Source: Algoriphagus locisalis
GTDB lineage: Bacteria; Bacteroidota; Bacteroidia; Cytophagales; Cyclobacteriaceae
Length of the DNA stretch: 64,000 nucleotides
Reading direction: 5' to 3'
Assembly (NCBI RefSeq): GCF_900116615.1
Contig: NZ_FPBF01000001.1
Coordinates: 62,001 to 126,000 of the forward strand
This document shows positions 1 to 64,000 of the stretch, piece by piece. Below the pieces are notes generated by a model, which worked only from the letters and a program-made list of their open reading frames with translations, ran no database searches and was not told where the DNA came from. A program made the translations under genes and the position numbers. Numbering within the stretch: the stretch's first letter is position 1; every line of letters begins with the position of its first letter.

Positions 1-707
1 GTAAATTCCGGGATTTTAGTGGTGATGTTGAATGCACCTGCAGTGGTGTTCTTTCCGAAAAGAGTACCCTGAGGTCCACGTAACACCTCAATCTGCTCCA
101 CATCTATAAAATCTAGTGTGGTAGCAGCAGGCCGGGCATAATAAACTCCATCCACATAAAAGCCTACTCCCGGATCTATTCCGTCGTTGGTCAACCCGAA
201 GGTGGAACCAAGGCCTCTGATGTTTAAGGTGGTGTTACGTGGGTTGGAAGAGTAGAGCTGGACGGTAGGGATCAGTTCTTTAATCCTGTTTACATTAAAT
301 GCACCTGCATCGGCAATCCTTGGGCCGCCCACCACGGCAATCGGTATGGGCACTTTCTGCACAGCTTCGGTTCTTCTTCTGGCAGTGATCAGCACCTCAG
401 CCAATTCCGCATCATTTTCCAGTGTAATGGAAAGTGGGTTTACCGGTTCAGCTTTCAGTGGAAGTAGAAATTCCTTAAATCCTACAAAATTCACTTTGAG
501 TGTGACAGGAAACCTGGCTGGTAATGCTAAGGAGAATTCTCCCTGCTCACCGGTGATGGTGAACTTGTCCGTTCCCTTAATATTCACGGTGGCACCGATC
601 AGCGGAAGTTTATCCTGGTCTAGTACTATTCCTGTTAGAGTTGCCTGAGCTTTGACCACATGTTGCCAAATCAATAGGGTGAGTGTTAATGCAATTACTT
701 TTTTCAT
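1..707 (-). CDS. TonB-dependent receptor, N-terminal part (gene runs off the left edge)
   Basis: This is the first ~235 codons of an outer-membrane TonB-dependent receptor; the barrel lies outside the window. Read from the ATG at 707, it starts with a signal peptide (MKKVIALTLTLLIWQ...KAQ). A carboxypeptidase-regulatory-like domain follows at residues ~22-110 (ATLTGIVLDQDKLPLIGATV). The plug domain then shows the typical TLNIRGLGS, FYVDGVYYARP and IEVLRGPQGTLFGKN motifs. The plug resembles classic siderophore/vitamin receptors rather than SusC. The frame stays open to base 1. It is divergent from an Rrf2 regulator, and a long inverted repeat sits about 30 bases upstream of its start, so repression by that regulator is likely. 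The substrate cannot be told; iron is a guess from the regulator type. Confidence 0.93.
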   Translation of the reverse strand, partial: MKKVIALTLTLLIWQHVVKAQATLTGIVLDQDKLPLIGATVNIKGTDKFTITGEQGEFSLALPARFPVTLKVNFVGFKEFLLPLKAEPVNPLSITLENDAELAEVLITARRRTEAVQKVPIPIAVVGGPRIADAGAFNVNRIKELIPTVQLYSSNPRNTTLNIRGLGSTFGLTNDGIDPGVGFYVDGVYYARPAATTLDFIDVEQIEVLRGPQGTLFGKNTTAGAFNITTKIPEF

Positions 708-738
708 GATGTTATATTTTGAGACATTAAAACAATTA

Positions 739-777
739 TACCTATTAATCCTATCTAATTGGTAGGAATAATAGGTA
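739..777. promoter_or_regulatory. Inverted repeat between TonB receptor and Rrf2 gene, probable operator
   Basis: Arms 739-755 and 761-777 around the spacer TAATT pair at 15 of 17 positions. The left arm includes ACCTATTAATCCTATC and the right arm GGTAGGAATAATAGGT. Each arm carries two CCTA-type units, so the site could hold two dimers. It lies 32 bases before the receptor start and 177 bases before the Rrf2 start. Binding by the neighbouring Rrf2 protein is inferred from position and symmetry only. Confidence 0.55.
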
Positions 778-953
778 AATGTAATTTTTGTTTTTTTATA
801 AACTTTAAAATGCTTTGAAATTATTTTTTGACTCTATTTTCAAACAGGTAACTAAGGATAGTTGATATATTCTGTTAAATGGTGACAGCAGGTCTTCTAT
901 CATATTTTTGGCTAGGACTAAAATTTTGTACTTTGGGTCGATTTTAGAATGAT

Positions 954-1358
954 ATGATATCAAAACGAGCAAAATACGCCATCAAGACGATTCTTTTTAT
1001 TAATGATCATCCTGAATTGGCACCCATGTCTGCCAAATTAATATCAGAAAAAGAACATATCCCCTATAAGTTTTTGGAGAACATTTTGCGAGACCTTAAA
1101 TCCCACCAGTTGGTAAAAAGTGTACGGGGGGCTGAAGGAGGTTATACCCTTGGAAAGGATCCAGAGGGTATTTCAATCGCCCAAATAATGAGGATCGTTG
1201 ATGGTCCCATTGCTTTAATTCCTTGTGTATCGGAACGGTATTATGAACCTTGTTCGGAATGTGAAGATGAAGAGACTTGCCGTATCCGTAAGTTATTTAA
1301 TGAGTTGAGAACTGAGATGTTGCCTGTGTTGGAAAGGTCGATTACAACGTTGAAATAA
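954..1358 (+). CDS. Rrf2-family transcriptional regulator with a cysteine cluster
   Basis: A 134-residue winged-helix repressor of the Rrf2 family (relatives IscR, NsrR, RirA). The N-terminal helix MISKRAKYAIKTILFI, the recognition region (IPYKFLENILRDLKSHQLVKSVRGAEGGY) and the dimer helix are all typical. Residues 91-109 hold four cysteines (C91, C100, C103, C109), in the zone where IscR-type proteins bind a [2Fe-2S] cluster. The protein may therefore sense iron, Fe-S status, NO or redox. The start ATG is preceded by a TACTTTGGGT stretch at 929-938 that may be the -7 region. The divergent TonB receptor is the obvious target. Family assignment is firm; cluster and signal are inferred. Confidence 0.92.
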   Translation: MISKRAKYAIKTILFINDHPELAPMSAKLISEKEHIPYKFLENILRDLKSHQLVKSVRGAEGGYTLGKDPEGISIAQIMRIVDGPIALIPCVSERYYEPCSECEDEETCRIRKLFNELRTEMLPVLERSITTLK

Positions 1359-1505
1359 GATTTCTTTTTTTTGGGTTTTTAATACTGCGAAGTTTATTCA
1401 AATAAAGGTATTTGGGGAAATACGCGTCTAGAGATGCTAGTTCATTGTTGCTGAATTGTTGCCTAAGCAATCTGCAATGCAATTTTCTTAGAAAATTGGG
1501 CTATT

Positions 1506-1880
1506 ATGCAAGACAGGAGAAATTTATCTGTTAACAGCGCAGACACTTCCATCAGCAAATCTAAACAGTTGGAATCAGCTGTTCCAACTTCCACCATATC
1601 CTCTCTTTCATCAGGAGAATTTGTCGGGATGGTAGCCGATAACCCAGATTAAAAAATGGCTTTAAAAGCTTTTCATTCCGAGATTATCAATGACAACAAT
1701 GCCCTCAAAAAGGAGCAAGGAAACTATGTGCCTATCCCTGAAATCCGAAAGTTGGATCATGCTATTGTGCAGAGAAACTACCTGCAGACCAAGCAGGATG
1801 TGCGGGATATTATCCTTTTTGAAATGGATAGGCTGGTGAATGATCCGGCGAAGAGGCATTTGGTGATTAGGAAGGGGTGA
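1506..1880 (+). pseudogene. C-terminal remnant of a TraG/MobC-type conjugative coupling protein
   Basis: Reading from 1506 in one frame gives a stretch with SVNSADTSISKSKQLESAVP, then SSLSSGEFVGMVADNPD, an in-frame TAA at 1650-1652, and then ALKAFHSEIINDNNALKKEQ continuing to a normal stop at 1880. The part before and the part after the stop join smoothly. From memory this matches the C-terminal end of the VirD4/TraG-like coupling ATPase of Bacteroidetes conjugative elements (MobC/TraG). The ATPase core (Walker motifs) is absent from the window. A second, differently damaged copy of the same segment occurs at 25555. The piece is therefore a scar of a lost conjugative element. Confidence 0.7.
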
Positions 1881-2122
1881 TTTTAAAGTCAATAGTTAAT
1901 TTGATGGAACTTCTTTTTATGAAAATCAAGACACTCTTTTATCCTCTTTTTTTAAGGATGGCGGTTTTTTTTCAGCAGGTTATTTACAGCCAAAACTTTG
2001 AGGGTTTGAGTTGACCTATTTTGAATTAAAAATTGGTTTAAGTTCACACAGCTATCCTTGCTTATCAGGTATATCTGTTGGAATTGTAAACCATAGACTT
2101 AGCTTATTTTCCATTCTCAAGC

Positions 2123-2130
2123 TATCTTTG
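2123..2130 (+). promoter_or_regulatory. -7 promoter element (TATCTTTG) of the Crp/Fnr gene
   Basis: TATCTTTG fits the Bacteroidota TAnnTTTG element and lies 20 bases before the ATG at 2151. This spacing favours that ATG over an upstream TTG at 2136. No clear -33 TTTG is visible at the usual distance. Confidence 0.45.
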
Positions 2131-2150
2131 AAGGATTGATAGCATTTTCG

Positions 2151-2732
2151 ATGGAGTCATTATTTAACTATATAAGAAAACACTCTTCAGTTTTACTTTC
2201 AGACGATGATTGTACGGCCATCAAGAGTCATTTTTCTTTTAGAAGGTTAAGGAAAAGACAATATTTTTTACAAGAAGGTGGAGTGTGTAAACATTTTGCT
2301 TTCATCGTCAAGGGGGCCTTGCGTCAGTATTATGTGGATGAAAAAGGGGTTGAACGCTTTGTGCAATTGGCTATTGAAAATTGGTGGGTAGGAGACAGGG
2401 AAAGCTGGGTGACGCTTGCTCCATCCCGATATACGATTGATGCTTGGGAAGATTCGGAGTTGTTTGTAATTACTAATTCGGATTTATTGAAGTTGATAAA
2501 ACTAGTCCCCTCAATCATGGAAGTGATGAGAAAAATGGATGAGCGGAATAATATCGCAACTCAAAAGCGAATAACTTCATCTATCAGCTATACCTCTGAA
2601 AGACGCTATGCTGATTTTGTAAGTGAATACCCGGAGTTGTTGCAACGCTTCCCGCAACATGTCATTGCTTCTTACATAGGAGTTACGAAAGACACCCTTA
2701 GCCGAATACGTAAACAAACTTCTATTAAATAA
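2151..2732 (+). CDS. Crp/Fnr-family transcriptional regulator
   Basis: A 193-residue protein with an N-terminal cyclic-nucleotide-binding-type beta roll (residues ~20-120, including FLQEGGVCKHFAFIVKGALR). A short C-terminal helix-turn-helix follows (FPQHVIASYIGVTKDTLSRIRKQ). This compact type is common in Bacteroidota; many members do not bind cAMP. The start ATG at 2151 is chosen because a -7 promoter element lies just upstream. The next genes downstream, two hydrolases, are 427 bases away on the same strand and may be targets, but nothing shows this directly. Confidence 0.85.
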   Translation: MESLFNYIRKHSSVLLSDDDCTAIKSHFSFRRLRKRQYFLQEGGVCKHFAFIVKGALRQYYVDEKGVERFVQLAIENWWVGDRESWVTLAPSRYTIDAWEDSELFVITNSDLLKLIKLVPSIMEVMRKMDERNNIATQKRITSSISYTSERRYADFVSEYPELLQRFPQHVIASYIGVTKDTLSRIRKQTSIK

Positions 2733-3159
2733 ACGCTCAAAATTTCCCTGTTTGGGTTTTAAGTAAGGAATGATCGTTTAAAACAGTACGAATCGCAGCG
2801 GAGTCGAGTGGGCAATTCCTAATTGCTTCATTGATTAAATAGACATTTATCTACACTTTTTATTGTCATTTGTCATCATTTTTCGCTCTGGGACAGCAGT
2901 ATTTTTGCATAAATAGTCCACAGCTATATAAGTAATCTTGATTGAATTCATACTCCTAACAGAAGGGAAAACATGCAAGCTGCAGTGCTTATTGTCTATT
3001 CTTTTGGGATGAAACCCTCTCAGGTTTGAGTTATCCTCCTGTCAATAACCAACTCAGGGGAAAATCTCCAATCCAAAGGGGAATTCATCCATTGTTAGCC
3101 TTTTAATATACCGGCAACTTTGCTTCATCAAATCATACTAACCAATAAAAATTATTGTC
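2733..3159 (+). other. 427-base intergenic region with a possible promoter
   Basis: No credible coding region was found on either strand. A TATTTTTG element at 2900-2907 fits the -7 consensus and could start a transcript with a ~250-base leader reading into the hydrolase at 3160. No strong terminator hairpin was seen after the Crp/Fnr gene. Confidence 0.35.
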
Positions 3160-3981
3160 ATGAACAAATTCACAGTAAAGGACGGAACAGAAATTTATTT
3201 CAAAGATCTAGGCTCAGGCCAGCCAATATTTTTTCATCACGGATGGCCCTTGTCATCAGACGACTGGGATGCACAAATGATGTTTTTCCTGGCGCATGGT
3301 TTTAGAGTTATTGCGCATGACAGGCGTGGTCATGGGCGTTCAACACAAACTTTCAGCGGTAATGACATGGACACCTATGCAGCTGATGTAGCTGAACTGG
3401 TAGAGTTTTTAGCCCTTGATCATGTCATTCATATCGGTCATTCTACTGGCGGTGGGGAAGCCATTAGATACGCAGCTCAACATGGCAAGGGCCGCGTTGC
3501 TAAAGTGGTTTTAATCAGTGCAATCACTCCGTATATGATTGCAGATGAAAGGAATCCAAATGGTGTCCCATTAGCCGTGTTTGATGATATTCGTCATAAT
3601 ACCCGATACAACAGAGCTCAGTTTTATCAAGACATTACAATTCCATTTTTCGGATATAACCGGGAGGGTGCGCAAATAACCAAAGGCATCCAGGATAATT
3701 GGTGGCGTCAGGGTATGATGGGTGGAATTAAAGCCCAATACGACTGCATCAAAGTGTTTTCTGAAACTGATTTCACGGAAGATTTAAAAAGTGTGGAATT
3801 CCCAGTTTTGGTTCTTCATGGTGAGGATGATCAAATTGTTCCCTATGCTACTACTGCTGTACCAGCAGCTTCACTGTTACAAAACGGAAAATTGATCACC
3901 TATCCTGGTTTCTCCCACGGAATGCCAACCACTGAGGCAGAAACAATCAATAAAGATATCCTGGAATTTATAAACTCTTAA
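3160..3981 (+). CDS. Alpha/beta hydrolase, cofactor-free haloperoxidase/arylesterase type
   Basis: A 273-residue single-domain alpha/beta hydrolase. The sequence shows the oxyanion segment HHGWPLSSDDWD (residues 26-37), the nucleophile elbow GHSTGG with Ser95, the acid loop HGEDDQIVP (Asp224) and His253 in FSHGMP. These features and the length match the non-haem chloroperoxidase/arylesterase family, which hydrolyses esters and shows perhydrolase activity. There is no signal peptide, so the enzyme is cytoplasmic. It is the first of two tandem hydrolases, ahead of a SnoaL-like protein and an AraC regulator on the same strand. The true substrate is unknown. Confidence 0.9.
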   Translation: MNKFTVKDGTEIYFKDLGSGQPIFFHHGWPLSSDDWDAQMMFFLAHGFRVIAHDRRGHGRSTQTFSGNDMDTYAADVAELVEFLALDHVIHIGHSTGGGEAIRYAAQHGKGRVAKVVLISAITPYMIADERNPNGVPLAVFDDIRHNTRYNRAQFYQDITIPFFGYNREGAQITKGIQDNWWRQGMMGGIKAQYDCIKVFSETDFTEDLKSVEFPVLVLHGEDDQIVPYATTAVPAASLLQNGKLITYPGFSHGMPTTEAETINKDILEFINS

Positions 3982-4084
3982 CTCCTAAGGTGCTTTGTTA
4001 GGCCGAAATCATGCTATGGAAGCTAGATCCTTCCGCTCTAACATTGCAGGACTTATTGTTATCAATTTTTATCAAATCAGAAAA

Positions 4085-4990
4085 ATGAAAAAATCAATTT
4101 TAGCACTAGCACTTGCGGTTTCTCTTTTCACTGGCAGCCTTATGGCACAAAGCAAGAGAGTCGATGCTTCGGCAGGGCGAGCAGAATATATTGAGGTCGA
4201 AAAAAATGTGAAATTACATATTACTGACCTAGGCGAGGGGCAACCAATCGTTTTGATTCATGGCTGGCCATTAAGTGATGAGATGTATGAATATCAATAC
4301 CAGTACTTGAGTAGAAAAGGGTTTAGGGTAATTGGTATCACCTTGAGAGGTTTTGGTGAATCAGACAAACCTTATGGAAGGTATGATTTTGAAGTCTTTT
4401 CCGACGATATCAAAGTGGTATTGGAAAAGCTAAATATCCAAGATGCAGTTTTGGGTGGATTTTCGATGGGAGGAGCTGTGGTACTGCATTATGTCACTAA
4501 ATACGATGCGGCACATGTGGGTAAACTTGCGCTTTTTGGAGCTGCGGCTCCATCTTGGAAACAGCGGGAAGGATCTCCCTACGGTATATCCGAAGCAGAT
4601 GCGGATGGTTTAATTATGCAAACGATGACAGCAAGGGAGGATTTGATCGCAGGACTGGGGAGTGCCTTTGTTGCCAAAGAGGGCACTATTTCTAAAAATG
4701 TGGAAAAATGGCTGGAGAACATCAATTTACAGGCTTCTCCCTATGCGGTAACTGAATCAATAAGTGCTTTAAAGGATCTCGATCTACGCCCTGAACTTTC
4801 AAAAATAAAAATCCCTACCGCCATATTTCAAGGGACTCAGGACAAGCTATGCCCATATCCTTTTGCTGAAGAGCTTAATAAAGGAATCAAGGATTCCTTT
4901 ATTGTGCGGTTTGAGAATAGCGGACATGCACTGTTTGTTGAAGAGGCAGAAAAATTCAATACTGAGCTTGAAAAGTTTGCCCTGAACTAA
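4085..4990 (+). CDS. Exported alpha/beta hydrolase
   Basis: A 301-residue alpha/beta hydrolase with an N-terminal signal peptide (MKKSILALALAVSLFTGSLMAQ). The start at 4085 is chosen because an upstream in-frame start would bury this signal. Conserved parts are LIHGWPLSDEM (58-67), the nucleophile elbow GGFSMGG with Ser127, the acid loop GTQDKLCP and the catalytic His in NSGHALF near the C-terminus. It is related to the preceding cytoplasmic hydrolase, but this copy is sent to the periplasm. The pair might act on the same kind of ester on both sides of the inner membrane, which is an inference. A terminator hairpin follows at 5005. Confidence 0.88.
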   Translation: MKKSILALALAVSLFTGSLMAQSKRVDASAGRAEYIEVEKNVKLHITDLGEGQPIVLIHGWPLSDEMYEYQYQYLSRKGFRVIGITLRGFGESDKPYGRYDFEVFSDDIKVVLEKLNIQDAVLGGFSMGGAVVLHYVTKYDAAHVGKLALFGAAAPSWKQREGSPYGISEADADGLIMQTMTAREDLIAGLGSAFVAKEGTISKNVEKWLENINLQASPYAVTESISALKDLDLRPELSKIKIPTAIFQGTQDKLCPYPFAEELNKGIKDSFIVRFENSGHALFVEEAEKFNTELEKFALN

Positions 4991-5004
4991 TGAGTCTCTC
5001 TTTT

Positions 5005-5036
5005 TTGGAGCTCTGCAGATGGAGCTCCAAGTTTTT
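5005..5036 (+). terminator. Rho-independent terminator after the exported hydrolase
   Basis: The stem TTGGAGCTC (5005-5013) pairs perfectly with GAGCTCCAA (5022-5030) and is followed by GTTTTT. It lies 14 bases after the hydrolase stop and before the SnoaL-like gene, so part of the transcription ends here. Confidence 0.75.
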
Positions 5037-5056
5037 CAACCATAAAAACTCACGCC

Positions 5057-5374
5057 ATGTCAAATTTACCAAAGCTTATTGCAAGTTTAATAGAAGCACA
5101 AAACAGTTACGATAGTATTAAATTCTCCAATTGTTTTGCTGAAACTGCTATAGTCCATGACGAAGCTCATAAATATATCGGAAGAAATGAAATTAAATCA
5201 TGGATTGGGGGAGCGAATGATACTTATAAAACCATGATGCGACCTATTGAATATTTGACTGATACGCAGGAACTCAAAGCTGAAATATCCGGAAATTTCC
5301 CGGGTAGTCCATTGGTTTTGACTTATCAGTTTGCTTGTAAAGATGAACAGATCCATAGCCTAAGAATTGTTTGA
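5057..5374 (+). CDS. SnoaL-like / NTF2-fold protein
   Basis: A 105-residue protein resembling the SnoaL-like NTF2 fold: an N-terminal helix (LIASLIEAQNSYD), the FSNCFAETAIVHDEAHKYIGRNEI segment typical of these small cone-shaped domains, then beta strands. Members are small isomerases, hydrolases or ligand-binding proteins, and the exact role here is unknown. No signal peptide is present. It sits between two hydrolases and an AraC regulator on the same strand and is probably part of the same stress or detoxification neighbourhood. Confidence 0.75.
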   Translation: MSNLPKLIASLIEAQNSYDSIKFSNCFAETAIVHDEAHKYIGRNEIKSWIGGANDTYKTMMRPIEYLTDTQELKAEISGNFPGSPLVLTYQFACKDEQIHSLRIV

Positions 5375-5512
5375 TTCCTCAAGTTGAGAACGGGGGTTTT
5401 ACAGCAGGGATTTGCCCACTGCGAAACTCCTGTTAAACTCTTGAAATACCCCTAGGGTCTATTCTTTTCAATTTCGATTGGCTTAATTAACCAACCATTT
5501 TACTTTCCGATA

Positions 5513-6340
5513 ATGATTAAAGAATTCAACTATAAAAAAATTGGCCATCTAGAGCTTAGCATGCTACCCAAAAGCGGGAATGAATTCAAGCCTTATCATG
5601 ACCACATTAAGCTGTTGTTTTTGCCTATAGGGTATGAGTTGAAGGTTGATTTTCAGGAATATCATTTACAAAGTGACGCTCTTCTCTTTCTCAATCCTAA
5701 GGTAATGATCCAAGCCTTGAGCACTATTCACGGAGGGGAACTCATTTTTTTTAACAGGGATTTTTATTGTATTGAAATGCATGACCATGAGGTTTCTTGT
5801 GATGGCATTCTCTACAATAATGTATTTGAAGTTCCATTTGTTGAATTGACTCCGGAGCAGTCTGCTGAGGTACAACAGGTCATACAGGAAATAAAAGCAG
5901 AAATGTCCCTTCAGGATAGCAGTACAGAGGAAATGTTGCGCATTTTATTGAAAATGGTAATTCTTAAAGCTACACGGATTTGGAAACAGGTTCACCAGTT
6001 TACAGAAATACACCAGGATGCAGATGTGCAGTTTTTGCGCAAATTCAGTCAGTTGGTTGAGCAGAATTTTAAAACGCATCATTCGGTTTCAGAATATGCG
6101 GATATGTTATTTGTCACACCTAAAAACCTAAGCAAGAAAATAAAACTGCTGAGTAATGAGAGGCTGAATACCATTATCAAAAACAGGATTATTCACGAAA
6201 GCAAACGACTTCTTGTTCATACCTCACTCACTGTAAAAGAAATAGCACACCAATTAAATTATGAGGACGTGGCTTATTTTATCCGCTTTTTTTCCAAAAG
6301 CACGGGGTTTTCACCTACAGCTTTCAGAAAGAAATTTTAA
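5513..6340 (+). CDS. AraC-family transcriptional regulator
   Basis: A 275-residue regulator with an N-terminal cupin-like sensing domain (residues ~20-110). The C-terminal double helix-turn-helix spans ~175-275. The second recognition segment is typical: SLTVKEIAHQLNYEDVAYFIRFFSKSTGFSPTAFRKKF in overall pattern, with the conserved G-x-SP-x-x-FR ending. It follows the hydrolase and SnoaL-like genes and precedes an exporter. Regulation of these neighbours by a small aromatic or ester ligand is plausible but not shown. Confidence 0.9.
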   Translation: MIKEFNYKKIGHLELSMLPKSGNEFKPYHDHIKLLFLPIGYELKVDFQEYHLQSDALLFLNPKVMIQALSTIHGGELIFFNRDFYCIEMHDHEVSCDGILYNNVFEVPFVELTPEQSAEVQQVIQEIKAEMSLQDSSTEEMLRILLKMVILKATRIWKQVHQFTEIHQDADVQFLRKFSQLVEQNFKTHHSVSEYADMLFVTPKNLSKKIKLLSNERLNTIIKNRIIHESKRLLVHTSLTVKEIAHQLNYEDVAYFIRFFSKSTGFSPTAFRKKF

Positions 6341-6484
6341 CTAAAGAATGCTTGTCCCTGATGTAGGGTTAAGCGTTTATTGCTGGTTTTTCTGGATTCT
6401 ACCATTCCATCGTAAAGTCCGAATCAACATCCAACCTCTTAATTAGACGATTTCATATGACAATAGAAAAACAAGTATAAACAC

Positions 6485-7405
6485 ATGAAATCCAATAAAC
6501 GCTATGCACTAATCTTAGGATTACTATCGGCGCTGTTTTTTGCTCTTACGTTTGTCTTGAATAGGGTTATGGCCGTTGGAGGTGGACATTGGATATGGAG
6601 CGCTTCATTGCGATATTTCTGGACTACACTATTGTTGTTGGTTTTGGTCCTTTTATCCAAAAAATTCAGACCAGTAATCCTTGCTATTAAAGAAAAACCA
6701 GGCCAATGGTTGCTGTGGAGTACCATTGGATTTGGTTTTTTTTATGCACCGCTCACTTTTGCATCCGCTTTTGGTCCATCTTGGCTGATAGCAGGAACCT
6801 GGCAAATAACCATTCTTGCCGGAATAGTAGTGGCTCCCTGGTTGCAGCAAACCCAGTCTATAAAACCATTACCCTTTCAAACGATACTGTTTTCACTCAT
6901 TATTCTCTTGGGGGTAGTACTCATGCAGGCCGGTCATGCCCGGCAGGTTTCTGTGAACAATTTAATCCTAGGCTTTGCCCCGGTCTTGATCGCCGCATTT
7001 GCTTACCCCATTGGAAACAGAAAAATGATGGAAGTCACCAATGGAAAACTGGATGCCCTACAGAGAACATTTGGCATGACGCTAGCCAGCCTTCCATTCT
7101 GGATTTTACTCTCTATCCTTGGAATTGCATTCAAAAAGTTCCCAACAGCCGCTCAGGTAAGCACCACCTTATGGATTGCTATCTTCTCTGGGGTAATAGC
7201 AACGGTATTATTCTTTAAGGCTACTGACAAAGTCCAAAAAGACCAGAAGGCATTGGCTGCAGTTGAAGCTACGCAATCCACCGAAGTGCTGTTTGCATTG
7301 GCTGGAGAGCTAATTCTTTTGAATGATACCATACCGGATAGTTATGCGATTTCAGGAGGTTTTCTTGTATTATTGGGTATGATCCTTCATAGTTTGAAAA
7401 AGTGA
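6485..7405 (+). CDS. EmrE/EamA-type drug/metabolite transporter
   Basis: A 306-residue inner-membrane protein with about ten hydrophobic segments arranged as two repeats, as in DMT-superfamily exporters. The start (YALILGLLSALFFALTFVLNR), the SASLRYFWTTLLLLV segment and the end (AGELILLNDTIPDSYAISG) resemble the family annotated as multidrug resistance efflux transporter (PF13536, from memory). Substrate cannot be told. It lies downstream of the AraC regulator with a 144-base gap. Confidence 0.85.
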   Translation: MKSNKRYALILGLLSALFFALTFVLNRVMAVGGGHWIWSASLRYFWTTLLLLVLVLLSKKFRPVILAIKEKPGQWLLWSTIGFGFFYAPLTFASAFGPSWLIAGTWQITILAGIVVAPWLQQTQSIKPLPFQTILFSLIILLGVVLMQAGHARQVSVNNLILGFAPVLIAAFAYPIGNRKMMEVTNGKLDALQRTFGMTLASLPFWILLSILGIAFKKFPTAAQVSTTLWIAIFSGVIATVLFFKATDKVQKDQKALAAVEATQSTEVLFALAGELILLNDTIPDSYAISGGFLVLLGMILHSLKK

Positions 7406-7470
7406 CCAGAAAGGGGCTTAATCAGGAGCCTACCTAGCGACATTTTCTCATTTAATCATGCTTTCTGATT

Positions 7471-7478
7471 TAATTTTG
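7471..7478 (+). promoter_or_regulatory. -7 promoter element (TAATTTTG) of the HExxH protein gene
   Basis: TAATTTTG fits the TAnnTTTG consensus and ends 29 bases before the ATG at 7508. An upstream GTG at 7478 overlaps the element and is therefore unlikely to be the translation start. Confidence 0.45.
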
Positions 7479-7507
7479 TGGTTATACACCCCGAATCACC
7501 CTTCTAT

Positions 7508-8425
7508 ATGTTAACAAAGAATAGCAACAAATACATCTTAGCAGCCCTGGCTTTAGTCCTTTTCACCGTAAAGGTTAGCGCTCAGAAAGTCGGAGATGAA
7601 TTCCGTCTGAATGAAAGAGTTGACTTAACTCCGGATGGAATAATTTCGAATTTTCAGGAAATGGGAATGGATCCAGTGAATCATATACTCACTATTGAAG
7701 AGCAGGAAATAGTAGAACAGGCATTCGATGTGCTTCCACCAGTACATCAGGAAATTCTCAAAGAACATCTCCACAGTATTAGTTTTCTTGATAATATGCC
7801 TAATACCGCACTCACTTCACCAGTTGGCGATTCAGAGGACACAAAGATGTTTACCATTACTTTTCGTGCAGAAATTCTTCAACAGACCATCTCTGAATGG
7901 GCGACCTGGAAAGAACAGGGGAACTATGAACCGAATTCCGATGTCAAAGTAATTGTTGATGCCGGTGACTTAAATGCGATGGTATATATCTTACTTCATG
8001 AGGCAACCCATGTGGTCGATGCTGTACTTGGAATCTCCCCAAAGCAGGAGAAGTTAGATTCCCTTTCTACCGCTACAGGATTTACTCTGGATACTTGGTC
8101 TTCGATGAATGCCCCAACTCAATCCTATCGAAAAACTATCCTTGAAAAAACACGATTTCGTGGTGGTGGGCCAGTTTCTATGACGCTTGCTCCAGAGGTC
8201 TATCAAAGCCTGGCGCAAACACCCTTTGTTTCCTTGTATGGAATGGCTTCATGGTTTGAGGACCTCGCTGAGCTTACTACCATCCATCATTTGACAAACA
8301 AATTAGATCAGCCATATCAAATACAGGTAGTCAAACAGGGGGTAGAAGTTTTTCATTTTGAGCCCATGGAAAGTAAAGAAGTGCAGCAAAGAATCTATCA
8401 TTTGGATTTGTTTTATCGAAATTAG
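7508..8425 (+). CDS. Exported protein with an HExxH zinc-metallopeptidase motif
   Basis: A 305-residue protein that I do not recognise as a named family. The N-terminus is a signal peptide (NKYILAALALVLFTVKVSAQ). Residues 162-171 read LLHEATHVVD, an HExxH motif with H164, E165 and H168. A later segment WFEDLAELTTIHH (249-261) could give the third zinc ligand (E251 or E255), as in gluzincin-type proteases. The remaining sequence has no transmembrane helix, so the protein is periplasmic or secreted. The start at 7508 is chosen because the upstream GTG lies inside a promoter element. A metal-dependent peptidase is a reasonable inference; activity and substrate are unknown. Confidence 0.75.
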   Translation: MLTKNSNKYILAALALVLFTVKVSAQKVGDEFRLNERVDLTPDGIISNFQEMGMDPVNHILTIEEQEIVEQAFDVLPPVHQEILKEHLHSISFLDNMPNTALTSPVGDSEDTKMFTITFRAEILQQTISEWATWKEQGNYEPNSDVKVIVDAGDLNAMVYILLHEATHVVDAVLGISPKQEKLDSLSTATGFTLDTWSSMNAPTQSYRKTILEKTRFRGGGPVSMTLAPEVYQSLAQTPFVSLYGMASWFEDLAELTTIHHLTNKLDQPYQIQVVKQGVEVFHFEPMESKEVQQRIYHLDLFYRN

Positions 8426-8671
8426 CTGTTATGATAAAGTGCTGATCTTCAGTTGTTTTATTGGGTTTTTTGGGAAGTAGGTTTGCAATGATGGCAGGTG
8501 ATAAAAGTGAAAGGAAATGAAATTGGGATACTGATATGAAAGCCGATCTATGTAATAGTCAACGGGCGACAATCGGTATAATTCCTTATTGGTTAGACAA
8601 CTTCACCGTATGAGTTTATTTGATCAGGAAACTGTTCTGGGCTAAGACCTTGGAGTTCTTAATCCATGGAA

Positions 8672-10015
8672 TCACTTCACCAATCCCTGACTGTCTGCTC
8701 TAAACATTCTACTGCTTACATAGAAATCTTTCCCCGTAGGCGACTTGAAGTAATACGCAATGTAGAATGCCTTCTGCCCTTTTTGGGGCAGTGAAATTTC
8801 ATTCTCGGAATTGTATTCCAGCGCCTTTGACTTCCATTTTTCATCCCTGAAATCCTTGTCTTCTACTGATTCAGCTTCCCAGATTTCCACTTTTAACGGG
8901 GGCTCGGATGCCTTCAATTGAATGACTAGCTTATTGTGTTTTGGAGAAGCAAATGTGGTAAAAACTTCAGGAAGAGACTTTGCCGCATTCTGATAGGCTA
9001 CAAAGGCATCTAAGGCCTGAAAAGCTATTTTTCCATCTCCCAGATCATGCCCGACATTGGGAATATAGATCAGGTTATTCTGTCCAGGAATGCTGTCGAT
9101 GTAGTTTTTAACCGCATCCACAGGCCAGTATGGATCATTTGTCCCGATAAATATCAACTTGGGGACAGTCAGCTTTGCGCGGTAAGAATAGGGATCGACC
9201 ATCTCCATTGTTGCCTGTCCCATGGCACTGCTTGCCTGTTGGGGAATGCCCAAATCTACGTAATCCTGAATCTCAGGACTGTAATCTGCCCAGGTCTCAA
9301 TCTGATATTGAAGACTCGTTGGCATATTCAGTACATCGATCACCATAGGGGCAATGGCGGTTACCCTTGGGTCTTGTGATCCTGTGAGCCAGGTAGTCCA
9401 GCCTCTTTTGGAGAGTCCGGTGAGTGTAAATGTGTGCACTGGAAAATCCAAAAACCTTTTGCTAAAATCTGAGACAGCATCCATGGCGGATACCGCTGAT
9501 CTGACCATGGGAAACAATGCCGGCCATTCTAAGTCCCCTGTCTGCTGAAACTGATGAAGGGTATAGGAAATAATCTCATCTTCTGTCTTTCCATCAAAAA
9601 TGGGTTGGTTGGGCACCTGAAATACAAGGGCTACTAAGCTTTGGTTTTCAGTTGCAATTCTTTGCATATTCTCCACAATAGCATTGTCACGTTCACGCAT
9701 GACAGGAATACCATTTTCTGTTTTACCACCTCCAATATAAAGCAGGACTTTGTCAGAACTGAGTTGTGCGGGTTTTAGGATCACCAGGCGGTGTTTCCAG
9801 ATCATGCCCTTCCATTCCTGTGAGGTAAGTTCCAGCTCGTATTGGGTGATTCCTTGATGCAGGATGCTGTCTTTGATTTCAAAATCGAATGCTGGATTGT
9901 CTTTTGCCAGAAAATCAGACAAGGGAGTTTTGGTGCTTTGAGCCTGTACGGGCTTCGATGTAATCACCAGCACTAAGAGTGCCAGGACATTAAGAATAAT
10001 TCTTTTCATCTTCAT
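8672..10015 (-). CDS. PhoPQ-activated pathogenicity-related (PqaA-type) hydrolase
   Basis: A 447-residue exported protein matching the PhoPQ-activated pathogenicity-related family (PF10142, from memory). It starts with a signal peptide (IILNVLALLVLVITSKPVQAQ). The alpha/beta-hydrolase core includes VLLYIGGGKTENG, the nucleophile-like GLSKRGWTTWLTG, MVIDVLNMP, FIGTNDPYWPVDAVKNY and GHDLGDGK, the last probably carrying the catalytic His. The C-terminal ~90 residues form an extra beta domain. The cellular role of this family is poorly known. It is divergent from the phosphatase operon starting at 10143, with 127 bases between starts. Confidence 0.9.
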   Translation of the reverse strand: MKMKRIILNVLALLVLVITSKPVQAQSTKTPLSDFLAKDNPAFDFEIKDSILHQGITQYELELTSQEWKGMIWKHRLVILKPAQLSSDKVLLYIGGGKTENGIPVMRERDNAIVENMQRIATENQSLVALVFQVPNQPIFDGKTEDEIISYTLHQFQQTGDLEWPALFPMVRSAVSAMDAVSDFSKRFLDFPVHTFTLTGLSKRGWTTWLTGSQDPRVTAIAPMVIDVLNMPTSLQYQIETWADYSPEIQDYVDLGIPQQASSAMGQATMEMVDPYSYRAKLTVPKLIFIGTNDPYWPVDAVKNYIDSIPGQNNLIYIPNVGHDLGDGKIAFQALDAFVAYQNAAKSLPEVFTTFASPKHNKLVIQLKASEPPLKVEIWEAESVEDKDFRDEKWKSKALEYNSENEISLPQKGQKAFYIAYYFKSPTGKDFYVSSRMFRADSQGLVK

Positions 10016-10142
10016 ATAAAGTTAACATGAATCAATGGCCTGAACGTAGGCTATTGAAGTCTTTAGTATGAACAAAAGCTATCGTGAAAATCAACACTCA
10101 AAGCTAAGTAAAACTTAGGAAATAGCTATTAAAAAATTGATA

Positions 10143-11465
10143 ATGAGTAAATTAAGTGTCCTAAAACGACTGTTTTTGGTGACGGCTCTGGTATGCCCAA
10201 CGCTGTCTTATTCCCAGAATACATCATCTCTAAATCCTAATTCGTACCTTCTGCCAAGTCCAAGGCCGGACCGGATTATCCTGAATCTATCTGAAAATCC
10301 TTTGAAGGCAATCCATGTGAACTGGCGTACCGATACCACGCGGGTTATTTCTCATCTGGAAGTTGCCCAGGCTACTGCCGGACCTGAATTCCGGGATAAG
10401 ACGACACAGCTTAAGGCAGTGACCGAAACCCTCGTTTCCCAACAGGATGAGGAGCCAACCATACATGCCAACTACCATCAGGTAAAATTGACTGGATTGA
10501 AGGCTGGAACCAGTTATGTGTACCGGGTGGGTGGGGGCGAATTCTGGTCTGAATGGTTCCAGTTTACCATTCCTGAAGACGATAAGGAAGTGAATTTTCT
10601 GTATTTCGGTGACGTGCAAAATGAGGTGGTAGCGATGTTCAGCCGGGTTTTTCGTGAAGCAGTCATCAACTTGCCCAAAATGGATTTTACGGTGTATGCA
10701 GGTGATCTGGTCAACCATGAAAGTGCAGATTTTGAATGGGGCGGGTGGTTTGGAGCCGGGCAATGGATCCACGCCAGTATCCCTTCTATGATGACTCCAG
10801 GCAATCATGAGTTTTCCAAAAATCCTGCTACCCTTACCCCACACTGGAATGCCCAGTTCAACTTGCCTACCAACGGGCCCAAAGGACTGGAGGAGACTAC
10901 CTATGAAGTAAATTTCCCGGAGCTCAAAATCATTTCACTCGATGGAGAGCAGATCGATGAATCCCCGGAGTACAGAAAAGCACAGATGGATTGGTTGAGA
11001 GCAGTCCTGACTGATAATCCCCGGAAATGGACTGTGATCACGTTTCATTATCCGGTATATGCCACTCACCCAAATCGATACCACGATAAGATGATCGATT
11101 ATATCCGGCCGATTTTACAGGAGTTCAAGGTGGATCTGGCAATACAGGGGCATGACCATGCCTATGCCCGGGGCAGGGCTTTTGATGAAAAGGGGAAGTT
11201 GGATTACGGAAAAGGTACCGTCTATGTGGTATCCGTGGGCGGGCCGAAAATGTATGAGGTCAAAACAGATGAGTGGATGGAGCGAAAAGCTTACGGCACC
11301 CAGACCTATCAGTGGATCAAGGTAAAGGATAATATACTCAGCTTTAAAACCTACACTGCGCTTGGTGAACTATATGATTCCTTTGAGATTCATAAAAATC
11401 CCCAAGGCGAAAATACCCTTGTTAACAACATTCCCAGCTCCCCAGAAAGACTTCAGAAGAAATGA
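10143..11465 (+). CDS. Purple acid phosphatase-like metallophosphoesterase
   Basis: A 440-residue exported phosphoesterase. After a signal peptide (LFLVTALVCPTLSYSQ) comes a fibronectin-III-like domain (residues ~41-143, HVNWRTDTT...TSYVYRVGGG). A calcineurin-like catalytic domain follows with all five metal-binding blocks: FGDVQNE (D157), YAGDLVNHE (D188, N191), TPGNHEFS (N221, H222), TFHYPVY (H302) and IQGHDHAYARG (H337, H339). Members hydrolyse phosphomonoesters with a two-metal centre. The stop overlaps the start of the glycerophosphodiesterase gene by 4 bases, so the two are co-translated. The ATG at 10143 is preferred over a TTG two codons upstream. Confidence 0.92.
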   Translation: MSKLSVLKRLFLVTALVCPTLSYSQNTSSLNPNSYLLPSPRPDRIILNLSENPLKAIHVNWRTDTTRVISHLEVAQATAGPEFRDKTTQLKAVTETLVSQQDEEPTIHANYHQVKLTGLKAGTSYVYRVGGGEFWSEWFQFTIPEDDKEVNFLYFGDVQNEVVAMFSRVFREAVINLPKMDFTVYAGDLVNHESADFEWGGWFGAGQWIHASIPSMMTPGNHEFSKNPATLTPHWNAQFNLPTNGPKGLEETTYEVNFPELKIISLDGEQIDESPEYRKAQMDWLRAVLTDNPRKWTVITFHYPVYATHPNRYHDKMIDYIRPILQEFKVDLAIQGHDHAYARGRAFDEKGKLDYGKGTVYVVSVGGPKMYEVKTDEWMERKAYGTQTYQWIKVKDNILSFKTYTALGELYDSFEIHKNPQGENTLVNNIPSSPERLQKK

Positions 11466-12316
11466 AAAATAAGACAAATACCCCCGTAATTGTGAGTAGA
11501 GTTGTACTGACTGTACTCTTATTATTTTTTGCAGCCCTAGATGCATTTTCACAGGTTGAGCAAATCCGGGATAAACTGCTGAATACAGATGAACTACTGG
11601 TCGTAGCACACCGTTCGGCACATCATAGCTACCCCGAAAATAGCCTTCAAGCCATACAGGAAGCGATAGATCTGGGAGTGGATCTAGTCGAAATCGACGT
11701 CCGGGTAACCACAGACGGCATTGTATATCTGATGCATGACCAGACCATAGACCGAACGACCACGGGCTCAGGGGACATAGAAAAAATGAGCAGCGCTGAG
11801 CTCCAGAATGTGACCTTGGTTTTAGAAGGTAAAGATTCCGGATTAGCTATCCCCACACTAGCCGAAGCGCTGGCTTTGACCAAGGGTAAAATCATGGTGG
11901 ATTTGGATATGAAAACTGATAAAGTAGAGGAAGTGATGACAGTGGTAAAAGAAATGGATGTGCTGGATGAAGTCATTTTTTTTGATTCGGAATGGCAAGT
12001 CCTAGGGGAAATAAGAGCCAAGCTACCAGAAGCGTTCTTGATGCCCAGACTATACAAAACCAATGAAATAAGAAAGGCTTACAGAAAGCTGGCTCCTGTG
12101 GTTGTCCATATTGACCCGGGATTCAATACACCTAAAACTATGCTTAAGGCGCAAAAATTCGGACTACGGACCTGGATCAATTCTTTGGGATCACTGGATG
12201 ATGAACTTCGGGTAAATCCCCATTCGCCACTATCACAGAAGCTGCTAGAATATGGTGCATCCATGGTTCAGACAGACCTGCCGGAACTTTGGGTTAAGCT
12301 CAGGGATGAAAGGTAA
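11462..12316 (+). CDS. Exported glycerophosphodiester phosphodiesterase
   Basis: A 284-residue GDPD-family enzyme that releases sn-glycerol 3-phosphate and an alcohol from glycerophosphodiesters. The N-terminus is a signal peptide (VVLTVLLLFFAALDAFSQ), so it acts outside the cytoplasm. Catalytic and metal residues are visible: AHRSAHHSYPEN (H50, R51, E59), LVEIDVRVTTDG (E77, D79) and LMHDQTIDRTT (H92). The C-terminal TDLPELW is typical. It overlaps the purple-acid-phosphatase-like gene by 4 bases, and the two enzymes could act in series on phospholipid head groups. Confidence 0.94.
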   Translation: MKNKTNTPVIVSRVVLTVLLLFFAALDAFSQVEQIRDKLLNTDELLVVAHRSAHHSYPENSLQAIQEAIDLGVDLVEIDVRVTTDGIVYLMHDQTIDRTTTGSGDIEKMSSAELQNVTLVLEGKDSGLAIPTLAEALALTKGKIMVDLDMKTDKVEEVMTVVKEMDVLDEVIFFDSEWQVLGEIRAKLPEAFLMPRLYKTNEIRKAYRKLAPVVVHIDPGFNTPKTMLKAQKFGLRTWINSLGSLDDELRVNPHSPLSQKLLEYGASMVQTDLPELWVKLRDER

Positions 12317-12432
12317 CCGTAGGCTTGAAAAAAAGGAAGTAGTCTTGCCATCTTGTTTACTTCACCCATTCTTAATACTGGCTTAAATACTTTGGGTAGG
12401 ATATTCGATAAATTCGGTTTTAAGTCAAACCC

Positions 12433-12999
12433 ATGAAATCTATACTATTTGGAAGGTCCCATCGCATAGAAGTCATTGACGAAAAGTCTTTTTCCAAGCT
12501 TTATGAAAAGTTTTGGAATGCTGCCGTGGAGTTGGTGATAAAGCTGGTAAAGGATAGGGAGGAAGCGGAGAATATTGCACAGGATGTCTTCATCCAGCTT
12601 TGGGAAAAGAGAGACAATCTTCATAAGATCGATGATGTACAGAACTTCCTGTTTATATGCCTGAGGAATAAAGCCTTTGACCGGCTTAAAGAACTTAAGA
12701 AAACCGAGCAGGGAACCGAAGAACTCTGGCAGAAAATCCAGGATCAACCCCATGAAAAAGATAGCCTAGAGCAGCAGGGGTTGAATTTTGAAAAGCTGGA
12801 AAAAGCCCTATCCGAATTGTCTGAACACAAGCAGCGAATCGTAACCCTGAAATACGGTAAAAACCAATCCTATGATGAAATTGCAGAGACATTAAATATC
12901 TCTGCCAATACCGTCAAAAACCACCTGGTTCAGATCAAAAAACGACTTCGGTCAGAATTGGTCAACGGTCTGATACTGATGTTTTACTTTTTATTTTGA
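12433..12999 (+). CDS. ECF RNA polymerase sigma factor (Bacteroidetes sigma-70 family 1 type)
   Basis: A 188-residue extracytoplasmic-function sigma factor. Region 2 covers residues ~22-90 (LVKDREEAENIAQDVFIQLWEKR and VQNFLFICLRNKAFDRLKE). Region 4 covers ~125-178 (LKYGKNQSYDEIAETLNISANTVKNHL). This type normally pairs with a FecR anti-sigma factor and a SusC transducer carrying an STN domain. Both partners are present here, but on the opposite strand 5.6 kb away, with the SusC/SusD genes between. The sigma gene converges on susD. A TACTTTGGGT stretch at 12388-12397 may be its own -7 region. Confidence 0.93.
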   Translation: MKSILFGRSHRIEVIDEKSFSKLYEKFWNAAVELVIKLVKDREEAENIAQDVFIQLWEKRDNLHKIDDVQNFLFICLRNKAFDRLKELKKTEQGTEELWQKIQDQPHEKDSLEQQGLNFEKLEKALSELSEHKQRIVTLKYGKNQSYDEIAETLNISANTVKNHLVQIKKRLRSELVNGLILMFYFLF

Positions 13000-13155
13000 G
13001 CGTTACGCTTCTTTAATTTTCAATTTTTTAGTCTTCCGCGACTATCCCGTGATAGTTTCTTGCGAATGCAAGCAGGGTTTAGTGAACATTTATTCTCCAA
13101 TCCTTTTTAGTGCGCTTTGTGGGTTTCTTTAGCCCTTTAAGAGCTAAGTTTCAAG

Positions 13156-13194
13156 AAAAAAAACAGGCTGCACCCAAGGGAATGGGGCAGCCTG
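13156..13194 (-). terminator. Terminator of the fecR-susC-susD operon
   Basis: CAGGCTGC (13164-13171) pairs with GCAGCCTG (13187-13194), with further CCC/GGG pairing inside. On the minus strand the stem is followed by eight T residues (13163-13156). It lies ~57 bases past the susD stop. Confidence 0.85.
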
Positions 13195-13250
13195 TGCTTT
13201 GTCAAATAGACTCGAATATTACCCGGAAACCATAAATCCGGGCAATGGGC

Positions 13251-14891
13251 TTACCATGGTTTTCCGGTGCCCTGTAGCAACCAGAACTTGGACCATGCAC
13301 TGTTTTTGTCATCAGCTTGGGAAAACTGGGTAGTTTCCAGGCGGCTTACTGCTTCATTGGCATTTTTCTCATTGATGGTCAATTCATCCTGCATGTAATA
13401 AAAGCGGATGGGAAGAACACTTCTTACTGCTGCGGGTCCTGCCACTAGCTCTGGATAGCCCGTTCTTCTATAGTCAAACCAGGATTCTGTGGAAGCTGTC
13501 CACGCTGCAATCCATTTTTGGGTCATGACCTGCTCCAGACTATTGTTAAAAGCAGCTTCTCCAGTGATGTATTCTTCAAAATCATTTTCCAAGTCCCAGG
13601 CCTCAAAGGATGCTTTTACACCGGCTTCATAATGATCTTTTGCAGATCCTGCATTCACCAATCCGGATAGCGTAGCTTCAGCTAAAATGAAGTGAACTTC
13701 GGCCGCACTCAGCAGTCTAGCCTTCAGTAATGGTCCTGAAGGAGCAGTGTATCGTTCATTGATAAAGGATACGTGGGGATTGTAAGATTGCTGTCCCGGA
13801 GTGGGATTGAGGTTGTACTCACTTGGTATATTGGAAACTGCAGGTGGAATGCCTACATACTCAGGGTCGGTGTCCACTGTTTTTTCTGCAGCTATATCGG
13901 CATCTATGTATCGCTTTCCGTTTATGATTTCATCTGTACCGGCAGGTAAGCTCTCATCTAGGACGATCGGCACCTGTACTTTTTCAGCCCATACTGAAAT
14001 TCTGTTGTCATTCAGGGATTGGAGCACCTCTACCAATGTTGCACACATTTTTATCCTGCGGTAATTGCTGCCATTGGAACCGTCAAATTCTGTATTGGAA
14101 GGCCAGGAATTGGCTGAAGTGCCACCTGGGAAAGCGATGGCCGCATCATCCGAAGCAACCGTAATGATTGGGTAGCGAGACGCATCATTCAGGATTTCCT
14201 GCATTCCCTGACTGGCCATCTCTGGCATTTTCTCGGATATCCTCAGGTAAAGTCTCAAGCGGAGAGAATTGGCAAATTGTCTCCACTTCAGCACATTTCC
14301 TCCAAAAAGGATATCCTGAGGAGTAGCCTCAAATGTGCCTAAGGCTGCCAGCAGGTCATTCGCCTCTTTTAGTTCGGCAATCACTCCTTCATAGATCTCT
14401 TGCTGTGAGTCAAAGGCAGGCAGGAGAAATTGTTCCCCTCCCTGATCTCCACTTACCGCGTCCGCATAAGGGGCATCACCCCATAAGTCCGCAATTCTGG
14501 CAAAGTGGTAGGCATCCATCACTTTTGCTACCCCCACATAAAAGGGAAGTTCCAAAGCTTCAGCCCGCTGTTCCATCATTTTGATGTCTTCTAGGATGCT
14601 GTAGTTGGCAGTCCAGCTCTGGTTACTCCATTCATAATTGTTATGACCTGTAAACCATGCATCTTTTTGCGTATGCTGCATTACTCCCGCTATATCTCCA
14701 AAACCCAGATTCACCTCTGAGGTAGCGGTGTTGGAAAGAATGGTAGTCAGCAAAAGGTTGGGGTGCACAGCCGTGGATTCCACCCCGTTTGGATTGATAT
14801 TGGTTTCTGTCAAATCCACGCATGCTGTCATGGATCCTGAGAGGATTAATCCTATAGCAAAAGCATTGATATGTTTGATGTGTTTTTTCAT
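13251..14891 (-). CDS. SusD/RagB-family outer-membrane lipoprotein (SusD-like type 2)
   Basis: A 546-residue surface lipoprotein. The start at 14891 gives a proper lipoprotein signal (FAIGLILSGSMTAC, Cys24), whereas a longer frame would overlap the susC end. The mature part (NINPNG, then PNLLLTTILSNTA, RIADLWGDAPYADA, WRQFANSLRLRLYLRISEKMP) resembles the SusD-like 2 subgroup (PF12771, from memory). SusD proteins bind ligand and form the lid of the SusC transporter. It ends the fecR-susC-susD operon, 37 bases after susC, and is followed by a strong terminator. Neighbouring secreted phosphatases suggest a phosphorylated ligand; the protein itself gives no proof. Confidence 0.92.
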   Translation of the reverse strand: MKKHIKHINAFAIGLILSGSMTACVDLTETNINPNGVESTAVHPNLLLTTILSNTATSEVNLGFGDIAGVMQHTQKDAWFTGHNNYEWSNQSWTANYSILEDIKMMEQRAEALELPFYVGVAKVMDAYHFARIADLWGDAPYADAVSGDQGGEQFLLPAFDSQQEIYEGVIAELKEANDLLAALGTFEATPQDILFGGNVLKWRQFANSLRLRLYLRISEKMPEMASQGMQEILNDASRYPIITVASDDAAIAFPGGTSANSWPSNTEFDGSNGSNYRRIKMCATLVEVLQSLNDNRISVWAEKVQVPIVLDESLPAGTDEIINGKRYIDADIAAEKTVDTDPEYVGIPPAVSNIPSEYNLNPTPGQQSYNPHVSFINERYTAPSGPLLKARLLSAAEVHFILAEATLSGLVNAGSAKDHYEAGVKASFEAWDLENDFEEYITGEAAFNNSLEQVMTQKWIAAWTASTESWFDYRRTGYPELVAGPAAVRSVLPIRFYYMQDELTINEKNANEAVSRLETTQFSQADDKNSAWSKFWLLQGTGKPW

Positions 14892-14928
14892 TTTAGGAAT
14901 TATCTGATGTCCAAAATAGTCTCGTTGA

Positions 14929-17900
14929 TTAGAAAGATGCATTGATTTTAAATCCTACCGGGATGACCCAAGGATTGACATTGTACCGCTCTATCCCCTG
15001 TTTGAAAGTTCCGTTTGCTTCCGGCTGAAATGCATTTTCGGGATCGATTCCTACTTTTGCTTTCGTCCATAGAATTAGGTTACTGGTGTACACGCCCACA
15101 TTGATGGACTTCATTTTCAGTTTATTGACCAAATCCACTGGTAACTGATAAGAAATGGCAGCTTCCCGTAACTTGATGTAGGAAGCATCGAAGGTGGCCG
15201 GTTTGAAGAAGCTCCAAGGATAGTTGTCTGCATAGGGGATGTATTTGGTGTTTTCTCCGCCTAGATTCTCAGTGTAGCCAGTAATGTTCCCCTCCTCATC
15301 GTACTGGGCGATGACGCCTGGGTTAAATACCCCATCGTTTACTGTGACATTGTAATCGAAGGGAAAACCGCCGCTTTCTGCAGTAGGTCCGCCCACTACA
15401 TTCAGGCCATCGGTGATAAACTGATCCTGGTTGTCCACTAAATAGTCCCGAAGGGCATCACCTGAAAGTCCGTTTGGATTGATGATCTGATCCAGCCAAC
15501 GTTGGGTTTTGAGATCGGATTCAGAATATCGGAAAGTCTGGGATACGAAATCCCCACCCATTCTCATATCAAAATTTAAGCTTAGGGAAAAGCGCTTATA
15601 GCTCATGTTTACCTGCATACCGGCTAAGAAATCCGGGTTGAAATTCCCGATTTTATTTTTGGCAGAGGCCTGGTTTATCGCTTGCCAGCTTCCATCTTCA
15701 TCCAGAATAGGATATCCAAAGTAAGGGGATTCCCTATCTTCTACCGTCACTAATCCCCGGTCATAAATGTCCCCGATCTCATCGCCTACATAAGTCCAAG
15801 CCCCACCACGTGAGTCTGACCATAGGTAGAATACATCGACTTCATCTGTCAGCTCTACGATCCGGCTCCGGTATTTGGAGTAGTTAAAGTTCAGATCCAG
15901 GGTGAAATCCGTCGTTTTCACTGGGGTAAATCCCAGCATTACTTCCCAGCCTTTGCTGTTTACCAGTCCGGCATTGACAAACTTGGAGGTAAAGCCGGAA
16001 GAGGATGGCAAGGTGACAGGAAGGATCTGGTTTTTATTGTCTGTATTAAAGTAGGTCAGATCAAACCGCAGGCGGTTTTGGAGAGCAGCCATTTCCAGCC
16101 CAAGTTCATAGGATGTGGAAATTTCAGGTTTAAGGTCTGGTGTTTTAAGGTTGTCCGGTACGGTCAGTCGGGTTTGGCTGTCCCATTCCCCGTTATTGGC
16201 AAGAACCTGATAGAGATTGTATGGATCTGTATCGTTACCTACCTGGGCCCAGCCGGCTCTTAATTTCAGCAGGTCTATGGAACTGCCCATATCCAGCATT
16301 TCATTCAGGATCAAGCTGAGTGAGGCAGAAGGATAGAAGTAGGACCTATTGGCTTCCGGCAAGGTAGAGGACCAGTCATTTCTTGCAGTTACATCCAAGT
16401 AAATCAAATCCCGGAAACCAAAGTTTGCCAGCCCGTAAATACTGTTCACGGCTTTTTCTGAAATGGATGAATTGTAAATCAGGTTGTCTGCTGAAGTATT
16501 ACTCAGGGTATATACACCGGGTACGATCAGTCCCGAACCCTCTGCCTTGGTAGAATTCTGCACTGCATGGTTGCGGTTGAATCTCAGGTTTCCCCCGGTG
16601 GAAAGTGTCATGTGGAAATTATCATAATCCTTGGTGTAGGTGGCAAGGATGTCGGCATTTCTTTCCGTTCTGTCCAGGTTGATGAGGCCATATCCTCCAT
16701 TGGGATCTGCAGTATAGCTTATCGGGATTTTGGATTCTCTCCGCTCTGAATACATGTCCAGCATATAGCTGGCTTTTACCTTAAAATTCTCTGTGAACTG
16801 GTATTCCAGCCCCAGGTTGCCAAATATCCTGTTTCTTTTGAAACTGTTGTTTACTTCGTAGGCAAGAAAGTAGGGGTTGTCATAATCGCCAATAGCCTGG
16901 GAGCGCTGCTGGATTCCTTCCTGCCCGGGTACCCAGTAGGATTGAAGCTCGTTGATATCGATGTGCGGAGACACTTTATAGGCAGCTTCCAGTGGGTTGG
17001 CACCTCTGTTTCCCGCAGGACGGTTGTCAGATCCTGTCTGGTTGATATTGATGCTTGAGCTCAGGGTCAGCTTAGGGTCAATTCTTAAAGTTGTATTGAC
17101 CGATAGGTTGTCCCTGCCAAAATCTGAATTGGGTATGATGCCCCAATTACTCAGATTGGTGTATCCGATTCGATAGTTGATGAATTCATTGTTGTTTGCC
17201 ACAGATACTCCATTGGTAGTGGTGACACCTGTGCGTACAAAATCTGATACATTATTCGGATGGGAGACTAAGGGAGTGGGGATTCGGTTCCCATTGGCAT
17301 CCAAGGGGCTGTTCCACTGAATGGCTTCATATCCTTTGTCCAATTCCGGTCCTGCACCTGCCGAAGAACCTTCTTCTATGACCAATTGGCCTCCTGGGTA
17401 GGGATTGTTGTCCGGTGTGTAAGGCCGTACTCCGGTAGCAAACCTACTATGGAATGGCAAATACTTGTAGGGGATTTCCAGTAGGGTATTGGAGGAAACA
17501 CTCACCGTTACCTCATTTACTTTTCTACCTGATTTGGTGGTGATCAATACGACCCCATTTCCCGCCCTGGAGCCATACAGTGCGGCTGCACTTGGGCCTT
17601 TTAGGATAGACATGCTTTCTATATCCTCCGGATTCAAATCAGAAATGGCATTGCCGTAATCTACTTTGTTGTCTGCACCGATTTCTGACACGTTGTTTAG
17701 CGTGTTGATAATCGGAACTCCATCTACAACGAATAAGGGCTGATTATCCCCGCTCAACGAGGAGATTCCCCGGATGATCATACTAACAGAGGAACCTGCC
17801 CCACCGGTGGAATTGACACTCACACCTGGAACCCGACCGGCGATTGAGCGTAAGGCATTGTCCTGGCTTCCGTTTTGGAAGGCGTTTTCACCTACTTCTG

Positions 17901-18555
17901 CAACAGAATAGCCCAGGGAGCGTTCATCTCGTTCTATTCCCAACGCAGTGACTACCACACCTTCCATATCGGCAAAGGAGGAAAGTAAGACTACTTTGAT
18001 ATAAGATTGGTTTTGGACTACAACTTCCTGAGATTCGAATCCTATGTAGCTGAACACCAATACGGCTTCATTGGAAGGAACATCAATGCTAAAGGTGCCG
18101 TCTATACCCGTCACTACTCCAGAGGTACTTCCTTTGATCAGCACGGTAGCGCCGACTAAGGGCTGGTTGTCTTCATCCAAGACCAGTCCTGTGATCGGGA
18201 TAGCTGCACGCGTTTGTTGTGATTTTCTGATCAGAATATTCTCTCCGGTTATTTTGAATTGAAAGGGAGTGAAGGTTTCTGCAGTTTTCAGATGCTGCTG
18301 GACAGTAGCTTTAGGGCTTACTTTTATTTGTTGTCCCAAAAGTTCATGAACCCCATCTGCATAGATGAATTTGAATTCGCTCTGGGTTTCAATTTCCGTG
18401 ATAAATTCCCTTAGACTCAGCTTGGTCTGATGCATTTCTATTATTCTTTCACTGCGGTGCAGCCCCGCTTCAGCCCAGTGGGGCAGGAATAGGAGCAGCA
18501 ATAACCATAGGCTGCGTGGTGGCAAAGGATTTTTTTTAGTAAATGTAATTTCCAT
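14929..18555 (-). CDS. SusC/RagA-family TonB transporter with STN signalling domain
   Basis: A 1208-residue outer-membrane TonB-dependent transporter. Order of parts: signal peptide (~10-30, SLWLLLLLFLPHWAEA), STN domain (~45-110, LSLREFITEIETQSEFKFIY), carboxypeptidase-regulatory-like domain (~118-200, ITGLVLDEDNQPLVGATVLI), plug (~205-340, with GVSVNSTGGAGSSVSMIIRG and ILKGPSAAALYGSRAGNGVV) and a long barrel ending in SF. The STN domain means that the protein also passes a signal to the FecR anti-sigma factor encoded just upstream (93-base gap). Substrate is unknown; the locus suggests an organophosphate. Confidence 0.96.
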   Translation of the reverse strand: MEITFTKKNPLPPRSLWLLLLLFLPHWAEAGLHRSERIIEMHQTKLSLREFITEIETQSEFKFIYADGVHELLGQQIKVSPKATVQQHLKTAETFTPFQFKITGENILIRKSQQTRAAIPITGLVLDEDNQPLVGATVLIKGSTSGVVTGIDGTFSIDVPSNEAVLVFSYIGFESQEVVVQNQSYIKVVLLSSFADMEGVVVTALGIERDERSLGYSVAEVGENAFQNGSQDNALRSIAGRVPGVSVNSTGGAGSSVSMIIRGISSLSGDNQPLFVVDGVPIINTLNNVSEIGADNKVDYGNAISDLNPEDIESMSILKGPSAAALYGSRAGNGVVLITTKSGRKVNEVTVSVSSNTLLEIPYKYLPFHSRFATGVRPYTPDNNPYPGGQLVIEEGSSAGAGPELDKGYEAIQWNSPLDANGNRIPTPLVSHPNNVSDFVRTGVTTTNGVSVANNNEFINYRIGYTNLSNWGIIPNSDFGRDNLSVNTTLRIDPKLTLSSSININQTGSDNRPAGNRGANPLEAAYKVSPHIDINELQSYWVPGQEGIQQRSQAIGDYDNPYFLAYEVNNSFKRNRIFGNLGLEYQFTENFKVKASYMLDMYSERRESKIPISYTADPNGGYGLINLDRTERNADILATYTKDYDNFHMTLSTGGNLRFNRNHAVQNSTKAEGSGLIVPGVYTLSNTSADNLIYNSSISEKAVNSIYGLANFGFRDLIYLDVTARNDWSSTLPEANRSYFYPSASLSLILNEMLDMGSSIDLLKLRAGWAQVGNDTDPYNLYQVLANNGEWDSQTRLTVPDNLKTPDLKPEISTSYELGLEMAALQNRLRFDLTYFNTDNKNQILPVTLPSSSGFTSKFVNAGLVNSKGWEVMLGFTPVKTTDFTLDLNFNYSKYRSRIVELTDEVDVFYLWSDSRGGAWTYVGDEIGDIYDRGLVTVEDRESPYFGYPILDEDGSWQAINQASAKNKIGNFNPDFLAGMQVNMSYKRFSLSLNFDMRMGGDFVSQTFRYSESDLKTQRWLDQIINPNGLSGDALRDYLVDNQDQFITDGLNVVGGPTAESGGFPFDYNVTVNDGVFNPGVIAQYDEEGNITGYTENLGGENTKYIPYADNYPWSFFKPATFDASYIKLREAAISYQLPVDLVNKLKMKSINVGVYTSNLILWTKAKVGIDPENAFQPEANGTFKQGIERYNVNPWVIPVGFKINASF

Positions 18556-18647
18556 ACTTTGTGTGTGTTTAAGTGGTGTACTACTTGATCATACTGCCAC
18601 GCTGGAGGTCTTCGTCAAATTCTCTCCGGTGTGGTTTTTCTTTTGGT

Positions 18648-19601
18648 TCACTGGGGGTTATGTATTTTGATAGATGCTGTGATTTCAGTTTCTCTATTGG
18701 TCAGGTATCCTATGGATTGGATTACATCTTCCAGGCTTTTGTTTTTAAACTGACCGGTGATTTTAATTTGATAAAGACTCGAATCGGTCACGGCTAAATC
18801 TGCGTCGTACCATCTTTCCAGGGAATGGATTACCTGAGAGAAATCCGTCTGGCTGAAATGCAATACTTTTTCCCTCCAGAACACAGGATCCTCAGAATCC
18901 CGGACTGAATAGCTTTGGGAGGTTTTATCTAGGGTAAGCAGCTGTCCTTGGGTAAGCTTTTCTACTATTTCCTCACTTGCTTGAAGAAAGGAAACTTTTA
19001 CAGTCCCTTCTGTGACAGCAATCGCTATGGAGTTGTCTTCCGAATAAGAATTGACATTGAAGGCCGTGCCTATAACCAGAATGTTAATGTCTTGGGTCTG
19101 GATTTCAAAGGGATGGATTTTGTCTTTAGCTACTTGGAAGAAAGCCTCACCTTCTAACCTTACCGCTCGTTTGACCTGATTCTCAAAAGGAAATTGCTCC
19201 AGTTTGGAGGCTACATTCAGGCTTACTTCAGATCCGTCAGGCAAGGTAAGATTGCGTTGCTCTCCTTGCGCAGTTTGGTAGGATATCACTTCCTGTTGGC
19301 TGGAGTTCTGAAGGAAATTAAAGATCGCAACTCCCATACAAATCAAAAGAATCACGGTTGCCGCAATTTTGGGATAGTTGGCAACAAAAGTCTTCTCCGC
19401 TTTGGGCTTTTGTGTGACAGTTGGCTCAGGATAAGCTTTGGCGATTGTTTTTTCAAAATTTGATTTTAGTACTTCAGAATAGACCTGACTAACAGCTTTA
19501 TCGTCCAATCCTGTCAGGAATTGATCAAACTCAGTTTTGCTCATAGTCCCCTCCAGATAGTTCTCTACCAGTAGTTTGATCTCTTTTTTTGACCGATCCA
19601 T
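18648..19601 (-). CDS. FecR-family anti-sigma factor
   Basis: A 317-residue inner-membrane anti-sigma regulator. The cytoplasmic N-part (1-77) should hold the ECF sigma factor. A single transmembrane helix lies at ~78-97 (KIAATVILLICMGVAIFNFL). The FecR domain spans ~108-205 (TLPDGSEVSLNVASKLEQFP, VRLEGEAFFQVAKD, FNVNSYSEDNSIAIAVTEG). A C-terminal domain of DUF4974 type at ~240-310 (FSQVIHSLERWYDADLAV) contacts the STN domain of SusC. It is the first gene of the fecR-susC-susD operon. No sigma gene is adjacent on its 5' side, which is unusual; the likely partner is the sigma gene at 12433. Confidence 0.94.
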   Translation of the reverse strand: MDRSKKEIKLLVENYLEGTMSKTEFDQFLTGLDDKAVSQVYSEVLKSNFEKTIAKAYPEPTVTQKPKAEKTFVANYPKIAATVILLICMGVAIFNFLQNSSQQEVISYQTAQGEQRNLTLPDGSEVSLNVASKLEQFPFENQVKRAVRLEGEAFFQVAKDKIHPFEIQTQDINILVIGTAFNVNSYSEDNSIAIAVTEGTVKVSFLQASEEIVEKLTQGQLLTLDKTSQSYSVRDSEDPVFWREKVLHFSQTDFSQVIHSLERWYDADLAVTDSSLYQIKITGQFKNKSLEDVIQSIGYLTNRETEITASIKIHNPQ

Positions 19602-19883
19602 TATTACTTGCCTAATTAGAATTCAGCAGTTATCCTGCCTATGTTTTATATTCTAATGACTTGAGAATGGTAAAAGGGACTAGTCTTATCGCATTATCAA
19701 AAAGTTAAAGATTTGTGAAGCGGATTTCAGGAAGAGGAATGTGAAAACCCTATTTTGGGGCTACTATAGGCAGGGAAAACCGGCTATCCCATTTCACAAA
19801 AGGGTAATGTTTGATTCATGGTAAGAATAAGTAGGTAATCTAATATTGCACAAATCTTAAAAATCAATCAGAAAGCTATACAT

Positions 19884-21287
19884 ATGATTAGGAAGCAACA
19901 GCAAGACACACCTGGAAGAAGGTCATTTTTGAAAAACTCAGTAATGGTCAGTATAGGCTTCATGGGACTTAGGTCTTTTGGTGCATCTGCCTTTGCAGGA
20001 AATATTCCCTCAGTTTATGACCAATACGGCCCGCTGCTGCCAGATCCAAAAGGTATTTTCAATCTTCCCAAAGGCTTTTCCTATAAAATCATATCCAGAT
20101 CGGGAGAACTGATGGATGACGGATTCGTGTCTCCAGGACGTAATGATGCCATGGCAGCCTTCAGTGCCAAAGACGGGAAAGTCTGGGTTATCAGAAATCA
20201 CGAAATCTCATCCGATGATCCGGAAAATGGGCCATTTGGATTGGATAATTCCAAGCTTCAGGAGCTGGCCGAATCTGATATTTATGATCGGGGCTTTGGC
20301 AAGAATCCGAGTTTGGGAGGCACTACAACGTTTTTGTTCAATGAGGATACTCAGGAAATGGAATACCAGTACCTCTCATTAGCCGGGACGATCAGGAATT
20401 GTGCTGGTGGCCCCACTCCCTGGAATTCCTGGCTTACCTGTGAAGAGACTTTTGACAGCAAGTTGGAAGGAGTCAATGAACATAATCATGGGTACGTGTT
20501 TGAAGTGCCTCTGTCTGATCAAGCGGTTTTGGCTGAGCCAGTGCCAATAAAGGCGATGGGGAGATTTAACCATGAAGCAGTAGCAGTGGACCCGGACAGT
20601 GGCTTTGTGTATCTCACCGAAGATCGGGGGGATGGACTTATTTACCGGTTTATCCCAAGAGAGCAGGGGAATTTTCGGGCAGGAGGAAAGCTTCAGGCAC
20701 TCAGTATTAAAGGTCAAAAAGGATTTGATACAAGAAACTGGGATTTGCAGACAATGAGCACAGGGAATAAGCTTGAAGTGGAATGGATAGACCTGGAAAA
20801 TACGGATCCAGAGGAAGACGATCTGAGATTAAGAGGCTTTGATCAGGGGGCAGCACGGTTTGCCAGGGGAGAAGGCATGTGGTATGGAAATGATGAAGTG
20901 TATTTTGCCTGTACCAATGGAGGGAAAGCCAAGCAGGGTCAGGTGTTTCGGTACATTGCCTCTGGAAAGGAGAAAATGGGTAATGAAAAAGCAGGAGGAC
21001 ACCTGGAGCTTTTTGCCGAACCTAATGATAAAAATATCTTAAGAGCCTGTGATAACCTGACTGTAGCGCCTTGGGGAGATGTGATCCTTTGCGAGGATAA
21101 TTCTGATCCACGGTTGGTCGGGATTACGCCAAAAGGTGAAATCTATCACCTCGGCCTGAATGTAGGTTACAAATCCGAGTTGACTGGCGCATGTTTTTCC
21201 CCAAGTGGTAAAACCCTGTTTGTTAACATCCAACATGCGGGGCTTACTTTGGCGATTACAGGGCCTTGGCAGGCTAGCCGAGCTTAA
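19884..21287 (+). CDS. PhoX-like (DUF839) phosphatase with Tat signal
   Basis: A 467-residue protein of the DUF839/PhoX family, whose characterised members are secreted Ca/Fe alkaline phosphatases. The N-terminus carries a twin-arginine signal (GRRSFLKNS with R12 and R13, then a hydrophobic stretch), so it is exported folded with its metal cofactor. The body shows GGTTTFLF, CAGGPTPWNSWLTCEET, GRFNHEAVAVDP, YLTEDRGDGLIYRFIP and ILRACDNLTVAPWGDVILCEDN, all typical of the PhoX beta-propeller. It is divergent from fecR (282 bases between starts), on the same strand as a second phosphoesterase. Phosphatase activity is inferred from the family. Confidence 0.88.
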   Translation: MIRKQQQDTPGRRSFLKNSVMVSIGFMGLRSFGASAFAGNIPSVYDQYGPLLPDPKGIFNLPKGFSYKIISRSGELMDDGFVSPGRNDAMAAFSAKDGKVWVIRNHEISSDDPENGPFGLDNSKLQELAESDIYDRGFGKNPSLGGTTTFLFNEDTQEMEYQYLSLAGTIRNCAGGPTPWNSWLTCEETFDSKLEGVNEHNHGYVFEVPLSDQAVLAEPVPIKAMGRFNHEAVAVDPDSGFVYLTEDRGDGLIYRFIPREQGNFRAGGKLQALSIKGQKGFDTRNWDLQTMSTGNKLEVEWIDLENTDPEEDDLRLRGFDQGAARFARGEGMWYGNDEVYFACTNGGKAKQGQVFRYIASGKEKMGNEKAGGHLELFAEPNDKNILRACDNLTVAPWGDVILCEDNSDPRLVGITPKGEIYHLGLNVGYKSELTGACFSPSGKTLFVNIQHAGLTLAITGPWQASRA

Positions 21288-21310
21288 TTTTTCTAGTTGG
21301 GATAAGGCTA

Positions 21311-21352
21311 GTGTAACTACTATGAATTCTCTAGTAGTTGCACTGCTTTCTT
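21311..21352 (+). terminator. Hairpin after the PhoX-like gene
   Basis: GTGTAACTACTA (21311-21322) pairs at 11 of 12 positions with TAGTAGTTGCAC (21332-21343). The sequence after it (TGCTTTCTT) is only moderately T-rich. It is probably a weak terminator or an attenuator between the two phosphoesterase genes, 35 bases before the next start. Confidence 0.5.
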
Positions 21353-21386
21353 AAAAGTTTTCCATTACTCATTTCTATCCGGTTTC

Positions 21387-22379
21387 ATGCTATATAAAAT
21401 AGCTTCCTTCCTACTTTTAACCGTATTCTTCAACACAGCTCTGGCGCAGAATAAACCCATACTTTCCTTCAATGCTGGTGGAGATTTTAAAATTGTTCAG
21501 TTTACAGATACACATATAGATATTCCAGGGAATAAAAATAGGGATGTCTTTGAAATAGTAAGGGGCATTATTTTAGAAGAAAGACCCGATCTGGTTGTAT
21601 TGACCGGCGATGTAGTGACCCAGGATGACCCCATTCAGGCATATCAGTTGTTTGAAGATCTTTTTGCAGAATTTAGTATTCCTTGGGTCGTTGCTTTTGG
21701 TAACCATGATTCCCAGCATAATGCCAGTAGAGTAGAAATTGCCAACTTTCTGGCTGAATTTCCTCATTGCCTCAATGCCGACAAAGAAGAGACATATGGT
21801 AATTCAAATTTTGTGTTGACGATTGCCGGAGAGGAATCCAAAGAGGAAGCGCTGATCTATATCATGGATTCCAACAGCAACAGTACCTTACAGCCACAAG
21901 TAGGAGGATATGGATGGTTTGACTTTTCACAAGTACAGTGGTATAGGGAAAAGAGTAAGGGATTTACTGAGGTTAACAGGGGAAATCCTTTGCCGGCGCT
22001 GGCATTTTTTCATATTCCGCTGCCAGAATATGCACAAGCCTGGAGCAATGAAACCAATCCAGCCATAGGTGTAAAAAATGAGGAGGAATGTAGCCCGGAA
22101 ATAAATACGGGTATGTTTGCAGCCATGCTGGAAGCCGGAGATGTCATGGGTACTTTTGTAGGCCATGACCATATCAACGATTACATAGGGGTACACCATG
22201 GCATTGCATTAGCCTACGGCCGGGTGACCAAAATGATGAAAAACTTAGAGGAGGATCCATTGGCAGGAGGAAGAGTGATTGTGATAAAAGAAGGTAAGCG
22301 GGAATTTGAAACATGGATACGGGATATGAATGGATTGAAGGAGCTTGAAGTCAAATGGCCTAATTCATTTGTGAACTGA
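21387..22379 (+). CDS. Exported calcineurin-like metallophosphoesterase
   Basis: A 330-residue phosphoesterase with a signal peptide (KIASFLLLTVFFNTALAQ). Metal-binding blocks are VQFTDTHID (D41, H43), VVLTGDVVTQD (D75), AFGNHDSQ (N106, H107), FFHIPLPE and FVGHDHINDY. The arrangement resembles the phosphohydrolase/DevT-like group also found in fungal phosphatases. It follows the PhoX-like phosphatase by 99 bases with a hairpin between them. It is the last member of the phosphorus-themed block. Natural substrate unknown. Confidence 0.9.
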   Translation: MLYKIASFLLLTVFFNTALAQNKPILSFNAGGDFKIVQFTDTHIDIPGNKNRDVFEIVRGIILEERPDLVVLTGDVVTQDDPIQAYQLFEDLFAEFSIPWVVAFGNHDSQHNASRVEIANFLAEFPHCLNADKEETYGNSNFVLTIAGEESKEEALIYIMDSNSNSTLQPQVGGYGWFDFSQVQWYREKSKGFTEVNRGNPLPALAFFHIPLPEYAQAWSNETNPAIGVKNEEECSPEINTGMFAAMLEAGDVMGTFVGHDHINDYIGVHHGIALAYGRVTKMMKNLEEDPLAGGRVIVIKEGKREFETWIRDMNGLKELEVKWPNSFVN

Positions 22380-22639
22380 GTAAATCACCCTTTATCCAGC
22401 CCCGTCCAGGACGTTTCATTTTAAGATTCCCTGGCTAAGAATTTAACGCATGAGCAAAGGTTTTAATTGAATGGCATCAGATAATACCTCATCAAGGCTA
22501 TAGCCCTTGTTCCCCTAATAGCCTGTCCCAATGTTAAGTTTTTGCTTTAAATGAAAACTTAATATTAACAATAGGGGTCATATCTATACATTTACATCAT
22601 AGTAAATTAACAATGAGGTACTTTTAATCAAGTAATAAA

Positions 22640-23029
22640 ATGGTAGAAAATAACAATTCGGGGACTAAGGATCAGGGTAGCAATAAAGAATCTGATCTGG
22701 CAGGTACTGCTCAGAAAACTAGTTCTAGTGCACCTGATAAAACAATAAAGGGAGAAGTGGAAGGAGAAATAGCGAAGGTTCAAAGCACGGATAAATCAGA
22801 AAAAAGTGCCAAAGATCTAAAGGGATCAAAGAAGCAGCTAGACAAAGCCAAGAAAAAAGAGAAAACCGAGAAAAAAGGCAAAGACAAGGACAAAAAGAAG
22901 GAGAAGGATAAGAAAGCCAAGAAAAAAGCAGCGAAAAAGAAAAAGCTGAAAGCCAAAAAGGAGAAAGCGCAAAAGAAGCTGAAGGAAAAAAAGGCCAAGA
23001 AAAAAGCTGCTCAAAAAAAGAAGAAGTAG
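22640..23029 (+). CDS. Small lysine-rich protein with a histone-H1-like tail
   Basis: A 129-residue protein of two parts. The first ~55 residues are polar and low in hydrophobics (NNNSGTKDQGSNKESDLAG). The rest is almost only K with A, E, D and L (for example KAKKKAAKKKKLKAKKEKAQ). No membrane segment or signal is present. Such tails bind nucleic acid or polyphosphate in other proteins, and the pattern resembles bacterial histone-H1-like proteins; this is inference from composition alone. It has its own terminator at 23052, so it is a single-gene unit. The repetitive coding sequence could also evolve quickly by slippage. Confidence 0.65.
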   Translation: MVENNNSGTKDQGSNKESDLAGTAQKTSSSAPDKTIKGEVEGEIAKVQSTDKSEKSAKDLKGSKKQLDKAKKKEKTEKKGKDKDKKKEKDKKAKKKAAKKKKLKAKKEKAQKKLKEKKAKKKAAQKKKK

Positions 23030-23051
23030 CCTTAAGCCGGATAATTTTAGG

Positions 23052-23084
23052 AAAATCGAAACGTTGTGTTTCGATTTTTTTTTA
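23052..23084 (+). terminator. Terminator of the lysine-rich gene
   Basis: AAAATCGAAAC (23052-23062) pairs perfectly with GTTTCGATTTT (23068-23078) around a 5-base loop and runs into a T9 tract. It lies 23 bases after the stop. Confidence 0.88.
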
Positions 23085-23148
23085 TCTAACAGAAGATTAA
23101 CATAGGCTTAGCCTATTCTATTTCAGTGGGGTTTACTTTCGGGGGTAA

Positions 23149-24690
23149 ATGATCCCCCTCAAACTTGAATCTTGGATGCTATTGGCCTTTGGCTTATTCA
23201 CTGCCTTTTGGGGCTTGGATTCCTTTAGTATTTATATTTTAGATGAAGCCAAAAATGCGGAAGCAGCCAGGGAAATGTGGGAAAATGCTTCCTGGTTTTT
23301 TCCTACCTTCAATGGGGAACCCCGATACGATAAGCCACCTTTGCACTATTTTTTCTTTGGTATTGCATACAAGTTATTTGGGGTGAACGCATTTGCTGCC
23401 AGGTTCTTTCCAGCATTGGCGGGTTGGGTCTGCGGTCTTTTGATTTTCTTCCGAGTTCGGGAGCGATTTGGGGAAAAGGAAGCGGGTTGGGCTTATGTCG
23501 GGTTGATTGCCTCTTTGCAATGGGGCATTCAGTTTCGTTTGGCTGTTCCGGATCCTTTTTTGATTTTATTTCTTACCGCTTGTATTTTGAAACTGGAGGC
23601 TTTTTTCCAAGACGAGCAACATCCCAAAAAGCACCTGCGTCTGGCATCTGTTTATCTGGCGTTGGCTTTTTTAAGCAAAGGGCCTGTAGCATTGGTGTTA
23701 GTAGCAGGGACAGGTCTGGGGTACCTACTTTTGCAGCGCAAATCCCCACAATCCCTTTGGAAAAGGATGCTGGATCCCATGTCGGTTTTGTTATTCTGCG
23801 GGATTGCCTTGCCCTGGTATTTTTTGGTTTACTATCATTATGGAGGTGAGTGGCTCAGTCAGTTTGTTTTTAAACACAATATTTCCAGGTTTTCCCAACC
23901 CATGGAGGGACATGGTGGGCCTTTTTATTTGCCATTTTTGTTCGCACTTGGCGGTTTTTTTCCTGCTTCCCTGTTCTTGTTTTTACCATGGAGGGGACGT
24001 TTCAGAAAGTTGACTTCTCAACCGCTCCTTCTGATTTCTCTGGTATATATTGGGATCACGTTATGCTTTTTCTCGCTATCCAGCACCAAACTGCCAGGTT
24101 ATATAGCTCCTGCATTTCCATTTATGGCAGTGCTGTTGGGATGGCAGGTTAAAGGAATCAAGAAACTTAAGGGGGTTTTCGTCACTAATCTACTGATAGG
24201 AGTTATGCTGATGGCCGTTCCAGTTGTGATCTTTTTTGGCAGGGATCTACAGTTGCTCTATTTGGGAGAAGAACTTTCGGTACCCCTGTTTGCGCTACTT
24301 TTGGCTTTTGTTTTAGGTGCATTCCTCTGGCGTCAAAACCCTTGGCGAAGCTTCCTTTCTTTGGCTTTGGGGTATGGGGTGTTAAGACTTTTACTTTTCA
24401 CAGAGATCCTTCCATTGCTAGACCGACAGAATCCAGTCGTGCTCTCCATGCCTTACCTGGAAACTAGCGAAGAGGTGGTTTATTGGGGAAGTTTCAATCC
24501 CGCCTTTCCACTTCAACTGCAGAAAACAATCCCCGCCTGGGTCCCAGATGAAAATAGTGACGCTATCATCATCACGGATGCGAAGCATTTAGAATCATTT
24601 CCTGCTCAATTTCAGGAGATTTTCAGGGCGAAGGATCCTTTTGAAAACAAGGAAACAGTCCTGATCAGGCAGATGCCCGTCTTGCCGTAA
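23149..24690 (+). CDS. ArnT-like/GT39-family membrane glycosyltransferase
   Basis: A 513-residue polytopic inner-membrane protein of the PMT/ArnT glycosyltransferase group, which moves a sugar from a polyprenyl-phosphate donor to lipid or protein in the periplasm. The first periplasmic loop carries the conserved acidic pair (ILDEAKNAEAAREMW, D32/E33) followed by FNGEPRYDKPPLHYFF. About eleven hydrophobic segments follow. The last ~90 residues form a soluble domain. Its 3' end overlaps by 26 bases with the oppositely oriented PAP2 gene. ArnT releases polyprenyl phosphate, so a PAP2 neighbour makes sense. Acceptor unknown; lipid A is the best-known one for the family. Confidence 0.87.
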   Translation: MIPLKLESWMLLAFGLFTAFWGLDSFSIYILDEAKNAEAAREMWENASWFFPTFNGEPRYDKPPLHYFFFGIAYKLFGVNAFAARFFPALAGWVCGLLIFFRVRERFGEKEAGWAYVGLIASLQWGIQFRLAVPDPFLILFLTACILKLEAFFQDEQHPKKHLRLASVYLALAFLSKGPVALVLVAGTGLGYLLLQRKSPQSLWKRMLDPMSVLLFCGIALPWYFLVYYHYGGEWLSQFVFKHNISRFSQPMEGHGGPFYLPFLFALGGFFPASLFLFLPWRGRFRKLTSQPLLLISLVYIGITLCFFSLSSTKLPGYIAPAFPFMAVLLGWQVKGIKKLKGVFVTNLLIGVMLMAVPVVIFFGRDLQLLYLGEELSVPLFALLLAFVLGAFLWRQNPWRSFLSLALGYGVLRLLLFTEILPLLDRQNPVVLSMPYLETSEEVVYWGSFNPAFPLQLQKTIPAWVPDENSDAIIITDAKHLESFPAQFQEIFRAKDPFENKETVLIRQMPVLP

Positions 24691-25370
24691 GCTGTTGTTT
24701 GATTCTGTGAATTCGGGTTTTGGAGGGCTTTGTTTTGAATAGGGATTTTCGGAAGATTTTTTTTGAAAAATACCGAAGTGTAAGTTCTCTCGCTACCCAG
24801 GTACAACTTATTCCAACCAGAGATCCAACTAAAACATCGATATAAAAGTGTTGCATCAAATAAACTCTACTGAATGCAACCAGAAGTCCTGTGAGCAAAA
24901 ATGCATGTTTTTAGTATTCGGTCTTTGTGAAAAATGATCATTAACCCCGCTGAAATCCCCATGGCAGTGGCTGTATGTCCTGAAGGAAAAGAGTTCCAAT
25001 GGTGCAGGTTTAACCCAGGAACCTGGTAAAAGTCTATTCCTTGGAGGTATTCAACTGGCCTTGGCATGCCTTTGAATAGTCCCTGCTTACAAATACTTAT
25101 AACTATCCCTTGCAGGAGCGCGCTGATGCACATAAATATTCCATAGGATAATCGCTTCAAGGTTAAGATGGGAATCAGCCATAAAAACAAAATTCCATCG
25201 CCTAGATTGGTCCAGTATAGAAAGAAAAAATCAAGAACGGGATGGTGAAACTGGTTGGTCCATAGCTCCAAATTTCCTTTGGGCAATAGAGAAACAAACA
25301 GGGTAATAGGGATCAGGCTGTAAACCAGAATTCTTTGTGCTTGACAAATCCTATTTTTTTTCCTTTTCAT
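24665..25370 (-). pseudogene. PAP2-family membrane phosphatase, interrupted by a frameshift
   Basis: A PAP2 (type 2 phosphatidic acid phosphatase) reading frame split in two. The first part, from ATG 25370, encodes several membrane helices, the motif region FKGMPRP and FPSGHTATAMG. It then goes out of frame. The second part in another frame gives AFLLTGLLVAF and the third motif SRVYLMQHFYIDVLVG. The total of 706 bases is one more than a multiple of three, and the junction falls on an A5 run (plus-strand T5 at 24908-24912). One extra A explains it and would restore a 234-residue protein. This is either a real mutation, which removes the catalytic His of motif 3, or a sequencing error. Confidence 0.8.
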
Positions 25371-25554
25371 CGTAAGGCAAGATAGAATCCCTCTATTTCC
25401 TTAGGAATTACAGCATGTCAATTGATTTTTATGTTTTAGAATTAAATATTAGGCAGAGATTAAAAAAAGAATGAAGGTTGAATTTGTTATTTAACAGAAG
25501 GCTAAAGTTTATCGCCTGCTTTCCGGCTTTTTATGAGGTAACCCAAACTGTGCA

Positions 25555-25720
25555 ATGATTCTGAAAGCATTTCAATCTGAGATCATAAACAATCACAATG
25601 CCTCAAAAAGGAACAGGATTATTTACTTTTTCCGGAGACTTTCAAGTTAGCTAATGCTATTTTCCTCGGTATTTTTAGACCTCTTCGGGAGATCAAGAAT
25701 TCACTTTCATAATTCAGCTT
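25555..25720 (+). pseudogene. Second remnant of the conjugative coupling protein C-terminus
   Basis: From 25555 the frame reads MILKAFQSEIINNHNA, matching the remnant at 1656 (MALKAFHSEIINDNNA) at most positions. One base is missing (GCCTC against GCCCTC in the other copy). After correcting this, the match continues as LKKEQDY...PE...KL..AI up to about 25720. The DNA of the two copies is clearly homologous but diverged, and the lesions differ, so they decayed independently. The rest of the 454-base gap (25371-25824) shows no credible gene. Confidence 0.6.
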
Positions 25721-25824
25721 TTTAATCCTCAACCAAAGAACACCCGGATATAGAATGGTTACTCTTCCGTGACTTTTTTGTGATACCCTAAGGGCAATTT
25801 TGGGTAAACCAAAACCTAACAATC

Positions 25825-26274
25825 ATGAAAAAAGTATTGATCCTCTTTTATGTAGCCTTTTTAGGCTTAGTCTCTTGCTCTGATGACAATGATCCGGTTA
25901 CCATTGATCCCACCCGGCCTACCGGAACTCTAAGTGTAGCCCGAAGTGGTAGCTTTATTGATCAAAATAGTGCCGGATCAATGGGTACCGCCAGTATCGG
26001 GACAGATACCGAAGGCAAGGAATTCTTACAATTAAGTCAGGACTTCAATACGGCACTGGCTACAGGTACTGTCACGGTTTATCTTTCTACATCTTCCACT
26101 TTCATGGCAGATCCCGGAAATGGAAATCCGGATTTATTGGTATTAGGGCCAGTGAGAATGGCTGGCGAGAATTTCTTTGCCATTCCCGCAGGAATGAATA
26201 CTGCAAAATACTCTCACGTACTTTTATGGTGCGGTTCAGTAGGTATTCCTTTTGGAAATGCTCCTCTGCTCTAA
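25825..26274 (+). CDS. DM13-domain lipoprotein
   Basis: A 149-residue lipoprotein (lipobox GLVSC, Cys18). The mature part fits the DM13 domain: GTLSVARSGSFIDQNSAGSM, a long beta-rich middle with VTVYLSTSS, then KYSHVLLWCGSVGIPFGNAPLL with the hallmark tryptophan-cysteine pair. DM13 has been proposed to act in electron transfer or haem-linked redox chemistry, with the conserved Cys as a key residue; direct evidence in bacteria is thin. It is the first of four tightly packed genes, overlapping the next one by 23 bases, and it has a paralogue at 27808. Confidence 0.8.
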   Translation: MKKVLILFYVAFLGLVSCSDDNDPVTIDPTRPTGTLSVARSGSFIDQNSAGSMGTASIGTDTEGKEFLQLSQDFNTALATGTVTVYLSTSSTFMADPGNGNPDLLVLGPVRMAGENFFAIPAGMNTAKYSHVLLWCGSVGIPFGNAPLL

Positions 26275-27169
26275 TAGCCAGGTGGTACCCAATAACAAAG
26301 TACGCGCTAAACTCAAGGCCATAAGCCTTGGGTTTATGTGCTTGTGTTCATTTGAAATTGCGGCACAAAGTGGGTGGACGAAAGAGAAAACGGAAGGGTT
26401 CTATCAACTGGGGTTTCAGACTATGAAATCTGACAATTACTATGCTTTGAATGGTGAGAAACTTGAAACCAACCAATTCTCCCAACAATCATTGGTCTTT
26501 TATGGGGAATACGGAGTGACTGACAAATTCAACATTATTGCTAATTGGCCTCTTCAAACCTGGAATGGGTTTGAAACTACTGAAACGGTGGGTGGGCTTG
26601 GGGATTTACGTTTGGAGTTTAAACATGCACTGCTTAAAAAGTATTTTCCGCTAAGTATTTCTGTTGCTCCAGAGCTCCCTATTGGCAAAGCCAACCACTT
26701 TGCCCAAAGCATCGTCAATGACTTCGAGCAAATCAACCTGCCGTCTGGAGACGGGGAATTTAACGTTTGGAGCACTTTGGCTTCTTCGTTTGCACTGCCG
26801 AACATCCCATTTTATGGGAATATTTTCACCAGCTATAATTTCAGAACAGAATACGAGGGGATTTCCTTTTCCGATCAATTTGCTTTAGGTGCTGAGATCG
26901 GCTACCATATCTCTGGTTTTGTTTGGGTAAATGCACGATTAAACGCATTAAAGTCAGTGGACAATATAGCCGTCGCGACGGATTTTGTACGTGGCGACGG
27001 TTCAGAATACACCAGCTATAGTTTTGGTGCGGCTGTTCCTGTCTATAAAAACATTCAAGTGAATTTGAACTACCGGAATTTCAACGACTGGATCTACTCC
27101 AGGAAAAATATCTATTCCTCAGGTGTATTCAGCCTAGGAGTTTACTATGAATATAAACCAAAGAAATAA
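26252..27169 (+). CDS. Outer-membrane beta-barrel protein in the DM13 operon
   Basis: A 305-residue protein with a late signal sequence (LKAISLGFMCLCSFEIAAQ, residues ~21-39), followed by many alternating strands rich in aromatic residues (FYQLGFQTM, LVFYGEYGVTDKFNIIANWPLQTW, SLGVYYEYKPKK). This fits a small outer-membrane barrel like those called transporter or DUF-type porins, which I cannot name further. The start overlaps the DM13 lipoprotein gene by 23 bases, so translation is coupled. An ATG at 26336 would cut the signal. The stop shares a base with the Crp/Fnr start. Confidence 0.72.
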   Translation: MEMLLCSNSQVVPNNKVRAKLKAISLGFMCLCSFEIAAQSGWTKEKTEGFYQLGFQTMKSDNYYALNGEKLETNQFSQQSLVFYGEYGVTDKFNIIANWPLQTWNGFETTETVGGLGDLRLEFKHALLKKYFPLSISVAPELPIGKANHFAQSIVNDFEQINLPSGDGEFNVWSTLASSFALPNIPFYGNIFTSYNFRTEYEGISFSDQFALGAEIGYHISGFVWVNARLNALKSVDNIAVATDFVRGDGSEYTSYSFGAAVPVYKNIQVNLNYRNFNDWIYSRKNIYSSGVFSLGVYYEYKPKK

Positions 27170-27801
27170 TGATAACGAGCCACATTCAATCGCATAGAGA
27201 AGCAGTTCAAGTAAATTTCCCTTGCTACAAAAGCTACTCAAAAGGGCAGGTAATTTATAAGCAAGATCAACCTTCATATGGGTTCTTTCTAGTAAAAAGT
27301 GGAAGCATTAAACTTCAAAAAATGCTTTCAAATGGGACTCTAACGATTCAAAAGATTGCCACTGAGGGTGATGTAATCGGTGAAGGAGAACCTGATTCCC
27401 TGATCCATCGAAAAAACCTCTGTTATGCCATTGCGCTGGAAGACGGGACGATGATCCAGAAAATAGATGATTCTGCCAGCCTTTCCCCTGAAGTCAAATC
27501 GCAGCTGACCCAAAAATTAATTGATCGCGCGGTGGAAGCTTCTTTACGTCATGAACGGTTGATCTCCTTAGATGCTGAGCAGCGTATCAAGTCTATATTA
27601 AAGGAACTGGCACTGAAAATCGGTCATAAATATGGAGAAGAAACACTCCTGAAAATCAATCTGACCCATGAGGAGTTTGCCTTGCTTTCCGATTCAAGCA
27701 GACAAACCGTCACCAAGACACTTTCTGCCTTGAAAAGGCAGGGCATGATTAACTACAGTAGAAATAGAATACTCTTCAGAAATCTCCAAACCTTTAATTG
27801 A
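27169..27801 (+). CDS. Crp/Fnr-family regulator inside the DM13 operon
   Basis: A 210-residue regulator with a cNMP-binding-type domain (residues ~18-115, YSKGQVIYKQDQPSYGFFLVKSGSIKLQ). The C-terminal winged helix is at ~140-205 (LTHEEFALLSDSSRQTVTKTLSALKRQGMI). It keeps the full Crp-type HTH, unlike the shorter regulators at 2151 and 45559. Its start overlaps the stop of the outer-membrane gene, and the second DM13 gene follows after 6 bases. It is therefore built into the operon and probably controls it. Two cysteines (in NFPCYK and RKNLCYAI) do not form an Fnr-type cluster. Confidence 0.9.
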   Translation: MITSHIQSHREAVQVNFPCYKSYSKGQVIYKQDQPSYGFFLVKSGSIKLQKMLSNGTLTIQKIATEGDVIGEGEPDSLIHRKNLCYAIALEDGTMIQKIDDSASLSPEVKSQLTQKLIDRAVEASLRHERLISLDAEQRIKSILKELALKIGHKYGEETLLKINLTHEEFALLSDSSRQTVTKTLSALKRQGMINYSRNRILFRNLQTFN

Positions 27802-27807
27802 TCCCTC

Positions 27808-28269
27808 ATGAAAACTTTCACCAAACTCCTCTTTTCACTAGTCACTAGCATTGTTCTTCTAGGGTGCGACAGTGGCTCAATGAATGACGCTGATCAGATG
27901 ATGAGACCTGCAGACGCTGTCGAAGTGGATGGCCCCATTACAGTTTTAAGGACTGGTAGCCTTTTGGCTCAAAGTGGAACAAGCACCAAAGGCATGGTTC
28001 AGTTGGTTGAGGCTAAAGACGGAAAATTATTCTTGAGGCTTACCGAAGATTTTACGTCAAAATTCACCACGGGAACTGTAACCGTGTATTTGTCAACCTC
28101 TAATAGACTTAAATTAGCAGAAAGTGATTCCTTTCAATTGGTATCTATCGTAGGGAAATCCGGTGAGCATTTTTTTTCGCTAACCGGACCACCCAGTTCT
28201 AAATTCACTCATGGAATAATCTGGTGCGGTGCTGCTGCTATTCCATTTGGGTTTGCTGAATTGAAATAG
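27808..28269 (+). CDS. Second DM13-domain lipoprotein
   Basis: A 153-residue lipoprotein (lipobox VLLGC, Cys20) paralogous to the protein at 25825. It shares TVLRTGSLLAQSGTSTKGM, the strand TGTVTVYLSTSNR and the ending FTHGIIWCGAAAIPFGFAELK with its conserved Trp-Cys. It closes the four-gene operon and is followed by a clear terminator. Two versions of the same redox-type domain on either side of a barrel and a regulator suggest that the two have different partners or locations. Confidence 0.8.
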   Translation: MKTFTKLLFSLVTSIVLLGCDSGSMNDADQMMRPADAVEVDGPITVLRTGSLLAQSGTSTKGMVQLVEAKDGKLFLRLTEDFTSKFTTGTVTVYLSTSNRLKLAESDSFQLVSIVGKSGEHFFSLTGPPSSKFTHGIIWCGAAAIPFGFAELK

Positions 28270-28295
28270 AATCCGCCAAACTAGCAGTAACTGGA

Positions 28296-28331
28296 AAAGC
28301 CAACTAATTAATCCTAGTTGGCTTTCTTTTT
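28296..28331 (+). terminator. Terminator of the DM13 operon
   Basis: AAAGCCAACTA (28296-28306) pairs perfectly with TAGTTGGCTTT (28315-28325), followed by CTTTTT. It lies 27 bases after the last stop. Confidence 0.88.
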
Positions 28332-28440
28332 ATTATATTCTGATTATACGCTTCTTTGCCAGTAGATCACAATGGCCTAGACTTCGCTCGGCCACCGTAT
28401 TTGAGGTTATTAAATGGAGTAGGGGGAAAATGCATAATTT

Positions 28441-28502
28441 CCATTTTTCGAAATCAAAAAATGGACAAGAAAAATCTGGAAGGGCTAATTCTTCCAGATT
28501 TT
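28441..28502. repeat. Two consecutive hairpins in the gap before the histidine kinase
   Basis: The first hairpin pairs CCATTTTT (28441-28448) with AAAAATGG (28457-28464). The second pairs AAAATCTGGAAG (28471-28482) with CTTCCAGATTTT (28491-28502), 12 perfect base pairs. The minus-strand kinase gene ends at 28676, so the second could act as a distal terminator. The rest of the 406-base gap holds only short CGGTCTTC repeats near 28580-28605 and no gene. Confidence 0.5.
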
Positions 28503-28675
28503 AGATTATGTATATCCACTTTTCTACCTGTAAGAAGGCAAAAACAGCATAGGATATGTTAAACTTAAGAATTGAGGCCACTTCGGTCTTCGGTCATCGG
28601 TCTTCAGGCCGGTTGAGCAGAGAAATATTGGTTACTGGCATCATTCCGTATATCCATATATTATATACACTTGAC

Positions 28676-30130
28676 TCATGCTTCCACGGGCAGTTCAAAA
28701 ACAAACTCCGTAAAACTACTAGAATCAGACGCGATATGGATTTCAGACCCATGGGCTTCTAAGATTCGCTTTACTATTGCCAAGCCCAACCCGGTTCCTT
28801 CCACTCCTTGTCTTTCTTTATCAATCATATAATATCGATCAAAAATTGCTTCAAGATCTTCTTGAGGAATGCCACCACCAGAGTTTTTGATTTTGACTTC
28901 TACTCCATTTCCTTTAGGGTTGGCTTCAATACTGATTTCACCATCCAGAGGAGTATATTTAACGGCATTGTCAAGCAGGTTTTGAATCACACGATCTAGG
29001 AGGTATAGATCAGCACTAACCATCGGTAAGCTTGGTGATATGCTGGTTTCAATTGAAATTCTTTTCGATTTTGCCAGCAGTTCATACTTCAAGCAACTAT
29101 CCTGAAGTAATTCCTGGACATTTATATCCTCTTTCTTCATGTGCATTTGCCCCGACTCCAATTTGGATAAATCGAATAGGTCTGCAACTAATTGCGTAAG
29201 CTTATCGGTGCTATTTCCTATTATTTTCAAGTAGCTTTCCTTCTCCTCTGAGGAAAGGGAATCACCCTTAATCTGAAGCGTCTCTATATACCCATTGATG
29301 ATAGCCAAAGGATTTCGGAGATCATGGGACACATTTGCAATCAATTCCCGGCGGAGACTATCTACTTTTTTGAGTTCTTCAATGTTGTCAAGAATTCTTT
29401 CCGCCATGTGGTTGAAGGTATCTCCCAATACAGCAAACTCCGAATTGGTTTTGTAATCTGGAACACGGGCATGCAAGTCACCGTCTTTGAATCGCTCCAC
29501 AGTTTTGACTATGGTTCTCAAGTGTCTGGTCAACCACGCAATTAGGACCAAGCCAATCAATAAGGCAACAACAAGGGTGATCAGAATTGAATTAAAAGTC
29601 AACTGCATCCAATAGCTTCCCAGAACTCCGGAAGCAACGGTTTCATATTTTTCGCTGGCCAAAATAATATAGACATACCCAAGCAATTGATCTTCCTCAT
29701 AAACAGCAGTAGCAGAGAAAACGGACTTTTCTCCTGGGTTTCGAGGGTCGTCGCCCATCACAAAACCATCTCCTTTTGCTGCTATAAACTCTTTGATAGG
29801 AGCTAAATCAACCCGCTTGAGCTTGACTAGCTGATCTAAAACCACAAAGGATAGGATTTCACCCGTTGGGTCAAGCAAGTAAACTTCAATGCCAGGATTC
29901 ACTGCCATCATTGAATGCATAATGGTTCCAAGTGCTGCCTCGTTCACTTCGCCGTCCACAAATGGATTGACCTCTTTGATCATATATTCCGCTACAGTAG
30001 CATTGAGGCGCTGCGTGGTTTCCTGGAAATAGCGCTGTGCAGTTACCGCTGTAATAAGAACATAGGAACAGCCTACAATCAACAAGACCAAAATAAAAAT
30101 TAAGGAAATTCTTAGAAATAAACTTTTCAT
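28676..30130 (-). CDS. Two-component sensor histidine kinase
   Basis: A 484-residue membrane kinase. Order of parts: transmembrane helix ~7-30, periplasmic sensor domain ~31-175, second helix ~176-200, HAMP ~200-255, dimerisation helix with the phospho-accepting His269 (ELIANVSHDLRNPLAIINGY), and ATPase domain (NLLDNAVKYTP, GGGIPQEDLEAIF, GTGLGLAIVKRIL). It is encoded 9 bases after the OmpR-type regulator, so the two form one operon and a cognate pair. The signal is unknown. Its architecture is like PhoR/ResE kinases, but no phosphate-specific feature is visible. Confidence 0.94.
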   Translation of the reverse strand: MKSLFLRISLIFILVLLIVGCSYVLITAVTAQRYFQETTQRLNATVAEYMIKEVNPFVDGEVNEAALGTIMHSMMAVNPGIEVYLLDPTGEILSFVVLDQLVKLKRVDLAPIKEFIAAKGDGFVMGDDPRNPGEKSVFSATAVYEEDQLLGYVYIILASEKYETVASGVLGSYWMQLTFNSILITLVVALLIGLVLIAWLTRHLRTIVKTVERFKDGDLHARVPDYKTNSEFAVLGDTFNHMAERILDNIEELKKVDSLRRELIANVSHDLRNPLAIINGYIETLQIKGDSLSSEEKESYLKIIGNSTDKLTQLVADLFDLSKLESGQMHMKKEDINVQELLQDSCLKYELLAKSKRISIETSISPSLPMVSADLYLLDRVIQNLLDNAVKYTPLDGEISIEANPKGNGVEVKIKNSGGGIPQEDLEAIFDRYYMIDKERQGVEGTGLGLAIVKRILEAHGSEIHIASDSSSFTEFVFELPVEA

Positions 30131-30139
30131 GATTATGGC

Positions 30140-30838
30140 TTAAAATTCATCGTTAAATCTATATCCTACCCCCCAAGTGGTAAGGATATACACGGGATTG
30201 TTAGGATCGGCTTCTACTTTGGCGCGAAGACGATTGATATGCGCATTTACCGTATGCTCGTAGCCAGAAAAGTCATATCCCCAGATTAGCTCGAGTAGTT
30301 CTGAGCGAGAATAGCTCCTACCGGGATTCTTGGCCAATAGCGCCAAAAGATCAAACTCCTTCGGAGTGAGATCTATCCTTTTCCCCGACAAGATCACTTT
30401 CCGCTTTTTCTCATCTATTTCCAGTGATTGAAATTTGATCAGCTTCACCTCTTTTGCTGCAAGCAAGGCAAACTGATCCTGCCTGCGCATGATTGCCCTT
30501 ACTCGGGCTATAAACTCACGTATTTTAAAGGGCTTGGTGATGTAGTCATCCGCTCCTGACTCCAGACCAAAGACTTTGTCAATTTCTTCTGACTTAGCCG
30601 TGATCATGAGAATTGGTGTGAAATTATCCAGAGCCCGTAAGCGTTGGCAGATGGCAATACCATCCATCTCCGGTAGCATGATATCTAATATGATGAGGTC
30701 GTAAGTATTTGAATTTGCTTCCTCAAATCCTTCCCTACCGTTATTTCTTACATGGATTTTATAGTCCAAATCCTTCAGGTGGATCTGAATCAACTGACTG
30801 ATGTTTGGATCGTCTTCAACGACAAGTACTTTTTTCAT
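30140..30838 (-). CDS. OmpR/PhoB-family response regulator
   Basis: A 232-residue regulator. The receiver domain (1-120) has the acidic pocket VVEDD, the phospho-acceptor Asp52 in LIILDIMLPEMDG, and Lys102 in ITKPF. The C-terminal winged helix (~135-230) shows LTPKEFDLLALLAKNPG, RSELLELIWGYDF and HINRLRAKVE. It is the first gene of the operon with the histidine kinase. It could be the PhoB-like regulator of the phosphatase genes in this window, but no Pho-box-like repeats were identified to support that. Confidence 0.95.
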   Translation of the reverse strand: MKKVLVVEDDPNISQLIQIHLKDLDYKIHVRNNGREGFEEANSNTYDLIILDIMLPEMDGIAICQRLRALDNFTPILMITAKSEEIDKVFGLESGADDYITKPFKIREFIARVRAIMRRQDQFALLAAKEVKLIKFQSLEIDEKKRKVILSGKRIDLTPKEFDLLALLAKNPGRSYSRSELLELIWGYDFSGYEHTVNAHINRLRAKVEADPNNPVYILTTWGVGYRFNDEF

Positions 30839-31066
30839 AAGAAAAATAATCTGGGTCGGAAAGATAAAGTCTAATCATCACGAAACTATCACAATTGCAT
30901 TTTATGCCGTTATCCTAGCTTTAATAGACTACAGCCTCCATGTATTCACCTAACAAAAATCAATGTCATGGAACGTAGGAAAAGATCATTTTTTGAAACT
31001 TTTAATCCTGTTTTTATAATGGACTTAGTAAAGTATCGACTAAAGATGTTTTTTTACCAAATAAGA

Positions 31067-31089
31067 AGGGGTAGAATGAACCTACCCCT
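31067..31089 (-). terminator. Hairpin downstream of the RhuM-Fic gene
   Basis: AGGGGTAG (31067-31074) pairs with CTACCCCT (31082-31089). On the minus strand it is followed by the T-rich TCTTATTT. It lies 64 bases past the RhuM-Fic stop. The gap from 30839 to 31152 shows no gene. Confidence 0.45.
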
Positions 31090-31152
31090 AATTGAATAGT
31101 ATGAGATGGAGATTTTAATAATTTCTATTTAATACACTGATCACCAATTTCT

Positions 31153-32109
31153 TCACCGTTTCCATCTTCCCGACATTCGTCGGGACAGGCTCTCAGGTTT
31201 GCTGGAAGCAATGAACAAGGTTAGGCTTGCTAATGCATCATTGCTGATGATTGAATGTCCTTCGCCATTGTGCAATAGATCATTTGTCTGCAAAAAGAGA
31301 AGGAAGCAAGCTGCGGCTATTCTTTTATTGCCATCGACGAAGCCGTGATTTTTGACAATCAGATATAGAAGCGTAGCAGCTTTTTCTTCAAGTGTCGGAT
31401 AGAAGTCCTCTTCACCAAATCCTTTACTGATTTGTGCAATTGAACTTTCAAAGCTTCCGTCTTTTTCCTTCCCAAATACACCGGATTCAAAATCTGATTT
31501 CATTGACAGGATTACCTCTTTGTATTCAGCCATCTCTGGATAATGTGCAGGTCTCTTATTTAACCCTTTTTTATCCAGGTTCTCATGATCATAATCATCG
31601 AGCAACTCAAGACCTTTGGCAAAATGATTGAGCCAATCCAAGTTTTGATCTATTGCTTTTTGTTCTATTACCCTGCTTAGGATTCGGATTCCGTCTTTCA
31701 GGGTCTGGACTTCTTGTTGCTTCTGAGAAAGCCTTGCCTCATTGATCGCATAGCCTTGAACAAGGAAGTCTTTAAGCCGTTGGGTTGCCCATTGACGGAA
31801 TTGTGTGCCTCTTTTGGAGTTAACTCGATAACCGACAGCGATTATTACATCTAGGTTATAATGCACTCTTTCTCTTTCAACGGCTCTTTTACCTTCCATT
31901 TGAACTGTTCGGAAATTCCGAACAGTTGAGTCTTTGTCCAGTTCTTCAGATTCGAAAATGTGTTTGATATGTTCACTGATGTTTGCTTTACTGGATTTAA
32001 AAAGCTCTACTAGCTGGTTGTTTGTCAACCAAGTAGTTTCATTCTCAAATCTTACCTCAATTTGAGTCTGTCCATTTGCTCCTTGATATATTTCGATTTT
32101 ATTTTCCAT
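31153..32109 (-). CDS. RhuM-family protein with a C-terminal Fic/Doc domain
   Basis: A 318-residue protein. The N-terminal ~130 residues match the RhuM/DNA-binding-like domain (ETTWLTNNQLVELF, NLDVIIAVGYRVNSKRGTQF, WATQRLKDFLVQGYAINEARL). A helical linker follows. The C-terminal half carries a Fic/Doc domain with HGFVDGNKRIAAA, closest to the Doc form HxFxDxNKR. Fic/Doc proteins transfer AMP or phosphate to target proteins and are often toxins. No separate antitoxin gene is visible. The last ~15 residues, after SKPE, look foreign: they are encoded by a CCCGAC-loop-GTCGGG palindrome at 31169-31184, suggesting that a small repeat replaced the original end. It lies next to an integrase remnant. 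Confidence 0.87.
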   Translation of the reverse strand: MENKIEIYQGANGQTQIEVRFENETTWLTNNQLVELFKSSKANISEHIKHIFESEELDKDSTVRNFRTVQMEGKRAVERERVHYNLDVIIAVGYRVNSKRGTQFRQWATQRLKDFLVQGYAINEARLSQKQQEVQTLKDGIRILSRVIEQKAIDQNLDWLNHFAKGLELLDDYDHENLDKKGLNKRPAHYPEMAEYKEVILSMKSDFESGVFGKEKDGSFESSIAQISKGFGEEDFYPTLEEKAATLLYLIVKNHGFVDGNKRIAAACFLLFLQTNDLLHNGEGHSIISNDALASLTLFIASSKPESLSRRMSGRWKR

Positions 32110-32176
32110 TGTTACTGTTCAATTTAAGTTTCATTTTTGAGTTTCTGGCTCTTTATTAAAAAGGGGTGGTCTGAAT

Positions 32177-33389
32177 TCACTGTAGCTTTTCCCTTAACGC
32201 CTTCATGTCAAAGCTTATCTTCATATCCAGGATTTTGGCATAATGCTACGTTTGCTTAAGGGATTTGTGTCCCAGCATTTTTGATACGGTTTCAATAAGG
32301 ACTCCATTGGCCAAGGTTATGGTTGTAGCAAAAGTGTGCCGGGCAATATGAAAGGTGAGCGGTTTATTGATCTCACATACATCCGCGATTTCTTTTAGAT
32401 AGGAATTCATCTTTTGGTTACTCAATCTGGCAATACATTAGTCCCATCTTTACATTGTGGATGGTCTTGGTACTTTTCAATCAACTGCAATGCTTTTGGC
32501 AATAAAGGCAAACGGGTAGGGGAGTCTGTTTTTTGCCGATGGGTATAGATCCACTGTTCTCCGTCAATTCCTGTGGATGTCTGATTTCTGCTGAGGTTTT
32601 TGACATCTATATAGGTAAGTCCAGTATAGCAGCTAAAGAGAAAAATATCCCTCACGTGATTTAGCCTGTCAGTCACAAATCTTTTGTTAGTGATAGTTTG
32701 GATTTCATGCCAGGTTAAAAAGACGCGATTAACTTCTTTTTTGACCATCTTGAACTGAATAAATGGGTTTTTAAGAAGCCAGCCATTCTTTATGCAGATC
32801 AAGACGATTTTCTTAAAGTTGGCCACGTATTTTACTGTGGTATTGTGGCTGCAGTATTGGATAGACCTTAACCAAAAGGAATAGCCAGAGATGAAATCGT
32901 AATCAAGAGATTTGATATCCATATCCTCCTTATTGTATTTCCAGCGAATAAAACTTCGCGTATGGTCCAAGGATGTGCGGTAGCGTTGAAGTGTCCCATA
33001 GGCAAATTCTTTATCCAATAAGGTCTCTACCTAGTCGTTGTGTAATTGATATATTTCAAGAATCATCCTTTTCTTTTCTCCAATTCCAAGTAACACGTTT
33101 TTTAATGCTTCAGAAGTCACTTCCTTATCTTAATCAATTAGCTGTTTTTTCGCCTGAAGTACTTTGTGGTGGAGAGAATCGAGGTAGGCGTTTAAGGTGC
33201 GGTCCTCCTCTTTGTTACCGTTTGCCCTTCCAATGGCTGAATTCCAACGTTTTGGGCTCCATAATCTTTTTGTTGACAGGTCTTTAGCTGTTCCGTCAAC
33301 TGTAATTCGCAAGTACACATACTTGTCTCCTTTGGTGTTTTTTGTCGATTGTTTCAAAAGAAGAGCAATCCGAAGCTTTTTTCTAACAT
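32177..33389 (-). pseudogene. Decayed tyrosine recombinase (integrase) of a mobile element
   Basis: Pieces of one ~400-residue Bacteroidetes-type tyrosine recombinase can be read in order. The N-terminal arm-binding part is KGDKYVYLRITVDG...KDLSTKRLWSPKRW. The core-binding part is TLQRYRTSLDHTRSFIRW. The catalytic part is FLFSCYTGLTYIDVKNLS, then LTFHIARHTFATTITLANGV and SKMLGHKSLKQT. Lesions seen: a missing T just after the ATG at 33389, in-frame stops after QLID (33130) and near 33024, a missing base near 32422 before LSNQKMNSYLKE, and a TAG in place of the Gln codon before HYAKIL. It cannot make an active enzyme. It lies downstream of tRNA-Ser, a usual integration target. Confidence 0.88.
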
Positions 33390-33688
33390 GATTTGATTAG
33401 TTAGGTTGAACAAAACTCGGAATGCAAGTTCTAAATCACAAGATGATCAGATATTGAACATTTTGTAATTCAGTATTTTATAAAGATTTCAGAGCGTCTT
33501 TTTTTTTGACTAGGCGAACGCCACGAATGACGCACTGGAATTACAGGAAATTATGAAAATTATAGGGGTATGACCGCGATTAAATGCAGCAAAGGCAGTT
33601 TTTCCGATTGGTCCACACAGTAGTTTGATTCCCACTGAAAATCATGTAACTAAATGATAGTTAAGTGATTATGATTTATTATAGCAAT

Positions 33689-33729
33689 AAAAAAAAGCGA
33701 GTTTACAATTTTTAGGATCGTAACTCGCT
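33689..33729 (-). terminator. Terminator after tRNA-Ser
   Basis: GCGAGTT (33697-33703) pairs with AACTCGC (33722-33728). On the minus strand eight T residues follow (33696-33689). It lies ~20 bases past the tRNA 3' end. The remaining stretch 33390-33688 shows no gene. Confidence 0.75.
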
Positions 33730-33746
33730 CTTTTTCAGTAGCCTAC

Positions 33747-33838
33747 TGGTAGAGAGTGGGGGATTCGAACCCCCGGTACGCTTTGACACGTACGACAGTT
33801 TAGCAAACTGCTGGTTTAAGCCACTCACCCAACTCTCT
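33747..33838 (-). tRNA. tRNA-Ser (anticodon GCT)
   Basis: The minus strand gives a complete class II tRNA: acceptor AGAGAGT/ACTCTCT, D arm GGGTGAGTGGCTTAAACC, anticodon arm CAGTTTGCTAAACTG with anticodon GCT, a long variable arm (GTACG...CGTAC) as in serine tRNAs, and T arm GGGGGTTCGAATCCCCC. It reads AGC/AGU serine codons. The sequence after the acceptor stem is ACCA, so the CCA end appears to be encoded. The decayed integrase lies ~360 bases downstream, consistent with use of this tRNA as an insertion site. Confidence 0.95.
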
Positions 33839-34072
33839 AGATATTTTTACTCGGCTTAGTTTTCGATTTACGATTTCATCCTTTCGATGAATTTTTAGGA
33901 TGTAAGCTGATTTATTTGCCTCATCCACCTTGTAAAGCGATGCAAATATAAGCCAATTGATTAGACTTTAACAAATCATTACCAGATAGGATTTCTATGA
34001 TGAATTCTTTTTACTTAAGGGGCTGAAAATCAAATAAAATAATTTGACATTTTCTTACCCAAATTATGAAAA

Positions 34073-34090
34073 ATACCCTGTATAGGGTAT
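34073..34090. promoter_or_regulatory. Perfect palindrome before the small protein gene, possible operator
   Basis: ATACCCT (34073-34079) and AGGGTAT (34084-34090) form a perfect 7-4-7 inverted repeat, 21 bases upstream of the -7 element at 34112. The position suits a regulator site. The gap 33839-34139 is otherwise empty apart from these elements. Confidence 0.4.
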
Positions 34091-34111
34091 AGAATTGAAG
34101 TTTAGCGGGGC

Positions 34112-34119
34112 TAAATTTG
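34112..34119 (+). promoter_or_regulatory. -7 promoter element (TAAATTTG)
   Basis: TAAATTTG fits TAnnTTTG and ends 20 bases before the ATG at 34140. This supports that start over the in-frame start at 34095. Confidence 0.5.
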
Positions 34120-34139
34120 TTCGTATTAAAAAGCCAACT

Positions 34140-34394
34140 ATGAAAATCCAAACATCTTCTGCCAAATTTTTGATTGAGAAAAGCGAATTGAAAAATGGAT
34201 GTGTATCTATTCGTTCAAATTCCCAGGATGAACTAAATCGTTTTTTCGGTTCTTTAGAGATTACCATCACTGATGACTTGTATTATACGTATGAAGTACT
34301 TGCATGCAAACAGGAATTTGCCAATGCTATGATTTTAATGGTCAAAGAAATAGACTACTCAGAATTTGCTGAATTCAGTTTGCAAGAAGCTTAA
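34140..34394 (+). CDS. Small conserved-looking protein of unknown function
   Basis: An 84-residue protein starting MKIQTSSAKFLIEKSELKNG. I do not recognise the family. It has no signal peptide or membrane segment. It is mixed in charge with an acidic C-terminus (KEIDYSEFAEFSLQEA), and the predicted look is a small alpha/beta fold. The start is chosen because the longer frame from 34095 would begin before the promoter element at 34112. A palindrome upstream suggests specific regulation. It converges on queA. Confidence 0.65.
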   Translation: MKIQTSSAKFLIEKSELKNGCVSIRSNSQDELNRFFGSLEITITDDLYYTYEVLACKQEFANAMILMVKEIDYSEFAEFSLQEA

Positions 34395-34439
34395 ATCTGA
34401 CTATTCTCAGTCTTCAACTGATTTTTGTTGGTGTTTCTA

Positions 34440-35651
34440 TTAATCTATCCTTAAAAGACTACTATCTCCATAACTTAGAAACCTGTAGTTATTCTCCAGC
34501 GCTTCCACATAAACGCGTTTCCAATCATCTCCAAGAATTGTAGCGATTAAGAGAATCAAAGTGGAGCCCGGCTGGTGGAAATTGGTGATTAATCCTTTTA
34601 CAACCTTGAACTGATATCCGGGAAAAATAAATATCTCTGTGGTTCCCATGATGGTTTCTAAACCCTTTTCCTTCATATAAATAAGAATAGCTTCGTAGGA
34701 TTTTTGAGCAGACGGCAAACTTTTTCTATCCTCATAAGGAAATAGCTTTTCTATTTTCAATTCCTCATCTTTTCCCTCGATCAACTTTACTCCATACCAA
34801 TATAGGCTTTCCAAAGTCCGCACGGAGGTAGTTCCAACTGTCACCACATTCCCAAGGTGCAATAGGATCATTTCAATCGTTTCCCGATTCACATGGATTT
34901 GCTCGCTGTGCATGGGGTGCTCAGTGACATGAGTTGCTTTGATAGGTTGAAAAGTGCCTGCACTCACATGTAGTGTAACTTGAGCCTCTTTGATTCCTTT
35001 GGATTTAAGTTGTTGGAAAATCTCTGGGGTGAAATGTAGCCCCGCTGTAGGAGCAGCGACTGCACCTTCTTTTTCAGAGTAAACTGTCTGATACCGGGAT
35101 TTATCTTCCTCAATAGGTTTGCGATTCAAATAGGGTGGAAGTGGGACTTCACCGCTGGCTTCAACCACATCCACAAATGCTACATCAGTTCTATCCCAGG
35201 AAAATTCTACTTTTCGAGTTTCTCTGTCAATTAATTTGGCTTCAAGGGTTATAGTGCCACCCTGAAATGGAATTTGGCCTTTTAGTACTTCGCTGGGCTT
35301 CCATTTTTTTACATTCCCGATCATTGTCTCCCAAATCACGGGATGCTTCGCCAACATGATCTCAGGGATCACTGTAGTAGGAGAGATTGGTTGTAGTAAA
35401 AAGATCTCTATTCTAGCTCCTGTTTCCCTCTGAAAAATCAATCGAGCGGGAATTACCTTCGTGTCATTGTAAACCAAAAGCGTGTCTGCCGGAAGCAAAT
35501 CAGGAATGTTGCTGAAATTTAAATGAGAAATCTGACCGTCCTTGTAGTGCAAAAGTTTAGAAGCATCACGCTTTGCCAATGGGTGCTTGGCGATTTTTTC
35601 TTCTGGTAATGTATATTCGTACTCGCGTAAATCTATTGCTGGGATCTGCAT
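34440..35651 (-). CDS. queA: S-adenosylmethionine:tRNA ribosyltransferase-isomerase
   Basis: A 403-residue QueA, which transfers and isomerises the ribosyl part of SAM onto preQ1 in tRNA to give epoxyqueuosine. Conserved blocks are YTLPEEKIAKHPL near the N-terminus, LLVYNDTKVIPARL, EVPLPPYLNR, RYQTVYSEKEGAVAAPTAGLHFT, HVSAGTFQPI, VGTTSVRTLES and GLITNFHQPGSTLILL. The ATG at 35651 is chosen because an upstream TTG at 35675 lies inside the promoter element 35673-35680. It is divergent from menC. Slightly longer than proteobacterial QueA, as usual in Bacteroidota. Confidence 0.97.
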   Translation of the reverse strand: MQIPAIDLREYEYTLPEEKIAKHPLAKRDASKLLHYKDGQISHLNFSNIPDLLPADTLLVYNDTKVIPARLIFQRETGARIEIFLLQPISPTTVIPEIMLAKHPVIWETMIGNVKKWKPSEVLKGQIPFQGGTITLEAKLIDRETRKVEFSWDRTDVAFVDVVEASGEVPLPPYLNRKPIEEDKSRYQTVYSEKEGAVAAPTAGLHFTPEIFQQLKSKGIKEAQVTLHVSAGTFQPIKATHVTEHPMHSEQIHVNRETIEMILLHLGNVVTVGTTSVRTLESLYWYGVKLIEGKDEELKIEKLFPYEDRKSLPSAQKSYEAILIYMKEKGLETIMGTTEIFIFPGYQFKVVKGLITNFHQPGSTLILLIATILGDDWKRVYVEALENNYRFLSYGDSSLLRID

Positions 35652-35672
35652 GGTGGGGTTAATTTCTGCCTG

Positions 35673-35680
35673 CAAATATA
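35673..35680 (-). promoter_or_regulatory. -7 promoter element (TATATTTG) of queA
   Basis: On the minus strand TATATTTG fits TAnnTTTG and ends 21 bases before the queA ATG. It lies in the 71-base divergent region shared with menC. Confidence 0.5.
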
Positions 35681-35722
35681 GCCCAAGTCATTGCAAGTTA
35701 CTTCCAAAACCTTCCCTAATCC

Positions 35723-36805
35723 ATGTCAGACTCTTCAAAAATCAACTTTGACTATCTTAAGAGAACTTTGATTTTTAAGTTTGACGCAGGTACTTCGAGA
35801 GGGGTTTTAAAAACCAAAGAAGTATTTTGGATCAAAGCTTTTTACGCTGATCAACCGGATGTTATAGGTTGGGGAGAAGCTGCACCGCTGGTAAAATTGA
35901 GTTTGGATGACCGGGAGGATTTTGAGGGAATTCTAGGAAAAACCTTGTCAGAAATGTGTCAGGTTGCTTTTGTCGAGGATGAAATAGAGGTTTTAAATCA
36001 ATTAAAGGAACTGATTCCGTTTGAGTTACCAAGTATTCGTTTTGCCTTGGAAGCTGCCATTCTAGATTTGAAGAATGGAGGTCAAAAGAAGGTTCTTGGG
36101 AATGATTTTTTTGAAGGAAATAAAACTATTCCAATCAATGGATTGATCTGGATGGGAGAGAAAGAGTTTATGCTGTCTCAGATAAAAGAGAAACTTTCCA
36201 ATGGCTTTAACTGCATCAAAATGAAAATAGGTGCTATTGATTTTCAGCAGGAATTGGATCTTCTATCCTATATAAGAGATCGTTTCTCAAAAGATCAGAT
36301 CACACTTAGAGTAGATGCGAACGGTGCCTTTTCTCCAGAAGACGCACTCAAAAAGCTTCAACAACTAGCCCAATATGGTCTGCACAGCATAGAACAGCCA
36401 ATTGCAGCTGGGAATTGGCAGGCGATGAAGAAGCTTTGCGAAGCTACTGCACTGCCAATCGCACTGGATGAGGAGCTGATAGGAGTGAGGAATAAGGCTG
36501 AATTGCTGGATAAAATTCAACCTCAGCATATCATTTTAAAACCCACTTTACTAGGCGGGATTTTAGAAACCAAGGAATGGATTAAGTTGGCAGAAGAAAG
36601 AAATATAGGCTGGTGGATGACTTCAGCTTTGGAAAGCAATATTGGTCTGAATGCCGTAGCTCAGCTTGCAGATAGCTTGGCCGCCACTATTCCTCAGGGT
36701 TTGGGGACTGGTAAATTATATGAGAATAATCTACATTCTCCTCTGGAAATCGATCAAGGCCACATTCGCTACAATTCCGAGATTGTTTGGGAGCAACCTT
36801 CCTAG
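35723..36805 (+). CDS. menC: o-Succinylbenzoate synthase (enolase superfamily)
   Basis: A 360-residue enolase-superfamily enzyme. Visible catalytic parts: CIKMKIG with the KxK bases (K166, K168), metal ligands in LRVDANGAF (D198), IEQPI (E224) and IALDEEL (D249), and the second base in ILKPTLLGG (K273). The ending SALESNIGLNAVAQ is typical of MenC, which dehydrates SHCHC to o-succinylbenzoate in menaquinone synthesis. A dipeptide epimerase is the main alternative in this superfamily, but the SALESNIG block favours MenC. No other men genes are in the window. Its end overlaps the convergent lactonase gene by 4 bases. Confidence 0.88.
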   Translation: MSDSSKINFDYLKRTLIFKFDAGTSRGVLKTKEVFWIKAFYADQPDVIGWGEAAPLVKLSLDDREDFEGILGKTLSEMCQVAFVEDEIEVLNQLKELIPFELPSIRFALEAAILDLKNGGQKKVLGNDFFEGNKTIPINGLIWMGEKEFMLSQIKEKLSNGFNCIKMKIGAIDFQQELDLLSYIRDRFSKDQITLRVDANGAFSPEDALKKLQQLAQYGLHSIEQPIAAGNWQAMKKLCEATALPIALDEELIGVRNKAELLDKIQPQHIILKPTLLGGILETKEWIKLAEERNIGWWMTSALESNIGLNAVAQLADSLAATIPQGLGTGKLYENNLHSPLEIDQGHIRYNSEIVWEQPS

Positions 36806-37944
36806 TCACCAAGTCTGAAAAGATAAACAGGACGGTGAACACTCACCTTCCAGTCCGTTTGGGTGAGCTTTCCTGTGTCCAAATCTCGCTCAAAAACCAC
36901 AATATCATCACTTGCCTGGTGAGCTGAAAGTAGGTATTTGCCATCTGCGGTCAGATTGAAATTTCTTGGCATGATGCCTCCGGATGTTGTTTGTTGAATT
37001 AGCCAATACTTGCCATCATCTTTTTTAGCAAAAACGGAAAGGCTACTAGCATCTCCTCTATTTGAGACATAAATATTTTTTCCATCAGGAGAAAGCCGAA
37101 CTTCCGCAGCTCCAATAGCTCCTTTATAATCGTCGGCAATGAGAGAAATGCGTTGTTTAGGAGTGATTTTTCCTTCGTCAAAACTTAAGATTTCTAGGGC
37201 GGCAGTCATCTCTTGCACGAGCATAATTTCTTTTCCATCCTGGGAAAAAACCAAATGCCTTGGTCCATCACCGGGAGTTGTTTTATAGGCATTGTTTAAA
37301 GTCAGTGGTTCAGGAGAATTTGCATCAAAATCATAAACATATACCTCATCAGTTCCCAGGTCGGCCACAAGAAGGTATTTACCATCTGGGCTAAATACCG
37401 TGCTGTGAACGTGTGGAGCGCTTTGCCGGCCTTTATTTACACTGCTTCCTTCGTGCTGAATAGTTTGCAGATGGGTTAAATTTCCTTTTTCGTCAATTTT
37501 ATAAGCACTAAAATTTCCGCCACTATAGTTGGCAGCAGTCAGGAATTTTTCATCTGGAGAAAGTGCCAGATAACAGGGATGATCTCCAAAACTTGGTAAT
37601 TCAGAAATTTTAGTGAGAGAAGGTTTGTCTGAATTTCTGCTCAGGCTTATAATATTTCCTCCCGGAACATTGTCTATTTCCTCTAAAGTAAAGACCTTGT
37701 CTCCAGCTGAATTTGCCAAAACAAAGGAAGGGCTTTTGATGCCTGGAAAGATCGTTCTGATTTCTAATTTTTCTTCCGAAGGAGTAAAATCAAGTTGATT
37801 GATTCCCTGAGTTGAATCTTCAGTGTAAGTGCCTACCAGGAAGGAGTAAGTCATGGATGTTTCTATTATTTCTTCAGTTGATTTTTCCGTAGTACAAGAG
37901 AAAGAGATAGCGAGAAGTCCTGCCAATAAAAGTGATCGTTGCAT
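36802..37944 (-). CDS. Lactonase-type seven-bladed beta-propeller lipoprotein
   Basis: A 380-residue protein of the 6-phosphogluconolactonase-like propeller family (PF10282, from memory). It has repeated blade motifs (FVLANSAGDKVFTLEE, YLALSPDEKFLTAANYSGG, STVFSPDGKYLLVADLGTDE, VRLSPDGKNIYVSNRG, FNLTADGKYLLSAHQ). The N-terminus looks like a lipoprotein signal (LLAGLLAISFSC, Cys17), so it acts outside the cytoplasm rather than in the pentose phosphate pathway. APHVHSTVFSPDG carries the usual His region. Substrate unknown. Overlaps menC tail-to-tail by 4 bases. Confidence 0.85.
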   Translation of the reverse strand: MQRSLLLAGLLAISFSCTTEKSTEEIIETSMTYSFLVGTYTEDSTQGINQLDFTPSEEKLEIRTIFPGIKSPSFVLANSAGDKVFTLEEIDNVPGGNIISLSRNSDKPSLTKISELPSFGDHPCYLALSPDEKFLTAANYSGGNFSAYKIDEKGNLTHLQTIQHEGSSVNKGRQSAPHVHSTVFSPDGKYLLVADLGTDEVYVYDFDANSPEPLTLNNAYKTTPGDGPRHLVFSQDGKEIMLVQEMTAALEILSFDEGKITPKQRISLIADDYKGAIGAAEVRLSPDGKNIYVSNRGDASSLSVFAKKDDGKYWLIQQTTSGGIMPRNFNLTADGKYLLSAHQASDDIVVFERDLDTGKLTQTDWKVSVHRPVYLFRLGD

Positions 37945-38118
37945 AACCGAAAGATATTGAATTATCTGAAATGATGAATTTGTGTTTTTATCGAGAAAAG
38001 ACTTGTTTGATTGCTGAAAAGTAAGAGAATTGGATTATTTTTTAATGAATAGTCAATAGTTATTTCAGTTTTTAGAATTTTTACTAATTTGCTTAACCAT
38101 TAAACCGGAAGAAGAATA

Positions 38119-40653
38119 ATGTATAAAACTTATGATACCCAAGTAGCCAAGCGCTTCACCATTTACAACAGTTTATTTTTAGATCTTCCCTTCAATGACA
38201 TTTACCGTACCGGAACTCTGCTTCCGATTTTAGGGACAGCATGTCAGAATGGTTTCCAAAAAGGATTGACTCCGAAGGAAATTATTGCAGGGTTTTTCGA
38301 TGAATTGATGCCTGATTCTACTCCTGAGCAGCAATCGGATCTGCTTTTCCAGATGATTCAATACGTTGAACGTCAAGTTGTTTTGTTTGACTCGATCGAG
38401 GATGCTGCTTATGAGAAAATCCATGACCTTAAAGGTAAAGGAACAATCAAGGCTTTGGTCGATAGAACTGATAATGACAACAAAAGGGAAGAGCTGATCG
38501 AAAAGTTGAAAACGTTCTCAGTACGTCTTACACTTACTGCTCACCCGACGCAGTTTTATCCTGGCAATGTACTCGCGATCATCACAGATCTAGAAAATGC
38601 TATCCGCACGGATGATATCGGTAAGATCAACTCACTTTTGCAGCAATTAGGGAAAACAGGCTTCACAAAACGTGAAAAACCTACTCCTTACGATGAAGCT
38701 GTCAGCTTGATCTGGTTCCTCGAAAACATTTTCTATGAGAGTATTTCGGATATTATGATTCGACTTCTCGGCTCTTTGAATATTCCGCTTCATGATTGGG
38801 ATAATCCGGGATTGCTCAAGGTCGGATTCTGGCCAGGAGGAGACCGAGATGGTAATCCATTTGTGACGCACGAGATCACCAAGCAAGTAGCGGCTCGCCT
38901 GAAAAAATGGGTTATAAAATGCTATTACAAAGATGTTCGTAAGGTGCGGAGAAGGCTTACTTTCAAGCATGTTGAAGAGATTTTGATCAACATCGAGCGA
39001 GGACTTTATTCTACTCTTTTTGAAAATAATCCAGTATATCAAACAAAAGAGCAGTTGCTTGCAGATTTGCTTTCTGCAAGAGAGGGTCTAATCAAGCATC
39101 ACGAAGGACTTTTCTTGGATGTTTTAGATCAGTTTATTCTCAAAGTAAAAATCTTCGGTTTCCACTTCGCTTGCATGGATATGCGTCAGGATAGCCGGAA
39201 GCACGATACGTTGATTGAAGAGATTTTTGCACTTCAAGGTAAAGAACTTCAAGGTTCGGAAGACGAGCAGATAGCCCAGATCATGAGCCTAACTGAACTG
39301 CCTGAAATCGATTCTTTACAAGATGAATTCAACCAAGAGATTTTGAAGTCTATGGGCGTGATTGAATCTATCCAGCAGGAAAGTGGGGAGGAGATCATGA
39401 ATAGATACATTATTTCCAATTGCCAATCCAGAAAGCACCTTCTTGAAGTATTTAAACTGAATAAGTTGATCTTAGGTAAAGGCAAGGAAAATATGCCTTT
39501 GGATATTGTACCGCTTTTCGAGACGATTGATGATTTGGCGGAAGCGCCGGAAATCATGACCAGTCTTTACAATATGCCTGAGTACAAAAAGCACTTGGAG
39601 TTTAGAGGAAATAAGCAAACGATCATGCTTGGATTCTCGGACGGAACCAAGGATGGTGGATATCTTCAGGCCAACTGGTCAATTCTAAGAGCCAAAGAAG
39701 AGATGACCAGAGTTTCCAGAGAGAATGGAATCGAAGTCGTGTTCTTCGATGGTAGAGGTGGACCACCTGCCCGTGGTGGAGGAAATATGCATAATTTCTA
39801 CGCCTCGCTAGGAGAAAAAGTAGAGAATTCAGAGATCCAGGTTACGATCCAAGGGCAGACGATTTCTGCAAATTACGGTAAGCAAGCGTCTTGTACTTAC
39901 AACTTTGAGCAACTCCTGAGTGCAGGTCTTGAAAACCATCTGTATGGAGGAGCCGACAAGAATCTAAATACTGAGCAGCGAGCTTTGATAGATGAGCTAG
40001 CCGGAGAGGCTTATGAGTCCTATAAGAAATTCAAGAGTCATCCGAAATTTGTTCCATATCTGGAGCATGTGACTCCCTTGAAATATTTTGGAATGACCAA
40101 TATTGGCTCCAGACCTTTGAAGAGAGGGAAAGGTGAAGGCTTGAAGTTTGAAGATCTTCGTGCTATTCCATTCGTCGGTTCCTGGGCTCAGATGAAGCAG
40201 AATATTCCAGGTTTTTATGGAGTCGGAGCGGCGGTTGAGGTGTTGGAAAAGAAAGGGAAATTGGGTGAGTTGAAAGAATTGTATAACAACAGTCTTTTCT
40301 TCAGAGCACTTCTTGGGAATTCTATGCAGTCGCTTACGAAATGTTTTTACCCAGCTACAGCATATTTGAAGCAGGATAAGAATTATGGAGAGTTCTGGGA
40401 GATCATGTATGATGAGTATCTCAGATCTATTGAAAAACTGAAAGAAGTTTCTTCAATGGAGGAATTGATGGGTGATAATAAAGTGATCAAGAAGTCAATC
40501 GAGATTCGTGAGCGTATCGTGTTGCCATTGATTACGGTACAGCAATATGCGATTCAGCAAATCCTTGAAACCGGTAATACCACTGAGGTACTTCAAAAAT
40601 TGATTTTAAGAAGTATGTTTGGAATAATCAATGCGGCTAGAAACGCTGCATAA
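38119..40653 (+). CDS. ppc: Phosphoenolpyruvate carboxylase
   Basis: An 844-residue PEP carboxylase, which makes oxaloacetate from PEP and bicarbonate to refill the TCA cycle. Signature blocks are LTAHPTQFYPGNV (catalytic His142), GGDRDGNPFVTHE (~239-251), FHFACMDMRQDSRKH, and the mobile loop FFDGRGGPPARGGG (~541-554). The C-terminus (SMFGIINAARNAA) replaces the QNTG end of the classical enzymes, as in a Bacteroidota subtype. Purine-rich GGAAGAAGAA precedes the ATG. A terminator follows. Confidence 0.95.
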   Translation: MYKTYDTQVAKRFTIYNSLFLDLPFNDIYRTGTLLPILGTACQNGFQKGLTPKEIIAGFFDELMPDSTPEQQSDLLFQMIQYVERQVVLFDSIEDAAYEKIHDLKGKGTIKALVDRTDNDNKREELIEKLKTFSVRLTLTAHPTQFYPGNVLAIITDLENAIRTDDIGKINSLLQQLGKTGFTKREKPTPYDEAVSLIWFLENIFYESISDIMIRLLGSLNIPLHDWDNPGLLKVGFWPGGDRDGNPFVTHEITKQVAARLKKWVIKCYYKDVRKVRRRLTFKHVEEILINIERGLYSTLFENNPVYQTKEQLLADLLSAREGLIKHHEGLFLDVLDQFILKVKIFGFHFACMDMRQDSRKHDTLIEEIFALQGKELQGSEDEQIAQIMSLTELPEIDSLQDEFNQEILKSMGVIESIQQESGEEIMNRYIISNCQSRKHLLEVFKLNKLILGKGKENMPLDIVPLFETIDDLAEAPEIMTSLYNMPEYKKHLEFRGNKQTIMLGFSDGTKDGGYLQANWSILRAKEEMTRVSRENGIEVVFFDGRGGPPARGGGNMHNFYASLGEKVENSEIQVTIQGQTISANYGKQASCTYNFEQLLSAGLENHLYGGADKNLNTEQRALIDELAGEAYESYKKFKSHPKFVPYLEHVTPLKYFGMTNIGSRPLKRGKGEGLKFEDLRAIPFVGSWAQMKQNIPGFYGVGAAVEVLEKKGKLGELKELYNNSLFFRALLGNSMQSLTKCFYPATAYLKQDKNYGEFWEIMYDEYLRSIEKLKEVSSMEELMGDNKVIKKSIEIRERIVLPLITVQQYAIQQILETGNTTEVLQKLILRSMFGIINAARNAA

Positions 40654-40673
40654 GTTCCTAAAGTATAAATGTT

Positions 40674-40710
40674 AAAGCCCTGTTGAGTTTGAGTTCAACC
40701 GGGCTTTTTT
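40674..40710 (+). terminator. Terminator of ppc
   Basis: AAAGCCC then GTTGA (40674-40686) pairs with TCAAC then GGGCTTT (40695-40707) with one internal mismatch, running into TTTTTT. Confidence 0.88.
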
Positions 40711-40717
40711 AATTTTA

Positions 40718-40752
40718 GGCACAGAGTTCACGGAGGTTTTCGCAAAAGGCAA
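40718..40752. repeat. Degenerate ACGGAGG/CGCAAAG intergenic repeat, copy 1
   Basis: The stretch contains CACAGAGTTCACGGAGG followed by TTTTCGCAAAAGG. Similar GC-rich words occur at 40914-40940, 43662-43697, 43783-43816 and 46168-46196, always between genes. See the matching finding. Confidence 0.5.
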
Positions 40753-40842
40753 GATTTATTTTTCATAACCTTTGAGATTTTCAAAATCTCGAAGTTTTGT
40801 TTTATGTGATTAGTTGTGGTCGTTCTTCCAGGAAGATCAAAT

Positions 40843-40877
40843 AAAAAAAACCGAAGACTTTATCAGCCTCCGGTTTT
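40843..40877 (-). terminator. Terminator of valS
   Basis: AAAACCGAAG (40847-40856) pairs with CTCCGGTTTT (40868-40877) with one mismatch. On the minus strand the stem runs into T8. It lies 75 bases past the valS stop. Confidence 0.78.
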
Positions 40878-40913
40878 GCAATTATTTTTGAATTATTCAA
40901 TTCCTTAGGATTT

Positions 40914-40940
40914 CCTTTGCGCCGTAGCACCTTTGCGGGA
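40914..40940. repeat. Degenerate intergenic repeat, copy 2 (inverted)
   Basis: CCTTTGCGCC and CCTTTGCGGG flank GTAGCA just after the valS stop. The words are the reverse of the GCAAAGG type seen in the other copies. Confidence 0.35.
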
Positions 40941-40951
40941 GAATTATCATC

Positions 40952-43585
40952 TTATCCCAGCTTAGCCAAACTCTCTTCCAAAGCCTTAATCTTGGCTTCA
41001 GCATCTGCTTGTTTCTTGCGCTCCATTTCGATCACTTGTGCAGGTGCTCCAGCTACAAATCGCTCGTTACTGAGCTTTTTCATCACGGAATTCAGAAAGC
41101 CCTTGGTATAATCAATCTCCTTCTGAATGTTCTCCTTTTCCTCTTCTACATTGATAGAATCGCCCATTGGGATAAAGCACTCATCAGACTTCACTACGAA
41201 GCTGATTGCATTCTCCACCTTCTCACCGAAGTTTAGCGATGATAAATTCGCTAGCTTATTCAAAACCGCTGAGAATCTTCCGTACAATGCTTCATTTTTA
41301 GCATTGATGGTCAAATCCAACGATTCTTTTGGAGACATACCCTTCGAAGCACGTAGGTTTCTCACTTGAGAAACTACCTCGAAAACCTGATTTGCTTCCT
41401 CGATGATCTTGCTGTCAAATCCTTTTTCTTGAGGCCAAGAAGCTAATATCAATGATTCTTCTACTGATCTTTCCTTGATTTGGTGCCAAAGCTCTTCGGA
41501 GATAAATGGCATAAATGGATGAAGGATTTTCAGAATATCTTCAAACAATTCAATCGTCTTGTCGTAAGTCGCTTGGTCAATTGGATGCTGGTATTCAGGT
41601 TTGATCATCTCTAGGTACCACGAGCAGAAATCTCCCCAAACCAATTTGTAGGTAGTCATCAAGGCATCGGAAATCCTGAATTTCTCATAGTGCTCGTTTA
41701 TTTCTACCAAAGCCTGATTGAATCTGTTTTCAAACCATTCAATACTGGAAGCATTTGCAGAACCATCCAAATTTGGATCTATTTCCCAGCCTTTTACCAG
41801 TCGGAACGCATTCCAGATCTTGTTGGCAAAGTTTCTTCCTTGCTCGACCAACTTGTCATCGTAAGGCAAATCATTTCCGGCAGGAGAGGAGAAGAGCATT
41901 CCTGTACGTACTCCATCAGCACCGTTTTGTGCGATCAGGTCCAAAGGATCAGGTGAGTTGCCCAAAGACTTGGACATCTTTCTGCCTAGTTTATCACGAA
42001 CAATACCAGTGAGGTACACATTTTTGAAAGGTTTCTCGCCCATGTATTCGTAGCCAGCAATGACCATACGCGCCACCCAGAAGAATAGAATCTCCGGTGC
42101 AGTTACCAAGTCATTAGTTGGGTAGTAATATTTTAATTCCTCATTCGGCTTGCCCGTAGTGAATACTTCCGGATCAAACACAGAGATAGGCCAAAGCCAA
42201 GAGCTAAACCAAGTATCCAAAACATCTTCGTCTTGCTGTAAATCAGCCAAAGTAAACGTACCGTCAAATTGCTCATTGGCAAGTTGCAAGGCTTCCTCGG
42301 CAGTTTTAGCAACTACAAATTCTCCGTTTGGAAGGTGATAAGCGGGAATTCTATGTCCCCACCACAGTTGACGGGAGATACACCAGTCGCGTACATTGTC
42401 CATCCAAGCACGATACATGTTCTTGAATTTCGGTGGATACAATTGGATGATATCTTCCAATACAGCCTTTTGGGCTGGTTTGGTGATCTCATCCATTTTC
42501 AGGAACCACTGCAAAGAAAGCTTTGGCTCGATGACCGCATCAGTTCTTTCGGAGTGACCTACGTTAGATTTGTAGTCTTCTATTTTCTCCAACTGATCGA
42601 TTTCCTTCAGTTTCTTGCCGATCATTTTTCTGGCAACAAAACGATCTTCGCCAACCAGAATCTGGGCTTTTTCATTCAGCGTTCCGTCATCATTCAGGAT
42701 GTCGATTACTTCCAGTTTATGCTTCAGTCCAAGTTCGTAATCATTGATGTCGTGAGCGGGAGTTACTTTCAGGCAACCTGTACCAAACTCCATGTCCACG
42801 TACTCATCCTCGATGATTGGGATGGCTTTATTGATCAGCGGAACGATGGCTTTCTTGCCTTTCAGATGCGTAAATCTAGGATCATTTGGATTGACGCAGA
42901 TTGCCACATCCGCCATTATCGTCTCAGGACGCGTGGTAGCGATAGTAAGGAATTCATTTTCCGTCCCTTCGATCTGATATTTGATGTAATAAAGCTTAGA
43001 CGCAATTTCTTTGGTGATTACCTCGTCATCGGATAGGGCTGTTTTGCCTTTGGGATCCCAGTTGACCATTCGGATACCACGATAGATTTTCCCTTTTTGG
43101 TGCAAATCCACGAAAACAGAAATTACCGCATCGCTCAAGCCTGCATCCATGGTAAAGGCCGTGCGGTCCCAATCACAGGAAGCACCCAACTTCTTCAGTT
43201 GGTCTAGTATAATCCCGCCGTATTTTTCTTTCCATTCCCAGGCATGCTCCAGGAATTTCTCACGGGTAAGGGACTTTTTATCGATTCCCTGTTCCTTCAG
43301 CAAGTTTACTACTTTGGTCTCGGTAGCGATCGAAGCATGATCAGTTCCCGGAACCCAAAGTGCATTTTTGCCCTGCATTCTAGCCCGACGGATCAATACA
43401 TCCTGAATGGTATTGTTCAGCATATGCCCCATGTGTAAGACGCCTGTAACGTTTGGTGGAGGCATGGTAATCACATAAGGTTCCTTGTTAGGATCTACTT
43501 TCGATGAAAAAAGCTTGTGCTCCATCCAGTAGGCATACCACTTGGCTTCGGTAGCTGCTGGATCGTATTTGCTGGCAATAGACAT
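40952..43585 (-). CDS. valS: Valyl-tRNA synthetase
   Basis: An 877-residue class Ia synthetase that charges tRNA-Val. The HIGH motif is HMGH (residues 51-54, in PPPNVTGVLHMGHM) and the KMSKS motif is at ~536-540 (GRKMSKSLGNSPDP). The editing domain lies between (TTRPETIMADVAICVNP, GTGCLKVTPAHDINDYE). The C-terminal ~70 residues form the ValRS coiled-coil arm, rich in K, E and A. The ATG at 43585 (MSIASKYDP) is chosen because a TATTTTTG promoter element sits 23 bases upstream, which rules out the longer frame. Single-gene unit with its own terminator. Confidence 0.97.
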   Translation of the reverse strand: MSIASKYDPAATEAKWYAYWMEHKLFSSKVDPNKEPYVITMPPPNVTGVLHMGHMLNNTIQDVLIRRARMQGKNALWVPGTDHASIATETKVVNLLKEQGIDKKSLTREKFLEHAWEWKEKYGGIILDQLKKLGASCDWDRTAFTMDAGLSDAVISVFVDLHQKGKIYRGIRMVNWDPKGKTALSDDEVITKEIASKLYYIKYQIEGTENEFLTIATTRPETIMADVAICVNPNDPRFTHLKGKKAIVPLINKAIPIIEDEYVDMEFGTGCLKVTPAHDINDYELGLKHKLEVIDILNDDGTLNEKAQILVGEDRFVARKMIGKKLKEIDQLEKIEDYKSNVGHSERTDAVIEPKLSLQWFLKMDEITKPAQKAVLEDIIQLYPPKFKNMYRAWMDNVRDWCISRQLWWGHRIPAYHLPNGEFVVAKTAEEALQLANEQFDGTFTLADLQQDEDVLDTWFSSWLWPISVFDPEVFTTGKPNEELKYYYPTNDLVTAPEILFFWVARMVIAGYEYMGEKPFKNVYLTGIVRDKLGRKMSKSLGNSPDPLDLIAQNGADGVRTGMLFSSPAGNDLPYDDKLVEQGRNFANKIWNAFRLVKGWEIDPNLDGSANASSIEWFENRFNQALVEINEHYEKFRISDALMTTYKLVWGDFCSWYLEMIKPEYQHPIDQATYDKTIELFEDILKILHPFMPFISEELWHQIKERSVEESLILASWPQEKGFDSKIIEEANQVFEVVSQVRNLRASKGMSPKESLDLTINAKNEALYGRFSAVLNKLANLSSLNFGEKVENAISFVVKSDECFIPMGDSINVEEEKENIQKEIDYTKGFLNSVMKKLSNERFVAGAPAQVIEMERKKQADAEAKIKALEESLAKLG

Positions 43586-43608
43586 AATCGGATTTGTATT
43601 TAGAGGGG

Positions 43609-43616
43609 CAAAAATA
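43609..43616 (-). promoter_or_regulatory. -7 promoter element (TATTTTTG) of valS
   Basis: On the minus strand TATTTTTG fits TAnnTTTG and ends 23 bases before the valS ATG, deciding the start. Confidence 0.5.
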
Positions 43617-43661
43617 GGGAAAAAGCCAATTTCGGAGGCATGATTGTGGAATCCTTTTTTA

Positions 43662-43697
43662 ACCATGGAGGTCACGGAGGTTTCGCGGAGAGCGCTA
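43662..43697. repeat. Degenerate intergenic repeat, copy 3
   Basis: ACCATGGAGGTCACGGAGG followed by TTTCGCGGAGAG. It lies upstream of valS together with copy 4; the 295-base gap to 43880 has no gene. Confidence 0.5.
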
Positions 43698-43782
43698 TTC
43701 ATATTTTTTTACCAATAAACGTATTATTCTTTTGCCCTGGTCTTTGTTGTCTTGCTTCTCCAGAAGCAGGTCATTAGTATTT

Positions 43783-43816
43783 TACCGCAAAGACCGCGGA
43801 GGATTGCGCAGAGTAC
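43783..43816. repeat. Degenerate intergenic repeat, copy 4
   Basis: ACCGCAAAGACCGCGGAGG followed by ATTGCGCAGAG. A CTGCTTCTCCAGAA word occurs on both sides of it (near 43753 and 43835). Confidence 0.5.
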
Positions 43817-43880
43817 ACATTTTTAGAGTTGCCCTGCTTCTCCAGAATCTGGGATTCCTTAAGTATTGAGAGTTCTTGAT

Positions 43881-45026
43881 TTATAAATTTTGAAAATTAC
43901 TGATTTGAATACCTTCTCGTTCTTGGTTTAGACTTCCTGCGTAAATGAGTTTCGCAGCACTTTCAGGTGCTATTTTTCGGAAGTATTTCAAGCCTTTGAG
44001 AAAATCTGAATGATAGGTTTCTGAAGATTTGATTTCTATAGCCGTCAATTTCCCGCTATTTTCTTGCAAAAGATCCACTTCGTTTTGATTGCTGTCCCGC
44101 CAGTAGTACATGGCTGGAATATGTCCAGAATTGAGTTCTTTTTTCATGAGTTCTAAAATCACTAGGTTTTCAAATAAGGAACCCCGTGCAAAATGTACAT
44201 TCAAATCTTCTGCACGCTTGATCCCCAATAGGCTGCACAGTACACCGGTGTCATAAAAATACACTTTCGGTGATTTCAAAATCCGCTTGTTGAAATTGCG
44301 ATAATAGGAAGGAAGTCTAAATGCTATAAAGGATGTTTCCAATACGGAAAGCCAAGCATTTACGGTTTTCTGATCGATTCCCAGTTCATTTGAGAAATTG
44401 CTTTGATTGAAGATCTGGCCAACTCTTCCCGCTAGCAATTGGAGAAACTTTTGAAAATTACCCAAATCCATCACATTTAGGATCTGCCTCACGTCACGCT
44501 CGATGTAAGTTTGGATGTAATTGGGATAGTAGTCGTTTGGAGAGATGTCAAACTGATATTTTCTAGGATATCCACCATTTACAGTCAGTGCTTCCCATGA
44601 TTGCAGTTGGATATGAGGGGGTAATTCTGCCTTTGAAAATGGAAGTAAGTTCAACATAGCCACCCGTCCAGCTAGGGATTGGGTGATTTGATTAGAAAGG
44701 AGGAAATTTTGAGACCCGGTAAGTATATATTCTCCCGGTATATTTCTTTCGTCAGTCAATACCTGTAAATAGGAGAATAACTCTGGTACCCACTGAACTT
44801 CATCCAAAATAACTCCATTTTGATAAGATCTGAGAAAAGCCAGAGGATCAGATTTAGCGAAATTCCTCGCTTCCGGCAATTCCAGATTTACATAAGTAAA
44901 ATCTGGTCTCAATCTTTTGGCGAAAGTGGTTTTTCCGGATTGACGGGGGCCAGTAATAGCTAATAAGGGGAATTTACTTAATAGTGATAGAGCCTTGTCT
45001 TTTATATGTCGATCAAAATAATCCAT
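43881..45026 (-). CDS. AAA-type ATPase with DUF4143 domain
   Basis: A 381-residue protein of the AAA_14/DUF4143 family. The N-terminal P-loop ATPase has Walker A GPRQSGKT (26-33), Walker B GVILDEVQ (71-78) and the sensor TGSQNFLLS. The C-terminal half (YIERDVRQILNVMDLGNFQKFL, YFYDTGVLCSLLGI, RGSLFENLVILELMKK, YYWRDSNQNEVDLL) is DUF4143, which contains a PD-(D/E)xK nuclease-like fold. Family members are widespread and poorly understood; some have been linked to defence or mobile-element biology. Stands alone. Confidence 0.93.
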   Translation of the reverse strand: MDYFDRHIKDKALSLLSKFPLLAITGPRQSGKTTFAKRLRPDFTYVNLELPEARNFAKSDPLAFLRSYQNGVILDEVQWVPELFSYLQVLTDERNIPGEYILTGSQNFLLSNQITQSLAGRVAMLNLLPFSKAELPPHIQLQSWEALTVNGGYPRKYQFDISPNDYYPNYIQTYIERDVRQILNVMDLGNFQKFLQLLAGRVGQIFNQSNFSNELGIDQKTVNAWLSVLETSFIAFRLPSYYRNFNKRILKSPKVYFYDTGVLCSLLGIKRAEDLNVHFARGSLFENLVILELMKKELNSGHIPAMYYWRDSNQNEVDLLQENSGKLTAIEIKSSETYHSDFLKGLKYFRKIAPESAAKLIYAGSLNQEREGIQISNFQNL

Positions 45027-45138
45027 TTTATGTAATTTTGGAATTAGATTCCTAATTTACATAAAATAGTGATTAATCAAAACAATTATCTGAAAATGAG
45101 TTAGTTGGATTTGAGTTTTCTTATGTTAATCCCTGATT

Positions 45139-45495
45139 TCATCTCTTTTTTCCTATTTTTTCCAGATGCGTATGGTGAAAACTATCGTTAAATTTCAAAC
45201 CATAGCCCATCATTCTATCCAAAGAAATGTGCGCAAATAAGATAAGCCCAGCTAGGATCCAATACTCATTTTCAAATACCAATCCATAGCATGCGATACC
45301 GGCAGCCACTAACCGGTTATGGAATAGATTATAAATGAAAGCTCCAATTTTCGGATTAAATAAATACCCGATCATTCCTACGTCTGGAACCAACAAGAGT
45401 GCTGGAAACCACCACCAGGCAAAGTCTAAAGTGCTGAAAAGATAAATGCTGAGTAGGAATAGTGCAGCTTCTTCCAATTTTAATAAGTTCCTCAT
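45139..45495 (-). CDS. DUF4260 family membrane protein
   Basis: A 118-residue membrane protein with about four hydrophobic helices (AALFLLSIYLFS, WWWFPALLLVPDVGMIGYLF, LVAAGIACYGLVF, WILAGLILFAHISLDRMMGYGL). The end HISLDRMMGYGLKFNDSFHHTHLEKIG is diagnostic of DUF4260. Function unknown. The ATG at 45495 is preferred because it starts right before the conserved part. It lies 63 bases after the Crp/Fnr gene on the same strand, so the two are probably one transcript, as often seen for this pair. Confidence 0.88.
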   Translation of the reverse strand: MRNLLKLEEAALFLLSIYLFSTLDFAWWWFPALLLVPDVGMIGYLFNPKIGAFIYNLFHNRLVAAGIACYGLVFENEYWILAGLILFAHISLDRMMGYGLKFNDSFHHTHLEKIGKKR

Positions 45496-45558
45496 TGTTA
45501 ATTGTTTTAGTGTTGAGGCAAAATTGGCAAGTAGCAAGGAGGGCGCTCTTGATAAAAA

Positions 45559-46140
45559 TCAAGAAGATTGGCTGAGTTGCTTATTTCTGATTCTGCTGAA
45601 AGTTTCCGGTGTCATGCCAAGCATGGAGGCGATGTATTGGAGCGGAACTTGGTTGAAAAGCTCCTTATTGTATTCAAAGAAATGCAAATACCGTTCTTCG
45701 GCAGTCATGGAAAGGTGGGTGAAAACCCGGTCTTCTAAAAAGGTAAAGCATTTGGCGATAAATAGCTTTTCCAACTCATGCCAATTGGGAACTACATTTC
45801 CGATGGACTTATAGTCTTCTCCGCTGATGGTGAAAAGCTCAGCATCCGTCAAGGCTTCAATGGTCCAGCGTGCCGGGGTGTCAAAAAGCAAACTGGAAAG
45901 ATCTGCTACAAAATAACCAGGAGTAGAAATCCACTGGGTGACTTCCTTGTCCTCCGTTTGCTTGTAAATTCTCATAAGCCCTGATTTAATAAAACTGAGC
46001 TTTCTTGAAGGTGTACCTGTTTTCAAAAAGCAATCCCCTTTTTTCATTGATTGTAAATGAAAGCGCGAGCTGATAGCCTGCAAACTCTCTTCTGGCATCA
46101 CACCAAAGTAGCTGATAAGATTGTTTTCTAATGCTGTCAT
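45559..46140 (-). CDS. Crp/Fnr-family transcriptional regulator
   Basis: A 193-residue compact regulator: cNMP-binding-like roll at ~15-115 (GDCFLKTGTPSRKLSFIKSGLMRIY) and C-terminal HTH (VPLQYIASMLGMTPETFSRIRNK). It closely resembles the regulator at 2151 in size and layout. It probably controls itself and the DUF4260 gene downstream. Confidence 0.88.
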   Translation of the reverse strand: MTALENNLISYFGVMPEESLQAISSRFHLQSMKKGDCFLKTGTPSRKLSFIKSGLMRIYKQTEDKEVTQWISTPGYFVADLSSLLFDTPARWTIEALTDAELFTISGEDYKSIGNVVPNWHELEKLFIAKCFTFLEDRVFTHLSMTAEERYLHFFEYNKELFNQVPLQYIASMLGMTPETFSRIRNKQLSQSS

Positions 46141-46167
46141 TAGTTCAGTGAAAATAGTGTTTTTTTT

Positions 46168-46196
46168 ACCGCAAAGGGACCGCGGAGGGCAAAGCT
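46168..46196. repeat. Degenerate intergenic repeat, copy 5
   Basis: ACCGCAAAGGGACCGCGGAGG followed by GCAAAGC, very like copy 4. Lies between the oxidoreductase and Crp/Fnr genes. Confidence 0.5.
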
Positions 46197-46233
46197 TTAA
46201 ACTTAACTGTCATATTCAGAATTTGAGAAATTT

Positions 46234-47208
46234 TTATTCACTCACCCTGATCACCACCTTTCCTGTATGCTTCCCATCTCCAAAATACTGAATTAGTCTA
46301 GGGGTGTCTTCAAGAGGATAAGGGCCGTCTATTTCAGGTCTGATTTTCTTTTGGATGACCAGTTGGGCTATTTGATCCAATCCTTCATTAGGTTTTAGGC
46401 TAAGGATTTGAAGCTTTTTTTTAGAGAATAAAGAGAAAATCTTACCCCAAAAAAGGACGGAGATTAAACTGGAGGGATTACCACCTATGGATACATAGAT
46501 TCCAGATGGTTTTAAAGCCCGTAAGTATGAAAATGGGGATTTATTTGTCTTGCAATCCAGAATTAGATCATAGGTTTCTCCAGATTTTGTGAAGTCCACC
46601 TTTCTATAATCAATGACCTGATCGAAGCCTAGTGACTTCATCATATTTAGTTTCTCGCCTGAATCCACTCCAGTCACATGGCATTCACTAAGTTTTGCCA
46701 GTTGAAGACCTATAGTTCCTACGCCGCCTCCGCCACCGTTAATGAGTACTTTCTGTCCCTTCTCAATCTTTCCTATATCCTGAAGCGCTTGCAGTGCTAG
46801 GGTAGAAGCGTGAGGGATCGCAGCTGCTAGTTCAAAATTCAGTTCATCAGGCTTGACAAGGACAGCATCCTCATGGATACAGATGTATTCTGCAAAAGTC
46901 CCAAAACCAAATCCTGAAATATCTCCATAAACTGCATCACCCAATTTAAGCTTAGTCACTTTTGTCCCAATACCCTCAACAACTCCTGAAAGCTCCATCC
47001 CCGCGATTGGATTTTTAGGTTTTGAAATGCCAAACATGAGTCTATACAAATAAGGCTTACCACGGACTAGGCTCCAATCATAATCATTGATTGGAGTAGA
47101 ATGTATTTTAATCAAAACCTCATTATCACTGGGAATAGGCATAGTTACTTCTTTTAATGCCAGTGCCTCTTCCGGTTTTCCGTACTTTTCAAAAATGATT
47201 GCTTTCAT
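46234..47208 (-). CDS. Zinc-independent MDR-family NAD(P)H oxidoreductase (quinone-reductase-like)
   Basis: A 324-residue medium-chain dehydrogenase/reductase. The N-terminal GroES-like part has NDYDWSLVRGKPYL and GMELSGVVEGIGTKV; the nucleotide-binding part has GGGGGVGTIGLQLAKL. The structural and catalytic zinc cysteines are missing, which points to the quinone oxidoreductase or enoyl-reductase branch. Cytoplasmic. The C-terminal GKHTGKVVIRV is typical. Substrate unknown; upstream regulator gene is 93 bases away on the same strand. Confidence 0.9.
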   Translation of the reverse strand: MKAIIFEKYGKPEEALALKEVTMPIPSDNEVLIKIHSTPINDYDWSLVRGKPYLYRLMFGISKPKNPIAGMELSGVVEGIGTKVTKLKLGDAVYGDISGFGFGTFAEYICIHEDAVLVKPDELNFELAAAIPHASTLALQALQDIGKIEKGQKVLINGGGGGVGTIGLQLAKLSECHVTGVDSGEKLNMMKSLGFDQVIDYRKVDFTKSGETYDLILDCKTNKSPFSYLRALKPSGIYVSIGGNPSSLISVLFWGKIFSLFSKKKLQILSLKPNEGLDQIAQLVIQKKIRPEIDGPYPLEDTPRLIQYFGDGKHTGKVVIRVSE

Positions 47209-47377
47209 CTATTTTAACTTTTCTTAAAAAGAAGAGTAGTGGTAGTAGTTATGCCTAATCATCAGCTAATTGGATTTAGGTTGGAAATACTGTTTTAATT
47301 TATTCTTTCAGAAATTATCCTAGATGAAGCTAGCTGATTTTAAGTTTCGGCATTTCCATAAAATTTTAGAAATGAAA

Positions 47378-47401
47378 AGGGAAGCTGCTAACAACTTCCC
47401 T
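47378..47401 (-). terminator. Terminator of the second susCD pair
   Basis: AGGGAAG (47378-47384) pairs with CTTCCCT (47395-47401); on the minus strand it is followed by TTTCATTT. Lies 22 bases past the susD stop. Confidence 0.6.
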
Positions 47402-47422
47402 ATATAATAATCATTTAGGATT

Positions 47423-48802
47423 TTAATTCCCAACATATTCATCCCAGCTCAATTCTGCTTGTGGATGAGGGAATTGTGTGAAAATAGCTCCTCCATCATA
47501 GGATGTAGGGATGTCGCTAAGGCGATCATATCGTCTGGCATCTATCCATCTATGTCCCCAAGGCTCTGCCCAAAGCGAGTATCTTCTTTGATATAAAATC
47601 TCATCTATCAAAGCTGATGTGGAGGTAGCACCTGTGTATGGACCTATTCCAGCTGCATTTCGAATTATGTTGATAGCCTCTACTGCGTCATCAGCTTGAT
47701 TTAAGTTAGCATGAGCTTCTGCCTTAAGTAGAATCAGTTCTTCATTTCTGATAAAAGGAATAGGAACTGTGTTGTTTGACCATCTAGCATCTTGATGTGT
47801 ACCAACTAATGCACCGGCATCTGTGGTTACGGTGACAGGATTAGTTCGCTCAAGGAATTTGCTTTGAACGCGTAGGTCACCTGGTGTCGCATCATCCAGC
47901 ACAGAAGGGTGCACTACGATGATGGTGTTCACAGCTGCATTCGGCAAATAAAAGAGTGGGTTGAAAATGTCTGGTGCTGCTCCATAAGGATGAGCAGGGC
48001 CTGCATTTAGATTTCCATTCAGATCCATAAATGACCCATTGAGCGCAGTCAAAACACCTTGCCAATCTTCTCGGTAGGCATTAAGCCTAGCTGCAATTGC
48101 TCTATTGACTTGCTGAAGCCCTGCGATGGTGTTGAAGCCATTGAATCCACTGGTCAGTCTGAAAGGGAAGTCTCCTGAACCTGCGCTGGAAAATGCTTGA
48201 AAACCTTCGTCTAAAATAGTATTGATCTGATCAAGTGCTTGCTCATAGCTTACAAATGGGCCTGGATTCAGAGGATCAGTCACATCCATTCGGATTCCAT
48301 TTTGATAGACAAAATTCGCTGGAATCATAAACTGGTATCCTTGGATTGTTTTGGCAAACCCAATAACTGCACTTTTTTGAGCATCAGTGATATTAACAGT
48401 ATTTTCAGCAGCTAATTGCAGTACATCGGCTTGTTTGATGGATTGGTATGGCGTGGCCCAAGACCCTCCACCGGTATTGCCAAATCCAAAGTAGGATCGA
48501 TCTGGAACTCGGCCATTCTGGCCTAGCCAATCCGTTTGAAACCTTGGGTCAGAGGCATTGAGATACCATATTTCCCGGCCAAAGGTATTCCATGCTTGGG
48601 AAATGTTAGTCACATAGCCTCGATGTCTGGATTCCAATCCAGTAATTAGAAATTGTATCTGTTCGGAGCTGGCATTATTAGCTATACTTCCGATTGATGG
48701 ATTATTAGGATCCTGGATATCGTCGAATTCCAAAGGATTACATCCAGCGATCATAGTGGCTGCAATCATAGCAAATCCTATATTTCTTGTTGTTTTTTTC
48801 AT
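47423..48802 (-). CDS. SusD/RagB-family outer-membrane lipoprotein
   Basis: A 459-residue surface lipoprotein (lipobox MIAGC, Cys21). The N-terminal PNNPSIGSIANNASSEQ, the TPR-like helices (ARLNAYREDWQGVLTALNG) and the C-terminal RNEELILLKAEAHANLNQADDAVEAINIIRNAAG, EILYQRRYSLWAEPWGHRWIDARRY are classic SusD. It binds the ligand for the SusC partner encoded 11 bases upstream. The locus includes a CocE/NonD hydrolase, so a peptide or acylated compound may be the ligand. Confidence 0.95.
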   Translation of the reverse strand: MKKTTRNIGFAMIAATMIAGCNPLEFDDIQDPNNPSIGSIANNASSEQIQFLITGLESRHRGYVTNISQAWNTFGREIWYLNASDPRFQTDWLGQNGRVPDRSYFGFGNTGGGSWATPYQSIKQADVLQLAAENTVNITDAQKSAVIGFAKTIQGYQFMIPANFVYQNGIRMDVTDPLNPGPFVSYEQALDQINTILDEGFQAFSSAGSGDFPFRLTSGFNGFNTIAGLQQVNRAIAARLNAYREDWQGVLTALNGSFMDLNGNLNAGPAHPYGAAPDIFNPLFYLPNAAVNTIIVVHPSVLDDATPGDLRVQSKFLERTNPVTVTTDAGALVGTHQDARWSNNTVPIPFIRNEELILLKAEAHANLNQADDAVEAINIIRNAAGIGPYTGATSTSALIDEILYQRRYSLWAEPWGHRWIDARRYDRLSDIPTSYDGGAIFTQFPHPQAELSWDEYVGN

Positions 48803-48813
48803 GATGAGTCGGA

Positions 48814-51786
48814 TTAAAAGTCAATGGTTACGTGAAAGAAAATCCTTCTGGAAGTAGGGTATGGAGCAATATCCACGTTGTTAGCTACAGCTTGAGCTCC
48901 AAAGGTGGAAGTCTCAGGATCATAGCCTTCATAATCGGTGAATAGGAATGCATTGTTGACAGAAGAGCCTACACGTAGATTCTGAACAGTGTTTCCAAAC
49001 CAGTTAGTAAGAGTTTCTTTAGGTAAAGTATAATAAAGGCCTATTTCACGGACTTTCACGAATGAAGCGTCCTGAACCCATCGACCAGCATTGTTGTATG
49101 GTTCTGGTTCTCTTTGTCTTCCATTTGGAATTCCATCTCCATTATCATCATCAAACCACCCGTTGGTCGTTCCTCCTCCATCAGACAAGAAGGAAGAAAG
49201 GTTTACATTTTCTCCGCCGCTTCTCCAATCTACTAGGAAGGAGAATTCAATCCCTTTATAGATACTGAATGAGTTGGAGAAAGAAAGATTGAAGTCTGGT
49301 TGTGCATCTCCCCATATCGTAAATCCTCCTGGAATGGAAGGATCTGCTGGCGTACCCACAATAGTGGTAGGAGAGTAACCTTCAGCATATAGAAATGTAC
49401 CAAGTCCGGATCCAAAACCTCCTGAAATGTAGGTAGGGATGCCCAGTCTTGTCATTTCTATATCATTTTGCCAGTATAGAATTCTTGAGAACCATCTGAA
49501 GTTTGAATTATCTACTAATGTACCTGACAGACTTAGTTCCAATCCTTTGTTTTGAAGTTCTGCCTCATTACTTGGTGTAGTGTTCACACCAGTTGATGGT
49601 GCCAGATTAAGGTTTTGAAGGTTGTTTTGCGTGTTTTTGATGTAGTAAGTAGCTTCCAGACTAATTCGATTGTTAAAGAAACCTGCATCCACACCGAACT
49701 CAAGTTCAGAAGCAGTCTCTGGCTGAATCTGAGTATTTCCAATGGAAGTAGAAACAGTTGAACCTAGCAATCCACCTATGTTAGTTCCACCCAATGGCGT
49801 GAAAGTAGCTCCAAATGGCACTGGACCAGCAGTCTCTCCGTAAGCTAGTCTTGGCTTCAATTGACTGATTACTGTGCTATTCCAGAAGTCAAAATTTCCC
49901 AGATTAAAAGCCACACTTGCTCTTGGGAATGCATAGTATTCGTTTGGATCTCCATTCAGTGTGGATTTGTCCCATCTGATGCCTAACGTTCCTATGATCT
50001 TATCTTCCCAGTTTGCTTCTTGCTGAAGGAAAACCCCTGCTTCTTGGATTTTGCTGTTGAATTGTTCGTTGATCTCCTGAATATTGGCTTGTTTTAGGTT
50101 TCTCTGTCCCGGAACTAATCCTCTGCCTCTATTGAATAAGGAGTTGTTGTCAAAATCCAGACGGACAAGACCTGCTTGTGAGTTCATGTTGATACTGCCT
50201 AGATTCCAGTTGTAAACCAATGCAGCTTGAAAGTTGGTGTTAAAACTTTCCTGTCTTCCTACGAAGAGGTCTCCCGGGTTAGCCTGAGCTCTCTGAAACT
50301 GTAAGAACTCTGGAAGGTAGATTTGAGTGGAGTTCTGCAAATAGTCCAAACCTCCTGATACAGTTGCTTTCAAAAAGCTATTCTGAGTTTTTAGAATGTC
50401 AAAATCTAACGTAAACGCTTGAATAAAACGATTTACTAAAGAGTTGTTCTGAGCATTGTCTGTTACAGAAACAGGGTTTTCAGAGAAGTACGGGTTTACA
50501 GGATAAGTTCCATCTTCATTTCTTCTCAAGTCAAAATAATTGGGTACATAAGAAATGCTATATCCTATACTTGCTCCCGTATTATTTTGATTACCAGTGA
50601 AGCCTCTATCCGTGTTGGATCTAATGTAGTTGGTGGAGACTCCTAACCTGATTCTGTCCGTGATCTTTTGATCTATATTGGCGCGAATAGAATAACGCTC
50701 AAATCCTGTGTTTTTGACCGTTCCATCTTCGTTGGTGATATTTCCAGAAACAAAGAATTTAGTCTTTTCTGTACCACCAGAAACATTAATTCTGGTGTTT
50801 AAAAGTAAGGCAGTATTGTTATAAAAATAATCTTCATAATCTATAAAAGTACCGCTTGCCTCAGCTGCTCTGTAGCGCTCAAGCTCTATGGGTCTTCTTG
50901 ACTCAGGGAAGAAGAAATTAATTTTCTCCTCACTCCAATCATCCACCCCTAGTAATCTCAATGGCTTGGCAAAGCCTATATCCTGAGATAGAGAGACGTT
51001 AGTTCTGCCTTCAGCACCACGTTTAGTGGTGATGATGATTACTCCGGCATTGGCACGAGTTCCATAGATAGCTGCTGCTGAAGGCCCTTTCAGCACTTCT
51101 ATATTTTCAATGTCTGCTGGGTTTATATCTGCAAGTCTGTTCGCTCCATCATCTTGGTTTGATCCACCTGCGCCGGATACTGTAGCTCTACCTGTACGTT
51201 GGGAGGCGTTATTGATATACACTCCATCTACAATGATTAGTGGCTGAGACGCCCCTTGTAAGCTGGAGATACCTCTAAGCTGAATAGAGATTCCTCCGCC
51301 TGGAGCTCCACCGTTTGATCGGATCGTAGCACCAGGTACTTTTCCGTAAAGTGCGCCATCCGTCGTTTGAATCGTTGTTGTACCAGTGAGATCTCTTGAG
51401 GAGACTGACGTGACGGCGTTTGCAAGGTTACTGCGTTTTACAGAAGATGCTAGGCCTGTTACTACTACTTCTTCCAAGTTTGTAGCATCTTGATTCAGTT
51501 GGATGTTTACTTCGGTTTGATTTTGATTTACTGTAATGGTTTTTTTTAAATACCCTATAGATGAGACTATCAGCTCTACGCTTCCTGAGCTGCTAATATC
51601 CAAGGAGTAATTTCCATCCAGATCAGTCACTGCTCCTGAAGTAGTTCCTTTTATAAGGATACTGGCTCCAATGAGTGGCTCGCCTGTTCTTTCATCGGAC
51701 ACAGTACCCCTAATGTTGTATTGTGCCCACGATACTCCAATCGTACAGAAAAGGAGTATCATCGTGAGTAAAGGTTTGTTTATCAT
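48814..51786 (-). CDS. SusC/RagA-family TonB-dependent transporter
   Basis: A 990-residue outer-membrane transporter with signal peptide (LLTMILLFCTIGVSWAQ), carboxypeptidase-regulatory-like domain (~22-105, IRGTVSDERTGEPLIGASIL), plug (GGGISIQLRGISSLQGASQPL, IEVLKGPSAAAIYGTRANAG) and barrel ending in TIDF. Unlike the transporter at 14929 it has no STN domain, and no sigma/anti-sigma pair is nearby, so it is regulated otherwise. It is separated from the CocE-type hydrolase gene by a strong terminator and must have its own promoter in the 145-base stretch before it. Confidence 0.96.
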   Translation of the reverse strand: MINKPLLTMILLFCTIGVSWAQYNIRGTVSDERTGEPLIGASILIKGTTSGAVTDLDGNYSLDISSSGSVELIVSSIGYLKKTITVNQNQTEVNIQLNQDATNLEEVVVTGLASSVKRSNLANAVTSVSSRDLTGTTTIQTTDGALYGKVPGATIRSNGGAPGGGISIQLRGISSLQGASQPLIIVDGVYINNASQRTGRATVSGAGGSNQDDGANRLADINPADIENIEVLKGPSAAAIYGTRANAGVIIITTKRGAEGRTNVSLSQDIGFAKPLRLLGVDDWSEEKINFFFPESRRPIELERYRAAEASGTFIDYEDYFYNNTALLLNTRINVSGGTEKTKFFVSGNITNEDGTVKNTGFERYSIRANIDQKITDRIRLGVSTNYIRSNTDRGFTGNQNNTGASIGYSISYVPNYFDLRRNEDGTYPVNPYFSENPVSVTDNAQNNSLVNRFIQAFTLDFDILKTQNSFLKATVSGGLDYLQNSTQIYLPEFLQFQRAQANPGDLFVGRQESFNTNFQAALVYNWNLGSINMNSQAGLVRLDFDNNSLFNRGRGLVPGQRNLKQANIQEINEQFNSKIQEAGVFLQQEANWEDKIIGTLGIRWDKSTLNGDPNEYYAFPRASVAFNLGNFDFWNSTVISQLKPRLAYGETAGPVPFGATFTPLGGTNIGGLLGSTVSTSIGNTQIQPETASELEFGVDAGFFNNRISLEATYYIKNTQNNLQNLNLAPSTGVNTTPSNEAELQNKGLELSLSGTLVDNSNFRWFSRILYWQNDIEMTRLGIPTYISGGFGSGLGTFLYAEGYSPTTIVGTPADPSIPGGFTIWGDAQPDFNLSFSNSFSIYKGIEFSFLVDWRSGGENVNLSSFLSDGGGTTNGWFDDDNGDGIPNGRQREPEPYNNAGRWVQDASFVKVREIGLYYTLPKETLTNWFGNTVQNLRVGSSVNNAFLFTDYEGYDPETSTFGAQAVANNVDIAPYPTSRRIFFHVTIDF

Positions 51787-51932
51787 AGTTTGTAGGTTAA
51801 ATATTAAATCCTCTATAAAATCCTAAAAAATATCCTTACTTTCTATTGTTTGCTTGGAATTTTTCTCCTTTTTGTTCAAATAGGTACATTATTGCCTAAT
51901 TGAAACTAGCTTATTCGTATTTCTGAATTACC

Positions 51933-51974
51933 AATTAAAAAAAGGAGAGAACTTAATCTCTCCTTTTTTTAATT
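51933..51974. terminator. Strong bidirectional terminator after the CocE-type gene
   Basis: AATTAAAAAAAGGAGAGA (51933-51950) and TCTCTCCTTTTTTTAATT (51957-51974) form a perfect 18-bp inverted repeat with a 6-base loop and T7 tracts on both strands. It lies 22 bases past the stop of the minus-strand hydrolase. Confidence 0.92.
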
Positions 51975-51996
51975 GGGTGTGGGATTGTGTTCTAAG

Positions 51997-53883
51997 TTAC
52001 TTCACTATCGGCAACACAATTCTACTCAGATTCTTTCCACCATGATGAATGGAGTTGGTTGCAATAACGCCTTCAGTCTCATCGTAGGTATTTCCGCCCG
52101 TATTCATATTTCTATCGAAGCGAGGGAAGTTAGAGCTGCTAACTTCGATACGGATTCTATGTCCTTTGTCAAAATAGTTTGAGGTACTCATTGGAGTCAT
52201 TTTCACTTCGTAAACTTCCCCATCTTCCATCCAAACTTCTTTGTCGTATCCATCTCGGTAGCGTACACGCTGGATAGTTTCGTCTAGATTGTATGCTTTT
52301 CCGTCTGGATAGACATCTATCAGTTTGATCGTTACATCTGTGTCTTTTGCATCAGAAGAAAGGTATAAGTAGGATTCGATAAAACCGGAAACCTCGATTC
52401 CCTCTTCCAGAACATCTGAAGTATAAACCAAGATATCATCGCGCTTCTCTATCTCAGACTGATCTTTGGAGCCACCTCCACCATCAATTGCATTTCCTGT
52501 ACAGCAGACATTGCCGCCATAGGAAGTTACGGGGTTCATTGGGTCATACTTGAACGTATCAGGATTATCTTTTCTAGGTTTTTTCGCAGTGAGTTTTCCA
52601 TCACCGTTAAGCGTATTTGCTTTGCCTTCTGAGTCCAAATACATCGTAGTCATCACTGCATCTGCAGGAGGCCAAACATCTGAGGTCTGCCATTTATTGG
52701 AGCCCATGGTATAATATTGTACACGTGGCATTTTCTCCAATACTTCAGACTTTTCACCTTTCAGCCATACATCAAACCATGCAGTAATAATCTCATCGTA
52801 ATTCAATCTAGCATCACCCACATTCAGATCACCCACCATAGTATTTTCTGTAGCACGGGTGTAGGAGCAGTGAAGTACCGGAGCGATCACCAGGTATTGA
52901 TTGTCTCTCGCCATCTGCGAAACTGCATTTTCCCGCGCATGATTGAAAAGTGCAATGTTTGGCCCGGCTGATACATCAAACCAGGAGACAAACCAGAAGC
53001 TTGGCTTATCAAAAGGCATATCATCATGATACAATCCCCCTTCAAACCATTTAGTGTCGTTAGGTTTTCTGGTGATCATCTCTTCGTAGATTCCCATCGG
53101 GCCATTCTGATTTTTGATAATATCCTGAATAGGAAGGTGGCTCAAGGCTTCTTTGGAATCAATTCTTGGATATTCAGGAGACATATCATAGAATCTCTGT
53201 AGTCTAAGTAAGTCCTTCTGAGTAATGTCTTTTGGTAGTTTAGGCGCCATCGGATCGTGTTGTACACTATAGAGCCAATTAGTAAATAGCATTTGCCCAG
53301 CACCACCTCGGTACCAGTTTCCTTGCTCATTAAATTCCCCCACTCGGCCAACACCTGCTCCATAGCCTTGAGGCACTAGCGCCGCCAATGCTGGGTGATC
53401 TAAAGAAGCAACTGCCATTTGCCACTCAGCAGTGGAGGAACATCCCAGCAAACCGACTTTTCCATTACTCCAAGATTGCTTGCTCATCCATTCAAATGCA
53501 TCATTGCCATCCGTCAGCGGCACTCCAAGTATGTCCCAATCACCCTCAGAAAAGTACCTGCCACGTTCATTTTGAACCACATAGGCATAGCCTTTTTCTA
53601 CCCAGGAAAGGGCAGTTTGCATGGTACGGGTGTTCATTTCACCATTTCCCCACGTATTGAAATTGTAGGGAGTACGAGAAAATACGATTGGAAATTTACC
53701 TTCTCCTTTGGGACGATAAATATCAGTGGCTAGTCGGACGCCATCCCGCATGGGCATCATGACTTTCTGATCTACGATAGCGATTTCATCCAGCTGATCT
53801 ATGATGCTTTTTTCTTGGGAAAAAGCTACAGATACCATCATGACCAATAGTATCGTGAGGTAGGTTTTGTAAAGAAGTTTCAT
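51997..53883 (-). CDS. Exported CocE/NonD-family hydrolase (X-Pro dipeptidyl-peptidase fold)
   Basis: A 628-residue exported serine hydrolase of the CocE/S15 group. Parts: signal peptide ([17 protein letters not shown]), alpha/beta-hydrolase core ([28 protein letters not shown], the nucleophile region [12 protein letters not shown]), and a C-terminal jelly-roll ([36 protein letters not shown]). Relatives include cocaine esterase, glutaryl-7-ACA acylase and X-Pro dipeptidyl peptidase. The usual GxSYxG elbow is altered to GCSSTA here. It probably works on acyl or N-terminal dipeptide substrates linked to the adjacent SusC/SusD pair. Confidence 0.9.
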
Positions 53884-54158
53884 TTTAAATGGGTTTCAGT
53901 ATGAACCTAAGTTAGTAAAGAGTGCGGAAATAGTGGGGATAAAGTGATGATTGGTTGTTTTTGGGTACTTCAACCGCATTAGGTTAGTATCTACTTAAAG
54001 GTTGATTATATTCCATTGAATAGGAATTTCCAGATCGGAGTTAATTGAAATTTAGCTCTGAGTAGCCAATAGTCAAGTAGCCAAAGACTTATAGAGATAA
54101 GCCGAAAATGAATTCCGGCTACTTCAGCTTTTAGACTTTTCATTTCATACATAAAGTC

Positions 54159-54166
54159 TAAATTTG
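54159..54166 (+). promoter_or_regulatory. -7 promoter element (TAAATTTG) of fahA
   Basis: TAAATTTG fits TAnnTTTG and ends 21 bases before the fahA ATG. The 304-base gap 53884-54187 is otherwise empty. Confidence 0.5.
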
Positions 54167-54187
54167 CACTCCTAACGATTTTTACCA

Positions 54188-55456
54188 ATGAGCGACAGCC
54201 CAAGCAACGCCCTGACTACCTGGGTGGAAGTACCAAAAAATTCAGATTTCACGATTTACAATCTTCCTTTTGGAGTTTTCAAGAATAAAAAACTTAGTCC
54301 GCGTATAGGAACAGCAATTGGAGATAAGATTGTGGATCTAAGCATCCTTGATCAAGAGGGGTTCTTTTCAGATATGTTTTTGCCGGAGGGGATTTTCTTA
54401 AAAGAATCTCTGAACGATCTGATCGAACTTGGTAAAGTAACTACCAAAAAAATCAGAGAGCGCGTTCAGGATTTGCTTTTGACGGAAAATGAGAAGTTAA
54501 GAGATCACTCTGCACGAGGTAAAGTAATGCTGAATCGTAAAGAAGCAACTATGCTGATGCCGGTGAAAATTGGAGATTACACAGACTTTTACAGCAGTAT
54601 GGAGCACGCCACTAATGTGGGTAAAATGTTCCGTGATCCAGAGAATGCATTATTGCCAAACTGGAAACATCTGCCCGTTGGATATCACGGTCGTGCTTCT
54701 TCCATCATTCCTTCGGGTGTGCCGGTGATCCGACCGAAAGGACAAACCAAGGATCCAGAATCAGGTTCACCTGTTTTTGGACCCAGTAAAAAGCTGGATT
54801 TTGAGCTGGAACTGGCCTTCATAACAGGTAAATCAACCAAGCTTGGTGACTCTGTCTCAACTGCTGATGCAGAAGATTATATTTTCGGTTTTGTACTGTT
54901 TAACGATTGGTCGGCGCGCGACATTCAGGCTTGGGAATATGTGCCTTTAGGTCCATTTTTAGGAAAAAGCTTTGCTTCTTCCATCTCGCCTTGGGTGGTA
55001 ACGTTGGAAGCTTTGGAGCAATTCAAAGTGGAAAGTCCGATGCAGGAACCTGAAGTATTGGACTACCTGAAGTGTGAGAAGTCCCATAGTTTCGATATAC
55101 AATTAGAGGCTTATATACAGCCCGAAGATGAGAAGGCTAGCAAGGTTTGTACTTCCAATTTTAAAAATATGTACTGGAATGTTGCTCAGCAGCTGGCACA
55201 CCATACCGTGAATGGCTGTAACATCAATGTAGGCGACATGATGGCTTCAGGAACGATCTCAGGTCAGGAGCCTGATTCTTTTGGGTCTATGCTGGAGCTA
55301 TCTTGGAATGGCAAAAATGCAGTTAAGCTTGAATCCGGAACTGAGCGAAAGTTTATTGAAGACGGCGATACGGTCATTATGAAAGGATTTGCAGAGAAAG
55401 ACGGGGTGCGAATAGGCTTTGGAGAAGTAAAAGCCAAAGTTCTTCCAGCAAAGTAA
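54188..55456 (+). CDS. fahA: Fumarylacetoacetase
   Basis: A 422-residue fumarylacetoacetase, which splits fumarylacetoacetate into fumarate and acetoacetate, the last step of tyrosine/homogentisate breakdown. The catalytic block is GDYTDFYSSMEHATNVG (D133, H140), followed by WKHLPVGYHGRASSIIPSG, KLDFELELAFITG, FNDWSARDIQAWEYVPLGPFLGKSFA, HHTVNGCNINVGDMMASGTISG. Full length for the family. No other homogentisate-pathway gene is in the window. Followed by its own terminator. Confidence 0.97.
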   Translation: MSDSPSNALTTWVEVPKNSDFTIYNLPFGVFKNKKLSPRIGTAIGDKIVDLSILDQEGFFSDMFLPEGIFLKESLNDLIELGKVTTKKIRERVQDLLLTENEKLRDHSARGKVMLNRKEATMLMPVKIGDYTDFYSSMEHATNVGKMFRDPENALLPNWKHLPVGYHGRASSIIPSGVPVIRPKGQTKDPESGSPVFGPSKKLDFELELAFITGKSTKLGDSVSTADAEDYIFGFVLFNDWSARDIQAWEYVPLGPFLGKSFASSISPWVVTLEALEQFKVESPMQEPEVLDYLKCEKSHSFDIQLEAYIQPEDEKASKVCTSNFKNMYWNVAQQLAHHTVNGCNINVGDMMASGTISGQEPDSFGSMLELSWNGKNAVKLESGTERKFIEDGDTVIMKGFAEKDGVRIGFGEVKAKVLPAK

Positions 55457-55477
55457 TTTGCAATAAATACTAATTTT

Positions 55478-55511
55478 AAACCCTGGCTTTAGTATAAGTC
55501 AGGGTTTTTTT
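55478..55511 (+). terminator. Terminator of fahA
   Basis: AAACCCTG (55478-55485) pairs with CAGGGTTT (55500-55507), continuing into T residues. Confidence 0.85.
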
Positions 55512-55542
55512 ATGCGTTTTTCAGAATCATTTTTCAAATTAT

Positions 55543-55561
55543 CGCTTAATTTTATTAAGCG
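55543..55561. promoter_or_regulatory. Perfect inverted repeat upstream of the CBM9-like gene
   Basis: CGCTTAA (55543-55549) and TTAAGCG (55555-55561) with a TTTTA spacer. It lies 165 bases before the start and could be an operator. No regulator gene is adjacent. Confidence 0.35.
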
Positions 55562-55725
55562 CTTGAATATCAATCAATTGAACTAGTTTTGTCTTCTTTG
55601 ATATTCATTGGTTCCCGGTGTTTTTAGGTTTTTTTACCAGACTACTGGGATATAAACACTCAATCAGGTCTCAATTTTTCAAGAGACATTTTAATCTTTT
55701 CAACTTTTATAACAATCAAAAAACT

Positions 55726-57231
55726 ATGGCTAAGCTTAGAAATTTATCGATTACATCTCCCATTCTTTTTGCACTGCCTTTTCGGAGTGAGTGGGCAGTA
55801 AACCCAGTCGATATCAACAAACCCATCATGGATGGTGATTGGGATGAAGCAGGAAGTCTCAAATTCACTAGAGGGTTCGTGCTAGTGAAAAACGATGCTA
55901 ACTATTTGTATCTGGCTCTTGATGTGGTATCAGATACAGGAAATGATAGCAGCACAAACGATTACTTTTGGTTGACTTTCGACAATACCCGAGATCGGGC
56001 AATCACCTCAGGTGTGGATGTTAACTATGGCCTTTATCCAGGTCAGCCCAATAAACTAGGAAGGCAGAAATACTTGGGTCCGGGACAATGGACTGGGTTG
56101 CTTTCAGATCCATCAAATTCCGCAGTGGTGCAGGAGTTTGGCCCGAGTCCCAACTCAGACGTATCCCACAGAATCTGGAAATTCAGAATAGAACTTAGCG
56201 AGATCAATGTGTCCCTTTCTTGGCCATTGAGTACGCCTTTTACCTATTTTGGCTTTCGCGTCAAATCCAGCAATCCTGGCTTCACAACTGACTTCCCAGG
56301 CAATTTTTATAAGGATTTTACCAAACTCAGGCAGTTGATTCTAAGTAGAAAACCATCTATCCCCGCGAAGGACTTGGGCCCTTTAGTAGGAAGTGTGGGA
56401 TTGATTCCTACCACCAAAATAAATAGTAGCACTGGTCGTGCCACTACAGATTCCGGTTATTTTCATTTTGTGGAAAATGCAGCTTTTGGAGGCACACTGA
56501 ACTTGATCGGAAACCGAACTAAAATGAAAACTCTGTATGGAGCTGGGAACAGAAAGTACATGGTAGAAATAGCCGGTCCAGATGGCGGTACTTACAAGAA
56601 GTTGGTTAGCAATTGGTCAAACTATCGCTGGACTGGGTCTTCGTACACCCTGGAGTCCTTTGCACCAAATACATACGGCTATTATCAGCTAGCAAATCCT
56701 GATACTGATTACTCCATCGATGACTTGCTGATACAATTTCCTACATCGGGGCTTTTGCCAGGAATTTACGCTGTAAAAGTCACTTTTTTCATCGGAACTA
56801 GTTATACAGCGTTGGATACTCAGGTGCTGAAATTGTATATAGACAATCATCTGCCGGCTGCGATCATAGAGAGTGTAAAGCATGGTAGGAGCGAAGTGTC
56901 CGCTTGTGCCATAGAAACAATTGGAGCAGCCCCAGATGGATTGAACTTCCGGATTACAGCCAATGATCCAGAGGGAAATCTTCGTGCTGTTAATTTTTAT
57001 GCCACGTATGGTGATGGTCTATCTACTTCGATCTTTTCGGAAGGCTACAGCACTGCGAAGGGGGATTGGCAAGGGTTTGTCAATAAGTTGATTCCAGCAT
57101 CCAGTAATTGGCGACCTCCACAATCTTGTGCCTATAGCTTTGTGCTGACAGCCTCAGCCAGGACTACTGATGGATACAAGTGGATAGGTAAAAATCCTAC
57201 TCATCGCAATCTGACTTTACTTCTAGGGTAA
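55726..57231 (+). CDS. Protein with N-terminal CBM9/DOMON-like beta domain
   Basis: A 501-residue protein. Residues ~20-180 resemble the carbohydrate-binding module 9-like fold: VDINKPIMDGDWDEAGSLKF, then DANYLYLALDVVSDTG and DYFWLTFDNTRDR, then HRIWKFRIELSEI. The rest is beta-rich and resembles Ig-like surface domains (LPGIYAVKVTFFIG, TANDPEGNLRAVNFYATYGDG). The ATG at 55726 (MAKLRNLSITSP) is more likely than an upstream GTG at 55618. No ordinary signal peptide is visible with either start, which is strange for this domain set. Function unknown; possibly a surface or secreted protein. Confidence 0.65.
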   Translation: MAKLRNLSITSPILFALPFRSEWAVNPVDINKPIMDGDWDEAGSLKFTRGFVLVKNDANYLYLALDVVSDTGNDSSTNDYFWLTFDNTRDRAITSGVDVNYGLYPGQPNKLGRQKYLGPGQWTGLLSDPSNSAVVQEFGPSPNSDVSHRIWKFRIELSEINVSLSWPLSTPFTYFGFRVKSSNPGFTTDFPGNFYKDFTKLRQLILSRKPSIPAKDLGPLVGSVGLIPTTKINSSTGRATTDSGYFHFVENAAFGGTLNLIGNRTKMKTLYGAGNRKYMVEIAGPDGGTYKKLVSNWSNYRWTGSSYTLESFAPNTYGYYQLANPDTDYSIDDLLIQFPTSGLLPGIYAVKVTFFIGTSYTALDTQVLKLYIDNHLPAAIIESVKHGRSEVSACAIETIGAAPDGLNFRITANDPEGNLRAVNFYATYGDGLSTSIFSEGYSTAKGDWQGFVNKLIPASSNWRPPQSCAYSFVLTASARTTDGYKWIGKNPTHRNLTLLLG

Positions 57232-57335
57232 AAGGTTAATGGTCCATAAATAAAAAGCCATTTCTACTAAGGAGTGGTTTTTTTGTTTAAACTATTTTAT
57301 CACCGCTGTTCATAAGGAGAGTGTCCAAAAAGGTT

Positions 57336-57455
57336 TCAATCTTTTCCTCTCTTTGAAGATTTGCCACCAGAGATTTTATAGATCAAATAGCCTATTCCTA
57401 GTACAAAATGAAGGATTACTATGCCGACTATGATGTAGATAAAGGTATTGCTCAT
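57336..57455 (-). CDS. 39-residue single-helix membrane protein
   Basis: A tiny frame starting MSNTFIYIIVGIVILHF with one transmembrane helix (residues ~5-26) and a short basic tail (KISGGKSSKRGKD). Too short for usual gene calling, but it has a proper start, a clean helix and the positive-inside tail. I recall similar ~40-residue proteins in related bacteria. It sits alone between the CBM9-like gene and the sugar-isomerase-like lipoprotein gene. Role unknown. Confidence 0.6.
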   Translation of the reverse strand: MSNTFIYIIVGIVILHFVLGIGYLIYKISGGKSSKRGKD

Positions 57456-57509
57456 GGAGAATTAAAGCTTGTAGTAAACATAGGATGTGTGCAGTCTAGC
57501 TATAAAAAA

Positions 57510-57543
57510 GCAAAAAGCCATCTCGATATGCTCGAAATGGCCT
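57510..57543 (-). terminator. Terminator of the isomerase-like lipoprotein gene
   Basis: GCCAT..CTCGA (57517-57526) pairs with TCGA..ATGGC (57532-57541) in a bulged stem. On the minus strand TTTTTG and then TTTTTT follow. It lies ~55 bases past the stop. Confidence 0.7.
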
Positions 57544-57595
57544 TCTCAATAAAGTGGGTAAAAGTCAATTTTTTAACCCCTTTTATTCTAAATTC

Positions 57596-58507
57596 TCATT
57601 TGAATCCAATCTCTTCAAGCCCTTTATGGCTGATTTTGATGGCTTCCATTGGATCCAAACTGAATGTTTGATCCTGCTCTACCAAGTAAAACTCCATTCC
57701 AGACTTATCCTTTTCAGCTAGGATTCTCTTGAAATCAATAGTGCCTGTTCCTACTGGTGCGAAATTACCTTCCTCATTCATATCTTTCACATGCCATGCG
57801 ATGAAACGTCCCGGGTACTTTTCGAAGTAAGTAAGAGGATCTACTTCGGCTTTGGTTACCCAGAATAAGTCCATCTGGAAGTTTACAAACTCAGGATTGC
57901 ACTTCTCCAAAAGCAACTCCTCGATGATGGTACCATCTTCCAGTGCTTTGAATTCGAAATCATGGTTATGATAAAGTAGTTTTAGTCCAGCGGCATTACA
58001 TTTTTCGCCCAAGGTGTTCATAATGTTCACCAATTCATCCGGAGTGCCTTTCATGCCCATTCCGTCTTTGCCAGAGGTAAACATTCCCATAGGAGGAACA
58101 GGTATTACAAAATACTCGATGCCGGCAGCTTTCACATCTGCGATCAATTGATCCGCATTTTCCATATTTACCATGCCCATATGGGCACTTTTGGCAGTCA
58201 AGCCAAGTGATTCTAGGTATGCTTTAAATTCCGTAGGGCTCATTCCGTAGAATTTTCCATCTTCATAATTCGCAGTTTCCACATAAGCGTAGCCATTTTC
58301 AGCTACAGTCTTAAGGGTACTTTTTGGATCGTTTGACATAGCATCTCTAAGTGTATAAAGCGCTAAACCTCCAAAGCTGGAAGATTCTACTTTTGTTTCT
58401 TCACTGGTTTCTACAACTTCTTCGGTTCCGGTTTTGCTAGAACATGCTGCGAAACTTAGTGACAGAATCAGCAAAAGGCTGATGCTTAGATTTGAATTTT
58501 TTTTCAT
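57596..58507 (-). CDS. Sugar phosphate isomerase/epimerase-like lipoprotein (AP endonuclease 2 fold)
   Basis: A 303-residue lipoprotein (lipobox LSFAAC, Cys22). The mature part is a xylose-isomerase-like TIM barrel: FGGLALYTLRDAMSNDPKST, GYAYVETANYEDGKFYG, LLYHNHDFEFKALEDG, FQMDLFWVTKAEVDPL, FIAWHVKDMNEEGNFAPVGTG, with conserved His, Glu and Asp metal ligands. Secreted members of this family are common in Bacteroidota and probably act on sugars in the periplasm; substrates are mostly unknown. Stands alone with its own terminator. Confidence 0.9.
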   Translation of the reverse strand: MKKNSNLSISLLLILSLSFAACSSKTGTEEVVETSEETKVESSSFGGLALYTLRDAMSNDPKSTLKTVAENGYAYVETANYEDGKFYGMSPTEFKAYLESLGLTAKSAHMGMVNMENADQLIADVKAAGIEYFVIPVPPMGMFTSGKDGMGMKGTPDELVNIMNTLGEKCNAAGLKLLYHNHDFEFKALEDGTIIEELLLEKCNPEFVNFQMDLFWVTKAEVDPLTYFEKYPGRFIAWHVKDMNEEGNFAPVGTGTIDFKRILAEKDKSGMEFYLVEQDQTFSLDPMEAIKISHKGLEEIGFK

Positions 58508-58666
58508 TTTAAAGAAGGGTTTTTTCAGGGTTCAAGATAGCTAAATCATCCAACTATTGAGTGAATTGCCATATAAACTGACTTAGGAATTCGAGTCTAA
58601 AAGGCTTTCAAAGAAACAAATATGCTTCAATACGTATTGTATATTAGAACCAACTTTAATACTACG

Positions 58667-59332
58667 ATGACATATATTTCAAAAATACTTGATATTCAGA
58701 CGATCACACATGATGTAAAGCAGTACAAAGTGGAGAAACCAAAAGGTTATTCTTTTGTACCTGGACAAGCTACCGAAGTGGCAATTAATAAGCCGGAGTG
58801 GAAAGAAGAAATGCGGCCTTTCACATTTACCTCTATACCTGAGGAAGACCACTTGGAGTTTGTAATCAAATCGTACGCAGATCATGATGGGGTCACTAAT
58901 CAGCTGGATAAATTATCCGTTGGAGACGAATTGATTTTGGATGATTCCTGGGGTGCAATCCAATATAAAGGAAAGGGAGTTTTTATAGCAGGTGGAGCCG
59001 GAATTAACCCGTTTATAGGGATTTTCAAGGATTTGGAAGCAAAAGGAGAATTGATCGGAAACACCTTGTTTTTTGCCAATAAAACTGCTGAAGATGTCAT
59101 CTTGGAATCTTACTTCCGAAAAGCCCTGGGGAATGACTTTGTGTCAATTTTGGAAAAAGAACAAGCTGGTGGACATCAGCAGGGTAGGATTGATCAGGAT
59201 TTTATTCAGGCACATATCAAAGATTTCAGTCAGGAATTCTACGTCTGCGGTCCTGATTCTATGGTGAAGGCTATCAGTGAGATTTTGGAGGAATTGGGCG
59301 CCAACCCAGATGCCATTACCTTCGAGAAGTAA
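58667..59332 (+). CDS. Flavin-dependent ferredoxin-NADP reductase-type oxidoreductase
   Basis: A 221-residue reductase of the ferredoxin-NADP(+) reductase superfamily without a ferredoxin domain. FAD-binding part: GYSFVPGQATEVAIN and MRPFTFTSIPEEDHLEF (the RxFT/S motif). NAD(P)-binding part: GKGVFIAGGAGINPFIGIF and FYVCGPDSMVKAI. The start at 58667 (MTYISKIL) is chosen because the family begins here and the longer frame adds an unrelated segment. Electron partner unknown; cytoplasmic. Confidence 0.88.
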   Translation: MTYISKILDIQTITHDVKQYKVEKPKGYSFVPGQATEVAINKPEWKEEMRPFTFTSIPEEDHLEFVIKSYADHDGVTNQLDKLSVGDELILDDSWGAIQYKGKGVFIAGGAGINPFIGIFKDLEAKGELIGNTLFFANKTAEDVILESYFRKALGNDFVSILEKEQAGGHQQGRIDQDFIQAHIKDFSQEFYVCGPDSMVKAISEILEELGANPDAITFEK

Positions 59333-59453
59333 TAGTTGAAACTGCCAACTTCTGTGTTGTTTTCCTTTAGGCACGCTTCATCATTGGGGTTTCAATCGCG
59401 AACATATAAGTGATAAAATTTCTAACTTGAGAATCACCAACTTTAAGATAAAC

Positions 59454-59921
59454 ATGAAATCCTATTACTTATTAGTGGCGGTTCTTTGTACTACATTTTC
59501 TTGCTCGCCCAAGAATGAAGAGATCGCAGAAACACTAACGTCAGAAAATGAAATTCAAAAGCGGAACTACGATGAGCAGACCACACAGCAAGTACTCGAC
59601 CATCACTTCAAGGCTTTTGTGGAAAACAACCTAGAGGAAGTAATGGCCGATTATACTGAAGAGTCAATTTTGATTACTCCAGACAGAACTTACCGGGGGC
59701 TTGCGGAAATCCGCGAGAACTTCGTGAATGCTTATGCAGCCTTGCCAAAGGATTCTACTAGCGTTACGCTGATAAAAAGTTTGGCTACAAAAGACGTGGG
59801 CTACATCATTTGGGAAGCTGATGCTCCGAATTTCGAATTTAAAAACAGCTCAGATACCTTTATCATTCACGATGGTAAGATTGTCCGCCAGACTTTTATG
59901 GGGGTAGTTACGCCTAAATAA
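59454..59921 (+). CDS. SnoaL-like lipoprotein
   Basis: A 155-residue protein with a lipoprotein-type N-terminus (YLLVAVLCTTFSC, Cys17) and an NTF2/SnoaL-like domain: QVLDHHFKAFVENNLEEVMADYTEESILITPD, TYRGLAEIRENFVNAYAAL, SDTFIIHDGKIVRQTFMG. The longer frame from a TTG at 59427 would spoil the signal. It lies 121 bases after the reductase on the same strand. Ligand or activity unknown. Confidence 0.82.
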   Translation: MKSYYLLVAVLCTTFSCSPKNEEIAETLTSENEIQKRNYDEQTTQQVLDHHFKAFVENNLEEVMADYTEESILITPDRTYRGLAEIRENFVNAYAALPKDSTSVTLIKSLATKDVGYIIWEADAPNFEFKNSSDTFIIHDGKIVRQTFMGVVTPK

Positions 59922-59932
59922 GGGACATCCGA

Positions 59933-61174
59933 TCATTTAAACCCAAAAATCAGTGGGAATATAAAGAGGACAAATGCCGCCCAAATGAAGTACACAGGCA
60001 TGTATCGAACGATAGTTTTTCCTACTTCTATGCCTTCATTTTCTCGGGTTACTGTTTTGAAGAGTTTTGCCGCAATCAGCAATAGGTGAATTAGCATCAG
60101 GAGGTTACTTCCCAAAACTGCCATCCTATTTGGAGTAAAACCCCATTCAGCAATTCTAAATAGGATTGCCGAAAGTGCAACTCCATTAACGATAATAGTG
60201 ACGATGGATAGGAAAAACAGGATCCAGAAGTCTGCGCTATTCTTTTCCTTTTCAGCACTTTCTGCCACAGAGAAAAAGATCAATGCCATGACACCAACTA
60301 AAAGCGAATTGAAAAGCAAAAGGAAATCCCTGTCGGTATAAGGGTTTTTCCCGGAGAAAATTATAGCTCCGAGATAAACTACCAGCATAATTAATACCGC
60401 CGGACTAAAGATCTTTGCAATGATGGGGGATACCTTATTCACCAACTGAGGATTGGTTTGAGTAAGCAAGGTAGCTAGGATAGGAATGGCAGGAAGTCCA
60501 AAAACCACTAGATTTTCTTGAAAGAACTTTCCAATGTTGATGTCAATCAAGGCAAAAAGGCCAAATGTAATTCCTGATAATATCCCTGCAGCTATTCCAA
60601 GAAGCGCTGACATTACGATCAGATCACCATTGAACCGCAGGAAATCCAGCCTTTTGGATAGGTTTTTTGGTTGATTTCCTGAAAAAGCAACTCCAATAAG
60701 AATCCAAAGTAAAACTGGAAGATGAAGACAAGCTAGGATTAGTACGTCAGTTTCTTTTTCGGGAAGTGAATTGATATAAATCAGACAGGCTACCGTAACA
60801 GCGCTGATGATTGCAATTGTTTTAGGGGCTACTTTGTTTTTCCAAACAAAAAAAGCTGTCAGAAAAGGGAAAACTATAAAGGCGATATTCCGAGGATAAA
60901 AGAAGTCTTCCGAAATGGAAAATGTAAAGGGAATCCGGGCGATCATTCCTGCTAGAAATGCGGAAACAGCTACAAAAAGAAAGTCGTTTTTAGATCCCCA
61001 GGAAATGGAATTGGATTCATAGGTCAGTCTTTCATGCCAGATTTTGGCAGGAATGTTATCCATTATTTCAGGATAAACTGCTATGAATGCCGTTTTGAAT
61101 TCAGACTTGTTCTTTCTGTAAAGTTTCTCCAGAAAGGCTGGATCATTGATGTGGTTTTTGATTTCTTGATGCAT
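59933..61174 (-). CDS. Polytopic membrane protein, DUF4153-like
   Basis: A 413-residue inner-membrane protein. An N-terminal cytoplasmic stretch of ~65 residues is followed by about eleven hydrophobic segments. The block FRIAEWGFTPNRMAVLGSNLLMLIH is typical of DUF4153. Function unknown. It is the last gene of a unit with the 108-residue membrane protein (30-base gap), and this unit carries a palindromic operator matching a second one upstream of the regulator gene. Confidence 0.7.
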   Translation of the reverse strand: MHQEIKNHINDPAFLEKLYRKNKSEFKTAFIAVYPEIMDNIPAKIWHERLTYESNSISWGSKNDFLFVAVSAFLAGMIARIPFTFSISEDFFYPRNIAFIVFPFLTAFFVWKNKVAPKTIAIISAVTVACLIYINSLPEKETDVLILACLHLPVLLWILIGVAFSGNQPKNLSKRLDFLRFNGDLIVMSALLGIAAGILSGITFGLFALIDINIGKFFQENLVVFGLPAIPILATLLTQTNPQLVNKVSPIIAKIFSPAVLIMLVVYLGAIIFSGKNPYTDRDFLLLFNSLLVGVMALIFFSVAESAEKEKNSADFWILFFLSIVTIIVNGVALSAILFRIAEWGFTPNRMAVLGSNLLMLIHLLLIAAKLFKTVTRENEGIEVGKTIVRYMPVYFIWAAFVLFIFPLIFGFK

Positions 61175-61204
61175 AGATAATTGATTTTGAATAGTTAAAA
61201 TTGA

Positions 61205-61531
61205 TTAATCCCAATGCCCGGTGATACTGAAAGCTAATACAGCGCTCAGCCAGATGCCTAAAAAGTATAGTACAGAGCTAAAGATGATTGCCACCAGTTT
61301 TGATTTGTCGTTAGGAAACCACACAAAGCCCATCAGATAGAAGAATAGGCCGCCTATTGCTCCTCCAAAAGGTATAAGTCCCAGTGGGATAAACATCCAG
61401 TTTTCGAAAGGGCCTTTCCCGAAAATTACCAGAAAAAGGAGCCAGGAAAGTGGAATGCTGCCTCCGATGGCAGCGGCTACTAAAGCAGATTTGGTTTGAA
61501 AGCTTTTGAGAAATTCGAAGTTTGTTTGCAT
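61205..61531 (-). CDS. Small membrane protein (three helices)
   Basis: A 108-residue hydrophobic protein: AALVAAAIGGSIPLSWLLFLVIF-type first helix, a second helix with WMFIPLGLIPFGGAIGGLFFYLMGFVW, and a last helix with LVAIIFSSVLYFLGIWLSAVLAF. Not assigned to a named family. It starts a unit with the DUF4153-like gene. The palindrome at 61551-61569, 20 bases before its start, should control it. Confidence 0.72.
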   Translation of the reverse strand: MQTNFEFLKSFQTKSALVAAAIGGSIPLSWLLFLVIFGKGPFENWMFIPLGLIPFGGAIGGLFFYLMGFVWFPNDKSKLVAIIFSSVLYFLGIWLSAVLAFSITGHWD

Positions 61532-61550
61532 GATTTATTGATTTTGAAAG

Positions 61551-61569
61551 TACTTTGTATTTCAAAGTG
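61551..61569. promoter_or_regulatory. Palindromic operator, copy A (ACTTTG-N5-CAAAGT)
   Basis: TACTTTG and CAAAGTG around TATTT. Together with the preceding AAG, it shares AAGTACTTTG-N5-CAAAGT with the site at 62504. It overlaps the expected -7 region of the minus-strand gene starting at 61531. Confidence 0.7.
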
Positions 61570-61584
61570 ATTGGATAAATTTTT

Positions 61585-61878
61585 TTAGCTTTTGTTTTCT
61601 TTGATCAAATTTTCCAGGAACTCCAAGTGCGCTTGGAAAGCCTGTTTCCCACTTTCAGTGGCTGAGTAGTTGGTCAGTGGTTTTCTACCTACAAAGGATT
61701 TGCTGACCTGAATGTATTCCTGTTTTTCCAGGTTTTTCAGATGGGAGGCCAGGTTGCCATCCGTCACATCCAGCATTTCCTTAAATGAATTGAAATCGTA
61801 TTCCTCATTGACCATCAGGATGGACATGACCCGGAGCCGGACCATATTTTCAAATGCTTTATCGTAATTCCCCTTCAC
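61585..61878 (-). CDS. Winged-helix transcriptional regulator
   Basis: A 97-residue regulator of the ArsR-like/HTH_27 winged-helix type. The recognition region is FKEMLDVTDGNLASHLKNLEKQEYIQV, the wing is FVGRKPLTNYSATESGKQAF, and a final helix gives dimerisation. It starts 2 bases after the stop of the 204-residue membrane protein gene, so both are in one operon. Two near-identical palindromes lie before this operon and before the next unit, so the protein very probably represses both. The ligand is unknown; no metal-binding cysteines are present. Confidence 0.88.
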   Translation of the reverse strand: MKGNYDKAFENMVRLRVMSILMVNEEYDFNSFKEMLDVTDGNLASHLKNLEKQEYIQVSKSFVGRKPLTNYSATESGKQAFQAHLEFLENLIKENKS

Positions 61879-61879
61879 G

Positions 61880-62494
61880 TTATCGGTCGTATTTGTAGTA
61901 CATCATCGCGCCATAAATGATATGCAGCACGCCGAAGCCCATAGCCCAGAGGAGTAGCCCATAGCCTGGAAAGAAAGCCGAAATGATGCCTAGTACAAGC
62001 TGGCAGTAGCCCAGGTATTTGATGTCAGTGAGTGTGAAAGTAGAAGCGTTGATCAGAGCCAATCCATAGAAAATCAATGTAGCTGGAGCAACTATAACGA
62101 GATATCCTCTGCTCATAAGTGCCAGACAGAATATGCCGCCTACTACTAATGGGACGAGAAGCGCTTGAATAAATCGCTTACTGGCAGGTGTCCAGAATTT
62201 CTGGGCTTTTTTCTTGCTTTTACTTTGGCTCATTAGCCAAGCCGTGCCAATGGAAAACAGTAAAACCACAGCGGCTGTGACCAATAACTTGCCAAGGATG
62301 TTCTCCTGTCCGATCAGTTCTATGTTTGTGCCAAAGGGTACATTGGGATAATAGACCCAAGCATAAGCTAAACCTGCAGCAATCAGTGCGTAGGTGCCTG
62401 CTAGAATTCCAGATAGCCCACTGAGTGAAAGGAAGCGGGTGCTCCGTTCCATCATGGATTTGATTTCGGCAAGTTCTTGTTCTGGTTTCCTCAT
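61880..62494 (-). CDS. Membrane protein co-transcribed with the winged-helix regulator
   Basis: A 204-residue membrane protein. A cytoplasmic N-terminal helix (PEQELAEIKSMMERSTRFLSL) precedes six hydrophobic segments; the protein ends in a basic tail (GAMMYYKYDR). I know this type as the usual upstream partner of small winged-helix regulators in Bacteroidota, but its function is not known to me. The palindromic operator at 62504-62522 lies 10 bases before the ATG. Confidence 0.78.
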   Translation of the reverse strand: MRKPEQELAEIKSMMERSTRFLSLSGLSGILAGTYALIAAGLAYAWVYYPNVPFGTNIELIGQENILGKLLVTAAVVLLFSIGTAWLMSQSKSKKKAQKFWTPASKRFIQALLVPLVVGGIFCLALMSRGYLVIVAPATLIFYGLALINASTFTLTDIKYLGYCQLVLGIISAFFPGYGLLLWAMGFGVLHIIYGAMMYYKYDR

Positions 62495-62503
62495 AGTTAA
62501 AAG

Positions 62504-62522
62504 TACTTTGAGTTACAAAGTA
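62504..62522. promoter_or_regulatory. Palindromic operator, copy B (perfect TACTTTG-N5-CAAAGTA)
   Basis: A perfect 7-5-7 inverted repeat with spacer AGTTA, preceded by AAG as in copy A. It lies 10 bases upstream of the 62494 start and overlaps the promoter region. Confidence 0.72.
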
Positions 62523-62587
62523 AAATGAAAAAAGTAACATTCTTACATCCTTTGAAAAATATAATTGGAAATTTTTAATAAGGAGTG

Positions 62588-63283
62588 CTATTCAAACTGT
62601 TGTAACCTATTCAAAACGTCCTCTTTATAGGATCTGCTAATAGTTAATGCCTTTCCGTCGATTTCCAGGAACTCATGAGTATAGGAAGTGATAGCAGAAA
62701 TGTTTCCTATGAAGGAGCGATGAAATCGGATAAATTGACTTTCAGGAAGTTTACTTTCAAAATTTGAAATGCTTTCCCGGACTAGAATGACTCTTTCTCT
62801 GACATGAATTTTAATGTAATCAGAATAGCTTTCTACATAGAGAATGGAATCAAAGGCTATTTTCTCCATCTTGCGATCCTGCTTCACAAATATAAATTCA
62901 GGTTTTTCTGAAGCGATTATGCTTCCTTTTTGATCCAACCCCTGTTTTACTTTTGCTACAGCTTTCAGGAATCTTTCAAATGGGATTGGTTTGAGCAAAT
63001 AATCTGTTGCTTCCAAATTGAATCCCTCCAAAGCATATTCGCGATAGGCAGTGGTGAAAATAACATGAATCTCTTGTGGGATAATTTTGGCGAAAGCCAT
63101 ACCATCTATTCCAGGCATATTGATGTCGAGGAAAATCAGATCAACTTGCTCTTGTTGAACCAAATTAAAGGCTTCATTGGCGTTGATGGCACATCCCACA
63201 AGATTTAAATGATCAACCTTGGAGACAAAGTCTTTCAAAATATTCTGCGCAATAGGTTCGTCGTCAACGATCAGGCAATTCAT
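62588..63283 (-). CDS. LytTR-family response regulator
   Basis: A 231-residue regulator. Receiver domain (1-118): IVDDEP, phospho-acceptor Asp53 in LIFLDINMPGIDGM and LLKPIPFERFL. The C-terminal LytTR DNA-binding domain (~130-231) has FVKQDRKMEKIAFDSILYVESYSDYIKIH and FIRFHRSFIGNISAI. Its start overlaps the stop of the histidine kinase gene by 4 bases (coupled translation), so they form a cognate LytS/LytR-like pair. Target genes unknown. Confidence 0.95.
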   Translation of the reverse strand: MNCLIVDDEPIAQNILKDFVSKVDHLNLVGCAINANEAFNLVQQEQVDLIFLDINMPGIDGMAFAKIIPQEIHVIFTTAYREYALEGFNLEATDYLLKPIPFERFLKAVAKVKQGLDQKGSIIASEKPEFIFVKQDRKMEKIAFDSILYVESYSDYIKIHVRERVILVRESISNFESKLPESQFIRFHRSFIGNISAITSYTHEFLEIDGKALTISRSYKEDVLNRLQQFE

Positions 63284-64000
63284 GAGCTTTTGGGTTGATT
63301 CGTTTGTATGTGGAGGTTCATAATAAAGTAGCTACCAACTTTTTCAAAGGTAAAGTTATGAGCATTTGGATAGAGAAGTTCGAGACGTTTTTGGATGTTT
63401 TGAAGACCAATTCCAGATGATTCCAGCGGTTCTCTCTGATCTGTTTTCTCGACAGTATTTGTAAGGAAGAAATGTATGTTACCCTCAGCGGCATCGATTC
63501 TCAATTCCACGAAGGCCTCATTTCCTTGAGATTTTCCATGCTTGAAGCTGTTCTCAAGCAAAGGGAGAAAAAGCATCGGTGCGATCATTTCGCCAGTCAA
63601 CTGTTTTGGAAAGGTCGATTCAATTTTAAGCTTTTCCCCATGTCTCAACTTTTCTAAATCCAAATAATCTTTCAAATGATCCACTTCATCTTGAAGTGGG
63701 ACAAAGGACTTTTTGGTTTGGTACAGGATATAGTCCAGCAGGTTTGAAAGTTTCAAAATCAGCTCCGGCGTTTGGTCACTTTTTGCGATAGCAGAACCAT
63801 AAATAGTATTCAAAGTATTGAACAAAAAGTGTGGGTGGATCTGCATTTTGAGGTAGGAGAGTTCGTCTTGTTTCAGCTGAAGTTCACCGTTTACCAGCGC
63901 AAATTGTAACTCCTTGTTTCGTAGGTAAATCTTATAGCTTTCCCTGTAGGCCGAGAATAAAGAAGTAATCAGGACAATGATATATACACCAATAATGATG
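63280..64000 (-). CDS. LytS/YehU-type sensor histidine kinase, C-terminal part (cut by the right edge)
   Basis: The C-terminal ~240 residues of a membrane sensor kinase; the frame is open to the window end, so the start lies outside. It begins in the last transmembrane helix (IIGVYIIVLITSLFSAYRES), then a coiled segment, then the His-kinase domain with the phospho-accepting site QIHPHFLFNTLNTIYG, the N box region PLLENSFKHG and the glycine-rich SSGIGLQNIQKRLELLYP. An internal ATG at 63846 is not the true start, because the coding frame continues upstream through conserved linker sequence. Confidence 0.94.
   Translation of the reverse strand, partial: IIIGVYIIVLITSLFSAYRESYKIYLRNKELQFALVNGELQLKQDELSYLKMQIHPHFLFNTLNTIYGSAIAKSDQTPELILKLSNLLDYILYQTKKSFVPLQDEVDHLKDYLDLEKLRHGEKLKIESTFPKQLTGEMIAPMLFLPLLENSFKHGKSQGNEAFVELRIDAAEGNIHFFLTNTVEKTDQREPLESSGIGLQNIQKRLELLYPNAHNFTFEKVGSYFIMNLHIQTNQPKSS

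Follow-up and report, generated by a model that had tools for sequence, protein, structure and literature searches.

A SusCD locus of Algoriphagus locisalis that resembles Flavobacterium phosphate utilisation loci and may take up an organic phosphodiester

Phosphate utilisation (PUS) loci are defined by a SusCD pair accompanied by phosphomono- and phosphodiesterases, with no CAZymes. According to the accessible part of their description in Flavobacterium johnsoniae (PMC8115612), PUSI (Fjoh_4168, 4169, and 4171-4173), which is induced on Pi depletion, carries an ECF sigma factor gene, PUSII (Fjoh_3249-3252) a FecR-like gene, and PUSIII both regulators; transcripts of these regulatory genes rise on Pi depletion, and the PusD proteins are polyphyletic with differing Pfam domains. 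The locus analyzed here, and its counterpart in the closest relative found (G705), have the composition that defines a PUS; several loci related to it do carry CAZymes.

The window, a 64,000-nucleotide stretch of the Algoriphagus locisalis genome, contains a nine-gene locus at 8672-22379, whose families were assigned with Pfam and NCBIfam. On the forward strand lie the genes for a PAP-like metallophosphoesterase (10143..11465; PAP N-domain and Metallophos), a GDPD-family glycerophosphodiester phosphodiesterase (11462..12316; 90.6 bits in Pfam), and an ECF sigma factor like those of Bacteroidota family TIGR02985 (12433..12999; found by Pfam and NCBIfam, with 123.3 bits slightly below the TIGR02985 cut-off of 126.4). 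The SusD (13251..14942), SusC (14929..18555), and FecR anti-sigma factor (18648..19601; PF04773 and PF16344) genes are on the reverse strand, and those for a PhoX-like phosphatase (19884..21287) and a second metallophosphoesterase (21387..22379; PF00149, 57 bits) again on the forward strand. The first-pass annotation had positioned the genes correctly, and its families were borne out by Pfam and NCBIfam. It had reported four phosphoesterases of four different families; the four enzymes are present, but two share the catalytic domain family Metallophos (PF00149). A fifth hydrolase gene, just outside 10143..22379, had been missed: it encodes an exported alpha/beta-hydrolase type protein of PF10142 (PhoPQ_related; 8672..10015, reverse strand, Pfam 330 bits) and belongs to the same unit as the PAP-like, GDPD, and SusCD genes. 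None of the ten proteins scanned with Pfam at 7478-22379 is a glycoside hydrolase, so that the locus lacks the CAZymes of a polysaccharide utilisation locus, and the unit contains no recognisable gene for cytoplasmic catabolism or for an inner-membrane transporter.

As far as the accessible description of PUSI goes (PMC8115612), this locus, with its PusCD1 pair, shares with the window locus a SusCD pair, an ECF sigma factor gene, two exported phosphodiesterases, one of them pf00149 (Metallophos), and predicted cleavage in the periplasm. Its second enzyme is pf16670 (PI-PLC-like) whereas that of the window is a GDPD, and PF10142, present in the window locus, was not seen in that part of the description. 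PUSII, with PusCD2, is alike in combining SusCD with a FecR-like regulator (its PusC is listed with pf16344) and in the GDPD-related domain pf13653 of its phosphatase PhoA1, but has PhoA in place of the PAP-like and GDPD enzymes (PMC8115612, same part). PusD1 and PusD2 belong to pf07980 and pf14322, outside which the window SusD falls with its Pfam matches to PF12771 and PF12741; because PusD proteins are polyphyletic, this mismatch is not a strict criterion (PMC8115612, same part). The locus resembles the Flavobacterium phosphate utilisation loci but differs in receptor family and enzyme set.

The window locus is probably an outer-membrane uptake system for an organic phosphodiester, comparable in its working to Flavobacterium PusCD. 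We infer that surface-exposed SusD would capture a phospho-compound that SusC would import with TonB-derived energy, while the STN domain of SusC would communicate the occupied state to FecR and the ECF sigma factor and thereby increase expression. The subsequent periplasmic steps would be as follows: the PF10142 hydrolase could take off an ester- or amide-linked group, GDPD would cleave the phosphodiester, and the PAP-like enzyme, in this lineage together with PhoX, would release phosphate. If this holds, SusCD-based organophosphate uptake, published in Flavobacterium, extends to SusD proteins of PF12771 and to Cyclobacteriaceae, and the little-characterised PF10142/S82 hydrolases gain a nutritional context.

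Active-site motifs are retained in the enzymes. Among 47 aligned PAP-like proteins, the metal-site residues GD, GD, GNH, H, and GHxH are retained in 46 or 47 (one Gly in 45). The Tyr of the GDxxY motif is a ligand in classical purple acid phosphatases; its place is taken by Asn in 40 of these 47 proteins, including that of the window, and the window enzyme is therefore not a classical purple acid phosphatase. GDPD aligns with solved GDPDs across the HR, EN, EID, and HD motifs (best match 3i10, E 1.1e-32). The PhoX-like protein matches PF05787 with 273 bits, has a Tat leader (RRSFLKNS, by eye), and aligns with PhoX 4amf over the NCA-G-TPW...TCEE stretch, to which the comparison of cofactor ligands was confined. 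PF10142 corresponds to peptidase family S82 (PMC11878206); Ser202, Asp294, and His323 of the window protein are invariant in the 34 aligned members and are a putative catalytic triad, while its predicted structure was unusable (mean pLDDT 62.5). The first-pass annotation had assumed cleavage at the cell surface. The leaders of the four phosphoesterases are, by eye, plain Sec (PAP-like, GDPD, and last Metallophos proteins) or Tat (PhoX) and none has a lipobox, which makes cleavage in the periplasm after import likelier than surface cleavage.

SusC and SusD are adjacent on one strand and form a SusC/SusD (RagA/RagB) pair, scoring 611 bits against a cut-off of 368 for TIGR04056 and 257 against 27 for SusD-like_2 (PF12771), respectively. 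SusD, which also matches SusD homologues among solved structures, likely starts at the internal Met of MKKHIKH and is a lipoprotein, with a lipobox-like SGSMTAC by eye. Residues of about 36-115 of SusC are an STN signalling domain. A model of residues 36-120 (mean pLDDT 83.7) has the STN fold, and its best fold matches are the signalling domains of FecA, PupA, PupR, FpvA, FoxA, and a Parabacteroides anti-sigma factor. With an STN-bearing transporter and FecR and ECF sigma factor genes nearby, the locus has the make-up of a cell-surface signalling system. SusC length varies in step with FecR: it is 1202-1254 amino acids in 15 of 18 loci with a fecR gene (L012 and L013, at 1088 and 1156, have FecR nonetheless) and at most 1174 in all 52 loci without one, some of these being shortened by the ends of the stretches read. 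An alignment of 22 SusCs shows the N-terminal STN segment in 9 of the 10 whose stretch includes FecR and in none of the other 12. The sigma-factor circuit proposed earlier is in keeping with these data, and the STN domain with its modelled fold match to FecA, PupR, and FpvA makes sigma-factor signalling at the locus a well-supported prediction.

The accompanying claim that the sigma factor answers to the substrate rather than to phosphate starvation does not follow, because Flavobacterium PUS loci with ECF or FecR genes are induced by Pi depletion (PMC8115612, accessible part). The locus may instead belong to the Pho regulon, being induced by phosphate starvation with the sigma factor and FecR as a secondary amplifier. 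We regard this as possible, if short of probable, and it is compatible with the proposed import mechanism; the behaviour of the PUSI-III regulatory genes speaks for it, and the different Pfam families of PusD1 and PusD2 on the one hand and the window SusD on the other speak against it (PMC8115612, same part).

Conservation in relatives defines the core of the unit. In G705 (SusD 93% identical), checked for the window's own genes only, all nine genes are present in unchanged order and orientation. Beyond G705, only the PF10142, PAP-like, and GDPD genes recur next to this SusCD. In A. aquimarinus (L009, apparently the same contig as L141), a PF10142-PAP-GDPD-sigma block lies next to fecR-susC-susD, inverted relative to the window, with the sigma factor gene in the same place after GDPD (58% identity). 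The SusD clade of the window comprises 9 rows (support 100/100), 6 of which have PF10142, PAP, and GDPD genes within 10 kb; the other 3 genomes (L075, L079, and L080) have PF10142 and PAP together elsewhere, 2 of them with GDPD too. Of the 68 loci in the wider SusD set, 10 combine the three genes within 10 kb and 12 have PAP directly after susD, including L012 and L013 of other families. The set counts the window itself, and its loci are not independent of one another: genera are represented several times, some loci share a genome, and others are truncated at contig ends. "PAP" here includes longer relatives of about 590 amino acids. The duplicates L083-L085 were dropped from this count, L084 and L085 being retained for SusC length; L010 and L011 were not clustered, since L060 and L061 derive from contigs that equal theirs in length and content, and family names of gene clusters rest on one or two members scanned in each. 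L129, likewise of another family, has PAP directly after susD; among the 15 PAP-like contexts read beyond the window, it alone includes a SusD of this set. The earlier link of SusCD to phosphoester hydrolysis stands, since relatives again have PAP-like and GDPD genes next to this SusCD and PAP comes immediately after susD in L012, L013, and L129. Within the immediate clade of this SusD the link is conserved, but no more than 29 of the 68 wider-set loci include a PAP-family or GDPD gene at up to 10 kb; 39 have neither, and in 10 susD is followed by a DUF6340 gene while these hydrolases are absent. The SusCD type is therefore not phosphate-specific by descent.

Because related loci carry glycosidases, a glycan could be the main nutrient. 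SusCD might import an amino-sugar glycan or glycolipid head group bearing phosphodiester and acyl groups (a teichoic-acid-like polymer, or a GPI or glycosyl-inositol-phosphoceramide head group), in which case the phosphoesterases would serve as accessory de-capping enzymes and Algoriphagus would have a reduced form of the locus; we consider this unlikely. Within 10 kb in the same SusD set are genes named, from one representative per cluster, BNR sialidase-like (21/68), ceramidase-like (18/68), ROK (13/68), YdjC (7/68), GH20 (5/68), and NagX-like (4/68), and GH92 and GH31 occur in some loci. Moreover, L121 has a PAP-GDPD pair with GH20, NagX-like, ROK, YdjC, and BNR genes but no SusCD, and L118 and L124 have PAP-GDPD and part of this gene set, also without SusCD (3 of the 15 PAP contexts outside the window). 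However, none of these genes is labelled in the window or L009, and for a 744-amino-acid family of those loci this genome yields nothing beyond weak, partial matches. The ceramidase and NagX matches fall below their cut-offs (23.4 against 32.1 bits in Pfam and 206.8 against 480 in NCBIfam). The BNR family is generic, and glycosidases are common in SusCD loci in any case. A broader version, quite unlikely too, would make SusD/PAP/GDPD/PF10142 a modular system for phosphodiester-bearing amino-sugar glycoconjugates (the same candidate compounds as above), de-acylated by PF10142/S82; its phosphoester core would persist in Algoriphagus and its glycan arm (GH20, GH92, YdjC, NagX-like, ROK, and ceramidase-like) in other Cyclobacteriaceae.

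Across its 5.42 Mb, the genome shows 16 matches to Metallophos and 3 to GDPD, and it has 1 PhoX gene and 1 PF10142 gene; such a gene lies within 10 kb of 7 of its 47 SusD loci, counting that of the window, which alone has more than one, and the clustering therefore exceeds chance. Distances from PhoX, PF10142, and Metallophos genes to SusD were compared by eye in tables of matches listed. Among these, 21 of 36 PF10142 genes in the window's score group (318-382 bits), but none of 62 in the other group (>390 bits), have a SusD match of at least 40% identity no more than 16 kb away; one of the latter is about 12.5 kb from a 36% match. PF10142 adjoins PAP/GDPD and SusCD in relatives, and occurs without this SusD in the stretches read in L076-L078 and, with PAP, in L086 and L087. 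That a SusCD operon of unrelated function merely sits amid phosphoesterase genes is very improbable: lineage-specific neighbours, the 39 wider-set loci without PAP and GDPD, and a single phosphoesterase within 10 kb of 6 of the 46 other SusD loci in the genome point that way, but several genera have PAP, GDPD, and PF10142 next to this SusCD in varied order and orientation, PAP follows susD in other families too, and PF10142 genes near a SusD match of at least 40% identity are confined to the window's group in the matches listed.

PhoX and the last Metallophos gene, which the first-pass annotation had counted as locus members, lie outside the conserved unit. They were found next to this SusCD only in the window and in G705, which holds a 76% copy of the Metallophos protein in place, and are lineage-specific neighbours. 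Seven further homologues of that protein (at least 41% identity) occur in 295 genomes of the family, and, judged by eye, none of them has a SusD match closer than 20 kb among the matches listed. Gene neighbourhood can thus mislead: two of the four enzymes that drew attention to the locus are such neighbours, and the overlooked fifth recurs. The window's PhoX group also has another setting: 6 of the 20 contexts read place it in a different SusCD locus, alongside genes for phosphonate catabolism. This organophosphonate-type locus occurs in the same bacterial family (L111-L113 and L115-L117) and, to the left of the window, in the same genome (contig C5, 35942-49830). It is alike in having phosphoesterases alongside and, in this genome, a SusD of PF12771; but its SusD is only about 30-32% identical to that of the window and, unlike the window locus, it carries HpnW, PbfA, PhnX-like, HpnZ-like, and DUF5690 genes.

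Family scans of the window proteins bore out the gene calls of the first-pass annotation at the SusC/SusD locus (8672-22379) and revealed, at its start, a PF10142 (PhoPQ_related) hydrolase gene on the - strand that had been overlooked in the enzyme set. From left to right, this gene is followed by those for a PAP-like metallophosphoesterase (purple acid phosphatase N-domain plus Metallophos; +), a GDPD (+), an ECF sigma factor (+), SusD (-), SusC (-), FecR (-), a PhoX-like protein (+) and a Metallophos protein (+), which ends the locus. The phosphoesterases had been assigned to four different families, but two of them have the Metallophos domain in common. The GDPD motifs line up with those of solved GDPDs in the alignment. 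In the PF10142 protein, three residues (Ser202, Asp294 and His323) are conserved without exception across 34/34 aligned sequences. In classical purple acid phosphatases, the Tyr of the GDxxY motif is a metal ligand; in the PAP-like enzyme this position is Asn, as in 40 of the 47 aligned proteins (the window's included), and the metal-binding motifs are otherwise retained.

The genome of the window (5.42 Mb) holds 16 Metallophos matches and 3 GDPD matches, with PhoX and PF10142 represented by a single gene each. PF07980 and PF12771 matches mark 47 SusD loci in this genome; such a phosphoesterase or PF10142 gene lies within 10 kb of 7 of them, and more than one only at the locus described here. 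All nine genes, with order and orientation kept, are present in the closest relative found (G705, SusD 93% identical), in which DNA identity is approximately 84% over 8669-22361; among the matches listed, none over 150 bases falls in 5000-8668 to the left, and 22528-23219 to the right matches at 72%. The latter stretch includes an extremely lysine-rich 129-aa open frame (22640-23029). A SusD match at E <=1e-150 was obtained in 5 of the 72 genomes of the genus (own included), two of them only 47-48% identical, and the locus is thus uncommon in the genus. The nearest named relative found is Algoriphagus aquimarinus (SusD 76% identical), which places the window in Algoriphagus or a close neighbour (Cyclobacteriaceae). 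In A. aquimarinus, the order is fecR-susC-susD followed by PF10142, PAP, GDPD and sigma, and relative to it the PF10142-PAP-GDPD-sigma block of the window is inverted.

To compare neighbourhoods, genes were clustered in 64 genome stretches around SusD relatives and 20 later ones, mostly around PF10142 genes. Within the 9-row SusD clade (support 100/100), PF10142, PAP and GDPD occur together within 10 kb in 6/9 loci, and the remaining 3 genomes carry PF10142 and PAP together elsewhere (L075, L079, L080), with GDPD in 2 of them. Across the wider set of 68 loci, a PAP-family gene lies within 10 kb of SusD in 24 and GDPD in 16 (at least one of the two in 29, neither in 39), PF10142 in 15, and the three together in 10; in 10 loci a DUF6340 gene follows susD and none of the hydrolases is present. 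PAP is the gene directly after susD in 12/68 loci, including those of Chitinophaga skermanii (L012) and Pedobacter steynii (L013), and a genome from another family of the class shows the order sigma-fecR-susC-susD-PAP-GDPD (L129). Outside the window, 15 contexts of PAP-like genes were read, and this last is the only one with a SusD of this set; most hold nothing related, among them L122, the context of the second PAP-like gene in the window's genome. PF10142 genes of the family sample (295 genomes) split into two score groups: among the matches listed (tables read by eye), 21/36 genes of the window's group and 0/62 of the other have a SusD with at least 40% identity at a distance of 16 kb or less. 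In L076-L078, L086 and L087, the stretch read around a member of the window's group contains no SusD of this kind. As a separate observation, a 744-aa family (L055 15466-17700, plus 22 more copies or fragments) recurs beside these SusCD loci; its representative has no Pfam, NCBIfam or PDB sequence match, and the window's genome gives weak partial matches only.

The two rightmost genes behave differently. In the family sample, 66 genomes besides the window's yielded 67 near-full-length PhoX relatives (51-62% identity), and 0/67 lie within 40 kb of a SusD of at least 40% identity among the matches listed (by eye). Similarly, none of 7 further homologues (at least 41%) of the last Metallophos gene is near the SusD matches listed. 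Because both genes are also absent from the A. aquimarinus locus while present in the window and G705, they are lineage-specific neighbours. Contexts were read for 20 of these 67 PhoX relatives, and six hold a different SusCD (L111, L112, L113, L115, L116, L117), with SusD approximately 30-32% identical to that of the window (29% in L116); the other 14 have no match to the window's SusC or SusD within 8 kb. These six loci include members of the HpnW (TIGR03364) cluster (6/6) and the (R)-1-hydroxy-2-aminoethylphosphonate ammonia-lyase cluster (5/6), names taken from one or two scanned members each. A locus of phosphonate type without PhoX lies left of the window in its own genome (contig C5 35942-49830; L095 13943-18750, L096 2342-7930) and encodes SusCD (SusD-like_2), HpnW (TIGR03364), a Metallophos protein, PhnX-like and HpnZ-like proteins and a DUF5690-cluster member. 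It is likely an organophosphonate SusCD locus; in relatives, loci of this type also carry PhoX and the ammonia-lyase.

Among the loci whose fetched stretch includes a FecR gene, SusC measures 1202-1254 aa in 15/18; in the 52 loci lacking one it never exceeds 1174 aa, some of these SusCs being cut by stretch ends. The three exceptions with FecR are L030, in which FecR is paired with a second SusC, and L012 and L013, in which it immediately precedes the shorter SusC. Alignment of 22 SusCs placed an extra N-terminal segment in 9/10 proteins with FecR and 0/12 without. A model of residues 36-120 built from three sequences (mean pLDDT 83.7) resembles the signalling domains of FecA, PupA, PupR, FpvA and FoxA in Foldseek; all E-values were 0.001 or higher, and the support comes from which domains rank at the top. 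SusCs of ECF-controlled PULs have STN domains, according to PMC7782687. Since SusC length and the N-terminal segment track FecR and the fold matches are to signalling domains, a sigma/FecR/STN circuit is well supported, in agreement with the sigma-factor control proposed earlier. That the signal is the substrate rather than phosphate starvation is unsupported: PMC8115612 describes how Pi depletion in Flavobacterium johnsoniae raises transcripts for the ECF sigma factor in PUSI, for FecR in PUSII and for the two regulators present in PUSIII.

The same paper presents phosphorus-linked SusCD loci as phosphate utilisation systems (PUS/PusCD), which PMC8812569 also mentions, and some of them include Metallophos enzymes, ECF sigma and FecR. 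The window's locus fits the PUS gene-content definition as worded there, and its SusD belongs to another Pfam family than PusD1/2. By gene content, it would be a variant form of the PUS/PusCD kind. The own genome has another locus (contig C6 518481-534881; L097), with two SusCD pairs around a Ca2+-dependent PI-PLC (PF16670) and a 611-aa Metallophos-matching frame, similar to PUSI of F. johnsoniae.

Most likely, SusD would capture a phosphodiester that SusC imports, and the hydrolases would act in the periplasm, as suggested by their Sec or Tat leaders without a lipobox (read by eye). GDPD would cleave the diester, and the PAP-like enzyme, plus PhoX in the window's lineage, the monoester. PF10142 might hydrolyze an ester or amide, the least certain enzyme step because this family is peptidase family S82, called "barely characterized" in PMC11878206. 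For the wider group, the evidence allows a phosphorylated amino-sugar glycoconjugate as substrate: some of the 68 loci also carry BNR (21 loci), ceramidase-like (18), ROK (13), YdjC (7), GH20 (5) and NagX-like (4) genes, names taken from a single representative per cluster, with GH92 and GH31 in some, and a PAP-GDPD pair without SusCD sits amid GH20, NagX-like, ROK, YdjC and BNR genes in L121 and partly in L118 and L124. However, none of these added genes is labelled in the window, and glycosidases are frequent in SusCD loci generally. In the window's genome, a simple glycerophosphodiester or lysophospholipid is at least as likely a substrate as a glycoconjugate.

In several related loci, the BNR sialidase-like gene adjoins a membrane-protein-like family of approximately 430 aa (L034 1197-2495 and 15 further copies), for which no match of any kind was found. 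Elsewhere in the window, a single protein (31153-32109) matches both RhuM (PF13310) and Fic/DOC (PF02661), and a further SusC/SusD-type pair (47423-51786) is flanked by alcohol dehydrogenase-like and S15 peptidase-like genes.
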